Source of the DNA: Saururus chinensis
Lineage: Eukaryota; Streptophyta; Magnoliopsida; Piperales; Saururaceae
Length of the DNA: 64,000 nucleotides
NCBI GenBank assembly: GCA_035235625.1
Contig: CP141144.1
Location: 46,870,014-46,934,013, forward strand
Direction of reading: 5' to 3'
The notes below the pieces were generated by a model, which searched no databases, had not been told where the DNA came from, and saw only the letters and a program-made list of their open reading frames with translations. This document shows, in pieces, positions 1-64,000 of the stretch (position 1 is the first letter of the stretch; the number at the start of each line of letters is the position of its first letter). Made by a program: the position numbers and the translations under genes.

Positions 1-837
1 TGTTCTTATTGATCAACACAAACTATTGAAGAATGTTGAAGGTTTTTTAAAACTTATTCATAACACATTTGCATACAAAAATTACTTTGAAAAGTTTTAG
101 AAGTAAATTCATAGGTTTCAAAAGGTTTTAGAGTAAAAAGGGTAAAATATTAAAATTATTAGTAAAATGATCGATCACTGCAAAACAAGAAGTAAACCAT
201 CGATCGATACTTAGTTTCACCTTGTGCAAAAATAAGCTCAGAGTTATTGATTAATCGCTCCCGTGAATTGATCGATTGCTTTAAGTATCATGTACAAAAC
301 AAATAGTGAATGATCGATCTTTGTTTGGAACGATTGTTCTCCTCATGGACTAGTTGCCTAATTAAGCCATTTTGATTTTATTTTATTTTCTTATATAATT
401 CTAAGACCTAAACCTACTTAAAGAGTTATATAATGGTTTAGAAATCATAAAATTTGAGAGAGGAAAACCTAGAGGAGATTAAAGAAAAAAGTTTCATACA
501 TTTGTATATTGTTTTCTAAGAAGAATGCAAATGAAGTTTTGAGTTGAAGATTTATGGTGAATTGAAGAAGATAATCCACAACTAAAGGAGTTTAAATATA
601 GAGATTTCAAAGATGTGTTGCGGCAAATCTTTAATGGGAGATTAAAGATTTTACAAGGCCAAAGTCAACACAGCAAGAGGTGCTTGTTAATGGCTAGAAG
701 AAGATGAGGACAAGGCAAGGAGAAAGAAGTTTTAAGTGTTTAAGGGAGAAGACTTAAAGGCCCGCAACAACTATCGAATCATGAGGAACTTGTGTTACAC
801 TAAATAATGTTGGTGGTTTGTTTGTGTCAATGTAATG
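1..837. other. AT-rich non-coding sequence, probably part of an older LTR element
   Basis: No coding potential is visible. The stretch has several GATCGAT/ATCGATCG words (about 170-320). It ends at the TAATG target duplication of the first solo LTR and resumes at 4110. Joined to 4110-4374 and 9096-9240 it reads like one LTR-type leader: the last piece has a block ending GTGAACCACGTAAA, typical of plant copia LTRs. That identity is an inference from pattern and is not certain. Confidence 0.35.
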
Positions 838-1255
838 TGTAAGATCCCTTACCCTAATCTGATTTATTAATTAATTTTATTGTTAATTATGTGGTTTTAG
901 TTTTAATTTAATCAGTTTGTCTTATTTTGGGATTAAATATGGTTAACAATGGTTTTAATCAAGATTTCTTCACTTCATTAGTTCTTATCTTAAACTAAGT
1001 TTATCTAAATTTTTTTGGAATTTTTGGGATTTTTTTGGTAATTTTCCAAAAAATTAGGGCACGGATCCTGCCGTGGGTCTCACGTTCATAAATTAGGATG
1101 ATGGGTCCCACAAGACCCTAAACCTAACTTATTTCTATATTAAAGAGTTTCAAAAATTTTAAATATGGTTTTAGACCTAAATGAAGAAATTGCCTATTTT
1201 TAGTAGAAAATTTTATTCGTACCCTAATTTCTAATTTTTACACCCCATCACTTAC

Positions 1256-1263
1256 TATAAATA
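1256..1263 (+). promoter_or_regulatory. TATA box of solo LTR A
   Basis: TATAAATA lies about 420 bp inside the LTR, followed by a leader-like stretch. The position fits the U3/R boundary of a long gypsy LTR. Assigned from sequence only. Confidence 0.5.
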
Positions 1264-3039
1264 GAATTGATCCAGCTTCATTTACATTTCATAAAGGCTA
1301 AGACCTGGAGGCTGAGAAGTCCTAATCCCCATTCCATAAGAAGAAAGTTTGATTAAGGTAAGATTAGTCTTGATTTTTTCACTAATCTCTTAGGGTTTTG
1401 CACAATTTCTCTTAATCTCATCTTTCCCAAGGTTGAATATTATTTTATTGTACTAAAGTTGCTAATTTTAATCTCTACTTCAAACCTCTAATGAGGTATT
1501 TTCATTTTGGAACAAAGCAAGCCCTAGATCTATGAGTTTTTCAGTGATTTAAGCTTCATTAATCGGATTTATCAAGGTATTAAGTAAACCCTAAATATGG
1601 GAAGGGAATTGAAGAGCTTCAAGATTCAATTTTGGTCCAAGGTCTCATTGAAGGTAAGGGTCTTCTTCTAAAATAAGTTTGTGTTCTAGATTTGAAGTTT
1701 GGCATGATTTATGTGGGTTTTGCTTAGTGTGGAGCTTTAATGGTGGTTTTTGTAAAGCTTGATCTTTCTAATGATTTTCTTGTGTTTTAGTTAATTAATG
1801 ACTAGATCTATCATTTTCTAAGCTTACATTTTAATATCGTGATGATTGGAAATGAGATTTGAATATTTATGTTGATTTTGTAAAGTTTTAAGTTTTGGGT
1901 TCGCAAGGTTGAAGACGAACCAGAGCTACTGTGTAGGCATTCAAACAGCCTATAGGCCGATCGAATGGCCAGGCGTTTGAATGGCCTTCTAGCCGATCAA
2001 ACATCCAAACATCTATTTTCCATTTTGAGTATTTTTGTTCATTTTTATGTTCTTTTTCTTAAATCTCATTATTATGGTTATGATGAATGATTTTTACTTG
2101 GAAATGCTACTATGGATACATCAATATTATCTTAAAAGTTATGATATGGTTCAAGTATGAAATTAGTTAACTGTTATTGGGTTTTAGCGTGTTATTATTC
2201 TTATCCTAAATTCATGATTGAGTGATGCTCCATGTCTTAGGATTCCAACAAGTTTAAAACATGAGAATGACCTTGTATGCTTTTACATGTCATGCTAACT
2301 TATGGGTGAATTATACTTCCCTGTCTAGCTTAAGTTTGGTGATGAGTATGTTTACCTAAGCCTAGAATGAGGTTGTAATTGACTTGAACTTGTGTTCTTC
2401 AAGGTTTTCACTAGTTTTTACCCATGATTTCTGTAGGGAGGAGCCATGATTAAAATATGAGAACATGTGTATAGTTTGATGATGATTTGTTCATAATGCA
2501 TATATCTATGCTTAGAATTGAACACTATTACTATGTACACACACTTGTAGAATTAATTGTGGTAATGATTTGATACATGTGGATTAGGAATGTTGCATTT
2601 ATGGCTAATGGGAGCACATCTCATAAATTAGAATTCAAGTAGTGTTGCTCACGTATGTAACATGTTGCATGCATCACAAAAAGGGTTTTATGAATGAGAT
2701 TAATTGAGGTTGGTTGTAATTGATTGGATGCAATTGGATGATGTTGCTTGCCGGATTAATCGATCAATGGTTTTTTGAATTCGGTTTTACGCCTGAAGGA
2801 ATTGGGTTTTATGTCCCTTGAGGATGCATTTTCCTCCCTGGGTTGAGAAGAGCAACAATGTTATAAGGAGACCAAACTATTGAGACCATCTAGACCTTGA
2901 GAATCAAAGCTAGTGTAGTCGAGTGCACCGGCTTACTATGGAGCATCTTCCCCGTTAGGGATTTTATACAAACTGTATAATTCCTTCGAACTTTCCAAGC
3001 GGGGATTGTTCAGAGTGAGCTGAGACTGCTTATGCTTTA

Positions 3040-3530
3040 GCTAAATAAGCAGAGTTATTTTTCTTTATGCATGATTATGTTAATGTGTCATAGACACTTT
3101 GCATGCAGGATGAATGCTTATGATTAAGTATGGTTATACATAATATGGTTAGCATGTTTGAGACACTCTCATGCAGGATGAATGTTTATGAATGAGGATG
3201 ATTATATATGAGGATGATTAGTGTGTTAGAGATACTATTCATGCAGGATGAATGCTTATGAATGAGAATAATTATCCATGATATGTTTAGTGTGATTGAG
3301 ACATTTTTTATACAAGGTGAATGCTTATGAATGAAGATAGTTATGCATGATATGGTTAGTGTGTTTGAGACACTATTCATGCAGGATGAATGAGAATGAT
3401 TATGCATGATATGTTCAATGTGATTGAGATACTTTTCATGCAAGATGAATATTTATTAATGAGAATAGTTATGCATGATTATGGTGAGCATGATTGAGAG
3501 ACTCTTATGCAAGATGAATGAAAGAAGTGG
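3040..3530 (+). repeat. Degenerate tandem repeat inside solo LTR A
   Basis: Units of roughly 65-75 bp carry the core ATGCAGGATGAATG followed by TTATGAATGAGAATRATTATGCATGA-like sequence and a GTGTKTGAGACACT-like stretch. About six degenerate copies are present. Minisatellites of different sequence occupy a similar place in the related LTRs at 4375-9090 and 11261-14630. Confidence 0.75.
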
Positions 3531-4109
3531 GAAGGTTATAAAAAATGAGATGATAATATATTATGTATTATGCGATGGATTGTGTGTGAAATGCCTATGG
3601 TGATTTCTGATTTATCGTCTCAAATATAAAACCTTGCTAAGTGTTTTACTCACCCCACTTTCTTGTGTACTTTTTGTTTTGGGGCTGCATGGTGCGACAT
3701 ACAGACGGTTAAGATTCCCTCTATGAGGAACGATTGGTGGGCAATCTGGAGTAGGCGAGGGTACCTAGAGGTGTGCAATTTGTTGTTTGGAGTTTTATGT
3801 CTTAATGATTACGTTATATACTTTGCCATGTTGGCTTTAGACTCATGTTGACTTTTAATGTAAGCAGTGAGAGGGCTTAGAGACTTATAAATGTAGGTAC
3901 TTGTTTGAGGACTAATTATAATTATGTTGTCCTTTATTTCCTTATTTTCACTTGTACAAAGTATATTAGGTGCGCCACTCCGTATTGTGTCACCTGTTTA
4001 AGGGGTTAAGTCTTCCACTAGTTCAACCTTTTATCAGCCTCATGCACGCCAACTTTCCCTTGGACCAGGTCCGACTCGGGTTGGGCGGGTGCTGGGGCGT
4101 GAAATAATG

Positions 4110-4374
4110 TCATAAGCCTAGTCTTATTAAAAGAAGAGTGTCTTTTTAGAAAAAAGGAGGTAGAGCCAAGGACTTAGGAGAGAAGCTTGACAGTAAGAAA
4201 GTAAGTTTTCTTTGGAGGAAGAAGAAGAAGGAAAGGATGAAGCTTTTCAAGCTCGAGTTGTTCCTTTTAGCATAGAGAAGAAAAATCAAGGTGACTTGTG
4301 TTAACTGTTTCTCCTTTATTATTATTTTTTCTACATTTGAGTGGGGCATTTTTATTATATGTAAAGAAGGTATT
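4110..4374. other. Interrupted host sequence between solo LTRs A and B
   Basis: This is the continuation of 1-837 after solo LTR A. It ends with the GTATT target duplication of solo LTR B and continues at 9096. A purine-rich GAAGAAGAAG stretch lies near 4220. No gene is recognised. Confidence 0.45.
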
Positions 4375-5579
4375 TGTAACGCCAGCGATTTTTCATACAT
4401 TTTCCTCAAAATTCACGAATTTTTTTTGCAATATAACTGCTATAAATAAGGAAATACGAAACCTGTGAAAACAATTTTATAATTTAAAACATAACGCATC
4501 GGTTTTCCCATACAAACTTTTACTCATTCGATCAAACATCATGCAGCCAAACCAAACATCCACGGGTGCTATTTGAAAAACAACCGTACGAATAAATTGC
4601 TATGATCATAGACTTTAAATACAAATCCCTCTCAGGCATCCCTGAGTGCAAGTCCCATAACAATACACAGTCTAATCCAAACAAAAGTCTAGAATATATA
4701 AACATTGTAGTTCTCGTTTCACCCAATACAATAATCGTGGCACAAACAAAACTCGCAGTGAGTGAATGATATACTTGAGTCCAAGGAAACAATCCACCAT
4801 GGAAACGAGCATCCATCTCCAGGAGCTCTCCTACCAAACTTGCAAAAACCTCCCATACAACGCGGCTAAAAAGTAGGGTAATGAGTATTTTCATACTCAG
4901 TAGGGAAGTTCTAAACAGTGAACTCAGTAAATCCATACATAGATGTGTTCATGCAACTCAAACATAAAGCAAATAGGCATATCAAATCATGATCATACGC
5001 ATACAAACATGTCAAACAAACCATCGAATCAAACTTACACAAACACCCTTATTTAGGGTCTTACAAACTTACTCGTACTATTGTGCACTTACTCATACAA
5101 CATACATATACTTGTATGACATTACTCATATAATCATATGCTTACTCATACAGCTTACACATACTTGTATGACCTTACTCATACAATCTTACTTAGAAAC
5201 ATACTCTTACAATCGTGCTCATACTCATATTCTTACAGTTGCGCTCACACTTATATGCTTACTCATAAACATACATACTCATACAGTTGTGCTCATACTC
5301 TACTCTTACAGTCGTGCTCATACTATCGACCATTGAAGCTCATTACAATTAATAAGCTCCAACATCGAATGGAAAAGAATGTTACTGGGGCATCAACCTA
5401 ACCTCTGGGGAGTAACTAGACACCATGAACTTTTCCGAAGGTAAGGCACATCAATGCTCATGGGGCACTGGATCAAACAGGTAAGAGCAGATCCATGATG
5501 CTACTTACCTTAGTGCGCAAACGTAAACACCCACACATAGGGGTCAAATAGTTGCCCACCATAATGGGTCTTATAGTGT

Positions 5580-5850
5580 CATAGAATTGCCCACCATAAT
5601 GGGTCTTATAGTGCCAGTGCCACTCTTGGGCAGAAAACATACAACACTCTCAATAAAGCATCAAATGTCTGGGCTTATACAACACACAGACCAAATTGGA
5701 AACATATGTCGCTCTCAACAGAGCATCAAATGTCTGGGCTTCATACAACACACTGACAAAGTCAGAAACATACATTGCTCTCAACCGAGCATTAGACGTC
5801 CAGTGCTCTATACAGCACACAGACAACATCCCATAGGATAAACACCATGG
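5580..5850 (-). repeat. Tandem repeat inside solo LTR B
   Basis: About three degenerate units of roughly 60 bp share AGCATCAAATGTCTGGGCTT and ACAACACACAGAC-like cores. The CACTCTTGGGCAGAAAAC piece is complementary to the short repeat at about 39988-40075 in another LTR, so the sequence is shared between LTR families. Confidence 0.6.
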
Positions 5851-6584
5851 AAAGACATGAGAAATTCTTAGCCAACTCATTATCGGCTAGCTCAACACGG
5901 AACTTAATCCGTCAAATCCTCAGGTCTCAAACTCACAATGCTATCATTAGCTGAACTTATAATTCAAGTTTGAATTAAGTACATTATGTGGTATAATTAT
6001 GCAAAATAAACTCACAATCCTCGACTGATCAAATCAAAGTTGAGCCTGATCCGAAACCCAAGTTCATCAGGGCAACAGACTTCACTTAACCCATCCATCT
6101 TATAACATAACACACCGTACACCAAAATCCTTACAGTCTTACAATCTCTGTCATCTACCTTATGACCAAAACATCTTACTCGGAAGTCCTTAGACAGAGC
6201 TACTTAGAGCCAACACCAGTTATTATGCTTTTACTTATACCTCACTTATTGTGCTTACTTTTTACTGCATAATTTGTACATTATGCTTGTACAATTATGC
6301 ACACTCTTATTGTCTGACAATTCCCCAACATGTCTCTAATCTAAAACAATTCATTCCAATCCTCCCCCGTCATACTTATATCCTCTGTCATCCGTTATAC
6401 ACTTATACATCCATATCCAAATCCATACCAAACATTGACACTTCTTATCATCCATAGCTCATACCTCTTCCCACATACACATACACATATCCATAGCATA
6501 GGCAAATAGCCATTATACATACGTATGTCTATCACACATATGTATAACATATATATATTGTCATGCATATGTAGCTTACAAACA

Positions 6585-7235
6585 TGCTCACTAGTCATCA
6601 CTAGCACATACATACACATTTATACATACTTCAAACATGCACGCTAGTCATCACTAGCACATACATACACATTCATACATACTTCAAACATGCATGCTAA
6701 CCATCACTAGCACATGCATAACCCATACATACTTCAAACATACACACTAGCCATCACTAGCACATACATACACATTCATGCATACTTCAAATATGCACAC
6801 TAGCCATCACTATCACATGCATAATCCATACATACTTCAAACATATATGCTAGCCATCACTAGCACATACATACACATTCATACATACTTCAAACATACA
6901 CGTTAGCCATCACTAGCACATGCATAATCCATACATACTTCAAACATACACGCTAGCCATCACTAGCACATATATACACATACGAAACTTACCAACAAAC
7001 ACGCTAGCCATCACTAGCACATACATAAACATACGAAGCTTACCAACAAACACGCTAGCTATCACTAGCACATACATACAAATACAAAGCTTACCAACAA
7101 ACACACTAGCCATCACTAGCACATACTCAATCAACATACAAAGCTTATCAACAAATACGCTAGCCATCACTAGCACATACATACACATACGAAGCTTACC
7201 AACAAACACGCTAGTCATCACTAGCGCATACTTAC
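6585..7235. repeat. Minisatellite of 49-54 bp period inside solo LTR B
   Basis: About 12-13 copies of a unit containing CTAGCCATCACTAGCACAT followed by ACATACACATWCATAC and a CTTCAAACATRCACG or CTTACCAACAAACACG segment. The latter halves of the array use the second variant, suggesting two rounds of expansion. Both strands are open in places, but the predicted peptides only mirror the repeat. Confidence 0.85.
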
Positions 7236-7429
7236 ATCCAACATTCTTATAGCCAACATGCGTGTCATATGCATTTCAACATGGCATAATTCATCCTCTT
7301 ATATCATGCAAACGGATCATGATCTAGCATCCATTGCATTCAATCATATAGTCCTAGCATGCTGCTACTCATTCAAAACATGCTATCATGAAATTACGAG
7401 TTCAAAGCTCCCCTACCTCATAATCATGA

Positions 7430-8760
7430 TGTTTGATGGCGAGCACACGATGGTGGCGGCATCGGCGACGGTCAAAACTGTTGCCTGGCTGAGAGAGCTG
7501 CTGTCTTGAGGATTTTAGGAAGCGCTGGAAACAATCATGGCCAAATGATGTGTCAGAAGTTAATGCGGCAAAATCTGCGATCTACGGCGGCACATTAGGG
7601 TGGCCGGGAGAAATGTCATGCCAACATAAGTGGCGGTGCGACCAGAAGTCAATGGTGTACTCACTGAAGATCGATTGGTGGCTAAGATGTACTTGGTCGG
7701 ATGCAAGATGTCGAAATCAGTCGTGGACAACACCCAACGGCGACGATTTTGCATCAACATGGGCCCACATAAGGGCGGAGAGTGTGGGGCAATGCTCGAG
7801 GACAAAGGAGAGGTGGAGGAGGGCTATGTGTCAACTCCACTTGGTGGCAAAGCCAACCGATGGTCAGGCGGCTCAAATATAGTGCCTAAACCCAAAAGCA
7901 CACGCATGACCACATGCACATGCGGCCAACAAGAACCACTCTAGGGGGAAATGGGTCAGACGGTAGCAGCCCAAGGCCCACAAAAGGAAAACTGAGCTAT
8001 GGTCAAGAGGTGGTGGCCGATCGAAGCGGCGACATCGCTGATCACCACCCACAAACAATACACGTGGTGCGGGCAGCTGTGCATCTTGCACGATATAGGG
8101 AAAACGGCAAGCGGCCTATTCCGAGTGGAAGTATAATCTGACCAAGTGGGGCTGACCTTCACTATCACCGAGCCGGGGTAAAGCCCACGATGGCCAAAAG
8201 GCACATGGCTCGCCAATGACAATGACACAAGACGCACCTAAAGCGTCTAATCGGGTGGAGCAAGTCAATAGGGCAAAACAGGGTCAAAAATGGCAACCCT
8301 CTACCTACACTAGGTCAAAGTAGACTGGACAAAGTCCATCCGGTGGCCGGACAATGACAGGAAACACACCTACATCTCAAAAAATGTCACAGATAGTGAA
8401 ATGAAATATAGGAATAAAACCCAACCAAAGTACTGGTAGCTCATAGCAGAGCGAAGAAAGCATGGCGGCGGCTCTAGCCAGCGCCTATGGGTTCCTTGCG
8501 GCCAACCAAACATAAGTCTAGTTGAGGGCGGCCGCAAACGACATCAAAATCGCACCCCCACAGCTCAAAAACGGGATTTGAAGGAGAGAAAAATTGAAGA
8601 AAAGTTCGGTACCTCGTGGAGGAGCGAAGAGGCCATGGCGGTGGTCATAGCTGGTACCTATGGACTTGTGGCAGTGAGGCAAAGAGGATCCTGACAAGAA
8701 TCGACAGAATCCAATGACGGAGGAGGGAGAACGGAGCGACTGAAAATGAGCTCGGGTTTC
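7430..8760 (-). other. GC-richer block within solo LTR B
   Basis: This block is far richer in GC than the rest of the LTR. Its many short open frames on both strands carry no recognised domain. By analogy with the GC-richer block 38030-38840 of the Tekay-like LTR, it is probably the transcribed leader part. No gene is called. Confidence 0.4.
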
Positions 8761-9095
8761 TCTCCCAACACACTGGACGTGAAATGTTATTGACTTCTGG
8801 ATGCTGATTCTGGAACCTAATGGATGATTTATATATAATCTTTTTAATTTTTATATCTATGTCCCTAATGTGTGTTAACCTCCTAGTTACACGTTGTACC
8901 TCCAAAATTCATGCTGTAAGCACGTAGCGAGGCCTGCGGCCCGCAACTAAGTCCCACACCTGACTCTATAGGTATAAATACTGGGGAACACAAATACAAA
9001 TATGCTAAAGCATCATATTTTCCCACCGAAAATGACTTAAAAAATAGCAAAAAGATCCCAAAAAATCTTAAAAAAATCAGGGACCTTACAGTATT

Positions 9096-10414
9096 GACCT
9101 TTCATTGTGTAATCTCTACAAAGTAGAGTGCATCCTCATCCTTGATAGTGAAATTGGTCTACATAAACCTCTTGGATGTAGTCTCTTCTTTAGCGGTGAA
9201 CCACGTAAAATATTGTCTTCCTTATGTTTGTTGAATTACCTAATTGGAAAACCTACTTTGTGTGTGTGTTAACTTACATATCCTACATATGTGAAGTTTA
9301 GACGACACACTTCAATTACTTTGTGTGTGTAAAATTATTTCTTATATTGTTTTTTGGCTAGTACAAAAAAGGGAAAGTAGTGTATTTTTTCGAACAAAAA
9401 CCACAAGAAGACAAAGGAGTGCATGCCCACTACCGTTGAGAACTAAAAGAATTTCTCTTATGGACCTCTTCCCATTTTCTTCACTAACAAATGGGGCACA
9501 CCTATGAAATAGGTCGAACACAAAAACACAAATGTAGGCAAACAACTAGCCATCTCCACAAAGGGACTATCATACATGCATTTTGAGATATACAACTCTA
9601 TGTGATTTTTCCACCATAAATGAAAATGAGATATATATTCATATGAATGAAGCTCATTTATAGAATTTTAGAACAACAAAAACCTTCTTTTGATCCTTGT
9701 TAATCAGTTCCAAGGATAATCCAAGTTTCTAAGTTTGACAAAAACATAAGGAAAATAGTTATAGCTCTTCTCTTGCAAACATACAAATCTAATTTCTTAT
9801 TCATCATAGGGCTGCATACATAAAAATCAATTTGTAATATATTGATTCAGGATAAAAAGTCAGCTCCTAATAGCTTGATCCACAACGTGGATGCCCATAT
9901 GTGAAAAAATTAGTGGGCTTCCTTTTTTTAATTGTTGATCATCAAGAGGGCAAATCCTATATCACTGTTTTTTTCTAGCTATCCTCCTTTGTCACTTTCT
10001 GACTATTCGAACAAACAACATGTTTTTTTGTAAGGAAAATGAAAATCACCTAATGGACTTTTTTGATACATATATGTGACAAGATTTGTAGAGATAAAAA
10101 GCAGAATTGAGTTTGAGAGTGTCACAAAATTGATTAACGACGAATCTCCCAAAAAATCTGCTAAAAAGTACCTCAAAATCATAGCTGTGTTGAAAATGAT
10201 CTTACCCAAGGTCCTTGTAAATTATTATTAAATCAGATTCATGTACTTTTTCAAATTCTTGTACACAATAAATGCACAACCTACTATCTGGCTTCATAAC
10301 GAAGTAGACTTCCCAATTAAAGTTTTTGACAAAACTATTTCTAAATAGCTCTAGAATCTATTTAATAAAATCTCCAGTTGGATTTTTTAATCATAATTAA
10401 GTAGTATTTTTTCC
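9096..10414. other. Non-coding stretch, first 150 bp like a copia LTR end
   Basis: The first part continues the sequence broken by solo LTR B and contains a GTGTAATCTCTACAAAGTAG block and a GTGAACCACGTAAA block seen in many plant copia LTRs. From about 9250 to 10414 I see only AT-rich sequence with short open frames and no recognisable gene. Confidence 0.35.
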
Positions 10415-10772
10415 AATAATTTGGGGTTGGCGGCATGGATCTTACACCTCTATTTTAGCATGTTTTATAACAACTCTTTTGTAAGAGATAGCATAGTCAT
10501 ATCCTTACTTATTAACTTTATCCAAGTTCTCTTAGATCTCCCTCTCCCACTTTTAGAATCATTTATATAAGTCCCTTTCAACCTTCATACCGGGGCATCC
10601 ATTGGTGTTCTTTGTAAACGCCCATACCAACATAATCTGCACTCCCTGAGCTTCTCACTTAAAAGTGTTGCCCCTAAATTCTCACATATATACTCATTTC
10701 TAATCATATCTTTCCTAGTTTTACTACAAATCCACCTTAGCATCTTCATTTCAGTTACATTCCACCTTAGCA
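10415..10772 (-). pseudogene. RTE-type LINE, C-terminal/3' segment (sense part of an inverted copy)
   Basis: Minus-strand translation gives the C-terminal region of plant RTE LINE ORFs: a core like TEMKMLRWICSKTRKDMIRN, then SEKLRECRLCWYGRLQR and a proline/valine end. Downstream on the minus strand, a decayed KIHVADP-type tail reaches about 10430. The plus-strand RT segment begins immediately beside it at about 10773, and the two are parts of one LINE in opposite orientation. The reading frame is short and broken, so it is not functional. Confidence 0.8.
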
Positions 10773-11260
10773 TATATTGAATAAAGACTATGGTGGTGGT
10801 CATAATATTTTGTCTAGTCATATTAAAGATATTACTTATTTTAGGAAATGTACAATGGAGGAGGTAGGAGTTGCCTTAAAGAAGATGAAAAAATCTAAGG
10901 CATTAGGATCAGATGAAATTCCTATAGATGTATGGATGTGTTCTCGGGTTGTTGGTTTAACTTGGCTGACTAAGTTGTTTAACAATATTTGGAAGTCAAA
11001 GATAATGCCAGGGGAGTAGAGGAGAAACACTCTTATACCTCTATATGGACATCCATAGTTGTATAAACTATAAGGGGATAAAACTTATGAGATACTATAA
11101 AATTATGAGGGAGAGTCGTTGAATGATACTTTCCAAAAGTAACTAAAGTAACTGTGAATAAGTTTGGTTTCCTACCAGAGAGGTCAACAATTAAGGCTAT
11201 CTTTTTGTTACGAGAATTAGTTGAGAAGTAAAGGATATGAGACAAATCTTCTATTGAGAG
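10773..11260 (+). pseudogene. RTE-type LINE reverse transcriptase, inverted 5' segment
   Basis: The open part (10777-11019) encodes EEVGVALKKMKKSKALGSDE, IPIDVWM and WLTKLFNNIWKSKIMPGE, the start of the plant RTE reverse transcriptase (palm/fingers). Further pieces with frameshifts follow (GIKLM-like, then a decayed PGRSTTEAIFLLR-like region). It stops at 11260 where LTR C is inserted and resumes at about 17041. A second, independent copy of the same LINE lies at 59790-60138. Confidence 0.85.
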
Positions 11261-13849
11261 TGTAAGATCTCTAAGTTTAACCTGGTTTAATTTCTATTTA
11301 ATTATGTGATATTATGTAGTTTTTCTTAAATTGTCGGTTTGACTTGATTTTGGGGTTAAGGCTTAGTAATTATGGTTTCAACAAGGCTTAATTAAATTTT
11401 TATAAGTTTTAATATCAAATTTAAGTTAATTAATTTTTATGGGATTTTATTAAAAAAAATTTAAATTAAGGGTGTGGACCCTACCATGGGCCTCACGTCC
11501 ACATTTTGACAGAGTATGACCTACATGACCCCTAAACTGAAATTATATTATATCAATGAGTTTTGAAATGATTAAACTCATTTTTAGCCCCAAAATAACC
11601 CTAATTAACTACTTAAGGCATTTTACCCTATTTTACAACCTAGCATCTTACTATTTAAAGAAAAACCCTAGCCACTTACAATTTGGGGAAGGGTACAGGG
11701 GGGAAGGAGGTGCTCTACCCTCATTTCCCAAGGAGGAAAAACATATTAAGGTGTGTTTTCTTATCCTAATTGCCCCTAATCTTTCTATTTTGGTCTTAAT
11801 TCTTTTTATCTTCCTTTTCTCCAAATTGATTCTTGATTTCTTCTATTAAAAATCTTATTTTTAATTTCGATTTCAAACCCTAAATGGGTGATTTTTTATT
11901 TTTAACCAAAGAAAATCATAGATCTACCTATTTATAAGTTGATTTGAGCTTATTAGTTGATTTTAATTAAGTTTTTAAAAAGACCCTAATTTTTGGGTAG
12001 GATTTTTTAAGGATTGAAGCTTCTTTGTAGATCCATGGGCTTCATAAAGGTAAGGAAATTTCATCTTGTGTGGTTTTATCCATTGGATTGCATGTTTATA
12101 GGTTTATGTGGGTTCTTGCTTCATTTTGTGCTCTAATGGTGATTTATTGGAAGCATGTTATTTATGACTATTTTTTTGTGATTAAGATTGAAAATGATTA
12201 GATCTATAATGTTCGAGGGCTATGTTTTGATTATATGATGTTATATGGTGATTTTAGAATTTATCTTGAATTTTTGAATATTTTCTGTTTGACTTTCGTA
12301 AGGTTGAAGACGAACCAGGAAATAGGCAAAAAGTGAATTGTTAAGGGCATTTGAACATACTAGATGTGCGTTCAAACGGTTTGACTGGCCAATCGCATTC
12401 AAACGGCCCAACAGCCAAACAACAGATTTTGTCATTCTAGCTATTTTTTAGTATTATTTACCATTTCATATTCTATTCTCATAAATCTAATTCTTTATGA
12501 TTAAAATGACTTATGATTACCTATAAATGTTGTTGTGATTGCATGAGGACCATCCTTGAATTATGATTTTGATCAAGCATGATTAGGACTATACTTATTT
12601 AATTTTAGCATGATGATTTACTCATTCTAAATCTATGTTTGATGACTTCTTCATGATTACTTGATGATTTCAATAGGTTTAACCATTATTATATATACAT
12701 GCTAATTTTAGGTGAATCATGTTTCTCATGTTCTAGCTTAAGTATGGCTATGTTTATACTTATCTAGGTCTAGCATGATGTTAAACTTGTCTTCAACTCG
12801 TATTTTGATGTTTTCTACACATTTACTCTATGATTTCAGTTGGATAGGACCATGTTAAAATTATGGATGCTAGCATATATAACTTTGATTATAGTTTGTG
12901 CATGTTTCTCATGTTCTAGTTTTGGTTTGAACTCTATCATTTATGTACACTCTTACTTAGACATTTATGATTTTATATGACACAAATGAACTATGTTTCA
13001 TGCATATATGGACTAATTTGAGCATGATTACCTATATTTGAACTCATTTACCACTTGCTCATATATGTACCATATTGTATGCATCATCAAAATGATTTAT
13101 AAACAAGATTAACCATGAATAATCGATTGGATGTAATTGGATGTTAGATTAATCGTTTGGAGGCTTATAGAATCGGTTTTGGGTCCGCAAGGATAAGATT
13201 TTGTTTTGCTTTCCTTCGAGAACGTAGTGCATCCTCAGGTTGAGATGAAGCAATTTGCTTATGTGACTTTATTTGATGAGTTATTTGGACCCTGAGAATA
13301 TAGGATGGTATGTCTGTATGCTCCGGCCTACCACCCTGCTCTAGTTTTCCTTTCGAGAAATTTGGACTTTTCCTTGCAAGGTTAGTCCTGGGCAAGCAAG
13401 CTACTCTAGTTTTTCTTTTTGGAATTTGGACCTTCCTCACTAAGGATTGTCTTGGGTGAGTAGGGGTACTTTCTTAGTCAGGGAACCAACACAAACTGCT
13501 CTAGTTTTCCTTTGAAATTTGGACCTTCCCAGCTAGGGATTGTCTTGGGCAAGTGGGTTGATTATTTTCTCAATTGTGAGACATTCATCATTAATTTGTT
13601 GCATGTGTATGAGAGATAATGCTCATTGACACATGTTGTGTAGGAACAACGAAGCTTATTTTACACATGTGATTATGACATAATTAACAATTTAGCATGG
13701 ACATACAGGATGGTATGTAATTGATGCACTTCATGTTACAGGGTGAATATTTTGTTGAGAAATGATTATGCATGAGTTTATATTGAAAATGATTCATGTA
13801 AGATGTAATTATGACAAATAATTTATATATTTATACATGAGGTGTATAT

Positions 13850-14180
13850 GTGTTATGAGCTATGGATGAACCCATAATGCACAGGTGGCATGATATGTGC
13901 TTATGGAATATTGGTTATAGCATGATATGTAGGTGACATGAGTATGTGTTAATAAAATATGTTATATACAACATGATATGCAGGTGGCATGGCTATGTGT
14001 TGATGAAATATGTTATACATAACATATTATGCAAGTAGCATGACTATGAGTTGTTGGAACATGTTATATATAACATGATATGCAAGTGGTATGAGCACAC
14101 GTTGATGATATATGTTATAAATAGCATGACATGTAGGTGACATGAGTATATTTTATGGAATGTAAATTATGAAATGATGC
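13850..14180 (+). repeat. Degenerate tandem repeat inside LTR C
   Basis: About five copies of a ~55-65-bp unit contain CATGATATGCAGGTGGCATG and a TATGTTATATAYAA segment. It sits at the same relative place as the minisatellite of LTR A but has different sequence. Confidence 0.7.
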
Positions 14181-15005
14181 ACAAGTGTCACATGTTTATG
14201 CAATTATTTTATGCCGAATGGGTATAGTGATAGATTATATGATGAATGATACATTGACTATGTCTGTGTTGTTATTATGAATTTATTTTCCATCTTAAAA
14301 CACTTGTTGAGCTTTGGTTTACCCCTCTTTATTTGTGTTTTATTTTGGGGATGCATAGAGATATTGGATTTTATGTTAGCTTGTTTATGTTATGTTGAGA
14401 TACTTACTTTTGACTCTACTTCCCACTATTGTTAGCCATGGTTAGCTTAGACTCTTGTTAGCTATTGTTGGCTTAGACATATTTTAGTCATGTGTGAGCT
14501 TGTTTATGACTAAGTATGTAAGTATAAGTGGATTAATGGTTTTACTAGTAGTCATTTCTTTGCTCATTTTGCTTTTATACAAAGTATGCATATGCAACTC
14601 CGTAATATTCTACCCAAGGATGAGTTAAGTTGTAATGACCACGAATTTTCGGTATGTTTTCTTGCCTCTAATAAAATTATTTTATGAGTTTTTAATTATT
14701 TTAAATTATTTAGAGGCAGATATTTAGAGAGTATTGGGTTATGATAGAGCTCGATGAGACGAGTGTAACGAACCTAAGAACGTATGAAACGGAGGTCGGG
14801 AGCAAAAGTTACGACCTTGGGAAAATGTCATATGGGTGGGACCCACTTTGAAAGTGCAGGATGATCTACCCATGTGTGGTCTTATTTCGAAAGGCTCGTC
14901 GACACGAGTCTATCGGTAATAAGAACGTACAATTCCAACGTCAAGGTTGGAAGTTATCGCGTTTTGAGGTCAGGATATTATTTGAATAAAATAATATCAT
15001 TCTGA

Positions 15006-15122
15006 ATAGGATCGATGACACAGTAGATAAGATTGACGATAAAGCGGATAGGATTGATGATGCAAGTGGATAGGGTTGATGACAAAGCAGATAGAATTGC
15101 TGACAAAGCAGATAGGATTGAC
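15006..15122 (+). repeat. Short tandem repeat upstream of the LTR D TATA box
   Basis: Four or five units of about 24 bp of the form GATAGGATTGATGACAAAGC with variants. It lies immediately before the TATA box, in the U3 promoter region where repeated transcription-factor sites are common. A regulatory role is an inference. Confidence 0.7.
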
Positions 15123-15153
15123 ACGTGTCAGCCTCACATCTATCCAGTTTTTC

Positions 15154-15162
15154 TATAAATAG
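15154..15162 (+). promoter_or_regulatory. TATA box of LTR D
   Basis: TATAAATAG is followed about 30 bp later by a CATCCAGTCTCTCCCA leader-like stretch. Confidence 0.55.
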
Positions 15163-16093
15163 CATCCTCTGCATCCAGTCTCTCCCACGTTTTCCCATTC
15201 CTTTCCCACGTTCAGAAACTTCTGTTCTTCATTTCTTACTCGTTTTAAGTCCAATTTAAGTCGTTTAAGAGGCGTTTCTACCTAAATCGAGTGTGCCGGA
15301 CTTCATGGCGGGGTTATTTTTCTGGTTCGAGACCTCTAAACCCCCAGAAGTGGACATCTAATTTCTTGGTGTCCGATTTATCGGTTTCGAACTCGCGCAA
15401 AAAGTGAGGTAGGGGCTTTTATCCTTTCTTATGGCATGATTATAATATTTGGTTATGTTTTTAACTTATTATTTATATGACTCTCGCATGTTATGCGCTA
15501 GAGATTATTTTCAAGATATGATTTATGGTTTCTGCACATATATCTGATCTGTTGAACAGTTAATCGTTGAGATAGAATATGATTTATATAGCGTATATTT
15601 ATAATGCTATTATGTATATTCGAATAGTCAAATGATTTGCCACTGGAAGTGGATATGTTTTATATTACATGCATTATGATTGCCTCATACATAATAGTTT
15701 GATCGAATATTTATTCGTGGATTTTGATGTAAATTATACATGGTGAAGCGTGTGAGATAGAGACAAACTAGCTTCGCCACTGTTTTCATTGCGAATGAAA
15801 ACAGTATGTTTAAATGACGGTTTTAGAGGACTTGTCCTTTTTAAAGGAGGATACTCAAGATTATTTTTGAAAAGACGTATAAGCATGGTAATCGAGTCAC
15901 TGAAGCGGGACAAAGAAGGGGTAGCTGTCTCATTGGAATGAGTGATCAACCTTGCCTTTGTAGTCATTGATAGTGACGCTCTCATGTCTTGTAGAGGCGT
16001 AGCTAAGATTTTCAAAAGGATAAACATTGGGATAGAATGTTTTAAAAGAAAACAGCTCTTTTTGGAGTCTAGGAACTCTAGGATATTTCGATT

Positions 16094-16174
16094 GAGTCTG
16101 GGACTCAATATTATGAGTCTGGGACTCAAGACTATGAGTCTAGGACTCAAGACTATGAGTTTGGGACTCATGAG
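16094..16174 (+). repeat. 21-bp tandem repeat with internal palindrome in LTR D
   Basis: Four units of GAGTCTGGGACTCAAGACTAT and variants. Each unit holds the near-palindrome GAGTCTGGGACTC, so the array can fold into successive small hairpins. Confidence 0.8.
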
Positions 16175-17040
16175 TGTTTTGGTTGTCTGGAGCTATTGTT
16201 GGGCGCCTCGATAGAGCTCCGTTGACTAGATGAGAGCATAATTAATCCGGTACAGAATCGGATGCACGGTACCTAATTTAGCCTGGTGAGCCCCTAATGA
16301 AGGGCAAGATCCTTGATTCGCCCCTAACGAAGGACAACTATCAAGGCTATGCCCGCTAGGGTAGAGAGTATCATGGGAAGACTCTCTACTCTCTAGATCC
16401 CGGCGCCCCATGAGCACGGGTGGCTCTTCTATCCACAAGCACGAAATGTTTTGAGATGATCTGTGGAGAAGTAAGAGGTCGCTGTTTTGTACCCGCAACA
16501 AAATTCTTATTAATATATATATGTCTGGGACATTTGTAGCGAGCTTTGAGAGCTTGCAAACCCTAGTAGCATCTTCAATACATAGGAAAAAGCTCTAGGG
16601 GTGGTTTTGGGTGAGAGGCACACCCCGTTTTCATGGAAAATAATATATATATATATATATATATGTTATGAAACTGTCATGTGTTTATTCATGCTTGATA
16701 GTATAAACTCCCCTACTTAGTATTTTAAAATACTCACCCCCCCAAACTTTGCAGGATTCAACAAAGCTTAGTGTGCGGGTAGATGGGTCTACTCTGAAGT
16801 TTTATGGATTGATTTCAAGGATTTCAACCGCACCGAAACGAGTAAGAACTCATTATTTTTCTCTTGTGTGTTTGTACACGGGCTGTGGTTCCTAGGGATA
16901 CTACTATTTTAATATCGTATATGGTGATCGGCTCTAGTCGTGGGCCCGGGCAAACTCCGATATCTTTATAAAAAGAAAATTTTATATGCTTTTAAAATCC
17001 CGGGGCGCAACATAAGTCTTCCACAATCCAACTATACTTT

Positions 17041-17700
17041 GTTACACCGCGTGCAAAAGAAGAAGAAGAAAAAAGAGAATTATAAGATGTTACATTGACA
17101 TTATTAAATATATGTATAATAGGGTAATGACTAGTGCACAAATAATTAGGGGAGAAACCAAGGAGTTCTCAATCAAAGTAGGTTTATATCAAGGGTCATC
17201 TTTAAGCCTTTACCTTTTTGCTCTAACTATGAATGAACTAACTGCACATATACTAGATAAGATACCATGGTGATTATTTTTTGTGGAAGATGTAATTTTA
17301 GTCTACAAGACAATAGAAGTGTTAAATGTCAAACTACAACTATGGAGGGAAGCTCTATAATTAAAAGGTTTTAAAATAAGTAAGACTAAGACAAAGTACA
17401 TGAAATTTAACTTTTAAAAATTATAATTATAGGTAGAACTTTAATTGAAATAGTTGAGCAAAAAGTGCCAAGTGTGCGCAATTCTTATATTGAGGCTTCA
17501 TTATTTATAAAGCAGTAGATAATGATAATGATATAGTACATACGATTAATGTAGGGAGGGAAAAATATAAGGCGACGTCAAGAGTACTATGTGATAGTTG
17601 CATCCCCATAGGATTAAAGGTAAACTCTATATGATATTAGCCTGCAATATTCTATAGAGCCTAATATTAAGCACCAAAGAAAAATCATATTAAATTTTTT
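17041..17700 (+). pseudogene. RTE-type LINE reverse transcriptase, continuation after LTR C
   Basis: With frameshifts and stops, this encodes a CYIDIIKYMYNRVMTS-like stretch, then GLYQGSSLSLYLFALTMNEL, then FVEDVILV where the family has F/YADD (one catalytic Asp is Glu), then KGFKISKTKTKYMKF. The last pieces resemble RVLCDSCIPIGLK and a YGxECWAVK-like end. The sequence stops where the inverted C-terminal part at 10772 would begin, so the two halves fit together without overlap. Confidence 0.8.
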
Positions 17701-19335
17701 TATATTAAAATTTTTTTACGAACAAAGAGGGGAACTACAAAGAATGAATTTGACAAAAAAACAAATACAAAGTCAATGAATTAACATTTCAAATACAATC
17801 GCTTGTGCAGAAAACTAAATTCATCTAGCATTTTAGCCAACTGAGATGAGAAAATAATGTAGAGTTAGATCTCTACTTCACATTATTTGAACTGTGAAAT
17901 TTTGTAGGAATATGAACCCATGAAGATGCGTTAGTTACTTTCTCTCCAAATAAAGCAAACAGTTGCATTGAGGAAATAATTTGAGAAAAGCCCGAAGGAC
18001 CAAGAGCTTAATGACGCTAGCCAATAAAAAGAATATCGTCCATTAAGCTTGAAGACCGCCTGGAGGGTATATCCACCCCAACGATCTTAAGAATTACTCT
18101 ATAGATCAACTTCGAATCAGTGTTTTTAAGACCCAATCGGCCGGTTTATCCAAGTCAATGGGCTAAGTTGATCCAGGTGAGTCAAACTCCGTCCCAATGA
18201 CTCAATACAAACACTTCCATTAGGCCATAAGGCTTTTATTGTAACTATTATACCAAACTACATACCAAACCTTTGGACTCACTAACATCTAGTGAATTTT
18301 TATTTGCACAAGGTAGGACTCGAACACAGGCTAAGATGTTCTCTTTGTTAATACTTAAGAAGTGGGCTATATTGATTTATATGACATATTTTTGCACCTA
18401 CTTAATATTATACTTAATTCAACTCATGGATAAGTGTTTAATTATATCATTTGAGTCAGGTCAACCCACGGTTGAACCGAGTTGACTCGGGCTAGTAACA
18501 AATCTTGGTCAATGGCTAAGCTAATTTTTAAAACATTGTTTCAAACAGAGAAAATGGAAAAATATATGTTCAACAAATTCAATATCACTTTTACAAAGCA
18601 CACAACGATTGATAAGAGCTAAATCTCTCTTTTGAATTATATTAAAAGGAAGCAACTGACCATGGAGCATAAGCTATCCAATAAAGGAATGGTGAGGGAC
18701 ATGATACTTACAGGAAGTTGATATTCCAACTCCTATGTTTCGACACCAAAATTTACTTTAATAGTTGATTGGATAGAAAAAGATGAGTCATCAATAATAG
18801 GGATATTCAATTTAGAGTTTAGAATAAGATTTTTATATAAAAAAAGTGGAGTAGAAATAACATTTTCCATATTTGAACCAAACAACTAAGGAGTTCTAGG
18901 TTTGGAATATCTAACCAAGTTGTAGGCTGATTTAGTACTGAATTTACCTGCCAGAGTTGGCTACCATTTAATCCAATAGGCCTAAGTATGAAGAGTTGGC
19001 CGAATAGGGCTAATGATTTCTAGGAATTTATACTCTTTCAGTGTACCATGAGAAGAGAATTCCCCATGATCTTTCTCCATAGCAATCGGTCAATCTCATA
19101 TGTGAGAAGCTGGAAATTACTTGTATGTCAAAACTACTTCCAAAATTTTCAAGGAGAATAAAAGGGCCTGCCCATAGATCTAGATCGAATAAAATAAATT
19201 ACAACACATCATTAAAAATGGGAGCGGTAAAAGCACTTAGAGCCCCACATGACCTAACCTCATCACAAACTACACACGTGCTATGGTTACTCTCCTTTTT
19301 ACACAAGCATCTTTCCGTCTCATTAGAAGAGAGTT
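17701..19335 (-). pseudogene. L1-type LINE remnant, 3' part (zf-RVT region)
   Basis: Minus-strand frames carry an L1-like PTLAGKFSTKSAYNLVRYSK segment (about 18900-18970) and then FIGQLMLHGQLL, INRCVLCKSDIEFVEHIFF (about 18560-18700), the zinc-binding zf-RVT domain found after plant L1 reverse transcriptases. Many stops are present. A MITE interrupts it at 18118-18538. The upstream RT is missing or beyond recognition at the 19.3-kb side. Confidence 0.75.
18118..18538. mobile_element. hAT-like MITE inside the L1 remnant
   Basis: Ends CAGTGTTTTTAA and (reverse complement) CAATGTTTTAAA form short terminal inverted repeats. Flanks CTTCGAAT (18110-18117) and TTTCAAAC (18539-18546) are a worn 8-bp duplication (5 of 8 match). 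The interior has the GACCCAATCGGCCGG and GGTTGAACCGAGTTGACTCG words typical of a widespread plant non-autonomous hAT family. No protein is encoded. Confidence 0.6.
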
Positions 19336-20488
19336 AATTGTTTCATAATTATAAGAGTAATTATAGTTGTGGTGAGCTCCTATCAACCAAAATTTTCCTT
19401 CTTACCAAATTTGTCCATTTTGAAAAGTTAAATGCAGCTATTAATGTAGAATGAAAGAAGTATTTAAAAGCAATATTTATACAATTCCACACAAGAGAAC
19501 CTTGAAAGCACTTGATTAACAATTTTATTCTTACAAAAGCTAGTCTTAAAACACAAAATTTGATTACAGAAAGCATAATAATACATACATTAATTGAACT
19601 GAGAATCATGTCATAAAAAACACTCTTAAAGATAGCCATATGCTCTGGCTGCAGCGAAATGACTAATGTCAAGCTTCCATCGCCCGTGCTAGGAAGCACA
19701 AAAGCTTGTCCCTCCCAAGCCACCGTTCCACGGCCCATGAAGACCGGCGGCCCCTACCCGAAATCAGCCTCATATGCTGCCATCCTCATCCAGCTTACCA
19801 CTTGCAGATTTGGCCCCTTGAGCAAGTGTGGTCCGCGCCTTAAGGCCGCTAGGTCTGGTTGCAATGCCAAATAGTCCAATGCAGACTTCATGTACTCATC
19901 ATTTACCCTTGCTACCCCGTCATGTATCACGCCAGCTACATACTCAAGTGGGCGGCCGGTGAGGTTGCCGATGGCGATGATTGGTGTGGCAGTGAATTGC
20001 GGGTTACCAAAGAAGCCAACGGGAAGAGGTGGCCGGAGCCGTGCCCGGCCGTCCACTTGAATGTAAAGCTTGCCATCTTCATGGTCTGTGACACATCGTG
20101 CCTTGCACGTGCACCTCCACACGTGCGCAGCAAGCACCTCATAATTTGTGTACCCCGGTGCAATGGCCCTGAAACGGTCTAGTTGGTCTCTAGAGATCTT
20201 GAGGCATTCCGCTGTAGGGGGACTTGATTGAAATGCATCTGATGGGTGGCAGCTCCCCTTCACCATTGCAGCCGCTGGAGGTGCATGACATTCGACGTGA
20301 GGAAAGGATGGAGCTGGTGGATCTCTTGGGCGGAGGAGTGTCCTGTCTGTGAATGGCTCCACAGTAATGCCCAGTCCTCTGGTCAAATCTGCCCAGGAAT
20401 TTATCATATGCATTGCGCTAGGCCCATCTGCCACATAATGGTGAAGTCCTATGCCCAGAGAGACTCCTCCACATTTGAAGTGGGTCAC

Positions 20489-20590
20489 CTGTTGCCGTTT
20501 TCGTACAATGAGACTCAGATGAAACATACAGATTATTCTTAATTCTATTGTATGTGTACTCACAGAATAGCAATTGATCACATGAAGTAC
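20489..20590 (-). other. Intron of the acyltransferase pseudogene
   Basis: On the minus strand the donor is CAG|GTACTTC and the acceptor CAACAG|GTGACC. It is at the single conserved intron position of HCT genes, before the VTxFKCGG segment. Both splice sites look intact. Confidence 0.8.
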
Positions 20591-20933
20591 CTGCACCAGG
20601 AAGAGCGGGAAAGAAGAGATATCCTGAGTTGGCTCAACCTGTGGCACAAGCTGCATGAGCTTCTCAGATGGAGCAAAATCACCAAACTCATCAATGGCAG
20701 CCTCGGCCTCGGCCACCACAAAGAGTGCACCTTCTCCATTACAGTCAATCTCAAATCGGTTTTTCTTGTCTCTCGCCAGCCTCCCGGGGATAGGATAGAA
20801 CGTGACCAAGACCTTACCTAGGGACTCCCTGAACATCTTGGCATCAAAAAGGTTTGGCGAATAGCCGAGGGGGCGTCGGTAGAAGTGATTGGTGGGTATG
20901 TGCGATCCCTGAACCAGATGGTTGAGGTCGGAG

Positions 20934-21429
20934 CAGGGCCGGCTGGACCATAAGGTAGCTTAGGCTGCTGCCTAAGGCCCACCATAATATAAGGCCCCAT
21001 ATCAAAAAGAACATGTAGTCATATTAAAAAATAATTTATATGGCAAAGGTAATCTTCTAAGTATAATTCTTTTTAAAACTCAAAAATTAATTACAAGACA
21101 AGGAAAAAGTCACTTACTATAATAAGTTGCTTTGTTTTAATTTGAGATATTCCATAACTAAACCCAATGATAACTATTAAATATAGTTTCTTGTCCTACA
21201 ATCTAATGCATCAATTAAACTAATTTTTTTTATCACACTAACTTTGCTAAATTTATCTTATTAACAAAATTTATATATATATAAATTAATTATTAATTAT
21301 ATATCTTAAATAGTAAAAAAAATATATGTTAAATAAACTTATTAAATTAATATGTTAACATTATATTAAACATAATAAATAATAATTTTAAAATTACCTT
21401 AGGCTTCCAATTTTCTCAAGCCGGCCCTG
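20934..21429. mobile_element. hAT-type MITE in exon 1 of acyltransferase copy 1
   Basis: Terminal inverted repeats CAGGGCCGGCT and (reverse complement) CAGGGCCGGCTTGAG are present. The 8-bp target duplication GGTCGGAG is perfect at 20926-20933 and 21430-21437. The interior is very AT-rich with no coding capacity. Removing it and one duplication copy rejoins the acyltransferase reading frame between SD and LNHLV. Confidence 0.95.
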
Positions 21430-21684
21430 GGTCGGAGAGTTACAACCTCTTTCGAGGTGTATCAGCAGATGGTTGGACTACAACTGATTCCAACACCTTT
21501 ACCTCCATCGTCTTGAAGTTGTCGCAACTCAGTGATGCATAAAGGGAAAAGGCTTAGTGATCGATTGAGGAAGTGATCCCGGTCCGGAATCCAAAACTCA
21601 AAGTAACTTGATGAGATGTTGGAGTAGTCTGGGGGTCTCTGGACAAGCTCTTTTTAAGCCTTGTGGATTCAACTTCAAAAGACA

Positions 21685-21694
21685 CTATTATATA
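21685..21694 (-). promoter_or_regulatory. Likely TATA box of acyltransferase copy 1
   Basis: The minus strand reads TATATAATAG about 180 bp before the start codon. A comparable TATATAAAAATA stands upstream of copy 2 (about 25790-25802) next to a similar GTCTTTKGAAGTTG block, so the duplication included the promoter. Confidence 0.5.
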
Positions 21695-21974
21695 CTTATA
21701 AAGCTAAGGTGAGATAAGTAGTGTAAGGCCTATAGTAATATATATTGCATACTTTGAGAACTTGGAGAGCGAGGTTGGGACACTATTATCGTTTCGACGC
21801 TCAATTAGTGTTTTCACCTGTGACCTACCCCTGCTAATGAATGATTGAAATGACACCCAGCTCACCTATAACCTAGCTTCATGTACCAAACACACGTTCA
21901 CCATCGTTTAACGTTCGGCCAAACACAATATATAAGCCTATATTCCTTATTTTACTTTTTTTACATTAGGAGTA

Positions 21975-22200
21975 GAGGTGTTAAAAAATCAATCTATGTC
22001 GACTATTAAACTTTTATGACTTGAACTCGAGCCCTTAAAGTTTCACCCTAAACCCTTAAATTTGGCTTAAAGCTTAAATATGTTCAAATTTTTTAGCTTG
22101 AGCTTAATTTAAATTAAAAATTTAAAGTTTAACTTGAGCTCGAACTATAATGTAATAAGTGAATCATGAGCTTAAACTCGAACTGGGCTTGAGCTAAAAA
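21975..22200. mobile_element. Fragment of GAGCTCGA-rich hAT-like element
   Basis: It begins AGGTGTTAAAAAATC and has repeated TTGAGCTYGAACT words like the complete MITE at 22826-23462. The other end is lost against the LTR fragment at 22215. Only a truncated relative is supported. Confidence 0.45.
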
Positions 22201-22214
22201 TATAAAAATAATAT

Positions 22215-22419
22215 ATATAAATTCTGATAAAATTAATAAAAATTAAATAAAATAAGTTTAATATTAAAACTTATAAAAATATAATTTAACCTTATTAAAA
22301 TTATAATTACTAACTCTTAACCCCAAAATTAAGTTAAATTGGTAATTTAATTAAGTAAAACTACACAACACTACATAATTAAGTAGAAATTAAATAAAGT
22401 TAAAGTTAGAGATCTTACA
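22215..22419 (-). mobile_element. Terminal fragment of an LTR of the A/C family
   Basis: The reverse complement begins TGTAAGATCTCTAACTTTAA and follows the first 200 bp of LTR C (11261 onward), including the GATTTTGGGGTTAAG-like block. The rest of the LTR is absent, so this is a short truncated terminus. Confidence 0.7.
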
Positions 22420-22590
22420 AAAGTGACAAAGTCGGTGGTCCATAGCCTCTCTATTGAAGTGTAATGGCTGAATGTTGAGCCATGGCTTATTCCAACATCT
22501 TTATATTGATCATATTCATGTTTGTTTGTTATTGTTGGGAAGCCTTCCATTAAAAGTTAAACAGATATACAAACGGAGCTTGTAATAATA

Positions 22591-22703
22591 CTCCCTTTGC
22601 CACACATTAATAAGTGTTATTTAGTTTTTAATTTAAAATAAACTAATTTTATTTTAGTTTATTTAAAAAAGTAAAAATAACTATCAATTTCAGATTAAGG
22701 GAG
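22591..22703. mobile_element. Stowaway-type (Tc1/mariner) MITE
   Basis: The ends CTCCCTTTG and (reverse complement) CTCCCTTAATC match the Stowaway CTCCCT terminus. A TA dinucleotide flanks both sides (22589-22590 and 22704-22705). It is 113 bp long, AT-rich and self-complementary. Confidence 0.85.
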
Positions 22704-22825
22704 TACAAGTAACAAAACACTAAGTATAGAGCAAGACATGGAAAGCATGATCATGCGATTGATAAATAGAGTAGAGCATTATAGTTGTGGAGAACTCCAA
22801 ACCCAGGAGATCTATAATGGGTTGG

Positions 22826-23462
22826 TAGGGGGTGTTAAAGTAAGTTCGACTAGGCTTGAGCTCGACTATGTTTGACTCGCATTGAAGCTCGAACTCGAAG
22901 TTGTTCAAACCAAGCTCAAACATATATGTGTTCGGCTCGACTCAGCTCGAAGCTCGATAAAAACTTAAAATCACATTAAGTACATTAATTTTCTAATATA
23001 CACATGCACATATAAAACATTATATATATATATATATATATATATTTCATGTTTCCCAAGTTTTAATTCTTTTAATTTAATATATTATTTTTACTTTTTT
23101 ATGTATAACTACATGAGGCTTTTTTCAGAGGAATTATACAATATGTCTCATAAGATCTATGACCATTTTTTATAAAATTTTACTCCATCAATCATATATT
23201 AATAGTCTAAATTAAAAAATCAAAATGAACAAACACTAGTTCATTTAATTTTTTAATCTAACCCATTGGACCACTTATTAACCATGTTAATTTTAGTAAT
23301 TTTTTTTTAAATACCTTTGGGTTACCAAGTATAAAACTAAACAATAATGACAAGGCATAATAATTTGATTTGACTTGAACTTGATTCGAGCTCAAAATTG
23401 AAGTTTAAAGTTTAAATTTAAACACCTAAAGCTCGATGATACTCAGCTCGTTAACACCCCTA
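22826..23462. mobile_element. hAT-like MITE rich in GAGCTCGA words
   Basis: Terminal inverted repeats TAGGGGGTGTTAA and (reverse complement) TAGGGGTGTTAACG are present. Flanking 8-bp sequences TGGGTTGG (22818-22825) and TGAGTTGG (23463-23470) match at 7 of 8 positions. The interior holds an (AT)n tract at about 23019-23045 and GCTCGAACTCG repeats near both ends. No coding capacity. Confidence 0.8.
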
Positions 23463-24399
23463 TGAGTTGGCATACGTTAGAATACAAATACAACAATGTT
23501 AGGCACCAAGATTACTCAAAAGTAGCTCGAGCACCAAGAACTATCATTGTAGATTACAAAAATTTTCATAATCATGTAAGAAAACAAGTAAAGTTTTCTA
23601 CTAATGGTGAGCTCCCAACAAAAGAAAACATTTAAAAGCAAGGAGACAACTTATGTAAATTCTTATACATTTCCACACTACATAACCTTACAGAATGCAC
23701 ATGATTAACAAAACTTACTAAACAAAGTCTTGACACACAAAATTTGATAACTGAAAGCATAATTCATTTATTAATTGAACTAAGAATCATATGCCATAGA
23801 AAATATTCTTAAAGATATCATGTGCTCTGGCTGCAGTGAAAATGGCTAATGGCAAGCTTCCATCGCCTGCTAGGAAGCAGAAAAGCCTGGCCCTCCTAGG
23901 CCAACGTGCCACGACCCATGAATACCAGCGGCCCACACCAGAAATCGGTCTCGTGAGCCACCATCCTCAACCAGCTTACCACATGCCACTTACCACCTGC
24001 AACACCCTGAACAAGTACGGTCCATGCCTTAAAGGCCGCTAGGTTTGGCTGCAATGCCGTGAATTGTGGGTTACCAATGAAGCCGGGGGAAGTTGTTGTC
24101 GGAACCGCGCCCGGCCGTCCACTTGAATGTAAAGTTTGCCATCTTTGTGGATCCAGTCTTAAGTTTTTCTCTCTCTATTTTCTTCATGATGTGGCAGCCT
24201 TGGTTGGACAGCATGCCATAGTCACGAAACTAGGCAAGTCCCATTTGTTTCCCGGTGCATTTGCCCTGAGACAGTCTGGTTGCATTGTAGAGGTCTTAAG
24301 GAACTCCGTTGTAGGGGGTTTTGATTGAAATGCATCTTATGGGTGGTGGTTCCTCTTAACCATTGTAGTTGCTGGAGGTGCATGATATTTCCAGAAGCT

Positions 24400-24662
24400 A
24401 GAGGTGTATGTTATTTTTAGGAGCATTATTTATGATCGGCTCTAATATTGAGCTTAGCATAAGAAATGCATGTGAAGCATCTATTTTCTAGATCATCGAT
24501 ACACACACTAACCCATGTTAGTCTAAGTATTATTTACACTAATATGTACTACCAATAATTATACCAATGTGTTGTAGTGTGTGTACTGTCAATTTGAAAA
24601 ATAAACATTTGTTGTACATTCCTTATGTTTGGCTCGCAATGAACAAAGATTGACAAAAAATA
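24400..24662. mobile_element. MITE-like insertion 1 in acyltransferase copy 2
   Basis: This stretch has no counterpart in copy 1. It contains GATCATCGATAC, alternating ACTAATAT words, and an end TATGTTTGGCTCGCAATGAA similar to TATATTAGGCTCATAAAAAA of insertion 3. Exact ends are not clear. Confidence 0.5.
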
Positions 24663-24794
24663 TTTCCCTTGTGTAGAGGAGTGTCCTGTCTATAAAAGAC
24701 TCCACAATAATGTCAAATCTGCCCAGATTGTGCTAGCTCATATGTCACATAATGGTGGATCCCCATGCCTAGAGAGACTTCTCCACATTTGAAG

Positions 24795-25031
24795 CGGAGA
24801 GTTTTTTATGCTCTCTGCTCTCTGCTCTCTATGAGGTCATCATAAGAATATTTGTGGGCTAGTTATTTTTAAGATTAATGGTGCACATGCTACTACATAT
24901 TAGCATTAATATTACTAATATTAATGTACGCTAGCTAGCATGTCTGCTACTGTCAATATGGATGAACAACCCTCAAGGATGTCTTATTATGCTAGGCCCA
25001 CAGTTAATGGGGAACATTAAAAACTATTCCT
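24795..25031. mobile_element. MITE insertion 2 in acyltransferase copy 2
   Basis: Flanking ATTTGAAG (24787-24794) and ATTTGTAG (25032-25039) are an 8-bp duplication with one change. Ends GGAGAGTTTTTTATGCTC and (reverse complement) GGAATAGTTTTTAATGTTC form a worn inverted repeat. It has no coding capacity. Confidence 0.6.
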
Positions 25032-25149
25032 ATTTGTAGTGGGTCACCTAGTTCCATTTTCATACAATGGGAATCAAATGGAGAGTATACATTAATTATG
25101 TTATATGTCTTACTAACAAAACAATAATTGAGCATGAGTACCTACCCCA

Positions 25150-25370
25150 ATAAATTAAAGAGGAGAGCATTTTATATGCTCTCCACTTTTTATATGCCCA
25201 ACTTAAAAAATGCAAGAGAAGTATTATAAGATCAATAATACAGACACTAGTACACATGAGTGTCAATATTACTAGCACTAGCGTATATGTCATCGATCTT
25301 AAATATTAATATTTTTTATATATTCTTTATATTAGGCTCATAAAAAATAAAAAATATAAAAATTACTTTC
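25150..25370. mobile_element. MITE-like insertion 3 in acyltransferase copy 2
   Basis: It begins near GGAGAGCATTTTATATGCTC, resembling the start of insertion 2, and ends near TATATTAGGCTCATAAAA, resembling the end of insertion 1. It interrupts the exon 1/intron border region of copy 2. Boundaries are approximate. Confidence 0.5.
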
Positions 25371-25619
25371 TTGGAAGAGCAAGTAAGAAGAGATGTCCTG
25401 AGTCAGTTCAGCCTGTGGCACAAACTGCATGAGCTTCTCAAATGGAGCAAAATCACCAAAACTCGTCAATGGCAGCCTCAGCTTCGGCCATCACAAAGAA
25501 TGCGCCTCTCCATTGCAGTCAAGTCGAGGGCCGAGTGCTACAGCCTCTTGGGTGTATAACAGCTTGCTGGTCGTACTACAAATGATTCCAACACCCTTAT
25601 CTCCATCGCCTTGAGGCTG

Positions 25620-26299
25620 TCACACCTGTGCACTGACATAAACAACTCAGTTCTGGACAAAGGAAAAAGGCTAAAACAGCGATTGGGATCACGGACCCCA
25701 AATGCTAAGTAACTAGTAGCCAAAGCGATGAGGATCCGGACTATGGACAAGCTCCTTTTTTGACCCTTGTTCGCCCAACTTCCAAAGACGATATTTTTAT
25801 ATATGTAGTGATATGGGGGAACGTATGGCTCTTTTGGGCGACAACAAATTGAATGGTTTGTGTGGGACTGGACGGCTGGTATCACTTCCTTTCTCCAAAA
25901 AAAATCAGTGCTTCCCATTCAATGTATCCAGTCGTTTACTAAATCATCTCGTCGTAAATAGTGGTAAATAATTAAAGATAAATACCCACTTTATCCTATA
26001 TTAATAGTTATATTTTAAAAAAATAATTTTTATTAAATAGTAAAGCTTACATCTAAAAGATAGAAAAATAAACTTATAATATTTATTTTTTAAGTACCCA
26101 ATTATTTAAATTTAATTAAATAAAGTTATTAATATAAAATACATTTTTTAAAGGAAAAATTATATAAATAATAAAAAATATATTTATTATTTTAAACCAC
26201 ATTAGAAAATATTTTCCAAAGTTGTGTTCTTTTTTGCCACACAAGTGTCAGCCAAGCAGCTAGCGCCTACGTGGTTTTTTTTTATTTTTTTAGTTGATT
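25620..26299. other. Acyltransferase copy 2 upstream region and AT-rich spacer
   Basis: The first 200 bp parallel the upstream region of copy 1, including the TATATAAAAATA box on the minus strand at about 25790-25802. From 25950 to 26240 the sequence is very AT-rich with no feature. At 26240-26280 the GTCAGCCAAGCAGCTAGCGC stretch may mark the outer part of MULE 1, but no terminal inverted repeat partner was found. Confidence 0.4.
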
Positions 26300-26535
26300 T
26301 TATTGTTTAGAAAGACGAAATTTGTTTTAAGCTGATTTCATCTTTCTAAATAATGAAATCGGTTTAAGACCACATGACCCAATTTGGTCATTCTGAATGA
26401 CGAAATTAGCTTAAGTCGCGTTTCCAGTTAACGATGAAATTGCCACACTTCTCCCATTTCAGGTTTTGGTACTGATTTCGTCGTTTAGAAGGACAAAATC
26501 ATCTTAAGTTGATTTCGTCCTTCTAAACAACGAAA
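26300..26535. repeat. Series of palindromes before MULE 1
   Basis: Two long imperfect palindromes share one core: arms GATTTCGTCGTTTAGAAGGA / GATTTCGTCCTTCTAAACAA at 26473-26533, and GATTTTATTGTTTAGAAAGA / GATTTCATCTTTCTAAATAA at about 26300-26357. Part of a third unit (ATGACGAAATTAGCTTAAG) lies between them. The same word, roughly TTTAGAAGGACGAAATC, is thus repeated in alternating orientation. Confidence 0.8.
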
Positions 26536-27310
26536 TCAACTTCGTTTTATCATGACTCCGCCTCCGCCTCTAGTCGCGTTTCCAGTGAGCTCTTTCTGCT
26601 ACCGATCCAAGGTTCCACTCCGTTGCCACTCTTACTTCCGTTGTCCGACCCGCTGCCTGTCCCGCCTCCTTCGGCCCGCCGCCAGTCTTGCCTCCTCCGG
26701 CCCACCACTATTTTCGTCGTCCGCTGTCCAAGCTGCGCGAAATTCGCCCCGCCGTCATGGTACCCTGATTTTCTTTAATTCGAACATATGTATTGTGCAA
26801 TGTATTAAATCTTTGTTTTTTAGGATTATTGCTTTAAGGATGTTGTGTTGTTTTACAACTACTTTAATTTCATTGATTAGGAAATTTGCTCATTAATTTA
26901 AAGTTTTCATGATATGCTTATATATTTGGAAAATCTATTGGTTTCTATGCGTATATACTTTGAAAATATGTTGGTTACCATGCTTATATACTTGGAAAAT
27001 CTCTTGGTTTTATTTAAATATTGTTGTGGTATTTTATGTATTTATTGATTGACATTTTTATTTAAAATCAAAGCTTAATTTAATAGAGAATATGAGTTAG
27101 CAATAGTTTGGTTAGGGTAAATGTCAGTATTAGTTTAATATTTTTATCAATATGGTAGATGTAATGTTCGAAGAAGTGTATGAGAATATTTGTTGTCTTG
27201 TTTGGATAAGAGAAGAAATATGTGATAAAGTGTTTGATTATTACTAGTTGATATATGAGGCAATTGTTTAATCTAATATTAATTTAATCTATTGTTTATG
27301 AATTAAGTGA
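26536..27310 (+). other. Leader region of MULE 1
   Basis: A GC-rich patch (26545-26760) has an open frame of proline/serine-rich low-complexity sequence (26552-26896) without a known domain. An AT-rich stretch follows up to 27310. It could be a 5' untranslated leader or first intron of the transposase gene; no firm call is possible. Confidence 0.3.
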
Positions 27311-28106
27311 ATAGAAATAGCAGAAGAAATGGTTAGTTTTTTACTTACCTATAACAGACGTAGAGAAGGATTATTAATTAAGAAACCGTCTACGTATGAT
27401 GAATTCGAGATGCAAGTAGCAAACAAGGTTGGGTGGGATCGAAGATGGAAAATTACTATCGAATGTAATTTTCTGTCATATAGATCGAGAATGACATCAA
27501 TATGCATAAATGATGATGCATCAATGGGTTTATGTTTCACCACTCACGTCACGTAATTTCTTTCGAGTTATTTCTAAAAAAAGAGGCCCGAGTGCCTAGT
27601 GAAAGGCGAAGTAGTTTACATGGGAGCATCCATAGGAGCTCACACAGGAGCTCGGATAGAAATGTGAACAATGAAAGTCATATACAAATGCCGGTGGACG
27701 ATGAAGAAGGAAATTTATCTATGACAGTAGCTTCAAATGAACGTCATAGGTCGTCTGCCCCTATTTACGATGGAAATGATCCTAATTGGAGGTAAGGTTG
27801 ATTTAGTTGTGAATACATTTTAAATCTTATAATTATTAATAAAAATATGTTTAGCTAAAATTTGAATTTTGTGTGTAATATGGAAAGTCCACAATGCATG
27901 TACATGAGTCATTTAGCGTTCAAATGTCTCAAGGCGGTGCATGGTATGAAACTCAAAGTTCAATGGGCATTCATTACCCTTACACGTATGTTGGTCATAC
28001 CGATGCTGAACTATCCAATCAAAGGTGAAATATATATTCATAAATGAATATAACTTTTTTAGGCATATGAAATTTAATACATATGCAATGTTTATATGTA
28101 GGGGGG
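27311..28106 (+). pseudogene. MULE 1 transposase gene, N-terminal exons
   Basis: The first part (27329-27556) resembles the PB1-like N-terminal domain of plant MULE transposases (KPSTYDEFEMQVANKVG ... ICINDDASMG). A frameshifted serine/arginine-rich linker follows, then an exon ending AATCAAAG|GTGAAATA at 28024. A 77-bp intron (28025-28101) ends TATGTAG, and the next exon starts with GGGGG, the target site of the Reina-like element. The gene continues at 32966. Confidence 0.65.
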
Positions 28107-28421
28107 TGTTGTGCACGAGTGCACTAGGCTTAGTATTTACCTTTATTTCAGTACTTTAATTCTGTTCATTAGGCTAGTTTCCCTTATGATTAGCAGATGA
28201 CTGTTATTTGTAATGGGCGTACTAGTGGACCATGGGTGAACCGGGCCCACTAGTGGCACGATCCCCAATGTGGGGTGCGACTCCCCATAAAGGGGGTCGT
28301 CATCCTCCTTTGTGGTTATGCTTAATGAGATTCCAGTATTTCCTTTCCCTTTCTTCCAACTTCTTTCCCTTTCCCTGCATAGAACTCCTGTGTACTGATT
28401 GTGCCTACACCAGACACAACA
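28107..28421 (+). repeat. 5' LTR of the Reina-like element
   Basis: It starts TGTTGTGCACGAG and ends CCAGACACAACA. It differs from the 3' LTR by scattered substitutions and by lacking a 15-17-bp ATTTTGGATGATTTGTA stretch, which looks like a small duplication in the 3' copy. The similarity implies a fairly recent insertion compared with its surroundings. Confidence 0.92.
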
Positions 28422-28422
28422 T

Positions 28423-28434
28423 TGGTATCGGAGC
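28423..28434 (+). other. Primer binding site (initiator tRNA-Met)
   Basis: TGGTATCGGAGC, one base after the 5' LTR, matches the common tRNA-iMet-complementary PBS TGGTATCAGAGC with one change. Confidence 0.9.
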
Positions 28435-28449
28435 TTATGATCCCCGGCC

Positions 28450-29690
28450 ATGGCTCGAGGCAAGCAAGCTGCCACAGCCCCAGAAAGTCAGCCCGAGAAA
28501 GAGGTTCTCACCTCTATGAACAATCCCAAATTAGCGCTTGAACCCAACGGCAAGTTAACGATGGCACAACTCATGGCCGAGATCAAGGCTCTGAGTGTGG
28601 GAGTAGCAATGATCGATGCATTGGGATTGGCCGTAGCCCAGCTTCAGGCAGAGCGCGCACCCCTCTTATGTCCAAGCCGCCAGCCTCCATGGAGAAGGGG
28701 GGTCCATCCTAGGCTCCCGAACCTCTCCGCTCTGACTTCCCAGCACCTGCAAACCGTGAGATGCGCTTTGCCCAGGATGGTGTGCGCTTTGGCACTGTTG
28801 ACCAGGCCATGGATGGGAGGCGCCAGGCCTGGGATTCGCGAGGCACACCAGGTGTTCGGGAAAATGTCCTAATGGTGCCGCCTCCCCGAACTTGTACTAG
28901 GAGATGGAGGATGACTGGGAGGAGTACCCAGGACACCGCAAAGCACCCCGGGGTGGGGCGAAACCCCGCTTGGCCCGCCTACAGTTCCCACATTATAATG
29001 GGGATGACGACCCTGTGGAGTAGCTGTACAAGGCAGAGAAGTTTTTCGCCTACCAGGAGACACAGTCGGAGGCTGAACGACTGCGCATAGCGGCTTTCCA
29101 CCTCGACGGGGATGCATCGGTGTGGTTTCAGAGCTTTGAGAAGGAGGTGAGCTACCCCACTTGGACTGCCTTCTCAGATGAATTGTGCATCCAGTTCGGC
29201 CCTAATGAGTTCCAAGACTTCAATGAAATGCTTTCCTCCCTGCGCCAAACATCCACCATGCGAGCATACTACACAGAGTTCATGAAGGTGGCTAACCGCC
29301 TTCCCGATTGGTCGATGGCCGCCTTGGTGGGCACGTTCAAATGAGGGCTCAAACCAGAGATTTCTGAGGAGATGTGCCATTTTCCCTGTTCCAGCATGCG
29401 GGATGTCGTGCGTCATGCACGCATTGAGGAAGAGAAATTGGCTAGACAGAGGCATGGGGGCAGGCTCGGACCCTTTCCTCGGGCTACTATGCTTGCCTCC
29501 CCTCTTGCCGCTCCAACCAGCAGCTCAGGGGCTGGCCACGCTGGCCAAGCACCCCCTCAGATCGGCCCAATTGTCTGCCGTCTCACTCCGGCGCAGATGG
29601 AGGAATGCCGTTCAAAAGGGCTTTGTTTTTGCTGCGATGAGAAGTTCGTTCTGGCGCACTGTTGTTCTATCAAAGGCAGTCTATTAGTGG
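28450..29690 (+). pseudogene. gag region of the Reina-like element
   Basis: It begins ATG at 28450 (MARGKQAATAPESQ). The retrotransposon gag domain follows at about 29040-29440, with DASVWFQSFEKE and YYTEFMKVANRLPDW as landmarks. The CCHC zinc knuckle is at about 29620-29665 (GLCFCCDEKFVLAHCC), spaced as in related elements. Frameshifts lie around 28680-29000 and a TGA is at about 29342. It would encode the particle-forming structural protein. Not intact. Confidence 0.85.
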
Positions 29691-30290
29691 AGGAGATCGA
29701 TGAGGAGGCAGAGGTGACGGATGGGCTTGATTCTTCGTACCCTGCCGATACACTATCGGAGATTTCTGTGCATGCTTTTTTAGGGGCTTTCACTCCACGC
29801 ACCATGCGAGTACAGGGTTACCTCAAGCGACAACAGGTTGCTATTCTGATTGACAGCGGGTTGACTCACAACTTTATCAACGACAAGGTGGCTCAACGAC
29901 TAGGCTACTTTGTGTCTGACTCGACACCCTTTGACATCTTGATTGGGGATGGTAAGCACCTCCGCAGCTCTGGGGTGTGTACCCAGGCCACATTCTCCAT
30001 TCAGGGCCATACATTCGTGACCGACCTATTCTTGCTTCCGACGAAGGGGGCAGACGTGGTGTTAGGGGTGCAGTGGCTCCAAGAGCTTGGGGACGTTCCC
30101 TAGAACTTCAAGGACCTGGTAATGGATTTTGCAATGAACGGACAGCGGGTGCACCTCCAAGGCTCTCAGCCGGGCACTCTCCTTTCTGCTCAGGCAACAG
30201 GGTCCTTATTCCAATTCGCATTACAGGGACTACTTCTCCAGCAGCGGGCCTTGGTAGACATTGTGCAGGATGACTTGCCGTAGGATATTC
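29691..30290 (+). pseudogene. Aspartic protease region of the Reina-like element
   Basis: The active-site motif reads LIDSGLTHNF, a DSG form of the D(S/T)G motif, near 29850. A long open frame (29372-30103) joins the end of gag to protease. It is cut by TAG at 30101 where relatives have a Trp before NFKDL, and by another TAG at 30281. Confidence 0.8.
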
Positions 30291-31310
30291 TAGACCTCTT
30301 GGTAGAGTATGGTAACGTGTTCGCTAAACCACAGGGCCTTCCTCCGATGCGGGCACATGACCATTCTATCCCGATCATCCCAGGTGCTTCTCCAGCCAAT
30401 GTCCGTCCCTATCGCTATCCATACATTCAGAAGACTGAGATCGAGTGTTTGGTGGCAGACATGCTTCATTCTGGTATCATTCGGCCTAGCACGAGCTCAT
30501 TTTCTTCCCCAGTGTTGCTGGTCCGTAAGAAGGAAGGTACTTGGCGCTTTTGTGTTGATTACCGGGCGCTGAATGCTATCACAGTGAAGGACAAATATCC
30601 TATACCGGTGGTGGAGGAACTGTTGGACTAGCTGTCTGGTGCTACCGTATTCAATAAACTTGACCTTCGTTCAGGTTATCATCAGATCCGTATGCAGCCC
30701 ACCGATGCGCACAAGACCGCCTTCCGCACTCATGATGGTCATTTCGAGTTCCTGGTTATGCCGTTCAGCCTCACGAACGCGCCCTCTACATTTCAGAGTC
30801 TTATGAATGACCTCTTCTGGCCCTTCCTCCGATGCTTCATATTGGTGTTCTTCGATGATATCCTTGTCTACAGCAAGTCGTGGGGCAACCACTTGAAGCA
30901 TCTCCGGTCTGTCTTTGATATCCTGCAAGCTAATTCATTGTTTCTTAAACGCTTGAAGTGTTCGTTTGGCAGCCCACAGGTGGAATACTTGGGTCATATT
31001 ATCTCTCGTGACGGTGTGGCTACCGACCCCTCTAAGGTGACCGCCATACTGTCCTGGTCGTCTCCTTCTTGCGCCCGGGCACTGCGAGGCTTCCTTGGCT
31101 TGACTGGCCATTATCAACGCTTTATTCACTGCTATGGCGAGATTGCTCGCCCCCTTACTCAGTTGTTACAAAAAGGCGCCTTTCGTTGGTTGAACACTGC
31201 CTAGGCATCCTTTGAGGAGTTGAAGCAAGCTATGGCGACCGCCCCTGTTTTGATTCTTCCTGATTTCAGCTAGCCATTTGTGGTTGAGACCGATGCTTTG
31301 GATGCCGGCT
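30291..31310 (+). pseudogene. Reverse transcriptase of the Reina-like element
   Basis: Landmarks are the open stretch SSFSSPVLLVRKKEGTWRFC (fingers), [15 protein letters not shown], the catalytic FFDDILVYS (a variant of YxDD), and [10 protein letters not shown] followed by the thumb/connection. Stops TAG occur at 30629, 31202 and 31271. The RNase H domain that should follow is absent: after ETDALDAG, at about 31310, the sequence jumps straight to the region before the integrase zinc finger, so an internal deletion removed it. Confidence 0.9.
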
Positions 31311-32425
31311 TGGGGGCCTGAGGTTGCCGACCTACGTCAGCGTATCATAGCTCACTTCCATGCCTCTCCCTTGGCGGGTCATGAAGGTGCCCTTCGCACC
31401 TATAAATGGGTCAGCCAGAGCTTCTTGTGGCAGGGCTTACGTCGCGCGGTGACTGCTTATGTGGCCGCTTGTGATGTCTGTCAGCGTGCCAAATCCGCCA
31501 CCACCTCTCCTGCTGGGTTACTTCAGCCATTGCCCATTCCAGATAAGGTTTGGGGCGATGTTTCTATGGACTTTGTAGAGGCCTTGCCATTGGTCCAAGG
31601 CAAGTCGGTGATCATGGTGGTAGTGGATCGCCTGTCCAAATATGCCCATTTCAGTGTTCTGGGTCATCCCTACACCGCCAAGTCTATGGCGGAACTATAT
31701 GTTCGAGAGGTGGCCAAATTATACGGTATGCCTCACACTATCGTCTCTGACCGTGACAAGATTTTTATCTCTCAGTTTTGGCAAGAGTTCTTCACTCTAT
31801 AGGGCACATCTTTGCACATGAGTACCGCCTATCATCCACAAACTGATGGGCAAACTGCGGTCATCAACCACTATTTGGAGCAGTACCTGTGCTGTTTTAC
31901 TATGTCTCAGCCCCGTCGTTGGCTTCAACTCCTTCCATGGGCCGAGTGGTCTTATAATACTGCTTATCACACTTGTGCCGGGTTTACACCTTTTGAGGTA
32001 CTATATGGGCGGCCGCCCCCTACCGTGCTCTCTTATGTTCCCCATCGGTCCTTAGTTGCTGAGGTTGACTACATGCTCCAGACTCGAGATGATGTTGTTC
32101 GCCAGCTTAAGGCGAACCTGTCTGAGGCTCAGAACAGAATGAAGCAGATTTATGATAGCCATCACACAGAGCATGAGTTTGTCGTGGGAGACTTGGTTTA
32201 TGTCTCTGTTCTACCTCAGCACCAGACCTCCTTGTTTCAGCCTGAGCACTCTAAGCTTGCCCCTCGATTTCATGGTCCATATGTTGTCGAAGAGCATGTT
32301 GGATCGGTTGCTATCGCCTCACTCTTCCGCCGGGTTCGATGGTCCATCCTATTTTTCATGTTTCCTAGTTGCGCCGTTGCATGGGTGACCCTTCCCTGGC
32401 TGTGGATGCTCCACCTCTTCCATTG
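31311..32425 (+). pseudogene. Integrase of the Reina-like element
   Basis: The N-terminal HHCC zinc-binding domain is present (HFHASPLAGHEG ... CDVCQRAK). The catalytic core has the first Asp in VSMDFVEALP, the second in VSDRDKIFIS and the Glu in HPQTDGQTAVINHYLEQYL. A TAG at 31800 splits the core, and a frameshift lies near 32300. It would insert the element cDNA into chromatin. Confidence 0.9.
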
Positions 32426-32605
32426 ATGGGTCTCGTGGCTTCTTTTGACCCAATTCCTGCCGCGCTGCTTGATAAGCGCCATGTACACCGCTCTGGTCGT
32501 ATTACCACGGAGGTTTTAGTCTCTTGGCAGGGCCAGTCACTAGAGGATGCTACATGGTTGTCTGAGGATGAGTTTCTGCTTTGGTATCCTTTGTGGTCGC
32601 CTTGA
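32426..32605 (+). pseudogene. Chromodomain at the C-terminus of the Reina-like pol
   Basis: PIPAALLDKRHVHRSGRITT then EVLVSWQGQSLEDATW is a chromodomain of chromoviruses, which directs integration to particular chromatin. It is out of frame with the upstream integrase because of a frameshift. Confidence 0.85.
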
Positions 32606-32635
32606 GGATAAGGCGTGTGTGGAAGCGTGGTGGAG

Positions 32636-32965
32636 TGTTGTGCACGAGTGCACTAGGCTTAGTATTTACCTTTATTTCAGTACTTTAATTCTGTTCATTA
32701 GGCTAGTTTCCCTTATAATTAGCAAATGACTATTATTTGTATTTTGGATGATTTGTAATGGCGCACTAGTGGACCATGGGTGAACCGGGCCCACTAGTGG
32801 CACGATCCCCAATGTGGGGCACGACTCCCCATAAAGGGGGTCGTCTTCCTCCTTTGTGGTTATGCTTAATGAGATTCCAATATTTCCTTTCCCTTTCATC
32901 CAACTTCTTTCCCTTTCCCAGCGTAGAACTCCTGCATACCGATTGTGCCTACACTGGGCACAACA
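32636..32965 (+). repeat. 3' LTR of the Reina-like element
   Basis: It starts TGTTGTGCACGAG and ends CTGGGCACAACA, with GGGGG following. It is 15 bp longer than the 5' LTR. The purine-rich GGTGGAG just before it is the likely polypurine tract. Confidence 0.92.
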
Positions 32966-35009
32966 GGGGGATATGTCCATGATGAAGATATTGATGAAAA
33001 TGAGGCTAATGAAGGTGAAGATAATATTGACAAAGTGGAGAAGATTCAAACATGAATGCAGAAGGGGTTAGAGGTGAAGAAAGCGCTCAACAGATGGTTG
33101 ACGGCGATGGGGATGATGTGGTAGGCAATGCTATTGCTGCAAATGATATAAATGTAGATGATGAAGAGTCATTGTACTATGAAGTGGAGCCACCTTATGC
33201 ACCCATCACAGATGAGGAGATAGATGCAACAATTAATTCTACAATAGATATGGACTAACAAAACGAAGATGAGTTATATGTTGGCCGCATCTTTAAGAAT
33301 AAAGAAACATTTGTTACAGCCTTGCAGAAGTTTTCCATTCAAAATCATGTCAAATACAAGGTTGTACAAACAAATTTGTCAGAGTATATAGTGAAGTTCA
33401 TTGATAGCACTTGCCCTTGGAGAGTGCATGGCTCAATAAAAATGGGTGGTGGGTACTTTAAATTGAAGACGTACAAAGGTGGCCACACATGTCGGAATGC
33501 CTAGCTTAGCACACATCATAGGCAGTGCAATGCTTCCTTTATTTCGAAGGTCATAATGCCCGCTAACCAAGCCGAATTAACTCTCACCCTAGGGGATATT
33601 ATTCAAAGAATGAATGAGAAGTATCATGTTGACATATCTTATAAGAAAGCATGGGCAGCAAGGAATATGGCGATCAAGGCTATTTATGGAGATTGGGTAG
33701 AATCATATAAATTGTTGCCAATGTACCTAAGGGTAGTGCAAGAAGCGAATCCTAACACCTACTACCGCTTAGAGGATGATGAAGTACATCGTGCAGATGG
33801 TGGCATATGTAGGAGATTTAAGCGATTGTTTTGGGCATTTGGGCCATCTATAGCAGGGTTTCGACATTGCATCCCTATGATTGGTGTTGATGCTACTCAC
33901 TTGTATGGCAAATACCCTGGTGCTCTTATGGCTGCAACGGTTACAGATGAAAACAATGGGTTATTTCCTCTTGCATTCGGGCTTGTCGGGAAGAAAGATG
34001 GAGACAATTGGAAATGGTTTCTAATGGAACTGCGGGATCATGTACTGTTGGGCATGATGAACATCGTCATTATTTTAGATCAACATAAGGGGCTTTAGAA
34101 GGCCGTGCCTGAGGTTCTTCCTGAACCTCTGTACCACCATCGTTATTGCATTCGTCACATAAAAGCAAATTTTAAGGAGTTCAAAAATAATACACTGATG
34201 GACTTGATTGGGGCAGCAGCTTGTGCACTTACAGTAGAAAAGTTTGATGCTAAAATGAACTTGATTAGTCAAGAGAGTCCTAGGGCAAAACATCTCCTCT
34301 TAGGAGGAGAATTGCATCTTGCACAGTGGTTCTTTGCCCACGGTGGTTTTATGACATTTGGCATGACAACTACAAATATGGCTGAAAGTTTAAATAGCGT
34401 CTTGAAGGGGGCACAAGGATTACCCATGCAGGCTTTAGTGTCGGCTATCTTTTATTGGCTCATAATTTTTTTTAAAACGATCTTCTGCTGCCACTGTCAT
34501 GGCCACCCCGTATACTCCCAGAGTGGAAGCGATATTGAGAGAGCAAACAAGAAAAATTGGGGAGTATATAGTTAATAGGATCAACAGGGGTCAGTACGAA
34601 GTGACATCAATTCGTGCCCAAAAGGTTATGGTAAATGTTGCGATGCATACGTACATGCAACATCCCTCAGGTTTATGGTTATCCTTGCTCTCACCTTATT
34701 GTCGTGTGGGCAAAGCAGCGGGAGCCAATCCAGTCATCACTATTTTACACATCTTCTACTTATAAAAATGAGTACTCCACAGAATTTTATTCTCCTCGTG
34801 GTTGGGAGTATTGGGAGAGGGATATACCTTTTGTGTTATACTCTTCGATAGCAACAAGGCAACCCGGTTGCCCACGGTCTGTTGACATTAGGAATACAAT
34901 GGACCGTAGAACTATGGAGAGAGATGGTAGAGGAGGATATAAATGCGGGAGGTGTAAACAAAGTGGGCATAATAGTGAATCATGTAGAAACCCTCATGTT
35001 GATTGGTAA
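32966..35009 (+). pseudogene. MULE 1 transposase gene, main part (MURA-like)
   Basis: An acidic linker is followed by the MuDR DNA-binding domain (GRIFKNKETFVTALQKFSIQ ... STCPWRVHGS, 33270-33500), then the catalytic domain: IGVDATHLYGKYPG (first Asp, about 33880), IVIILDQHKGL (second Asp), a CIRHIKANF segment, and NMAESLNSVLKG. A SWIM-type zinc finger near 34660 (GYPCSHL) and a CCHC knuckle near 34935-34990 (YKCGRCKQSGHNSESC) complete it. Stops and frameshifts are at 33257, 33502, 34096 and near 34450. Family knowledge: this enzyme cuts and pastes MULE elements. It is inactive here. Confidence 0.9.
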
Positions 35010-35485
35010 ACATATAATCAAGCTCTTTATTTATTATATATTTTAGGTATACATGCATAATTCTATACTTTACTTGGTGTTTTAGTCACATATAATTCTT
35101 TAATTTTAATATTTGTTATCATATTTTCTGACATAGTTATGGTCGTGGGAGCACTTACATGTCGGACGACTAAGTGCTAAGATGGGTCACTTAGTCGATG
35201 GTGCTCTATTAGGGGTGAGGTAGGGTATATTAATGTTTAACACTCACTTTTTTAGCAACATTTTATGTACATATGCTGAACTTATTTTTTAAATTTAACT
35301 CCTTAATGTGGAATGCTCGAAAAAAGAGAACCAAAAATCCACAAGGAGTCCTTTGATTATACAGAGGGGAGTTAGACTACCAGCGGCCATACCAAGTAAT
35401 TTTATTGTTGTGTTGAAATTTTTATGTAATGATTTTGAAAAATGTCGTCATTATTTAAACTAAATTATCTTTATATATTGTATAG
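35010..35485 (+). other. Spacer or intron between MULE 1 transposase and mobile domain
   Basis: AT-rich. Around 35150-35230 there is a short stretch with repeated ACTAAGTG/CACTTAGTCG words, and 35320-35395 looks like an exon fragment (lysine/arginine-rich). A probable acceptor TGTATAG lies at 35478-35485. Confidence 0.4.
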
Positions 35486-35662
35486 GTTATTTGGCAGCTG
35501 TACGCAGAGGATGCGTTGGCTGCGTTACCTCCTCTATACACGGACGGTCGAGAGGAGTGGCTATCTCGAACTCCGCTGATATGTTACAACATTTAGAGTT
35601 GTATGTGCCAGATCGTGTAATGCTCTAGTTTAACCTGGAGAAAGGGGTCCCACCTTCTACTC
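35486..35662 (+). pseudogene. Plant mobile domain (PMD) fragment at the MULE 1 3' side
   Basis: It encodes DALAALPPLYTDGREEWL, RTPLICYNI and, after a frameshift, ELYVPDRVML and FNLEKGVP. This is the conserved end of plant mobile domains (as in MAIN/MAIL1 and transposon proteins, where it reads like IVExHxPDRVxRQFG). A TAG replaces the Gln before FNL. The domain is cut by the Tekay-like remnant. Plant MULEs carrying a PMD are known; whether this PMD was fused to the transposase is inferred from order only. Confidence 0.7.
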
Positions 35663-35683
35663 AATGCTCTAGTTTAACATTTA

Positions 35684-36203
35684 GAGGCTTGTGAGAAAAG
35701 TTTTGTTGAGCTTAAAAGGAGGTTAACTACAGCCCCAATTCTTGCCTTACCATCTGGGAGTGGAGGTTTTGTTGTTTATAGTGATGCATCGGGTAGAGGA
35801 TTGAGTTGCGTTTTGATGCAACGTGGAAAGGTGATTGCTTATGCTTCAAGGCAGCTTAAACCCCATGAGGTTAACTACCCAACACACAACCTAGAGTTGG
35901 CAGCAATCGTCTGCCCTAAAGATCTGGCGACACTACCTTTACGGTGAGATGTTTGAAGTTTACACGGATCATAAAAGTTTGAAGTATATCTTCTCACAAA
36001 ACGATTTGAATATGCGTCAGAGACGGTGGTTAGAGTATCTGAAAGACTATGACTTCTCCATTTTATATCACCCAGGGAAGGCAAATGTGGTTGCTGATGC
36101 ATTGAGTAGAAAATCCGTGGGTGTAATTGCTCACTTGATGGTGCAAGAGTGGAGACTCTTGGAGGAGATCGTGGACTGTAGGCCTCAGTTTTACTCTAGG
36201 TGA
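35684..36203 (+). pseudogene. RNase H of a 5'-truncated Tekay/Del-like gypsy element
   Basis: It begins inside pol: [18 protein letters not shown], then the RNase H with [43 protein letters not shown] and [15 protein letters not shown]. Frameshifts and stops occur near 35930 and 36202. Everything upstream (5' LTR, gag, protease and most of RT) is missing. The left junction abuts the MULE 1 mobile domain. Confidence 0.9.
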
Positions 36204-37426
36204 AGACAGGGCTTTATGGCTAACTTGACTATCCGATCTAGTGTTGTGGATAGAGTGATTCAGTCCCAGCTTGTAGATTTAGAGACTATAACATTGTTGA
36301 GTAAACCGGGTTTTAGTAGAGGTGCTGATGGTGGGATTAGATTTCATAGCATATTGGTAGTCCCATCCTTGCCTAGTTTGCGAGAGGAGTTATTACAGGG
36401 AGCTCATCACTCTCAGTATACTATTCATCTAGGCAGAACAAAGATGTACAGAGATTTATTTGACGCGAATTTTGGTGGAATGGCATGAAGAGAGATATTG
36501 CGGAATATGTCACCAGATGCCTTACATGTCAGCGTGTCAAAGCTGAACATCAACGACCATCAGGATCCTTGCAGCCATTAGATATTCCAAAGTGGAAGTG
36601 GGAGCATATTACAATGGACTTTGTTATGGGTCTACCTCGTACACAGAGGGGACATGAGGCTATATGGGTGATTGTAGACTGATTGACGAAGTCCGCTCAT
36701 TTCCTTCCTCTTCGGAAAGAGCATCCGCCTCATGACTTGACACAATTGTACCTCGATGAGATAGTGACTTTGCATGGAGTGCCAGTTTCCATTGTGTCTG
36801 ACAGGGATAGTTGGTTCGCTTCTCATTTTTGGAGAGGGTTGCAGGAGGCTTTGGGCATAGCCTTAAAGTACAGCACTGCCTTCCATCCTCAGATTGATGG
36901 TCAATCAGAAAGGACCATTTAGACACTAGAAGATATGTTGTGAGCTTGTGCCCTAGATTGGAGAAGTTCTTGGGATCAACACTTGCATTTGATCGAGTTC
37001 GCATATAATAACAGTTATCATTCTAGCATCGGGATGGCACCTTATGAGGCGCTATATGGAAGACTGTGTTGATCACCGACATGTTGGGATGAGGTCAGAG
37101 AACGACAACTGCTCAAGTCAGAGTTAGTTCAGCAGTGTGCAGATAAGGTGAGGTTGGTCAGGCAAAGGCTTCAAACCGCTCAGAGTCGCCAGAAGAGTTA
37201 TGCTGATCAGAGGCAAAGGAATCTTGAGTTTGAAATTGGGGATTATGTATTTCTGCGTGTCTCTCTCACAAAAGGAGTTATGCGGTTTGGGGTGAGAGGG
37301 AAGTTGAGTCCTCGATATGTGGGTCCTTTTGAGATCTTGGAGCGAATTGGACCTATAGCTTATCGGGTTGCTTTACCACCTCAGCTTGCCGGAGTTCATG
37401 ATGTCTTCCGTGTATCGATGCTCTAG
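36204..37426 (+). pseudogene. Integrase of the Tekay/Del-like element
   Basis: Landmarks: zinc-binding region (HHSQYTIHLGRTKMYRDL ... [12 protein letters not shown]), [11 protein letters not shown] (first Asp), IVSDRDSWFASHFW (second Asp), and FHPQIDGQSERTI with the Glu, then the GPFEILERIGPIAYRVALPP region. TGA stops replace conserved Arg before LTKSAHF (about 36680), before AC (about 36943) and in the GRRCRSP-like region (about 37068). A TAG replaces Gln after ERTI, and another TAG falls after VSML at about 37424. Confidence 0.9.
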
Positions 37427-37657
37427 AAATATGTATCAGACCCTGCCCAGGTGTTAGACTACACTCCTATGGAACTCCGTCCCGATACGACTTTTGAGGA
37501 GTGCCCAAGTCAGATTCTGGATAGGAAAGAACAAGTCCTGAGGACAAAGACTATTCCTTTGGTGAAGGTCTTGTGGCAGTACCATACTTTTGAGGAGGCG
37601 ACTTGGGAAGTTGAAGCTGAGATGAAGGAAAAATACCCCGAATTGTTTGAGGTGTAA
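37427..37657 (+). pseudogene. Chromodomain of the Tekay/Del-like element
   Basis: The open stretch carries LDYTPMELRPDTTFEECP, QILDRKEQVLRTKTIPLVKV and EEATWEVEAEMKEKYPELF, the diagnostic C-terminal chromodomain of the Tekay/Del branch. It ends with a stop at 37655-37657. Confidence 0.9.
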
Positions 37658-37704
37658 GTTGTATTTTGTTTTTAGTTTAGCAATTTCGGGGACGAAATTT
37701 CTAT

Positions 37705-37717
37705 AAGGGGGGAAGAA
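37705..37717 (+). other. Polypurine tract of the Tekay/Del-like element
   Basis: AAGGGGGGAAGAA stands directly before the TGTAATAACC start of the LTR, following the usual GGGGACGAAATTTC block. Confidence 0.9.
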
Positions 37718-38494
37718 TGTAATAACCTTGACTTTTCTGTGGTTATTTATTTGCTTCTTGGGAAATTAATTTTTGTCTTAAGCTTCCATATTTTTTCTCG
37801 ATTATTATGTGTTAGTGTTGTGCGTAGCCTCGGTCGTAGGTAGAAAAGGTTTGTACGTTTTCAAGAGTTTAAACACGTAAGTTAAGGTTGCGGAGCTTAA
37901 TTTAAAAACTCGCTCCTTAAATTAGGGCTCTTAGATTAAAGTAAAGTTGTTTTGGTCAAGGCGTGTTCTTAGGGGGAGTTCAGCTTGTGTCGGGAGTTCT
38001 CGCGCTTGAAGAAGAAGTGGAGACGTGCAAGGTAGAGGTGCACGATTTAAAAAAAAAAGAATAAAACAGAGCGCAAAACGCAGATCACATTTTGCATTCT
38101 GCACAGTATTTCCGCCGGAAAGGAGAGAACTTCCCCCTCCCCACTTCTTTTCACTGGAGCTTTGCAACCGCCCCTCACCTTCGCCGGACTTCGACCGTCC
38201 GATCACTGTGGCACGGGTCGCGCCGTCTTTGGCCACCATCATGTCTCCCTTGCACAGCGATTCGCCAGCTGAAATAAGGAAGAAGCTTTGATTTTGGGCG
38301 AGACGCTGCTGGAGCTGTTGAGAGCCGCCGGAATCTGCCGGAGCAGCCACCAAACCACCACGAACTAGGAGGTACCACCCCTTTCCCCAATTTTACTCTG
38401 GTTGGCCTTCCTCCAGAAATTTTGTTGCGGACAGTTTTGGGGGAAATTCTTCAATCTGGGCCGTTCTTCAATCTGTAGCCGACGGAGTTGTCAC

Positions 38495-38840
38495 CGTGAG
38501 CTGTTTTCGGCCGGTGACTACTTTGCCGACCTTTGGGCTACTGTGGAACCGCCATGCACCTGGAACTTTCACTCCGATCAATCACCTTTCACTGACCTAC
38601 TCTGTTTTTGGGCTGAACCGCCACTGTAGTCGGCAGGGTTGGCCGCCATGAGCTGTTTTCCGGCCGGCGACCACTTTGCCAAGCCTTGGGTTTACTGTTG
38701 GGATGCCATGCAATCGAATTTTTCAATCCGATCAACGGCTCCTCATAGGCCTACCCTGTTTTTGGGCCAAACTACTTCTGGGACTGGCGAAAGTTGCCAT
38801 TTTGATCTGTTTTCTGCCGGTCCCGACGCCATCTTTCCCA
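38495..38840 (+). repeat. ~150-bp tandem repeat in the Tekay-like LTR
   Basis: Three diverged units start at about 38498, 38650 and 38797, each with a GAGCTGTTTTCSGGCCGG-like core (GATCTGTTTTCTGCCGG in the third), and in the first two a CTGTTTTTGGGC end. Confidence 0.75.
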
Positions 38841-39987
38841 CCTCATATTTTGATTTAACTCCTCGCATATTTTGTTTTCCTCTTAAATTTTATTTAGCAA
38901 TATCTGCATGTTCATCCACTAGAATAATTCACAGGGAGTTTGCCCAGTGACCATTCCACCTTGCTAGCGGCTAGAGACCACCTCCATGACAATGCTTTAC
39001 CCACACTATTGGACTGACCTAAACTCTTTTTGGGGAGTGCAGACATCTAAATCACCGGTGCAGGTGTTGTGAGAGACGTTCTTAACCGCGGGTATTAATT
39101 GGAGACCTGCACTGCAATTTCCACCCCAAATCCATCTCTTGTAGTGTAAGGGTGCGTGGGCTGCTGGGTACGTACCAACGCAGCCTTCGTGGTACGCCCT
39201 GACATCAATTTTGGCCCAGTCAATGAGGTAGGAGACTTTGAACCTTAGAAATTCACTCTAGCGTGCTTTTCTGATAGGATGCATGCTAGGACTAAGGTGT
39301 TTAATTGCATGATGCTTAGATGGATATTAATGCAGAAGATGTTAAGTGCAGAGATTAATTTTAATGGCTATATGTGTATATTTTGAAATTATCTGTGTAT
39401 TAATTAGTTGATTAGTCGTGCGCTCACATTATGACTTATTCTTGATTTGGATAGTTGGATGAGCAAAAGACCTGTGTAATTAATTATATTTCTCGCTAAA
39501 TGCATGAGTGGTCATTATGCTTACGTAAGAATTATGTTTTCATGCCATAAAGACTATAAAGCATGTTGTAAGATGTATGTGTGGTGTATAGTTTAGAACT
39601 ATGAGTAGTTATACATGTGCAGATGATGTACGTATGCTTGTTAAGTGACGATCAGTTTGGACTGATTCGAATTTCTGAAAAGTGAGGCAGAGACTTCATG
39701 GTTTAGTAAATAGGCAGATTAGGGTTTGAAGCTTAGATATAAGCTACAAGTAAAGGTACAATCATATTGGTACCTGCATAATGTATAAACTATAAACTTC
39801 AACATAATTAAAGTATGTAGTTGATAATAAGAGTGAGTCCTTGGCTAGATTGACGGATTAAATTCCGTTTGGTTGACGACTGACAGATGGTCAGTTTCAC
39901 CTATAAGATTAACGTAGTTCATACCTTGGAGGTAATGTTTGTGTAAGTTAGGATTTTTGATACTCTGTTGAGAGCACCGTGAGTTGT

Positions 39988-40075
39988 GTGCCCAAGAGTG
40001 GCATTGTAAGTTTTCTGCCCAAGAGTGGCATTGTAAGTTTTCTGCCCAAGAGTTGCTTTGTAAGTTTTTCTGCAA
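39988..40075 (+). repeat. ~31-bp tandem repeat in the Tekay-like LTR
   Basis: Three copies of GCCCAAGAGTGGCATTGTAA followed by GTTTTCT. Confidence 0.85.
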
Positions 40076-40856
40076 TAATTGGCATTTTTAGGCCCTTGCT
40101 GGCCCTGTATGGCCCCAGAGAGTGGGCATTTGCGTGCTCAGGTAAGTAGTATCATGGATCTACTCTTACCTGTTTGATCCTGTGCCCCATGAGCACCAGT
40201 GTACTTTGCCTTCAGAATCATTTTAACGCATAGGTTTCTCCCCGAAGGTCAAGGTGACACCCTAGTGGCATTCTTTCCTTTCAACAGTAGAGATAATTGA
40301 GATTTAATTAGTTCTATTCTTCGAGTGTAAGTGTAAGATAATAAACGTAAGATTGTAAGTGTAAGTAGTTTGTATGTGAAAATGAGAGTTTGATAGGTTG
40401 TGTTTTGTTGTACGTAAGGTGAAAAGAAAAATTTGTAAGTTTAGAAAGCTCAGAGGAATTGTAGTACTCTTATTGAGATTGTATTTATCTTCTCCTGGTT
40501 TTTGGTTTGCTACTGTCTTGCAGAGCAGCTTTGGTGTGAACTTTTATGGTTCACTGATTTTGATTCTCCTACTGGGTATGAAAATACTCATGTTCTTTTT
40601 CTCTAATCCTCAGGCACTTCAGGGACTTCTATGGGGCCTAGTTCGAGAGCTGCGTAGCATTTGAGGACACACTTTTTGGAGTGCAGGTCAATTTTTGACT
40701 CTATTGTTCCTTGATTAATTTATGCCACGATCTGTTGTAAATAAATTTTGAAGTACATGTATTAAGTGAGGTGAGCACTTTTACATGTATTATTTTGGAC
40801 TTGTACACTGACTGTATTATTACTTTCGACTGTTATGGAACTTGTACCCAGGTACG

Positions 40857-40983
40857 CTTGGGAAAATACATTGAAAGCCCATGGCCATGGCAAATTCTGT
40901 CTTTTGTTTGTTATTCACGCCTAGGAAAATACATTGAAAGCCCATGGCCATGGCAAATTCTATCTTTTGTTTGTTATTCACGC
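40857..40983 (+). repeat. 63-bp tandem duplication in the Tekay-like LTR
   Basis: Two near-identical copies of a unit beginning GGAAAATACATTGAAAGCCC and ending TTGTTATTCACGC, at 40861 and 40924. Only a few bases differ, so the duplication is young. Confidence 0.9.
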
Positions 40984-41212
40984 TGGGGGATGAATGAATT
41001 ATGAGCTTTGAATGTTTTATCATTGTTATATCTCTGTTTTGAATTGAAAAGAAAGTATTGAGATGGATTTGATACAAATGAATGAGAATTATAAAAAAAA
41101 TATTTTTCACAAGTTTCGTATTTTCGTCAATTTTCACCAATTTATAGCCGTTATATTGTAGAATTTTTATTTAAATTTTATAAAAATTATTTTAAAAACC
41201 CCGGGTGTGACA

Positions 41213-42057
41213 CTTAGTGGCTACGTCATTTTTTAGAGGATATTCCAATGTGGGGGAAACCTGTGCCACCTATTTGCAATCCATTGTGATAGTTAATTGT
41301 CTCGACATGTACATTGGAGATATAATACCATAAAACAATTAACCTCTAGTGGAATCATATGTATTAAGTATGTTAGGTCAAAAAAAATTATTGCACATCC
41401 GCCTATTCAAGGTTTGACCAGAGAACAAGTGAGTAGCTCATCAAGGGGAATGGGCTTGAAGCCTATACATTAACAGTCATTATAATGGTAACCCAATGTA
41501 GTTGATTGGAGATCCCAAGATCTAGGTTCAAATGGACAATTGAATTATGGGAGATTCAAGGGGAATCACTATTCAATAACATCTCGTTCTTATTCCAATG
41601 ATGAGATAGTGATGCCTGCAGATCAAATTGGGATAATCATTGTTTTTAATGGTTGTTATACCTTGAATTAATTCAAGTGGGGTATGACAGGATACTCTTA
41701 ATAAGAATCCCCTATATCAATGTGAAGGGGCAGCTTCTATAAGGATTTTAATGCTAAATCTTCTAGAACACTCATGAAAACCAGGTTTATTCAAACACGA
41801 AATGAACAAAATTATGAGAACTATGTTGTGTCTGAGAAGTGGCAGTGTAAATTCTATTGTCTTAGTTCATCCAAATGGCTGAACAATTCAAGACATCACG
41901 GTCACTAATTAGCTAGTACACCCGATAATTTTTACAAGAAAAAGTTCAAAGTCAAAAGCTGCATTTCCCCATGCACAAACTTTTCAATATTTGCTCTCAT
42001 ATTTTATCTGCATTGTTTTGCATAGTTGTCCAGCCAATTCCCATTCTTGTGGAGGAT
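41213..42057 (+). other. Copia-like 3' internal non-coding remnant
   Basis: From about 41470 to 41930 the sequence has the order of short blocks seen between pol and the 3' LTR of some plant copia elements (GGAGATCCCAAGATCTAGGT; GGGGCAGCTTCTATA; a GACATCACGGTCAC block). It ends with the purine-rich GTGGAGGAT before TGTTAACAAG. The match is from memory of such elements and has no coding support. 41213-41470 shows nothing recognisable. Confidence 0.45.
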
Positions 42058-42240
42058 TGTTAACAAGTGGGTATATTGGCTACGACCATTTTGGTATTGA
42101 GAGCCCAAGCCCACTTTCAAGTGAATGAGAATCACACATTTGAATTGGTTGAAAGTTATGAATAGTCCCACATCACCTAGAAAAATGTAATGATGTTGGT
42201 ATATAAGGCATAAGTTTGGTCTTTCAAGTTAGACCTTTGG
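42058..42240 (+). repeat. Copia-like LTR start, cut by solo LTR E
   Basis: It begins TGTTAACAAGTGGG after a purine tract. It contains AGTCCCACATCACC and then TATATAAGGC, the arrangement of the promoter in many plant copia LTRs. At 42240 solo LTR E is inserted; the remainder probably continues from 44398, but its end was not located. Confidence 0.5.
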
Positions 42241-44392
42241 TGTAACGACCTAACCCGAGCCCAAAAAATCACTTATAAAAAAAATTGATCTCCTTCAACC
42301 TAGAATCATCGTCTGTGTGCGAGATGTACAATGTTTGTCTATGCACTATAGAGCTTTAAGGCTTCCTTGTATGTAGACTTAGGTTGAAACGAACACATAC
42401 ACACAACAAAGCTTCATAATTTGTCGCGTGTAAAACAAAATAAAACGTATATAATAATTAATTTGGATCGGGCCAACGTTGCCTTGCAGTTGGTTGCCTA
42501 CGTACGTATTGGATATTATTACAACACGATCGGATCCAAACGTAGTTCTGCCTAATGGCTAATACATACAACAAGCGTCACAAAATTATATATGTTAAAA
42601 TACGTATATACTGATATTTAGTCGGAGTTATACAAAAACTCATCATATATCAAAGTCAAGTGGAAATTAATAAGCCAACGAAATCATACATCTCGCTCTA
42701 CCACAGAGCGGGATCAAAACTACATACACATGTCTCGCTCCATCACTCAGCCGAGACCGAACACACACACCATACGTCTTGCTCTACCCTAGAGCAAGAC
42801 GGAACATAAACATGTCACATCAAAGCATAGCAGATTAGAGCATAAAGGATCATGGAATATCACACACCTTAATTTAGCACGTGCAGCTCTATAATTTAAA
42901 CAGGATGTCAGAAATACTTATTCCCCTCATGTCTCGTAAGGTAATGGTATTCGAAGTTGCTCAATCCTTCTAGGCATCCTCCCCTTACGACCCCAAGGCA
43001 AAAGACAGGAGCTTCCTCTAGCCTACATACACTCCTTGTCTTGCACTGAAAGGCTACGCACAAACGTTCTCCTTGTTGAAGACTCTTCTCATTTTTCGTG
43101 CTAGCGGGCGGCAGACAGAACCTTCCCTACCCGGAGATGTTCCTCACACATCGTGGCTCTTCAATGGAAGACAGAACCACCCTTTCTCTGGATTGCTTCT
43201 CTGGTTGTGGCCCGACAACTTTGGACAGAACCTCATCTTACTTCTAACTCCTTTTTCTTTCTCCGGTGCTTGAGGACAATGGGCAGGGCTTCTTCTTGTC
43301 TTGGGGTATTTCCACCTCATACAATTGCCAACTCAGAGAACAGACGCCTCCATTGCGAAGAGCACACTTGATTTAGTCAAGAACGCCTCCTAGATGGACT
43401 AAATCAGAGCTAGGATGCTCAGAAACTGAGAAAAAGAAGATTGTCGGTGCTCGAGGACAATGGCCATGATCTCTCCTTTTCTTCAGGTGTTTCCTCCTTA
43501 TATGGTCTCCAACTTGAAGAAATGACTACTCCATTACATAGAGCATGCTTCATTTAGTCAAGAATGCCTCTTAGATGGACTAAATAAGAGCTAGGATTCT
43601 CAGAAACAAAAAAAAAAGATTGTTGGTGCTTGAGGACAATAGGCAAGACCTCTCTTGGGGCATTTCCTCCTCATACAATCTCCAACTCAAAGAAAGGACA
43701 GCTCCATTGCGTAAAGCACGCTCGATTTACTTAAGAACCCCTCTTGAACGGCCTTCATCAGAATCAGAACGGTCAGAAACAGAGGAGGAGAAGATCTAAT
43801 TAAAAAATAGAACAAAATGGGGTATAAATAGGCCCCCGAGCCGCCGAAACTGCAGCACCACTATTTCGGGCGGCGGCGCATGCGGAAACGTGACGCGCCA
43901 GCGGCACATGGCGCTTGTTGAAATGCCGCGCTCGCAGAAACTGGCGCGCATGCTATGCGACAAGCACACGGTGACCATGCGTCACGGCCACGCATTACGC
44001 GCAACACGCCTCTTCTTTTATTAATTTATTATTATTTTTATATATCCCAATCTTTAAATGCTCGTATCTCCTTACCCTGGATTCATATTCGGATTCACGC
44101 GTTCTTGGTATTGTTGGACTCGTATCGACAGGCCATTCGATACTAGCCCACTTAAAGCAAAATATCATGCTCTTTCCAAGTGGATCCTACCTATTTTCCA
44201 CACTTCTCAAAGGTCGTAACTTCTGGTCCCGACCTCCAGTTCACTCGTTCTTTGATTTGTTATGCTCGTTTCTTCGAGCTCTACTCATTTACGGGGGTTT
44301 CAACTTTTGAAACTATATAAGACTCAATAAAAAGGTATCTAATTACCTCTAACCCCGGTGGCTAAACGTAATCAGAAAAGTGGGGTATTACA
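42241..44392 (-). mobile_element. Solo LTR E, TSD TTTGG
   Basis: It starts TGTAACGACCTAACCC and ends GGGGTATTACA, with TTTGG at 42236-42240 and 44393-44397. It is in minus orientation: the block at 44212-44250 is the reverse complement of the GAACGTA...GGTCGGGA block near the start of LTR D. It is a close relative of solo LTR F (55752-57740), colinear over the whole length. Inside, a segment of about 180 bp containing GAGGACAATGGGCA and ATAGAGCACGCTYGATTTA is repeated three times (43270-43740). Confidence 0.92.
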
Positions 44393-44397
44393 TTTGG

Positions 44398-46198
44398 GTC
44401 ACCTCACTTTTATGGGGAAGATACATGTTGTACCCATGCACCTACATGAGCTAACTCACACGCGTGCGCGCCATCACTGTTGCCATTCTTTTGGCTTGGC
44501 TCGGTCAGTTCGCAAGTGTAGCCGGCCAAGCCAGGTTGGGTCAACAAGATAATTATTTTTAGGATAAATTCATTTGATTTTCTTTTAACCCAAAATGGGT
44601 CCAGCTTTCTTTTCACCCAAATGTATCCATTAATGGGTGGACACATCCGTTTGAATAGGATGAGTTGTCTTCAATGAGATTTCTTATAAAACACTAAAAA
44701 AATATTTTTTTGCATTATCCTTTACTAGGTTAGGGCTTTTAATATTACTCTTTCTACCAAAAATTAGAGTTGCTTAAGGAACCTTAAGATTGAGTAAAAA
44801 CTATAAGCATAGCTTTGTTTAGCCTTTGTTGGAGCCTATAGCTAGAGAATATTTAGACTTGCCTGGTTAACTGAGTTAGGAAGCATCACTAGGTAGTTAA
44901 TTGGATGGCGAGAATCTTATTAAATATCCTAAATATATGAGGATTAGTAAATATAGGCTAAAAGCGGGTGAGTGGTAGCTTATCACTATTAAGTTGATAC
45001 TCTTTTGCTTTGTTGTACTCTTTTATTAGGATTTTACCTTAAGATGTCATGTTAAATGAGGGCATGGAAGTGATGAATCAAGTGATGTTGGTTAAATAAT
45101 AATAATTATTTCTGGATGTAGTAATTACAACCTCTCACATAAACAATCCACTTACTGGATTTACTACATGTGAAGAAGCTAATTGTCAAAATTGTGATAT
45201 TTTTCATAATCTATAACTACAATATTTGCTTTAGCATGCCTATTACTTTCATCAATCTAATTTGATTGCTTAAAGAACTTCTACCCTTGAGTCTCTATAT
45301 CACATAGATATGATTATTCATTGTATATTACCATGCCTAGAAAAGTATTTTCTCAAATGTATAAAGCCTTATAACTGTTTTGGCCATTAATTGTATGTTT
45401 GTTTTCATGAATGAGTATTAACATCCACTAATAACTGTGAAATATAACTGATATGGTTATCTTTGATTATGTAGAAAGGTTTACATTGCAATATGATGCA
45501 AGTTGCAAAGAGTTACTTTTTAATTATTCTCAAGTTTTCTTGCTTGCACACATTATATTTCAAAGATGTAGCAAAATCAAAATTCCGGTTCATAAATCAA
45601 ATTTTGTTGTGTTTCCTTGTTAAGGTTGATGATTGGACACACAATGCTTGGGCTTGAAGTTAGGTGAGGAGTTATAGTACTCTCTTGGTGCTAACCTTGA
45701 GGTCATGATTGGGAGGCGAACCTTTGGGTGATACGTACATCTCAATTACTGTCTGGTCAGTTTTTATAATCCATTGTTTTTTGTTATGCCTCAAAGCAAG
45801 AACTCAAAGTACGCCTAGATTAAAACTTCATGACTTTTTTGAACTACATGAATATCTGTATCGGTTTTATTGATAGGTAGGGAGTTGCTATCACTTATAT
45901 CTTTTGCTTTTAGCTTTTAACCCAATATTATCACAAAATGCTTCTTTTATTTTTTGTATAAACCTCAAAGTGCCTCTACTAGTTCAATTATTTCATGCTT
46001 TTGCTATGTAAATGTTCTTGGTATTAGTGATTACTATTACCACCATCCAAATTTATATGGGTTGATAATTAAGTTTGTTGACTTACAATACTATCTTTCC
46101 TAAAAATTGTAATGATTTTAACCTTTAGTCTTGTTGACCACCATTAAAAGTGCTGCATTTGGTAGTGTGCTCTCCCTATCCTATTTCAATGAGCCTAA
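44398..46198. other. AT-rich sequence between solo LTR E and the large MULE
   Basis: The first 200 bp may continue the copia-like LTR. The remainder has no open frame of note and no recognised repeat. The stretch just before 46199 may be part of a host gene (intron) since an exon-like sequence follows on the other side of the MULE. Confidence 0.35.
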
Positions 46199-46207
46199 TT
46201 TTTCTCT
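46199..46207. repeat. 9-bp target site duplication of the large MULE, left copy
   Basis: TTTTTCTCT, identical to 58815-58823. Nine base pairs is the standard Mutator duplication length. Confidence 0.95.
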
Positions 46208-46280
46208 GAGTTTTTTCCATATTGTCTGTCTGAAGAATGAAATATTCGATATTCCTTCGATTTTAAACGGAAATGCCATA
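46208..46280 (+). repeat. Left terminal inverted repeat of the large MULE
   Basis: 73 bp, pairing with 58742-58814 at about 64 of 73 positions. The innermost 24 bp differ nowhere. Confidence 0.95.
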
Positions 46281-46496
46281 TGACTTGTTTATGGACCAAA
46301 ATGCCTTTAGGTTTCCACTATATTAGGTTTTAATATAGAGAGTAATAAATGAACAATGGAACAGTGTTGCACCGTTCCAGTGTGCTGGTAGTCATCGGCG
46401 GCGAATGGAACTCACCAGCGAGAGATGATCGGCGGTGACTCATCGGCAAGAGTCAATGAACAAGAAAAAAGTGTTTTTTAGCACTGCAGACACTGT

Positions 46497-49400
46497 GTGA
46501 GTGCTCCAAAGGATGCATTTCACATAAACAATCCTTCTTTCACACCGATCATGGATAGGATCGGTATTTGCATCCATTATAACGAAGAGGTAGGCAATGA
46601 TGGCTTGTATATTTGTGGAATGGCATGGTTGATGAACATTCATTCGTTGGTGAGCTTTGGTGAGATGCTGGGGCAAGTCAAGGCACGACTTTCCGTCAAT
46701 GGTAATGCTAGTTTGAAGTATTTAATTTCATCATCCCAATCATCCATGATATATAAATTACAAGATGATGAGGACCTTCAATCAATGTTCTCTATTCATA
46801 AGAAGGCGAATAAGGAGGTGCTATTGTTGTATGCCAACATGAAATAGCCCGACAACGGTAATAAATCACCATCACCCTCCTTAGAAAGGAACCAGACATT
46901 TAATAGAGCTGAATCACCCGTCGTAATGGCTCATCCCAGCTCTAATGTCGTATTTCATCCCAAATTCAATGAAACTCAATTCACCTTTAAAACTGCCATG
47001 TAACAATTAATCTTTTGATTATACACAATTGGAATATTTTGTGTACTCAAGACAACAATATTGAACATATCGTGTTAAGGTTAAATCATATCGTGTGAAG
47101 TAATAAACACGACGCGTAATAGATCGTATTAGTAATTACACGATATACACATGTGATATAGCAATAATGAGTTATAACGTAGATATAATAAGATGACATG
47201 TATTAATGTCATGGTTTCAATAACACATTTTGAAATGTAAGTGTCTTAACAGAATACATGATGTCGACTAATGTCACATTTTTTAACACAATAATGTGTA
47301 ATGTAGATTGGGAGATCCGGGAAACTTGCCCTCAACCAATCCATGTCAATCATCTTTCACCAATCCAATGAGTACAGAACCTGAAATAAAAGTCAATCAG
47401 AATAGATCAGAGGAATGGTCGCCAATGATGGGTGGGACAAGGACTTCATTTGATAACTACAAACCTCCATATAGCCCTTGTAATTACAACGGTGGACAAG
47501 GCGAAGAAGTTGAAAATATGTAGGGTGAGGATCTGTGGTACGATAATGATATAGTTGACATGGAAAGTATGTCCGACCATGAAGAATTTGGAAATAGCAA
47601 GGTTCCTAGTAACGTCGATGTTGAGGCGGAGGGATATTGGGATACAATCGATGATTTAAACATGTTGGAACCAAATATTGGTGAAAGCCAGTTAATGACG
47701 GGCAGTTTGCATGCTAAGGATTACCAGAAGCTCCTCGAATTGGGTGCACATTTTCTAAGCCTGTTGCATTTCAAAAGGGTCCTGATTGACTTAGCAATAA
47801 AGGCGAATTTCACATATCGTGTTGTGGATGAAAACCAGAATACGTACACCGCAAATTGCTCCAATAATTCTTGTAACTGGTACATAAGGGCTTCAAATAT
47901 AGGAGATATATGACTGTCACGAGATTAGTGCTGACTCATTCATGTGGAACCCAAAGGAAGTCAACTAACCATCCCCTAGCATCGCACCTGTGGATAGCGA
48001 GAAAATGTTATGGCCTCTTTAAAGACTCGGTGGACATTACACCTAAGAGCATAGCAAGTTATATATCCAAGCACTAGAGCATAATTGCCAACTACAAGAA
48101 ATGCTAGCGCACAGGTAATGCATGAGAAGAATCGAAGGGTTGATTTAGTGTCACGATATGTTAGTCTACCATGTTTTTGTTTACACGCTTAAACTATAGC
48201 TGAAATATGCACTCACATGACATACGTCAATATCGTGTTACCATAAACACGACTAGTCATCGTGTATGGATTCCAATCACACGTAAACATAAAATATCGT
48301 GCAATCAGGAACACTATGTAAGCCAGTGTCGTATAACATTTACTAAATTGTATTGGGTCGTGCAGGTAAAGCTCTGATTGATTTAATAGATGGTGACCCA
48401 GATGAATCCTACCGCTTACTTCCTGCTTATGGGAGGTAGATAGAATATATAAATCCGGGAAGTGTAGTTGTGCTAGTGAGATCATGTGATATTCCCGGCC
48501 CTATGGGTGGGTACGATTTCAAAAGAGTATTCTGGATGTTTGGCCCCATTGAGAGAGCTTTCCGAACAACCCTGAGGGCGTTGCTAACGGTTGATGCAAC
48601 TTTCTCGAAAGGAAAATATCCTAGACAGCTATTGATAGCAACTGCACTAGACTGGAACAATAATATGTTATGCGTTGCATTTGTAGTGGTTGATAACGAG
48701 TGTGAGAAAATTTGGTGTTGGTTTCTTGAGTTGCTTAGAAATCATCTATCTCTGATCCTCCAATCGAGTTGGATACAATTGTTTCTGATACACATAAGGG
48801 ATTGGCAAATGATATGACACACCATTTACACACCACAGATATTATATCCATCACATGGCAGCAAATATGCTGGACAGATTCAAGGACAACTACTTAATAA
48901 ATCAGCTCCATGTTGTAGTGGAAACGTTCAGATAGAATGTGTACGATGAAACAATGAACAACATTAAAGAACATAATCTAGAAGCATATGCTGCACTAAA
49001 TAAGATAGGTTCGGAGCACTGGGCCAGTGTATAAATCCTAGGTGAACTTGCCATATCACAAGGTACAATGCATTCATATAGCCATGTACATAGTGTGTGT
49101 TCGTTTATGCGTGAGGGCTTCATATCGTGTTAGTTTAAACACTTTAGTTTCATTCATCGTGTAAGTTAATACGATTTTGCTTAACGATCGTATGACACAT
49201 CGTGTAATCGTCATGAGAAAGTCGTTTATCGTGCACCCATACTCACGATCTTTTCTTCATAGGATGTGGTTAACCTAGTTGATTGTACCTGCACATGTGG
49301 AAGGTTTCAACATCTGGATCTACCATGTAAGCATGCAATCGCATCAATCAATAATAGACACTTCTACGTGTCTGAGTACTGCAAAAGATGGTACTTTATT

Positions 49401-49650
49401 AAAATGTATAAACTGACCTATCAAGAGCCCTTACACCCAATGAAGGATCGGCACCAATGGGCACCAGCTGGAGTTATGCCTACGTTCAGCCCACCTATCC
49501 CTCAAAAGTAGTGGAGGGTCTGTAAAAAATTCGGATAAGAGTCACAACCACCTCTCAAAGCTCCACAAAAATGTATAACATGCGATTAATTGGGTCATAA
49601 CTGCAAACGATGTACCACGCACAAGGGGGCCCCCCCAATGTGGCAGATGT
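46497..49650 (+). pseudogene. MURA-like transposase of the large MULE
   Basis: The exon pieces are: a PB1-like N-terminal domain (46497-46847: GICIHYNEEVGNDGLYICGM ... YKLQDDEDLQSM); an acidic linker (47308-47700); the MuDR DNA-binding domain (47700-47913: HFKRVLIDLAIKANFTYRVV, NSCNWYIRAS) and a decayed SIASYI part; the catalytic domain (48365-48830) with LLTVDATFSKGKYP (first Asp) and, in another frame, SDTHKGLAND (second Asp); and a SWIM zinc finger (49270-49380: CTCTCGRFQHLDLPCKHA) followed by a worn CCHC knuckle (CITCD...GHNCKRC, with a stop inside). Three introns (about 47005-47300, 48105-48360, 49060-49260) contain the TCGTGT motifs. Stops and frameshifts make it non-functional. Confidence 0.9.
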
Positions 49651-50129
49651 CCCATCAACAAGCCGAAGGAGGTCGAATAGTAGCGTACACGAATGGTGTA
49701 AGGAAGGGGAGCATCAATCGGGCTTACCTTTTCCACCCCCATTCTTCAGCTAAAAGTTTTTGTATATGCATCGTGTTATGAATAACATGAAATTGTAATT
49801 AACGTGTTCCTAAAAACACGACATGTTGTACATAGGGTACACTATATATGTGTATCGTGTAATCGACAACACGACCGAAAGGGTTTACGTGTTACTAATT
49901 ACATGATAATATATATCAATTATTAATTCTTATATCAAAGTGTCCTTTGCTTACACGATGTGAAAGTGTCTTTTGCTTACATGATATTGGTCATATCGTG
50001 TGTTCGAACCCATGATAATTTCATGTTCGTAATGTTCCAATTCCCGAGGTGTTATTCCAGAGGCATCAATGCTTTCAATAACTTGGCTATCTGTAACCGT
50101 CTCGCCCTGCCTACATATATATATATAGG

Positions 50130-50770
50130 ATTTGTAGAATGCTCACTCACTGGTTCTTCAAGGAGACAGGTCATTCGGAAGATTGCTTTGGCGGCGGCTG
50201 GTGAATCGGTCCGCCATCGGATATGGTCCTCACCTATATCCAACGACAAACTTGTTTCACTAGACAGTAATATATCAATGCCTCTAATGATCCGTCCAAT
50301 TTGCGCCTTATTCGATAGACTCTGATAGTGAATGTTTTTGCAGTATATTTGAGAAGATTTCAAGGAGATTGCTCGCAGTGATGTTCTTCACGAAGACGGG
50401 TCATTCGGGAGATTGCTTTAGTGGCAGCTGGTGAATCGGCCCTCTATCGGATACAGTCCTCACCTATATCCGATGGTGGACATGTTTCACTAGACGGCGA
50501 TATATCAATGTCTCTAATGATCCATCACATTCGTGCCTTATTCAATAGACTCCGATAGTGAATATTTTTTTGTTGTATATATGAGAAGATTTCAGGGAGA
50601 TAGCTCGCACAGTGATGTTCTTCGCGAAGACGGGTCATTCGGGAGATTGCTTTAGCAGTGGCTGGTGAATCGGTCCGCCATCGAATACGGTCCTCACCTA
50701 TATCTAATGGTGGGCAGTTTTACTAGAAGGTGATATAGCAATGTCCCTATTCTTGAAATGATGGGTCCAT
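50130..50770. repeat. Threefold tandem repeat of ~232 bp in the MULE
   Basis: The block TCATTCGGRAGATTGCTTT recurs at 50171, 50401 and 50635, followed each time by GGCTGGTGAATCGG, CTCACCTATATC and (first two) AATGATCCRTC. All units can be read as a related peptide (VIREIALxAAGES...) with stops. The repeat lies between the convergent transposase and protease genes, where 3' ends of both would fall. Confidence 0.88.
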
Positions 50771-52024
50771 GAATCTGCAAAGAGATCGCATGCCAACTGA
50801 TCACTAGCGACGAGACGGATTGTTATTTTCTTTGTTTTTTTAAGTTCTATAAAGATTAGTTTTTTGGATGTAATGAATTAATAACAGTTATATCTTTCTT
50901 CCCATTGAAAGTTGTCTTTCTCGTATATTGGATGTAATGATACTTGTTCAAGCGTGTATTCCTTAACACAATATGTTCGTATATCATGTTATCAACCACA
51001 CGACAATAATACACTCGCATTTTGTTTTCACAAGACTTTCGTAAATATCATGTTCACATGAACACGATGAGTTATCAGTCTGTTTTATGAGCTCACGACT
51101 ACGATAACGAATATTTATGCCAGATGTGTAATCAATTACATGATATTGGTTATGTCCAGCGATGGAACACACAAATATTGCATTAATTTAAACATCCAAT
51201 TCCCAAAGCGTCACCTCAATTTCTGGGATTTCAATTAAATTAGAATCACAAATTCAAGAGAAGTCATTTCAAATTTCCAATTACACTATATATGGAATAA
51301 TTTCCATATATATTGAACAGTTTGTATCCCTCGCATCCTTCCTATATATATCAAAGTGACCTCTGGGCTAACCCAATTCATGAAATGCACGAGATGGAGC
51401 CTTTGGGACATTGATATAGTGCCAGATGGTAATTTGTCCCCTTCAGTGGCATGGTCCTAACCAGCCACTAAAGGGGGCAATTTACTACCCGGCGTTATTT
51501 TAATGTTGCAAATGTTCCATCACAATTGAAATTTAAAGGAAAATATTAATATTATGACCTGTCGCTTTCACGACATATAGGTCATCAACATCCTCTGAAG
51601 TGGTCGTCCCGAAACATATTTGGTTTCGGTTAACATTTGAAACTTTCCTTTGACCATCCTCATTCAAGAACGTTCGGTCATCGGTTATGATCAATGAGTT
51701 GCATCTTTTCCATTTGTTTGATTACACGACATCAAAGACGTCCTAATACAAGATGTCTTGTAAATGATAACACGACCTAATACGAGGTGGCGTGTATGCG
51801 ATAACACGACATAATAATCAATTGTGAGAACTATAATACAATTAGATATATGTGTACTCATGTTTTGCGCTATCAAATACACGATATTGGTGCAAATCGT
51901 TTGATTGATTATACGTCATCTGACATTGGTACATGTATTTCTATTACAATAGTTAATTACAAAATAATTGGTCAAACATTGAATCTGTCAGTTAATCAAA
52001 GCATGAAAGAAGTCTATTTTCTTT
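50771..52024. other. Intergenic region between transposase and antisense gene of the MULE
   Basis: No coding domain is seen. It holds two motif clusters (50950-51165, 51715-51920) and otherwise AT-rich sequence. The 3' ends and polyadenylation signals of the two convergent genes should lie here or in the triplicated repeat. Confidence 0.6.
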
Positions 52025-52615
52025 TTACAATTCATCTATTTCCGGATCAAATTCTTCTTCGATTTGGACCTGAAGTATAGCAGCGTAGATCATCGGCTTG
52101 ACCATGCCTGTTATCTCGAGTTGTTTAAAATCTGTCAAAATGACTCCCCCTGCCAGTTTCGCTACGTAGTACATGACAAACAAACCGCAATCTTCATTTA
52201 TTTCCTGGTACATGCATTTGTTGATCTTAGTCATTGGCCACAGCCGAGTGCCCTTTATCTTAAGTACCTTCTCCATTCCATTGGCAACATGTTTCCTGAC
52301 ACTGTCTACCTTGGCGAAGTGGTGATTGTGTTCACCCTTTAGAGGATTGTACCACCTAAATCACTTCTCCCTGCAGTGGACAATAAGCAAGAGAAAGTGG
52401 CCCTTGACGTAGATAGGAATGAAACCGCTCTTCGTGTTAACATTCAGGCCTCTCAACAATATGCCAGTGAGTTTGCCCTCCTTCTCCACTAGCCCTGCCT
52501 CCATGCCAATGCTAAAGTAGTGCTGAATAGCGAACTTGCCAAAAAAATAGTTGGGGAACCTACCTAGATTTCTCAAATTTTGTTCATCAAGAAGTTGGAA
52601 GAAGACATTGATGAC
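52025..52615 (-). pseudogene. Ulp1-like (C48) cysteine protease domain, last exon of the antisense gene
   Basis: Ulp1/SENP proteases cut SUMO or related proteins. After the acceptor TGTGTAG at 52616-52622 the exon reads VINVFFQLLDEQNLRNLGRF and NYFFGKFAIQHYF, then the catalytic His region IYVKGHFLLLIVH, a stop, a WYNPL segment where the family has YDS/NSL, and the catalytic Cys region NEDCGLFVMYYVAKLAGG. The acidic tail ends at 52025. His and Cys are kept; the middle catalytic Asp seems to be Asn. One in-frame stop (about 52358) breaks it. The orientation is opposite to the transposase. Confidence 0.88.
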
Positions 52616-52917
52616 CTACACAAAACCATACATGTTAGTAATGACACAATAGTCGACCGATCGTGACATTGTTTACATGATAAGTGATTATATCGAATTA
52701 CTGATAACACGACACATTTACAAGTCGTGTATGAATTAACATGCTAATTTTACTTCAGCAATTATAGTCGATATGTAGCATATGAGGAAAACAATGATAT
52801 GAACCTTGGTTGTATAATCGATAAAACGATAATTAATTGTAATATGCATCAGTTATTCAATCGTTTGATTGATAACATGATAGATGTTAACACGTATGAG
52901 AGATGAAATGATATTAC
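52616..52917 (-). other. Intron of the antisense gene with a motif cluster
   Basis: On minus the donor is AATGAG|GTAATAT and the acceptor TTGTGTAG|GTCATC. The coding sequence reads smoothly across it (CITNE to VINVFF). The interior carries TCGTGT-type motifs from 52640 to 52900, an unusual content for an intron. Confidence 0.75.
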
Positions 52918-53945
52918 CTCATTGGTTATGCATTCCTGCTTTAACAAAGATAGGTAGTCGATGTAGAGGAGTGTCTCTATGGGTCACAACTTGTACGGGT
53001 TTGACATAAATTCGGTGATAATGTTCTTATATGCCTCCTTCTAAACCTCCATGTGGAACACAACTCTATGTCAACATAGTCATTTGGCGGTAGACTGTGC
53101 TCCTCCTTATTTATTTTAGTCGCAGTCTCATCTTCTACATCTACAACATTGTGGATACCCTCCATTACTTCTACATTTATTGGAGGAGTATCCAAAAAAG
53201 TGCCTTCATTGGAAGCTGCGATTGAGGCTACTAGTTCTAGGGTGGGAGACTTTGGATGTGCCGGAAGAATAATGCTCGGGCCAGAGACCGATGCCAAAGG
53301 TACTTCGTCTCCAGGCCTTTGAGGCTGGGCAATGTGTCCAACCTTTGCTAACTTCTCATCAATGTAGCTGCTAAAACACTTCAGCTTCTTCAAGCCCTGA
53401 GCTGAGACTTTCTTAAGAGGCTCCTCACCTTCTGCAGGTTGTTCAACTGTGGTGTACCTCAACTTCCATGGCACAAGAGGTAAGAAGGGAGCATCAGGAG
53501 CAGCTTTCCACTTCAATTTGAGTTTTATTGCTTGTTTGGGGACTGCTCCTTGATTTGCTTCCTGAGCTGCTTCCAGTCCCTCCAAGGGTTGTTCTGTCGG
53601 TCCCTCATGAGGTTGTTCCGTCAGTCCCTCATGAGGTTGTTCCGTCCCATAGCAGACTTGAGCCATGAGCTCCTGGGGATGGTCTCGTTCCTCTACCTCC
53701 TAGGGTTGTTGTTCAACATCCTAGGGTTGTTCTTCCACCTCCTGGGGTGGTTCCATGACATCCTGTGGTTGTTCCACGACCTCCCATGGTTGTTCCATGA
53801 ATTCTACATTTATTTTCGTCAAAAATCTAGTTATTAGTGTCCTTTGCAACTTCGGACCAATCTTCTTCTTCTGTTTGGTGGCAACTTGCAGTTGTCGTTT
53901 CTCTATATTTAAGAAGTCAACCATCATTTTTGTAAACACACGATA
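52918..53945 (-). pseudogene. Middle exon of the antisense gene, with EQP-type repeats
   Basis: Reading on minus: a lysine-rich start (QVATKQKKKIGPKLQRT), then a low-complexity part with repeated EQPxE units (EQPWEVVEQPQDVMEPP; later EQPHEGLTEQPHEGPTEQP), a basic stretch AIKLKLKWKAAP, a linker with proline and glutamate, then YNDYVDIE-like and, in another frame, TLLYIDYLSLLKQECITNE that joins to the protease exon. Stops interrupt the repeat region twice (about 53700 and 53722). The repeat-rich linker is probably disordered. Confidence 0.75.
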
Positions 53946-54149
53946 TGCATGTTAGTTGTCTTTTACCAAACACGATGAAACTACATATCGTATTGTTGAA
54001 AAAACGAAAATAGGACTCGTGCTCGTGATCACACGACCATGACAATACCAAAATCGCCTTTCTTAATAAACAACATGATCCCCCTATCGTGTACTCGACT
54101 ATACGAAGATCCCCTTACAAAACACGATACATTAAAATATCATACTTAC

Positions 54150-54975
54150 TCAAAATGAATCCCTCTTCCACCGGCTAAGGGACATGTAATGATTGTTCTT
54201 CGGGGGTAGATGGTTGGCGTGCTTCTCTGGATTTTGAAGCTCTTGCCTTTAAATGAACCAAAGATGATCCTTCGGTTCTTGGATGAGGGGTTGATGCTTG
54301 GGCGACCTCCGGCTGAGTGGGTTCAGGCGGCTGTACTGTCTCCGGTTCTTCGGGGGGTTGCATCTATTCTATGAGGCTAGTTGCCACCTCGAGTTCATTC
54401 TTAACACGCTGGAGTGCAGCTTCAACTCACTCCATGTTCCATCCCCGCTCACCGTAGAGAGTAGCCTTCTCTAAAACAACTTCACAAATTCCTATTATGA
54501 CATTAACTAGCACAACAAATGATTCAATGACATCATGGCCGGAATGTACATGCCCCGATGTCTCGCCGTGGAGGGCGTGGCCGGGTCTCATTGGTCGGAA
54601 AGTATGCATACCAGCCTTCTTAGCTTTCGGGGTCGCCCTTTGGACATCTATGAAGTGCGCCTTTTTGGGAATTGGTGTGATGCGCATAACAATTTCAGAG
54701 TTTGGCTTCAGACTCATAAAGACATCCTCGTACCACTTCCTTATCCGGTGATGAGTTAGAATCTTCTTCCACCCCTTTTCATCGGCCGGGTCAAGTTTAT
54801 CGGCCTTCTCCACTTCGCTCAAAAGTTGCATAAATCTGGGCCACCTCCTGCACCTCAAGCTGCATAGAGGACCACTGGGAGCCCATATGGACGTATGCTC
54901 TAAAACCACACCTGGTGGACAATACATAAGAATATAGTCATTAGTGCAAATGGTCAGTATCTTCATTATAACAAA
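54150..54975 (-). pseudogene. Exons of unknown domain in the antisense gene
   Basis: Two open parts lie on minus: 54427-54966 (SEVEKADKLDPADEKGWKKI, HRIRKWYEDVFM, IPIPKKAHFIDVQ-like) and 54175-54363 (proline/glutamate-rich QPPEEPETVQPPEPTQPE). A splice donor GAGTAAGTATG at about 54141-54150 ends the exon. In related plant Ulp1-type transposon proteins this position holds a poorly conserved spacer between the N-terminal domain and the protease. No specific function is assigned. Confidence 0.65.
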
Positions 54976-55239
54976 CTAGTCGTGTTACGGATAACATGCT
55001 TTCAGCCCCATCATGTTTTTGATAACATGATACATTCCAATCATCTAATATCCTATCCACGATATAATACTTAGTCGTGTTATTGAGAACACAATATGTC
55101 TACGTGCATGTTATATGTCGTATGTCTGATAACACGATTTAGTTCATATTGTGTGACCGATACGGCGATATTCATCTGCCTATAAACATATCGTGTCATT
55201 AGCGATACGATATTAGAATTCGCATGGTATAACACATAC

Positions 55240-55751
55240 GAGCCTTACCTGGAGCACTAATGAAGCCTCAACGAGAATTCCAGCCTATCTACTCATGATG
55301 TTCCTGTGGGCTGCCGATATGCTTCTCATCAGCATATCATGTACGACGCCTACCTAATTGTAGCTCCCCACGACAGGAATGACATTTAAGTAATCATACA
55401 AAGCTAGGGATACGGCTCTATTGCCCTATGTGAACAACACAAGGACACTCATGTGCACAATCGCCGACCATGCTAAGTCCTCGTCTAAAACAGTCCTTGT
55501 TTCGTTAGCCACTTCTTTCAACATTTCTTCAAGTTTTGCCTTCTCCGGCCGCTTCTCTTAGACAAACTTCTTATAGAATTGCCCCTTGCCTTGGGCAGCC
55601 TTCCCCTCGCTACTTTCCAATTTACATGGGTTCCCTTTTCCACTAAAACCCATGATCATAGCCACTTCATCCACAGTAAGGGGTAGACTTTTGCCCCTTA
55701 TGTTGAAGACCTCCAGTGAGTCGTCCCAACAATCACCAATGAGTACATCCA
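55240..55751 (-). pseudogene. DUF1985/PMD-like domain of the antisense gene, 3' half
   Basis: On minus: DSLEVFNIRGKSLPLTVDEV, AMIMGFSGKGNPC, then, after frameshifts and stops, LAWSAIVHMSVLVLF, ALYDYLNVIPVVGSYN and VHDMLMRSISAAHRN. This order (a WxxxxxxxxIxGKxLxLTxxEVxxIMG block, then a YNW-type block) is the N-terminal region of plant Ulp1-containing transposon proteins, related to DUF1985 and to plant mobile domains. The solo LTR F breaks it at 55752; the 5' half is at 57741-57960. Confidence 0.75.
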
Positions 55752-57740
55752 TGTAACGACCTAACCTGAGCCAGGCCCACAAAATCACTAATAGAAAATT
55801 TGATCTTTCCTTAAGCCAGGAATCATCATCTGTGTGTGAGAGGTACAACATTCGTCTATGCACTACGGAGCTTCAAGGATTCCCCATTTATAGACTTAGG
55901 TTATAATGGACACATACACACAACGAAGCTTCATAGTTTGTCTCATGTGAAATAGAATAAAACATATATGTATAATTAATTTGGATGGGGCCAGTGTTGC
56001 CTTGCCATTGGTTGCCTACGTACATATTGGATATTATTCCAATACGATCAGATCCGAAAGTAGTTCTGCCTAACGGCTATTACATACATCAAGCAGCACA
56101 AAATCATATACATTAAAATATGTATATATTGATATTTAATCAAAATCATACTGAAACTTGTAATCTATTGGAGTCAAGAAGAAGTTAATAAGTCAACGAA
56201 ATCGTACATCTCGCTATACCACAGAGCTAGATCAAAATCACATACACACGTCTCGCTCTATCACTGAGCCAAGACCGAACACACGCACACACGTCTTGCT
56301 CTACCCTAGAGCAAGACAAAACATAAACATGTCACTTCAAAGCATAGTAGATTGGAGCACAAAGGATCATGACATAGCATACATCCTAATTTAGCACATG
56401 CAGCTCTATAATTTAAATAGGAGGACAAAAATATTTACTCCCCTAATGTCTCTAAGGTAACGGTATTCGGAGTTGCTCATTCCTTCTGGGCGTCCTCCCC
56501 TTAGGATCCAAAGGCAGTAGACGGAGCTTCCTCTAGCCTCCATACATTCCTCATCTTGCACTGAAAGACTACGTACAAATGTTCTCCTTGCCGGAGACTC
56601 TTCTTGTTTTCCACACCAGTGGGCGATGGACAGAACCTCCCCTACTCGGGGATGTTCCTCACATATCGTGGCTCTTCAGTTGAAGACAGAGCCTCCCCTA
56701 CTCTAGATTGCTTCTCTTGTTGTGGCCCGGCAACTTCGAATAGAACCTCGTCTTACTTCTGTCTCCTTTTTCTTTCTCATGTGGTTAAGGACGATAGGCA
56801 GGGCTTCTCCTCGGCTTAGGGAATTTCCTCCTCATATGATCACCAACTTAGAGAACGGACCCTCCATTGCGAAGAGCACGCTCAAATTAGTCAAGAACGC
56901 CTCTTGAATGGACTAAATCGGAGCAAAGATGCTTAGAAACATAGGTAGAGAAGTTTGTCGGTGCTCGAGGACAACGGGCACGACCTCTCCTTCTCTTGGG
57001 GTGTTTCCTCCTTATACTGTCTCCAACTCGAAGAAAAGACCACTCCATTGCATAAAGCACACTTGATTTACTTAAGAATGCCTCTTGAACGGCCTTAATC
57101 GACTCAAAACGCTCAGAAAAGAGGAGAAAGAAGTTTTGATTGAAAAACTAGCTGAAATGGGGTATTTATATAGCCCCCGAGCAGCTGAAACCACGGTGCC
57201 GCATAGCCAAAAACGGCGGTGCAGCTGGTTTCGGGCGGCGCACCCACGGCGATCACTAAAATGCATGGCGCACTGCAGCACCCACCATTTTTGCCGCACA
57301 CGTGCAGTGCAATGCCAGCGCATGCAGCGATTGCACGGCGCAGTCACGCATGCTGCACTCACATCATGCGCGCACCTCTCTTTTTTTATTATTTTTATAC
57401 TCAAAACTTCAAACGCGCGTAACTTCCTACCCCGGATTCTGATTTGCGCGTTCTTGGTACTGTTGGACTCGTATCGACGAACCCTTCGATAAAACCCACT
57501 TAAAGCAGTATATCATACTCTTTATAAGTGGGTCCCGCCTATTTTACACACTTCTCAAGGTTGTAACTTTTGATCCCGACTTCCATTTTGCACGTTCTTT
57601 GTATCGTTAAGCTCGTTATTTCAAGCTCTACTCATATACAGAGGTTTCAACCTTTAAAATTCTCTAAAACTCAATGAAAGGTTATCTAATTACCTCTAAC
57701 CCCGTAGGTTAAATGTGATTAGAAAAAATAGGGTGTTACA
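55752..57740 (-). mobile_element. Solo LTR F inside the antisense MULE gene, TSD ATCCA
   Basis: It starts TGTAACGACCTAACC and ends GGGTGTTACA. ATCCA flanks it at 55747-55751 and 57741-57745. It is colinear with solo LTR E over its length. Minus orientation: a TATA-like TATATAAATA on minus at about 57164-57173 precedes the presumed leader. It lacks the TCGTGT motif clusters of the MULE around it. Confidence 0.93.
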
Positions 57741-57965
57741 ATCCAACAGCGGCCTCGAGATGATGATGGGCTCGCAATCAGATACTGGGTACAACCCAGT
57801 CTCGACCAATATGGCCTTGCATCCCAAACGTGAATCTACAAAGTCTTTTGATAGACGTAATCCAGCAGGGAAACTATTTGTTCCCAGACCTGGTCTTCTC
57901 CCGTAGATTCTCTTCTTCAACCTTCACTGACTCCACCATTTGATGTAATATTCTAACTTTTACGT
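57741..57965 (-). pseudogene. DUF1985/PMD-like domain of the antisense gene, 5' half
   Basis: On minus, after the acceptor TTTTGTAG|ACGTAAAAG, it reads VRILHQMVESVKVEEENL and, in another frame, FVDSRLGCKAILVETGLYP, VSDCEPIIISRPLL, which continues directly into the WDDSLEVF part beyond the solo LTR. It marks an upstream exon of the antisense gene. Confidence 0.7.
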
Positions 57966-58255
57966 CTACAAAATTGGATAAATATATGTCAATCAATAAT
58001 AGGTCATGACCATAATCAATAGCCTCATCGATTCACATTATATAGCTAACTTGTATTTATACGGTAAGTATATTTATCGTGTGCTCGAACATATGCTACG
58101 AGGAAGTCGTATACACAATATCATAATGGTTGAGCATCGTCTTTCCAGTGTCTTATTGAACACACGATATATGACTCATCGTCTTTCTAACCCAACAATA
58201 GTCTGCTTTGACTGCCTATGTCGTGTGCTCTAATACACGCTAAATAAAAAATCAT

Positions 58256-58741
58256 GCATACAAATATATGAAATGCCTTACCATGAAACCATTGCTATTC
58301 TCCGAGCTGGATTAACCACTCGTTCAGCTGCTAGTTTTCTACTAAGTTTACTCCTTTACCTAGATCGCCACAAACCCAAACTGCCGCTATAAAGAAGAAC
58401 CACCTTGGGGCGTACAGTTTCAAAACTCAACTTCGCAAACTCTTTCCAAAACTCATTCTTCGCAAACTCGTTCTAGAACAAAAAACCTTGATCTTCCATG
58501 TCTGGTCGGATAGGTCACAAAATCTTCTCCCAGGCTGTTTAAACGGTGCTGAACCAGAGTACTTTGCAATCGAAATGGAGTTTTGAATTGGAACAGGGTT
58601 TTCAATCAGAGGAATCGCCAATAGCTGAAGTCGTATGCCAATGAATGTGATTTCCTAATGGTTTTACACGATATAAAACTCTACCTCTAGCCAGGGGTAT
58701 TTTAGTCTCAAATTTACCTTATATCGTGCTATTCCAGGTTT
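58256..58741 (-). other. Promoter/first-exon side of the antisense gene
   Basis: On minus, an open frame (58427-58621) reads MAIPLIENPVPIQNSISIAK without a known domain, followed by a possible donor TTTCATG|GTAAGG (about 58278-58284). A small duplication of TTCGCAAACTC/AAAACTCATTC words lies at 58430-58475. The start of transcription should lie between here and the right terminal repeat. Confidence 0.4.
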
Positions 58742-58814
58742 TATGGCATTTCCGTTTAAAATCCAAGGAATATGGAATATTTAATTCTTTGGCCAGGCAA
58801 AATCGAAAAAACTC
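58742..58814 (-). repeat. Right terminal inverted repeat of the large MULE
   Basis: It pairs with 46208-46280 and is followed by the 9-bp TTTTTCTCT at 58815-58823. Confidence 0.95.
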
Positions 58815-58823
58815 TTTTTCTCT

Positions 58824-59101
58824 CTTGTGATCCATTGACAACAGAAGTTGTGCAAGAACAACACTATGCCTCAACAGCTATTGTTGATTCTATAGTTGGG
58901 GAATCGTCTCCGGCAGAGGGAACACTACTCAAGGATAAAACAAAACAATTGCATGAGTTGGGTCTCAACATCCCACAACTTCTTGTGGATGGAACGTCGG
59001 GCTCTGGAATGAACCGCCCTTTCACCCATGCAGAGTTTCAGATGGACAGAGTAGAAATTGCACCAAGCTTCAATGCCAAGTCTCCAATTCAACAAGACTA
59101 G
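58824..59101 (+). pseudogene. Possible host-gene last exon at the MULE insertion site
   Basis: An open frame continues from the target site: TTEVVQEQHYASTAIVDSIV, GESSPAEGTLLKDKTKQLHE, LGLNIPQLLVDGTSGSGMNR and an end SFNAKSPIQQD. Its codons and composition look like a real protein, unlike the flanks, and the 3' side (59102-59400) resembles an untranslated trailer. I do not recognise the family. The MULE cut it 5' of this point; the upstream exons are not identified at 44.4-46.2 kb. Confidence 0.45.
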
Positions 59102-59440
59102 GAAGTTGGTTCATCCAAGAATCTTTTAGTGCTGAGAAATTCCTTGAGGATGAAGCCCTATGTGCTTCTTTGCATTTGGGAGAACGGGAACCAAAGAGAC
59201 ATTAAAACTATGATGAGATTTACTTTTTCTTTTGTCAGCGTTTATTTTATTGCTATATGCAAACTTATGAGTCTGTTTTCATGTTTGCACTGGAAAAATA
59301 ATGATTAGAGCAATTTGTTATGCAAACCTTTGTGTAAGCTTTTTAGGAGTATTGATTGAGTCCCACTACTACTTCAATAATGGAAAAATGGTTTGCATTC
59401 CATGCGTTTCTTTTTTCTCCAGGGCTCCGGCTAATTTTTG
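59102..59440 (+). other. Possible 3' untranslated region of the exon at 58824
   Basis: T-rich sequence after the stop (59099-59101). It has no open frame and includes AATAATGATTAG and AATGGAAAAATG words that may serve as weak polyadenylation signals. Confidence 0.3.
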
Positions 59441-59559
59441 CCTGTTGAGAGTGGAGTAGATGACCACAGGGGCATCGGATCAGATCTAAGATCCGATGGC
59501 CATGTGACCCTCTTTCTTCTTAAGATGTTTTAGCAGCAATCGCTGGTAGTTCTTTTTAC

Positions 59560-59765
59560 AGGCAGAGTAGTTTTAGTGACAATTATAATGACCTCCACTA
59601 AAGCTAATAGAATTGATTTTGGAAGCCTTTAGCAGTGGTTGCATTTTCCGCCACTAAGTTCACCGCTGAAGCCTATTGCGGGGCAGTTTTAGTGGGGAGG
59701 CATAAACCGCTGCTAAAAAATTTTAGAGGCAGTTTTATAAGCTTTTAGTAGTGGTTTTGTATTTA
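59560..59765. mobile_element. CACTA-like fragment with short subterminal repeats
   Basis: Repeated units of the type TTTTAGTRGYGGTT and CCGCCACTAAG in both orientations occur from 59570 to 59755, as in the subterminal regions of plant CACTA elements. No CACTA terminus is seen, so only a fragment is suggested. Confidence 0.35.
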
Positions 59766-59789
59766 ATGCTTAAAGTGATTAATTTTGTT

Positions 59790-60138
59790 TCAAATATAAA
59801 ACTTATGAGTCATATTATTAAGTTATGGGAGAGAGATGTTGAAGGACGCTTATGAAAAATAACTAAAGTAACTACGAAATATTTGGTTCATAAATTGAGG
59901 TTATCTTCTTGTGATGATAATTAATCGAAAAGTATAAAGATAGGAGACAAAACTTCTATATAACCTTTATTGATTGATAAAAAAATTATAAGAGTGCCAT
60001 GAGAACTCATGTAGAGTGTCTTAAGAAGAAGAAGAAGAAATGACTTGAGAACTCATGTGGAGTGTCTTGAAGAATAAGAAGAAGAAGAAGGGAGTAATAA
60101 GCGGTTATATCAATATTATTAAAGAAATGTACAATGGG
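59790..60138 (+). pseudogene. RTE-type LINE reverse transcriptase fragment, second copy
   Basis: Reads as a decayed version of the same LINE as at 10.8 kb: a KLMSHIIKLWERDVEGRL-like block, ITKVTTKY, a KYKDRRQNFYITFID-like block and an end resembling INIIKEMYNGV. It stops at the LTR piece starting near 60139. The part between KYxDRRQN and INIIK shows what the 10.8-kb copy lost when LTR C went in. Confidence 0.7.
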
Positions 60139-61720
60139 GTTATCATGACCCGGAGTTTTTAAATACATATTAAAATTAGTTTCTAATATTAGAGTTCGTT
60201 TGAGCCACGACTTAGAGGATTTGCCATTAGCATAGCATAAAAATTTTATTTCCTAAGACATATTGTTTATGTGTAAACACACAAGGAGAAAATAAACAAA
60301 GTTTCACTATGTCCAGCAAAGTCTGGGGGTGGTGAGTATTTTAAAATACTTAGTAGAAAAATTTATAATATCAAACATAAATATAACATATAACAATTTC
60401 AAATCACATAAGATAAATAATATTTTTAATAACATAAGGTGTGCCTCTTACCCAAATTTCTTCCTAGAACTTCATATGTATCAAAGATGTTACTAAAATT
60501 TGCAAGCTATCGTGGCTTCCTGCTAGTATCCTAGACACCTACTCCATCCTAAAGAGTTTACTGCGGGTATGAAACAACTACCTTTTACTCCTCTATGGAT
60601 CATATGCAAATCACTTCGTACTTATGGAGAAAAGAGACACTCGTGCTCATAGGGCTTTGGGATTATAAGAGTAGATAGTATTCCCATGATACTATCTACC
60701 TTAGCACATATAGCCTTCTTATAAGTTTATGCCCTTCTTTAGGGGCTAAGTAGGGTTCCCACCCTTCATTTGGGGCTAGCCACTCATTCTAACGAGATAA
60801 TTACCCTTTCTTTATACCATCCCAATAATATGTTTAAAATCATTTTGACATAGCAATAATTATCAAAAATCACATTTCAAACATAGTGTACTCACTTATA
60901 ATAAAAAAAAAGTGATGAAATTAGATGTTCTCTATCACACATGAATCACAATGCATAATTCATAACCTATTTCAAAGGATAATTGTTCTACAAAATGAAT
61001 ATATAAAAATTGCAGTGCATAATTTATACCCTACTTCAAAGGATAATCATTCGATAAAAATGATTATATGAGGAATTTATTAATCATACCTTGAAAGTAA
61101 CTCAAACAATTAGTATACTAGTCATATATATTAGGTCAAGTACAATCTATGCAAACATTTATACCTTAGAAAAGGATAAAAATCCCTACCTAATTCTCCA
61201 TTCAAATTCGAAGGCAACGAGCATAACTCTCCTTACTTAGACAAGATTTTCACCCTTTTAGAGTCTTCAACCCCTTAAAAATGTTCCTTCCATAGTATAA
61301 AGAATGATCGAATTATGAAGAAATACTTTTTTAACTACTCGAATTAGACTTAAAATCGCTTAGAAAAAGTGAAATAAAATTTAAGGAGTGTCAAAGTGAA
61401 GAAACTGGAAAAAATGCCCCACACGCCAATTTATAGGCACAGTAGTGGTTATGCACGACACAGTTTGACCATGCAATGCTTGTGCAGTGTGCAACTCATG
61501 CCGCCTAGGTTTGGCCAAGCTCATGTGACCAGCACAAAGGGAGCCACCGTGCAGGCCTGACTCACTCAGACCTACAAACGCATCATGCAGGCTATTGCTC
61601 CATCACTGCAACTAGCATCAGGGCAGCTGACGCCAACCTAACACAAGTAATCATTTTATTAAAACAATTCAAAATCTTTAGACATTATAACTTCCTCTCC
61701 CAAACTCAGTTGAGCCCATT
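60139..61720 (-). mobile_element. Truncated LTR (D/E/F-like) in minus orientation
   Basis: It begins near ATCATGACCCGGAGTTTTTA, comparable with the reverse complement of the CCCCGGG... ends of the other LTRs. It contains the TATTTTAAAATACT block near 60340 that is reverse-complementary to LTR D near 16720, and the CTTATGGGGC-type block (here CTCATAGGGCTTT) near 60640. Similarity ends near 61720, before the usual TTACA terminus, so it is truncated. No TSD. Confidence 0.65.
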
Positions 61721-61854
61721 TTTAGTAGAACGGTGCTATTTAAACCCATGTTTTATTCTTGTATCCCCCGTTACTTGTACACCCCGTGTCTAAAACATAA
61801 AACTGCTTACTTAAACCCCGATTCTACAAAATATTCCAGAACAACATTTTTATC

Positions 61855-62330
61855 AATGTGTATGCCCAAAGTCGACAGGAAGGGAAGGTTCATGACCACT
61901 GAGGCGTTGGAGAAGATGAAGACCTTGTGGGCCAGCTCGACGGCAAAGGAGGGAAGGAGAATCCAGGCGAGGTAGTGGAAGGAGCAGTCGAGTTCAAGGG
62001 TGTAGGCCTGGCGGATGAAGGGTCATCATGTAGGCCATCGAGGAGAAGCAAGAGGCGGATGCCGGGGGCAGTGGAGCCGCAGAAGAAGGAGAAGAGGGTG
62101 AAGAAGCCGGTGGCCTTGAGGGCGGACTCTGGCAACTAGGCCAACCTGTACATGGCGAGGCCGACGTTGGGGAGCCCGCGGGTGCACAGAGCGCTAGCGA
62201 GGGGAATGGCCAGGGCCATGAGGAGGAAGGCCATGTAGGAGGCTGCGCGAGAGGCGCGGGAGGAGTGGTCCAGCGTGCACCATTTGAGGCTAGCCTAGAA
62301 TCGGCGGAGGTCTTCGATGATGGAAGGAGC
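61855..62330 (-). pseudogene. DUF3537-type membrane-protein pseudogene fragment
   Basis: On minus: SSRASRAASYMAFLLMALAI, PLASALCTRGLPNVGLAMYR, then a TAG, ALKATGFFTLFSFFCG, GIRLLLLLDGLHDD, and after a one-base shift RQAYTLELDCSFHYLAWILL, PSFAVELAHKVFIFSNASV. The pattern of hydrophobic segments, the RLLLLDxLHDDxxxVRxxYxxxL block and the AxKxFxxS block resemble plant DUF3537 membrane proteins. GC-rich codons contrast with the surroundings. It ends at the 61.86-kb side without a natural stop, so only part of a gene is left. Confidence 0.6.
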
Positions 62331-62630
62331 AGGCAGATTTGTGGCGTTGGGTTGGCAGGAGCAAAGGTGTCTTCTCAGGGTCCGATTCGAGCATTGAGTC
62401 AGCAAAATCGACATCTACACGACTCTCCCTCTCTCTGGAAGCGGCGGCGGCAGCTGCATGGATGGTGGCATCCATACTTGAATGTTGCCTGCCTTCCTTG
62501 TGAGTATTCATGAAATTTGTTGGGAGTCCTATGTGGGCTTGACGCGTCCATATATGACGAGGGTGGGCATATTTGTGAAAGAGATGGGTCGCCATTAAAG
62601 TTGTGAAGGAGGCCAGTAACATTCTTTAAA
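62331..62630 (-). other. GC-rich sequence upstream of the DUF3537 fragment
   Basis: It may hold the N-terminal part of the same gene: SMLESDPEKTPLLLPTQR on minus in one frame. Continuity with the downstream part is broken, and no start codon can be assigned with confidence. Confidence 0.35.
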
Positions 62631-62840
62631 AACTGGCAGGGGTTACCCCCCGCCACAAAGAAGACAGTAACTCAAAGAAGTTACTGTCTTCAAGTTGGCG
62701 GGGGGTACCCCCCCACCAAATTCAGCATGAAGTGGCGGGGGGGGTCTTAGACCCCGTCTGGTTCTTCAAAAATTGGTGGGTGGTGGGCCCCGCCACAATA
62801 CAAATAGTAACTCTGAGAACTATTCTGTCTTCGAGTAACT
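62627..62840. repeat. GC-rich inverted repeats (hairpins)
   Basis: A long hairpin at about 62631-62720 has inner arms GAAGACAGTAACT / AGTTACTGTCTTC and outer arms of the type GGGGTTACCCCCCGCCA / TGGCGGGGGGTACCCCC. A diverged second one follows at 62733-62830 (GGCGGGGGGGTCTTAGACCC ... GGGCCCCGCCACAA ... AGTAACTCTGAGAAC). Confidence 0.8.
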
Positions 62841-62937
62841 ATTTGAGGTAAATTAACTCATCTAGTACATATATACGAATCTTTCAATTGTATCCAAAAC
62901 ATCATAAACATCTATCCGTTTACCCCAAAACTTGAAT

Positions 62938-63240
62938 TTATAAAACATTTTCAATACATCCCATCTTTAGTTGGGATTCCACTGCCGGCTCTCCAAAACT
63001 ATCACATAGTGAAACCATCGCAAACGATGGTGGAATGCTACCACATGGACGCATATCAAAAACTCGATCCTTATATAACTTTTCCCAATCATCATTGTAT
63101 TGTTGATTCACCTCTATTTGTTTCGATGAACATGGAACAATCTCATCTATTTCCTCATTTAAAGTTTTATACCCACTATTGTTTATAATAGATAACATCA
63201 AATACATAAATGACGAAGATTCACCAGCAAGATGATCCAT
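62938..63240 (-). CDS. Hypothetical 100-residue frame
   Basis: An open frame on minus begins MDHLAGESSSFMYLMLSIIN and includes NQQYNDDWEKLYKDRVFDMR. It has a mixed, protein-like composition but no recognised domain, and lies between two hairpin-repeat regions. It could be an exon of a degraded transposon gene. No splice context or promoter was found. Confidence 0.3.
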   Translation of the reverse strand: MDHLAGESSSFMYLMLSIINNSGYKTLNEEIDEIVPCSSKQIEVNQQYNDDWEKLYKDRVFDMRPCGSIPPSFAMVSLCDSFGEPAVESQLKMGCIENVL

Positions 63241-63404
63241 TATTGATTGACTTAATCAATAAGCTATAGTCACCTATAATGACACAAAATAAGGGCAATT
63301 AAAATCTAGGATGATCATAAATAGACAAATAATACTTGGCAAGAGCTAACAAAAGTTTTTAGCCCGTCAATATACATTATTGTACTTAGAAGTGGGTTGT
63401 CCCC

Positions 63405-63570
63405 ATGCAGATATAATCACATTGTTGCAGGGTTTACCCTCCGCAAGTATACTAATTTAAGCTCAGCAAGTATACTAATTGAAGCTTTTACCTAGTTAAT
63501 ACGTAGCAGGGGGTAGTCCCTGTGAGGTGAAGAACAATGTGGCAGGGGCTAGCCCCTGCCAAAAAAATAA
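63405..63570. repeat. Palindromic repeats related to those at 62.7 kb
   Basis: Three GC-rich palindromes are interspersed: TTGCAGGGTTTACCCTCCGCAA near 63424 (imperfect), GCAGGGGGTAGTCCCTG near 63507, and the perfect 20-base palindrome GGCAGGGGCTAGCCCCTGCC at 63541-63560. A directly repeated AGCAAGTATACTAATT unit lies at about 63440-63485. Confidence 0.8.
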
Positions 63571-64000
63571 TAGAAGCTTGCCTCCAAAAACGTTCTATAG
63601 AAAAAAGTGTAAAGATGGTCTTTGGAAGTGTAAATACGCCATTGATGAACAAAGGATGAAAACTTACAAAAAGGGTTCAACTAGTGGGTCGCCGGAGCTT
63701 TTTTACCCACCACCGGAGTGTTTAAATCATTTCCGGAGCTACAGTGTACGCCGGTGGAAATAATACTCTCTAGTGGTCGGCACTACAATCCTCACAGGTG
63801 GCTACAGTGCTCGCCGGCGGCCCTTGAAGAGGAGGAGAAAGTAAAAAACCTCTTTCCGTTAACTCATGAGGTAAAAACGTGGGGGGAAAATGAGTAAGTC
63901 ATGAAAAGGTAAATGAGGGGTAAATGAGTAACTCAATGGGGGAAAAATGGGGTATAAAAGTAATAAAAAATTCAGACTTTTTACTTTCATTTGGGGGATA
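63571..64000. other. End of window, no recognised gene
   Basis: A short open frame (63527-63763, plus) has lysine-rich sequence of no known family. Two GGTGGCTACAGTGCTCGCCGG-like stretches (63700-63820) repeat the CCGGAGCTACAGTGTACGCCGG theme. The remainder (63830-64000) is purine-rich with repeated GGTAAATGAG/GGGGAAAA words. Confidence 0.35.

Follow-up and report, generated by a model that had tools for sequence, protein, structure and literature searches.

The specificity of Mu-like anti-silencing is reportedly set by the sequence, density and helical periodicity of a motif, as Sasaki and colleagues are said to have described in the EMBO J in 2022, together with eudicot VANC genes carrying DUF1985, DUF287 and Ulp1. 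In maize En/Spm, the transposon-encoded TnpA binds a repeated motif that contains a CpG and lies in either orientation, and it is linked with methylation loss; its site clusters are subterminal, and both superfamily and protein are unrelated to the MULE element described here. VANC21 from VANDAL21 (Hiun) of Arabidopsis thaliana binds YAGTATTAY in the non-coding DNA of VANDAL21 in vivo and in vitro, and this CpG-free motif lies in a single orientation, within tandem repeats that are also found upstream of VANA21, at a high density unique to the family (PMC5735166). The same paper reports frequent tandem peptide repeats in the variable part of VANC proteins, and short motifs of VANDAL6's own for VANC6, the non-palindromic AGTTGTCC and AGTTGTAC, clustered in non-coding DNA (PMC5735166). 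VANDALs are described as having degenerate TIRs. Ulp1-carrying VANC genes, called KIU, are said to recognise motifs of their own group in non-coding regions (PMC13317346). KI-MULE or KAONASHI elements with KIU genes bear an Ulp1 domain antisense to the MULE transposase and are non-TIR in A. thaliana, and ULP domains have been reported in TIR-MULEs of melon (PMC13317346, PMC2528002). Among the papers found in an open-licence library and judged by title, none dealt with TCGTGT/ACACGA in transposons, and PMC6446971 was the sole transposon paper for palindromic VANDAL/VANC motifs.

Within the window, i.e., the whole 64-kb stretch of Saururus chinensis DNA analysed, we identified a TIR-MULE of 12.6 kb (46208-58814), examined here as one decayed copy (Table 1). 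Its TSDs are weaker evidence than a mixed 9-mer would be because they are pyrimidine-rich. The transposase exons lie at about 46482-46999, 47307-48114, 48366-49062, and 49263-49745, and their Pfam matches to DBD_Tnp_Mut (1.6e-10), MULE (7.1e-8), and SWIM (5.7e-10), each over the cut-off, identify a MURA-type MULE transposase. The convergent antisense gene contains tandem peptide repeats in exon 3 and an Ulp1 domain (Peptidase_C48) in its last exon, with an E-value of 1.8e-8 and 34.9 bits against a cut-off of 20.7 when one stop is read through, and 19.2 bits, under that cut-off, on the single open frame alone. A PDB search retrieved SENP5 (1.1e-4); of the catalytic residues, His, Gln, and Cys are aligned, and Asn takes the place of the Asp. 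The DUF1985 match in exon 1 is sub-threshold on the joined exons (E 0.091, 13.2 bits versus the Pfam cut-off of 35.1); the two exon-1 pieces taken apart gave nothing, and DUF287 is absent among the Pfam matches of this gene. Protein searches with the transposase and with the antisense gene retrieved no relative at E 0.001, and the reading frames of the 230-bp tandem repeat had no match in Pfam. The solo LTR is flanked by the duplication ATCCA at 55747-55751 and 57741-57745.

Table 1. Features of the element, with the start positions of dyads scoring at least 14 bits.
Feature	Position	Strand	Remarks
Left TSD, 9 bp, TTTTTCTCT	46199..46207	.	Perfect copy at 58815-58823
Left TIR, 80 bp	46208..46287	+	85% to right TIR
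Transposase gene, decayed	46482..49745	+	4 inferred exons, stops and frame changes; from Pfam, reading frames, and splice words by eye
Transposase intron 1 (inferred)	47000..47306	+	3 dyads: 47039, 47124, 47209
Transposase intron 2 (inferred)	48115..48365	+	3 dyads: 48169, 48233, 48297
Transposase intron 3 (inferred)	49063..49262	+	2 dyads: 49125, 49229
3' of transposase	49746..50119	.	5 dyads: 49771, 49802, 49855, 49887, 49996
230-bp tandem repeat	50153..50749	.	2.6 copies; without such dyads
Intergenic cluster A	50952..51143	.	4 dyads: 50952, 50984, 51048, 51124
Intergenic cluster B	51710..51916	.	5 dyads: 51710, 51756, 51790, 51865, 51897
Antisense gene, decayed, VANC/KIU-like	52023..57945	-	Convergent with transposase
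Antisense intron 3 (inferred)	52616..52917	-	5 dyads: 52661, 52693, 52725, 52810, 52861
Antisense intron 2 (inferred)	53903..54149	-	3 dyads: 53924, 53988, 54087
Antisense intron 1 (inferred)	54912..55248	-	6 dyads: 54980, 55011, 55075, 55118, 55149, 55191
Later solo LTR in antisense exon 1	55752..57740	.	Presumed: TG...CA ends, 5-bp duplication
Upstream of antisense gene	58077..58240	.	3 dyads: 58077, 58148, 58221
Right TIR	58735..58814	-	
Right TSD, 9 bp	58815..58823	.	Matches left copy

The sequence-only reading had claimed at least 40 copies of TCGTGT/ACACGA in the element, and exactly 40 are present within 46000-58735 (treated as inside the element), where a first-order model expects 5.1. 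The entire window holds 47 exact copies, compared with a mean of 16.2 and a largest count of 27 in 100 dinucleotide shuffles. With segment borders set by eye and the solo LTR taken as 55751-57745, the non-coding DNA of the element contains 7.27 copies per kb (37 in 5,091 bp) versus 0.54 in its exons (3 in 5,521 bp) and 0.14 in the flank (7 in 51,375 bp), so that the per-kb comparison proposed earlier found neither exons nor flank equal to the non-coding parts. Segment-wise shuffling of the non-coding parts (1,000 dinucleotide shuffles) yielded a mean of 4.0 and at most 12 copies, and the earlier observation is confirmed. The motif is indeed missing from the solo LTR (0 exact copies in 1,995 bp); its supposed absence from exons is nearly true, but three exact copies reside there, at 47817, 49687, and 52432.

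The "small palindromes" noted previously are real but understated, as the true unit is a dyad with a fixed spacer, TCGTGT-N8-ACACGA, forming a 24-base palindrome with the consensus TATCGTGTtATcgATaACACGATA. Thirty of the 40 exact hexamers are halves of a dyad of at least 7 bits and 26 of a dyad of at least 14 bits, and ten lie outside any dyad of either class. Two dyads are free of mismatches, TCGTGTAATCGACAACACGA at 49855-49874, which had served as the earlier example, and the one at 48233. At up to two mismatches, we counted 31 dyads with a spacer of 8, while the 40 remaining spacers in the range of 0-40 had only 0-8 apiece; shuffled non-coding DNA gave a mean of 0.30 and a largest count of 6 (1,000 shuffles), and the 51-kb flank holds a single one, with a spacer of 8. 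By the same eye-set borders, 30 of the 31 are non-coding and the solo LTR has none, whereas at up to three mismatches there are 42 in non-coding DNA, one in an exon, one in the LTR (56599), and 14 in the flank.

The element itself supplied the training sites for the position matrix, so the site counts of the matrix depend on the element. Every one of the 39 dyads scoring at least 14 bits falls in non-coding DNA, with borders from splice words picked by eye and at most two bases off those listed: in each of the six inferred introns (2-6 dyads apiece), in the region separating the convergent genes, and upstream of the antisense gene, so that the transposase introns, the antisense introns, the intergenic region, and the vicinity of the right end, where clusters had been proposed, all contain them. 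In a split-half test at 12 bits, the untrained half yielded 24 matches (4.12/kb) and 12 matches (2.50/kb), compared with 0.019 and 0.039/kb in the flank. This test, the spacer count, the segment counts, and the matrix-free period tests below are independent of the whole-element matrix.

The distances among the 39 dyads peak at 31-32 bp (8 pairs), 64 bp (6), and 85 bp (4), and their best period is 10.6 bp with p = 0.0002, the lowest value that 5,000 jitters allow, although this test too depends on the matrix. Without the matrix, p is 0.0003 (the floor of 3,000) when distances of 30-33 bp are omitted and 0.0017 when those of 60-66 bp are omitted as well. Widening the set and omitting the main distance classes lowers the helical fit from 0.82 to 0.45, and distances of 46, 51, 80, 99, and 109 bp are off the period. 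The hexamers of the two arms agree at 167 of 234 positions, versus 169.2 with the arms re-dealt, indicating no covariation. Each arm therefore appears to be held to its sequence and not to its partner, which argues for protein sites rather than hairpins, and we dropped the hairpin reading. The proposal that the motif is a candidate protein-binding site is thus well supported as a prediction from sequence, by the fixed-spacer palindrome, the helical phasing, the lack of covariation, and the near absence from exons, TIRs, LTR, and flanks.

The closest likeness is to VANC21/VANDAL21, which also combines a MULE with an extra gene and a short motif that is dense mainly in non-coding DNA, including introns, and concentrated in the element; the peptide repeats in antisense exon 3 likewise recall VANC proteins (PMC5735166). 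Unlike the VANC21 motif as given there, the unit here is a CpG-bearing palindrome with a fixed spacer and unlike linkers, and the element has an Ulp1 domain and 80-bp TIRs of 85% identity, and the stretch from the left TIR to the transposase is empty of dyads scoring 14 bits or more (PMC5735166). The TIRs also set it apart from VANDALs in general and from the KI-MULE of A. thaliana, with which it shares the antisense Ulp1 domain (PMC13317346, PMC2528002). The element contains no copy of YAGTATTAY and one of the VANC6 motif AGTTGTMC, which argues against VANC21 and VANC6 only, since motifs vary between families.

We consider it probable, at roughly two chances in three, that the dyads form a scattered array of cis targets for a DNA-binding protein encoded by the element, most likely the antisense Ulp1/DUF1985-like product acting in a VANC-like manner, as the gene content of the element and the VANC precedent suggest. 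The best reading would accordingly be a VANC-type array of new geometry, known in kind but new in layout. A protein might read the half-site (TA)TCGTGT, with a symmetric pair sitting on TCGTGT-N8-ACACGA. The distances between neighbouring pairs are mostly whole numbers of helical turns, most often three, which places them on one face of the DNA, so that we propose cooperative binding as possible. Specificity for the element could then arise from density and phasing rather than from any single site, and the bound protein may keep off or strip DNA methylation in the non-coding regions, derepressing both genes.

The transposase, or a cofactor, might instead use the dyads for synapsis or self-regulation, like the internal and subterminal repeats of other DNA transposons. 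The DBD_Tnp_Mut domain and the dyads in transposase introns would suit such a role. TIRs are where a Mutator transposase would be expected to work, and this reading is weakened because neither TIR contains the hexamer or a dyad (tested at up to two mismatches); moreover, among the dyads of 14 bits or more, the first from the left lies ~830 bp into the element, and 14 of the 39 are found in antisense introns against 8 in the transposase introns. We regard it as unlikely.

Host transcription factors, for which the non-coding parts would serve as enhancers or promoters, are a distinctly unlikely source of the pattern. Dimeric regulators typically have palindromic, helically phased sites, as found here, and the CGTG core is reminiscent of NAC-type sites. 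Nevertheless, 39 strong sites, spread alike over introns, intergenic stretches, and upstream DNA, is a large number for a host factor, none is upstream of the transposase, and the NAC palindrome separates CGT from ACG by 7 bases, compared with 12 in the dyad.

It is improbable that the dyads are a by-product, without binding function, of a ~32-bp tandem duplication or of RNA or DNA hairpins, the latter contradicted by the arms. The commonest spacing, 31-32 bp, and a 34-bp array of 2.3 copies found by TRF at 51738-51816 would suit duplication. However, TRF (score 30) found no other such array in the dyad clusters, the linkers of the ten pairs with this spacing are mutually unlike as judged by eye, and the helical period persists without the 30-33 bp pairs, on which grounds we judged a duplicated 32-bp unit unlikely; old, fully diverged duplicates would be compatible with these results.

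The CpG in each half also bears on methylation. Among 78 half-sites, 30 CpGs have changed, 27 of them to TG or CA, a decay that suggests past methylation of these CpGs. The CpG o/e is 0.89 in non-coding DNA surrounding the dyads versus 0.60 in the flank and 0.53 in exons, the exon value being confounded by codon use, and TpG o/e hardly differs (1.18, 1.13, and 1.25, respectively). That the dyads recruit silencing, as a host or self-restraint device, is highly improbable: the CpG in each half and its decay would suit it, but this CpG o/e fits past protection better, within the limits set by codon use in exons and the near-equal TpG o/e.

Returning to the element-encoded binder, a more specific version is possible though doubtful: a VANC-type system, carried by a TIR-MULE rather than by one of the non-TIR VANDALs, whose target is dimeric and phased with the helix and whose consensus half-sites each have a CpG through which host CG methylation could block binding, which would make the element a bistable epigenetic switch. 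Bound protein would keep the CpGs open, and once it was lost, methylation would lock the sites and deamination then erase them. If the reading as a VANC-type array is right, VANC-type targeting rules (short motif, density, and helical phase) would be readable from one element without experiment and would extend to TIR-MULEs and to palindromic sites. The fixed dyad is a ready probe for EMSA or DAP-seq and a means of finding cognate elements. Because it contains two CpGs, it also allows a direct test of methylation-gated binding, which the CpG-free VANC21 motif does not.

Elsewhere in the window, an HCT-like BAHD gene occupies 19754-20956. In a tree with 32 of its best 120 matches, picked by hand to cover their range, and after removal of an unaligned insert from the window protein, this protein sits on a very long branch and its placement is without resolution. 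The best 120 of 664 matches share 39-48% identity with it, the named ones being from flowering plants.

The hexamer TCGTGT/ACACGA occurs 47 times in the window versus 16.2 expected (maximum 27 among 100 shuffles), and with 40 copies against 5.1 expected it is the top-scoring 6-mer of all in positions 46000-58735. The sequence-only reading had claimed at least 40 copies at a density beyond chance, and both statements hold: 37 of the 40 lie in the non-coding DNA of a TIR-MULE (the element), where 1,000 rounds of shuffling, each non-coding segment on its own, yielded 4.0 copies on average and never more than 12. The claimed absence from exons and solo LTR stands for the LTR (0 copies) but not for the exons, which contain three; the 51-kb flank, the rest of the window, contains seven, so that comparison with exons and flank bears out the enrichment.

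Pairs of half-sites (single hexamer copies) were counted at each spacer from 0 to 40, allowing at most two mismatches in 12 positions. Head-to-head pairs numbered 31 at a spacer of 8 bp (TCGTGT-N8-ACACGA, the dyad) and 0-8 at each of the remaining 40 spacers; the flank has one such dyad, and segment-wise shuffled non-coding DNA a mean of 0.30 (maximum 6). Tail-to-tail pairs are also raised at spacers 11-12 (9 and 17) and direct pairs at 25-26 (17 and 26), as expected from dyads 31-32 bp apart. A palindromic matrix of the dyad (consensus TATCGTGTtATcgATaACACGATA) finds 55 sites of at least 7 bits within the element and 15 in the rest of the window; at 14 bits or more the counts are 39 and 1 (14059, 14.6 bits). 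When a matrix was trained on either half of the element and applied to the other, it gave 4.12 and 2.50 sites per kb at 12 bits, with flank densities of 0.019 and 0.039. The outside site belongs to four dyad-like sites at 51-bp steps (8.8-14.6 bits), apparently a tandem repeat.

Every one of the 39 dyads scoring 14 bits or more lies in non-coding DNA; the introns of both genes are predictions from reading frames and from GT/AG words picked by eye. The matrix scan found none in either TIR, between the left TIR and the transposase gene (194 bp) or in the 230-bp tandem repeats. One exonic dyad with two mismatches lies at 49673; with three mismatches allowed, the counts are non-coding 42, exon 1, LTR 1 and flank 14. 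The 230-bp repeats, possibly a captured gene fragment, hold minus-strand open frames that encode a similar peptide and have 0 matches in a Pfam search.

Features of the window and dyads of at least 14 bits
Feature	Position	Dyads	Remarks
Dyad-like sites	13957-14129	1	
HCT-like BAHD acyltransferase gene	19607-20956		
Further HCT-like pieces (tblastn)	near 23790-24066, 25359-25523		
Ty3/gypsy-type pieces	29345-31802		aspartyl protease, reverse transcriptase, integrase
Second MULE transposase fragment	33505-34575		Pfam MULE 4.1e-10 on 33505-34098
MULE	46208-58814	39	80-bp TIRs, 85% identity
Target duplication	both MULE borders		9 bp, TTTTTCTCT; perfect copies, but pyrimidine-rich
Transposase gene	46482-49745, plus		DBD_Tnp_Mut, MULE, SWIM (Pfam)
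Its introns 1, 2, 3		3, 3, 2	
Directly 3' of it		5	
Two intergenic clusters		4, 5	
230-bp unit, between genes	50153-50749	0	2.6 tandem copies (TRF)
Open frames in repeat region	50052-50387, 50525-50719, minus		
Antisense gene	52023-57945, minus		convergent with transposase gene; Ulp1 domain at its end
Its introns 3, 2, 1		5, 3, 6	
Upstream of it		3	
Coding repeats, its exon 3	53574-53800		
Presumed solo LTR	55752-57740		duplication ATCCA; breaks antisense exon 1

Among the 39 dyads, pairs no more than 130 bp apart are commonest at 31-32 bp (8 pairs), 64 bp (6) and 85 bp (4); the wider set of 52 sites scoring 9.5 bits or more adds peaks at 42-43 bp (4) and 53 bp (3). The best-fitting period is 10.6 bp, with p at its floor for 5,000 position jitters (0.0002), and off-period distances (46, 51, 80, 99 and 109 bp among others) are also seen. 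For 41 matrix-free centres it is 10.65 bp (fit 0.62), and the periodicity persists when pairs 30-33 bp apart are dropped (p 0.0003, the lowest that 3,000 rounds allow; fit 0.53) and when those 60-66 bp apart are dropped too (p 0.0017; fit 0.45). The ten linkers of pairs at 31-32 bp look dissimilar and TRF reports a single short array in the dyad clusters, so the spacing more probably reflects selection than recent duplication.

Arm-to-arm agreement across the 39 dyads is 167/234 for the hexamers and 265/468 for 12-nt arms, versus 169.2 and 272.6 after re-dealing the right arms; a hairpin reading is rejected, as re-dealing does not lower agreement. Each arm is constrained on its own, like two half-sites for a symmetric protein, and the dyad is a probable protein-binding site.

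Among 78 half-sites, CG is kept in 48, with CA in 17, TG in 10 and other changes in 3; 27 of the 30 changed CpGs are of the type produced by methyl-CpG deamination. CpG o/e reaches 2.06 within dyads; it is 0.89 in the element's remaining non-coding DNA, 0.53 in exons and 0.60 in the flank, and TpG o/e outside dyads is near-equal (1.18 non-coding, 1.25 exons, 1.13 flank). This pattern fits a past in which the non-coding DNA was relatively protected before silencing and decay set in; the value in exons may instead stem from codon use, and TCATGT might simply be a tolerated variant of the half-site. This copy is probably dead, because stops are present in both genes.

The antisense gene matches Peptidase_C48 at 1.8e-8 if translation continues through one stop, and at 0.0012, slightly below cut-off, on a single open frame. 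Its alignment with SENP5 matches His, Gln and Cys of the catalytic His/Asp/Gln/Cys residues, with Asn at the Asp position. DUF1985 in exon 1 is a weak Pfam match (E 0.091, far under cut-off). TRF finds coding tandem repeats of 21 and 24 bp in exon 3, giving repeated EQP-rich peptides like the tandem repeats described for variable regions of VANC proteins, the anti-silencing proteins of Arabidopsis VANDAL MULEs.

According to PMC5735166, VANC21 of Arabidopsis binds YAGTATTAY in VANDAL21 non-coding parts, where the motifs are dense and in single orientation, and VANC6 motifs are AGTTGTCC/AGTTGTAC; the element holds 0 copies of the former and 1 of the latter. Ulp1-bearing VANC genes recognise motifs in their own group's non-coding regions, according to a 2026 review (PMC13317346). 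VANDAL TIRs are degenerate (PMC10398659), unlike those of the Saururus MULE. Because of these comparisons, our best reading is that the MULE would work like a VANC system, closest to the Ulp1-carrying type, and is not classed as a VANDAL. In a 2022 EMBO J paper, the specificity of VANC proteins is reported to depend on the sequence, density and helical periodicity of the motif; if so, helical phasing of the dyads is what is expected for this kind. Searches with the antisense gene and transposase (E 0.001) found no relatives, and the dyad array is described from one MULE copy.

Near the second MULE fragment lies one weak dyad-like site (35143, 9.1 bits). The HCT-like gene shows at most 48% identity among the matches listed (best 120 of 664), 49% by tblastn and 54% over 352 tree columns, and has a very long branch in the tree.
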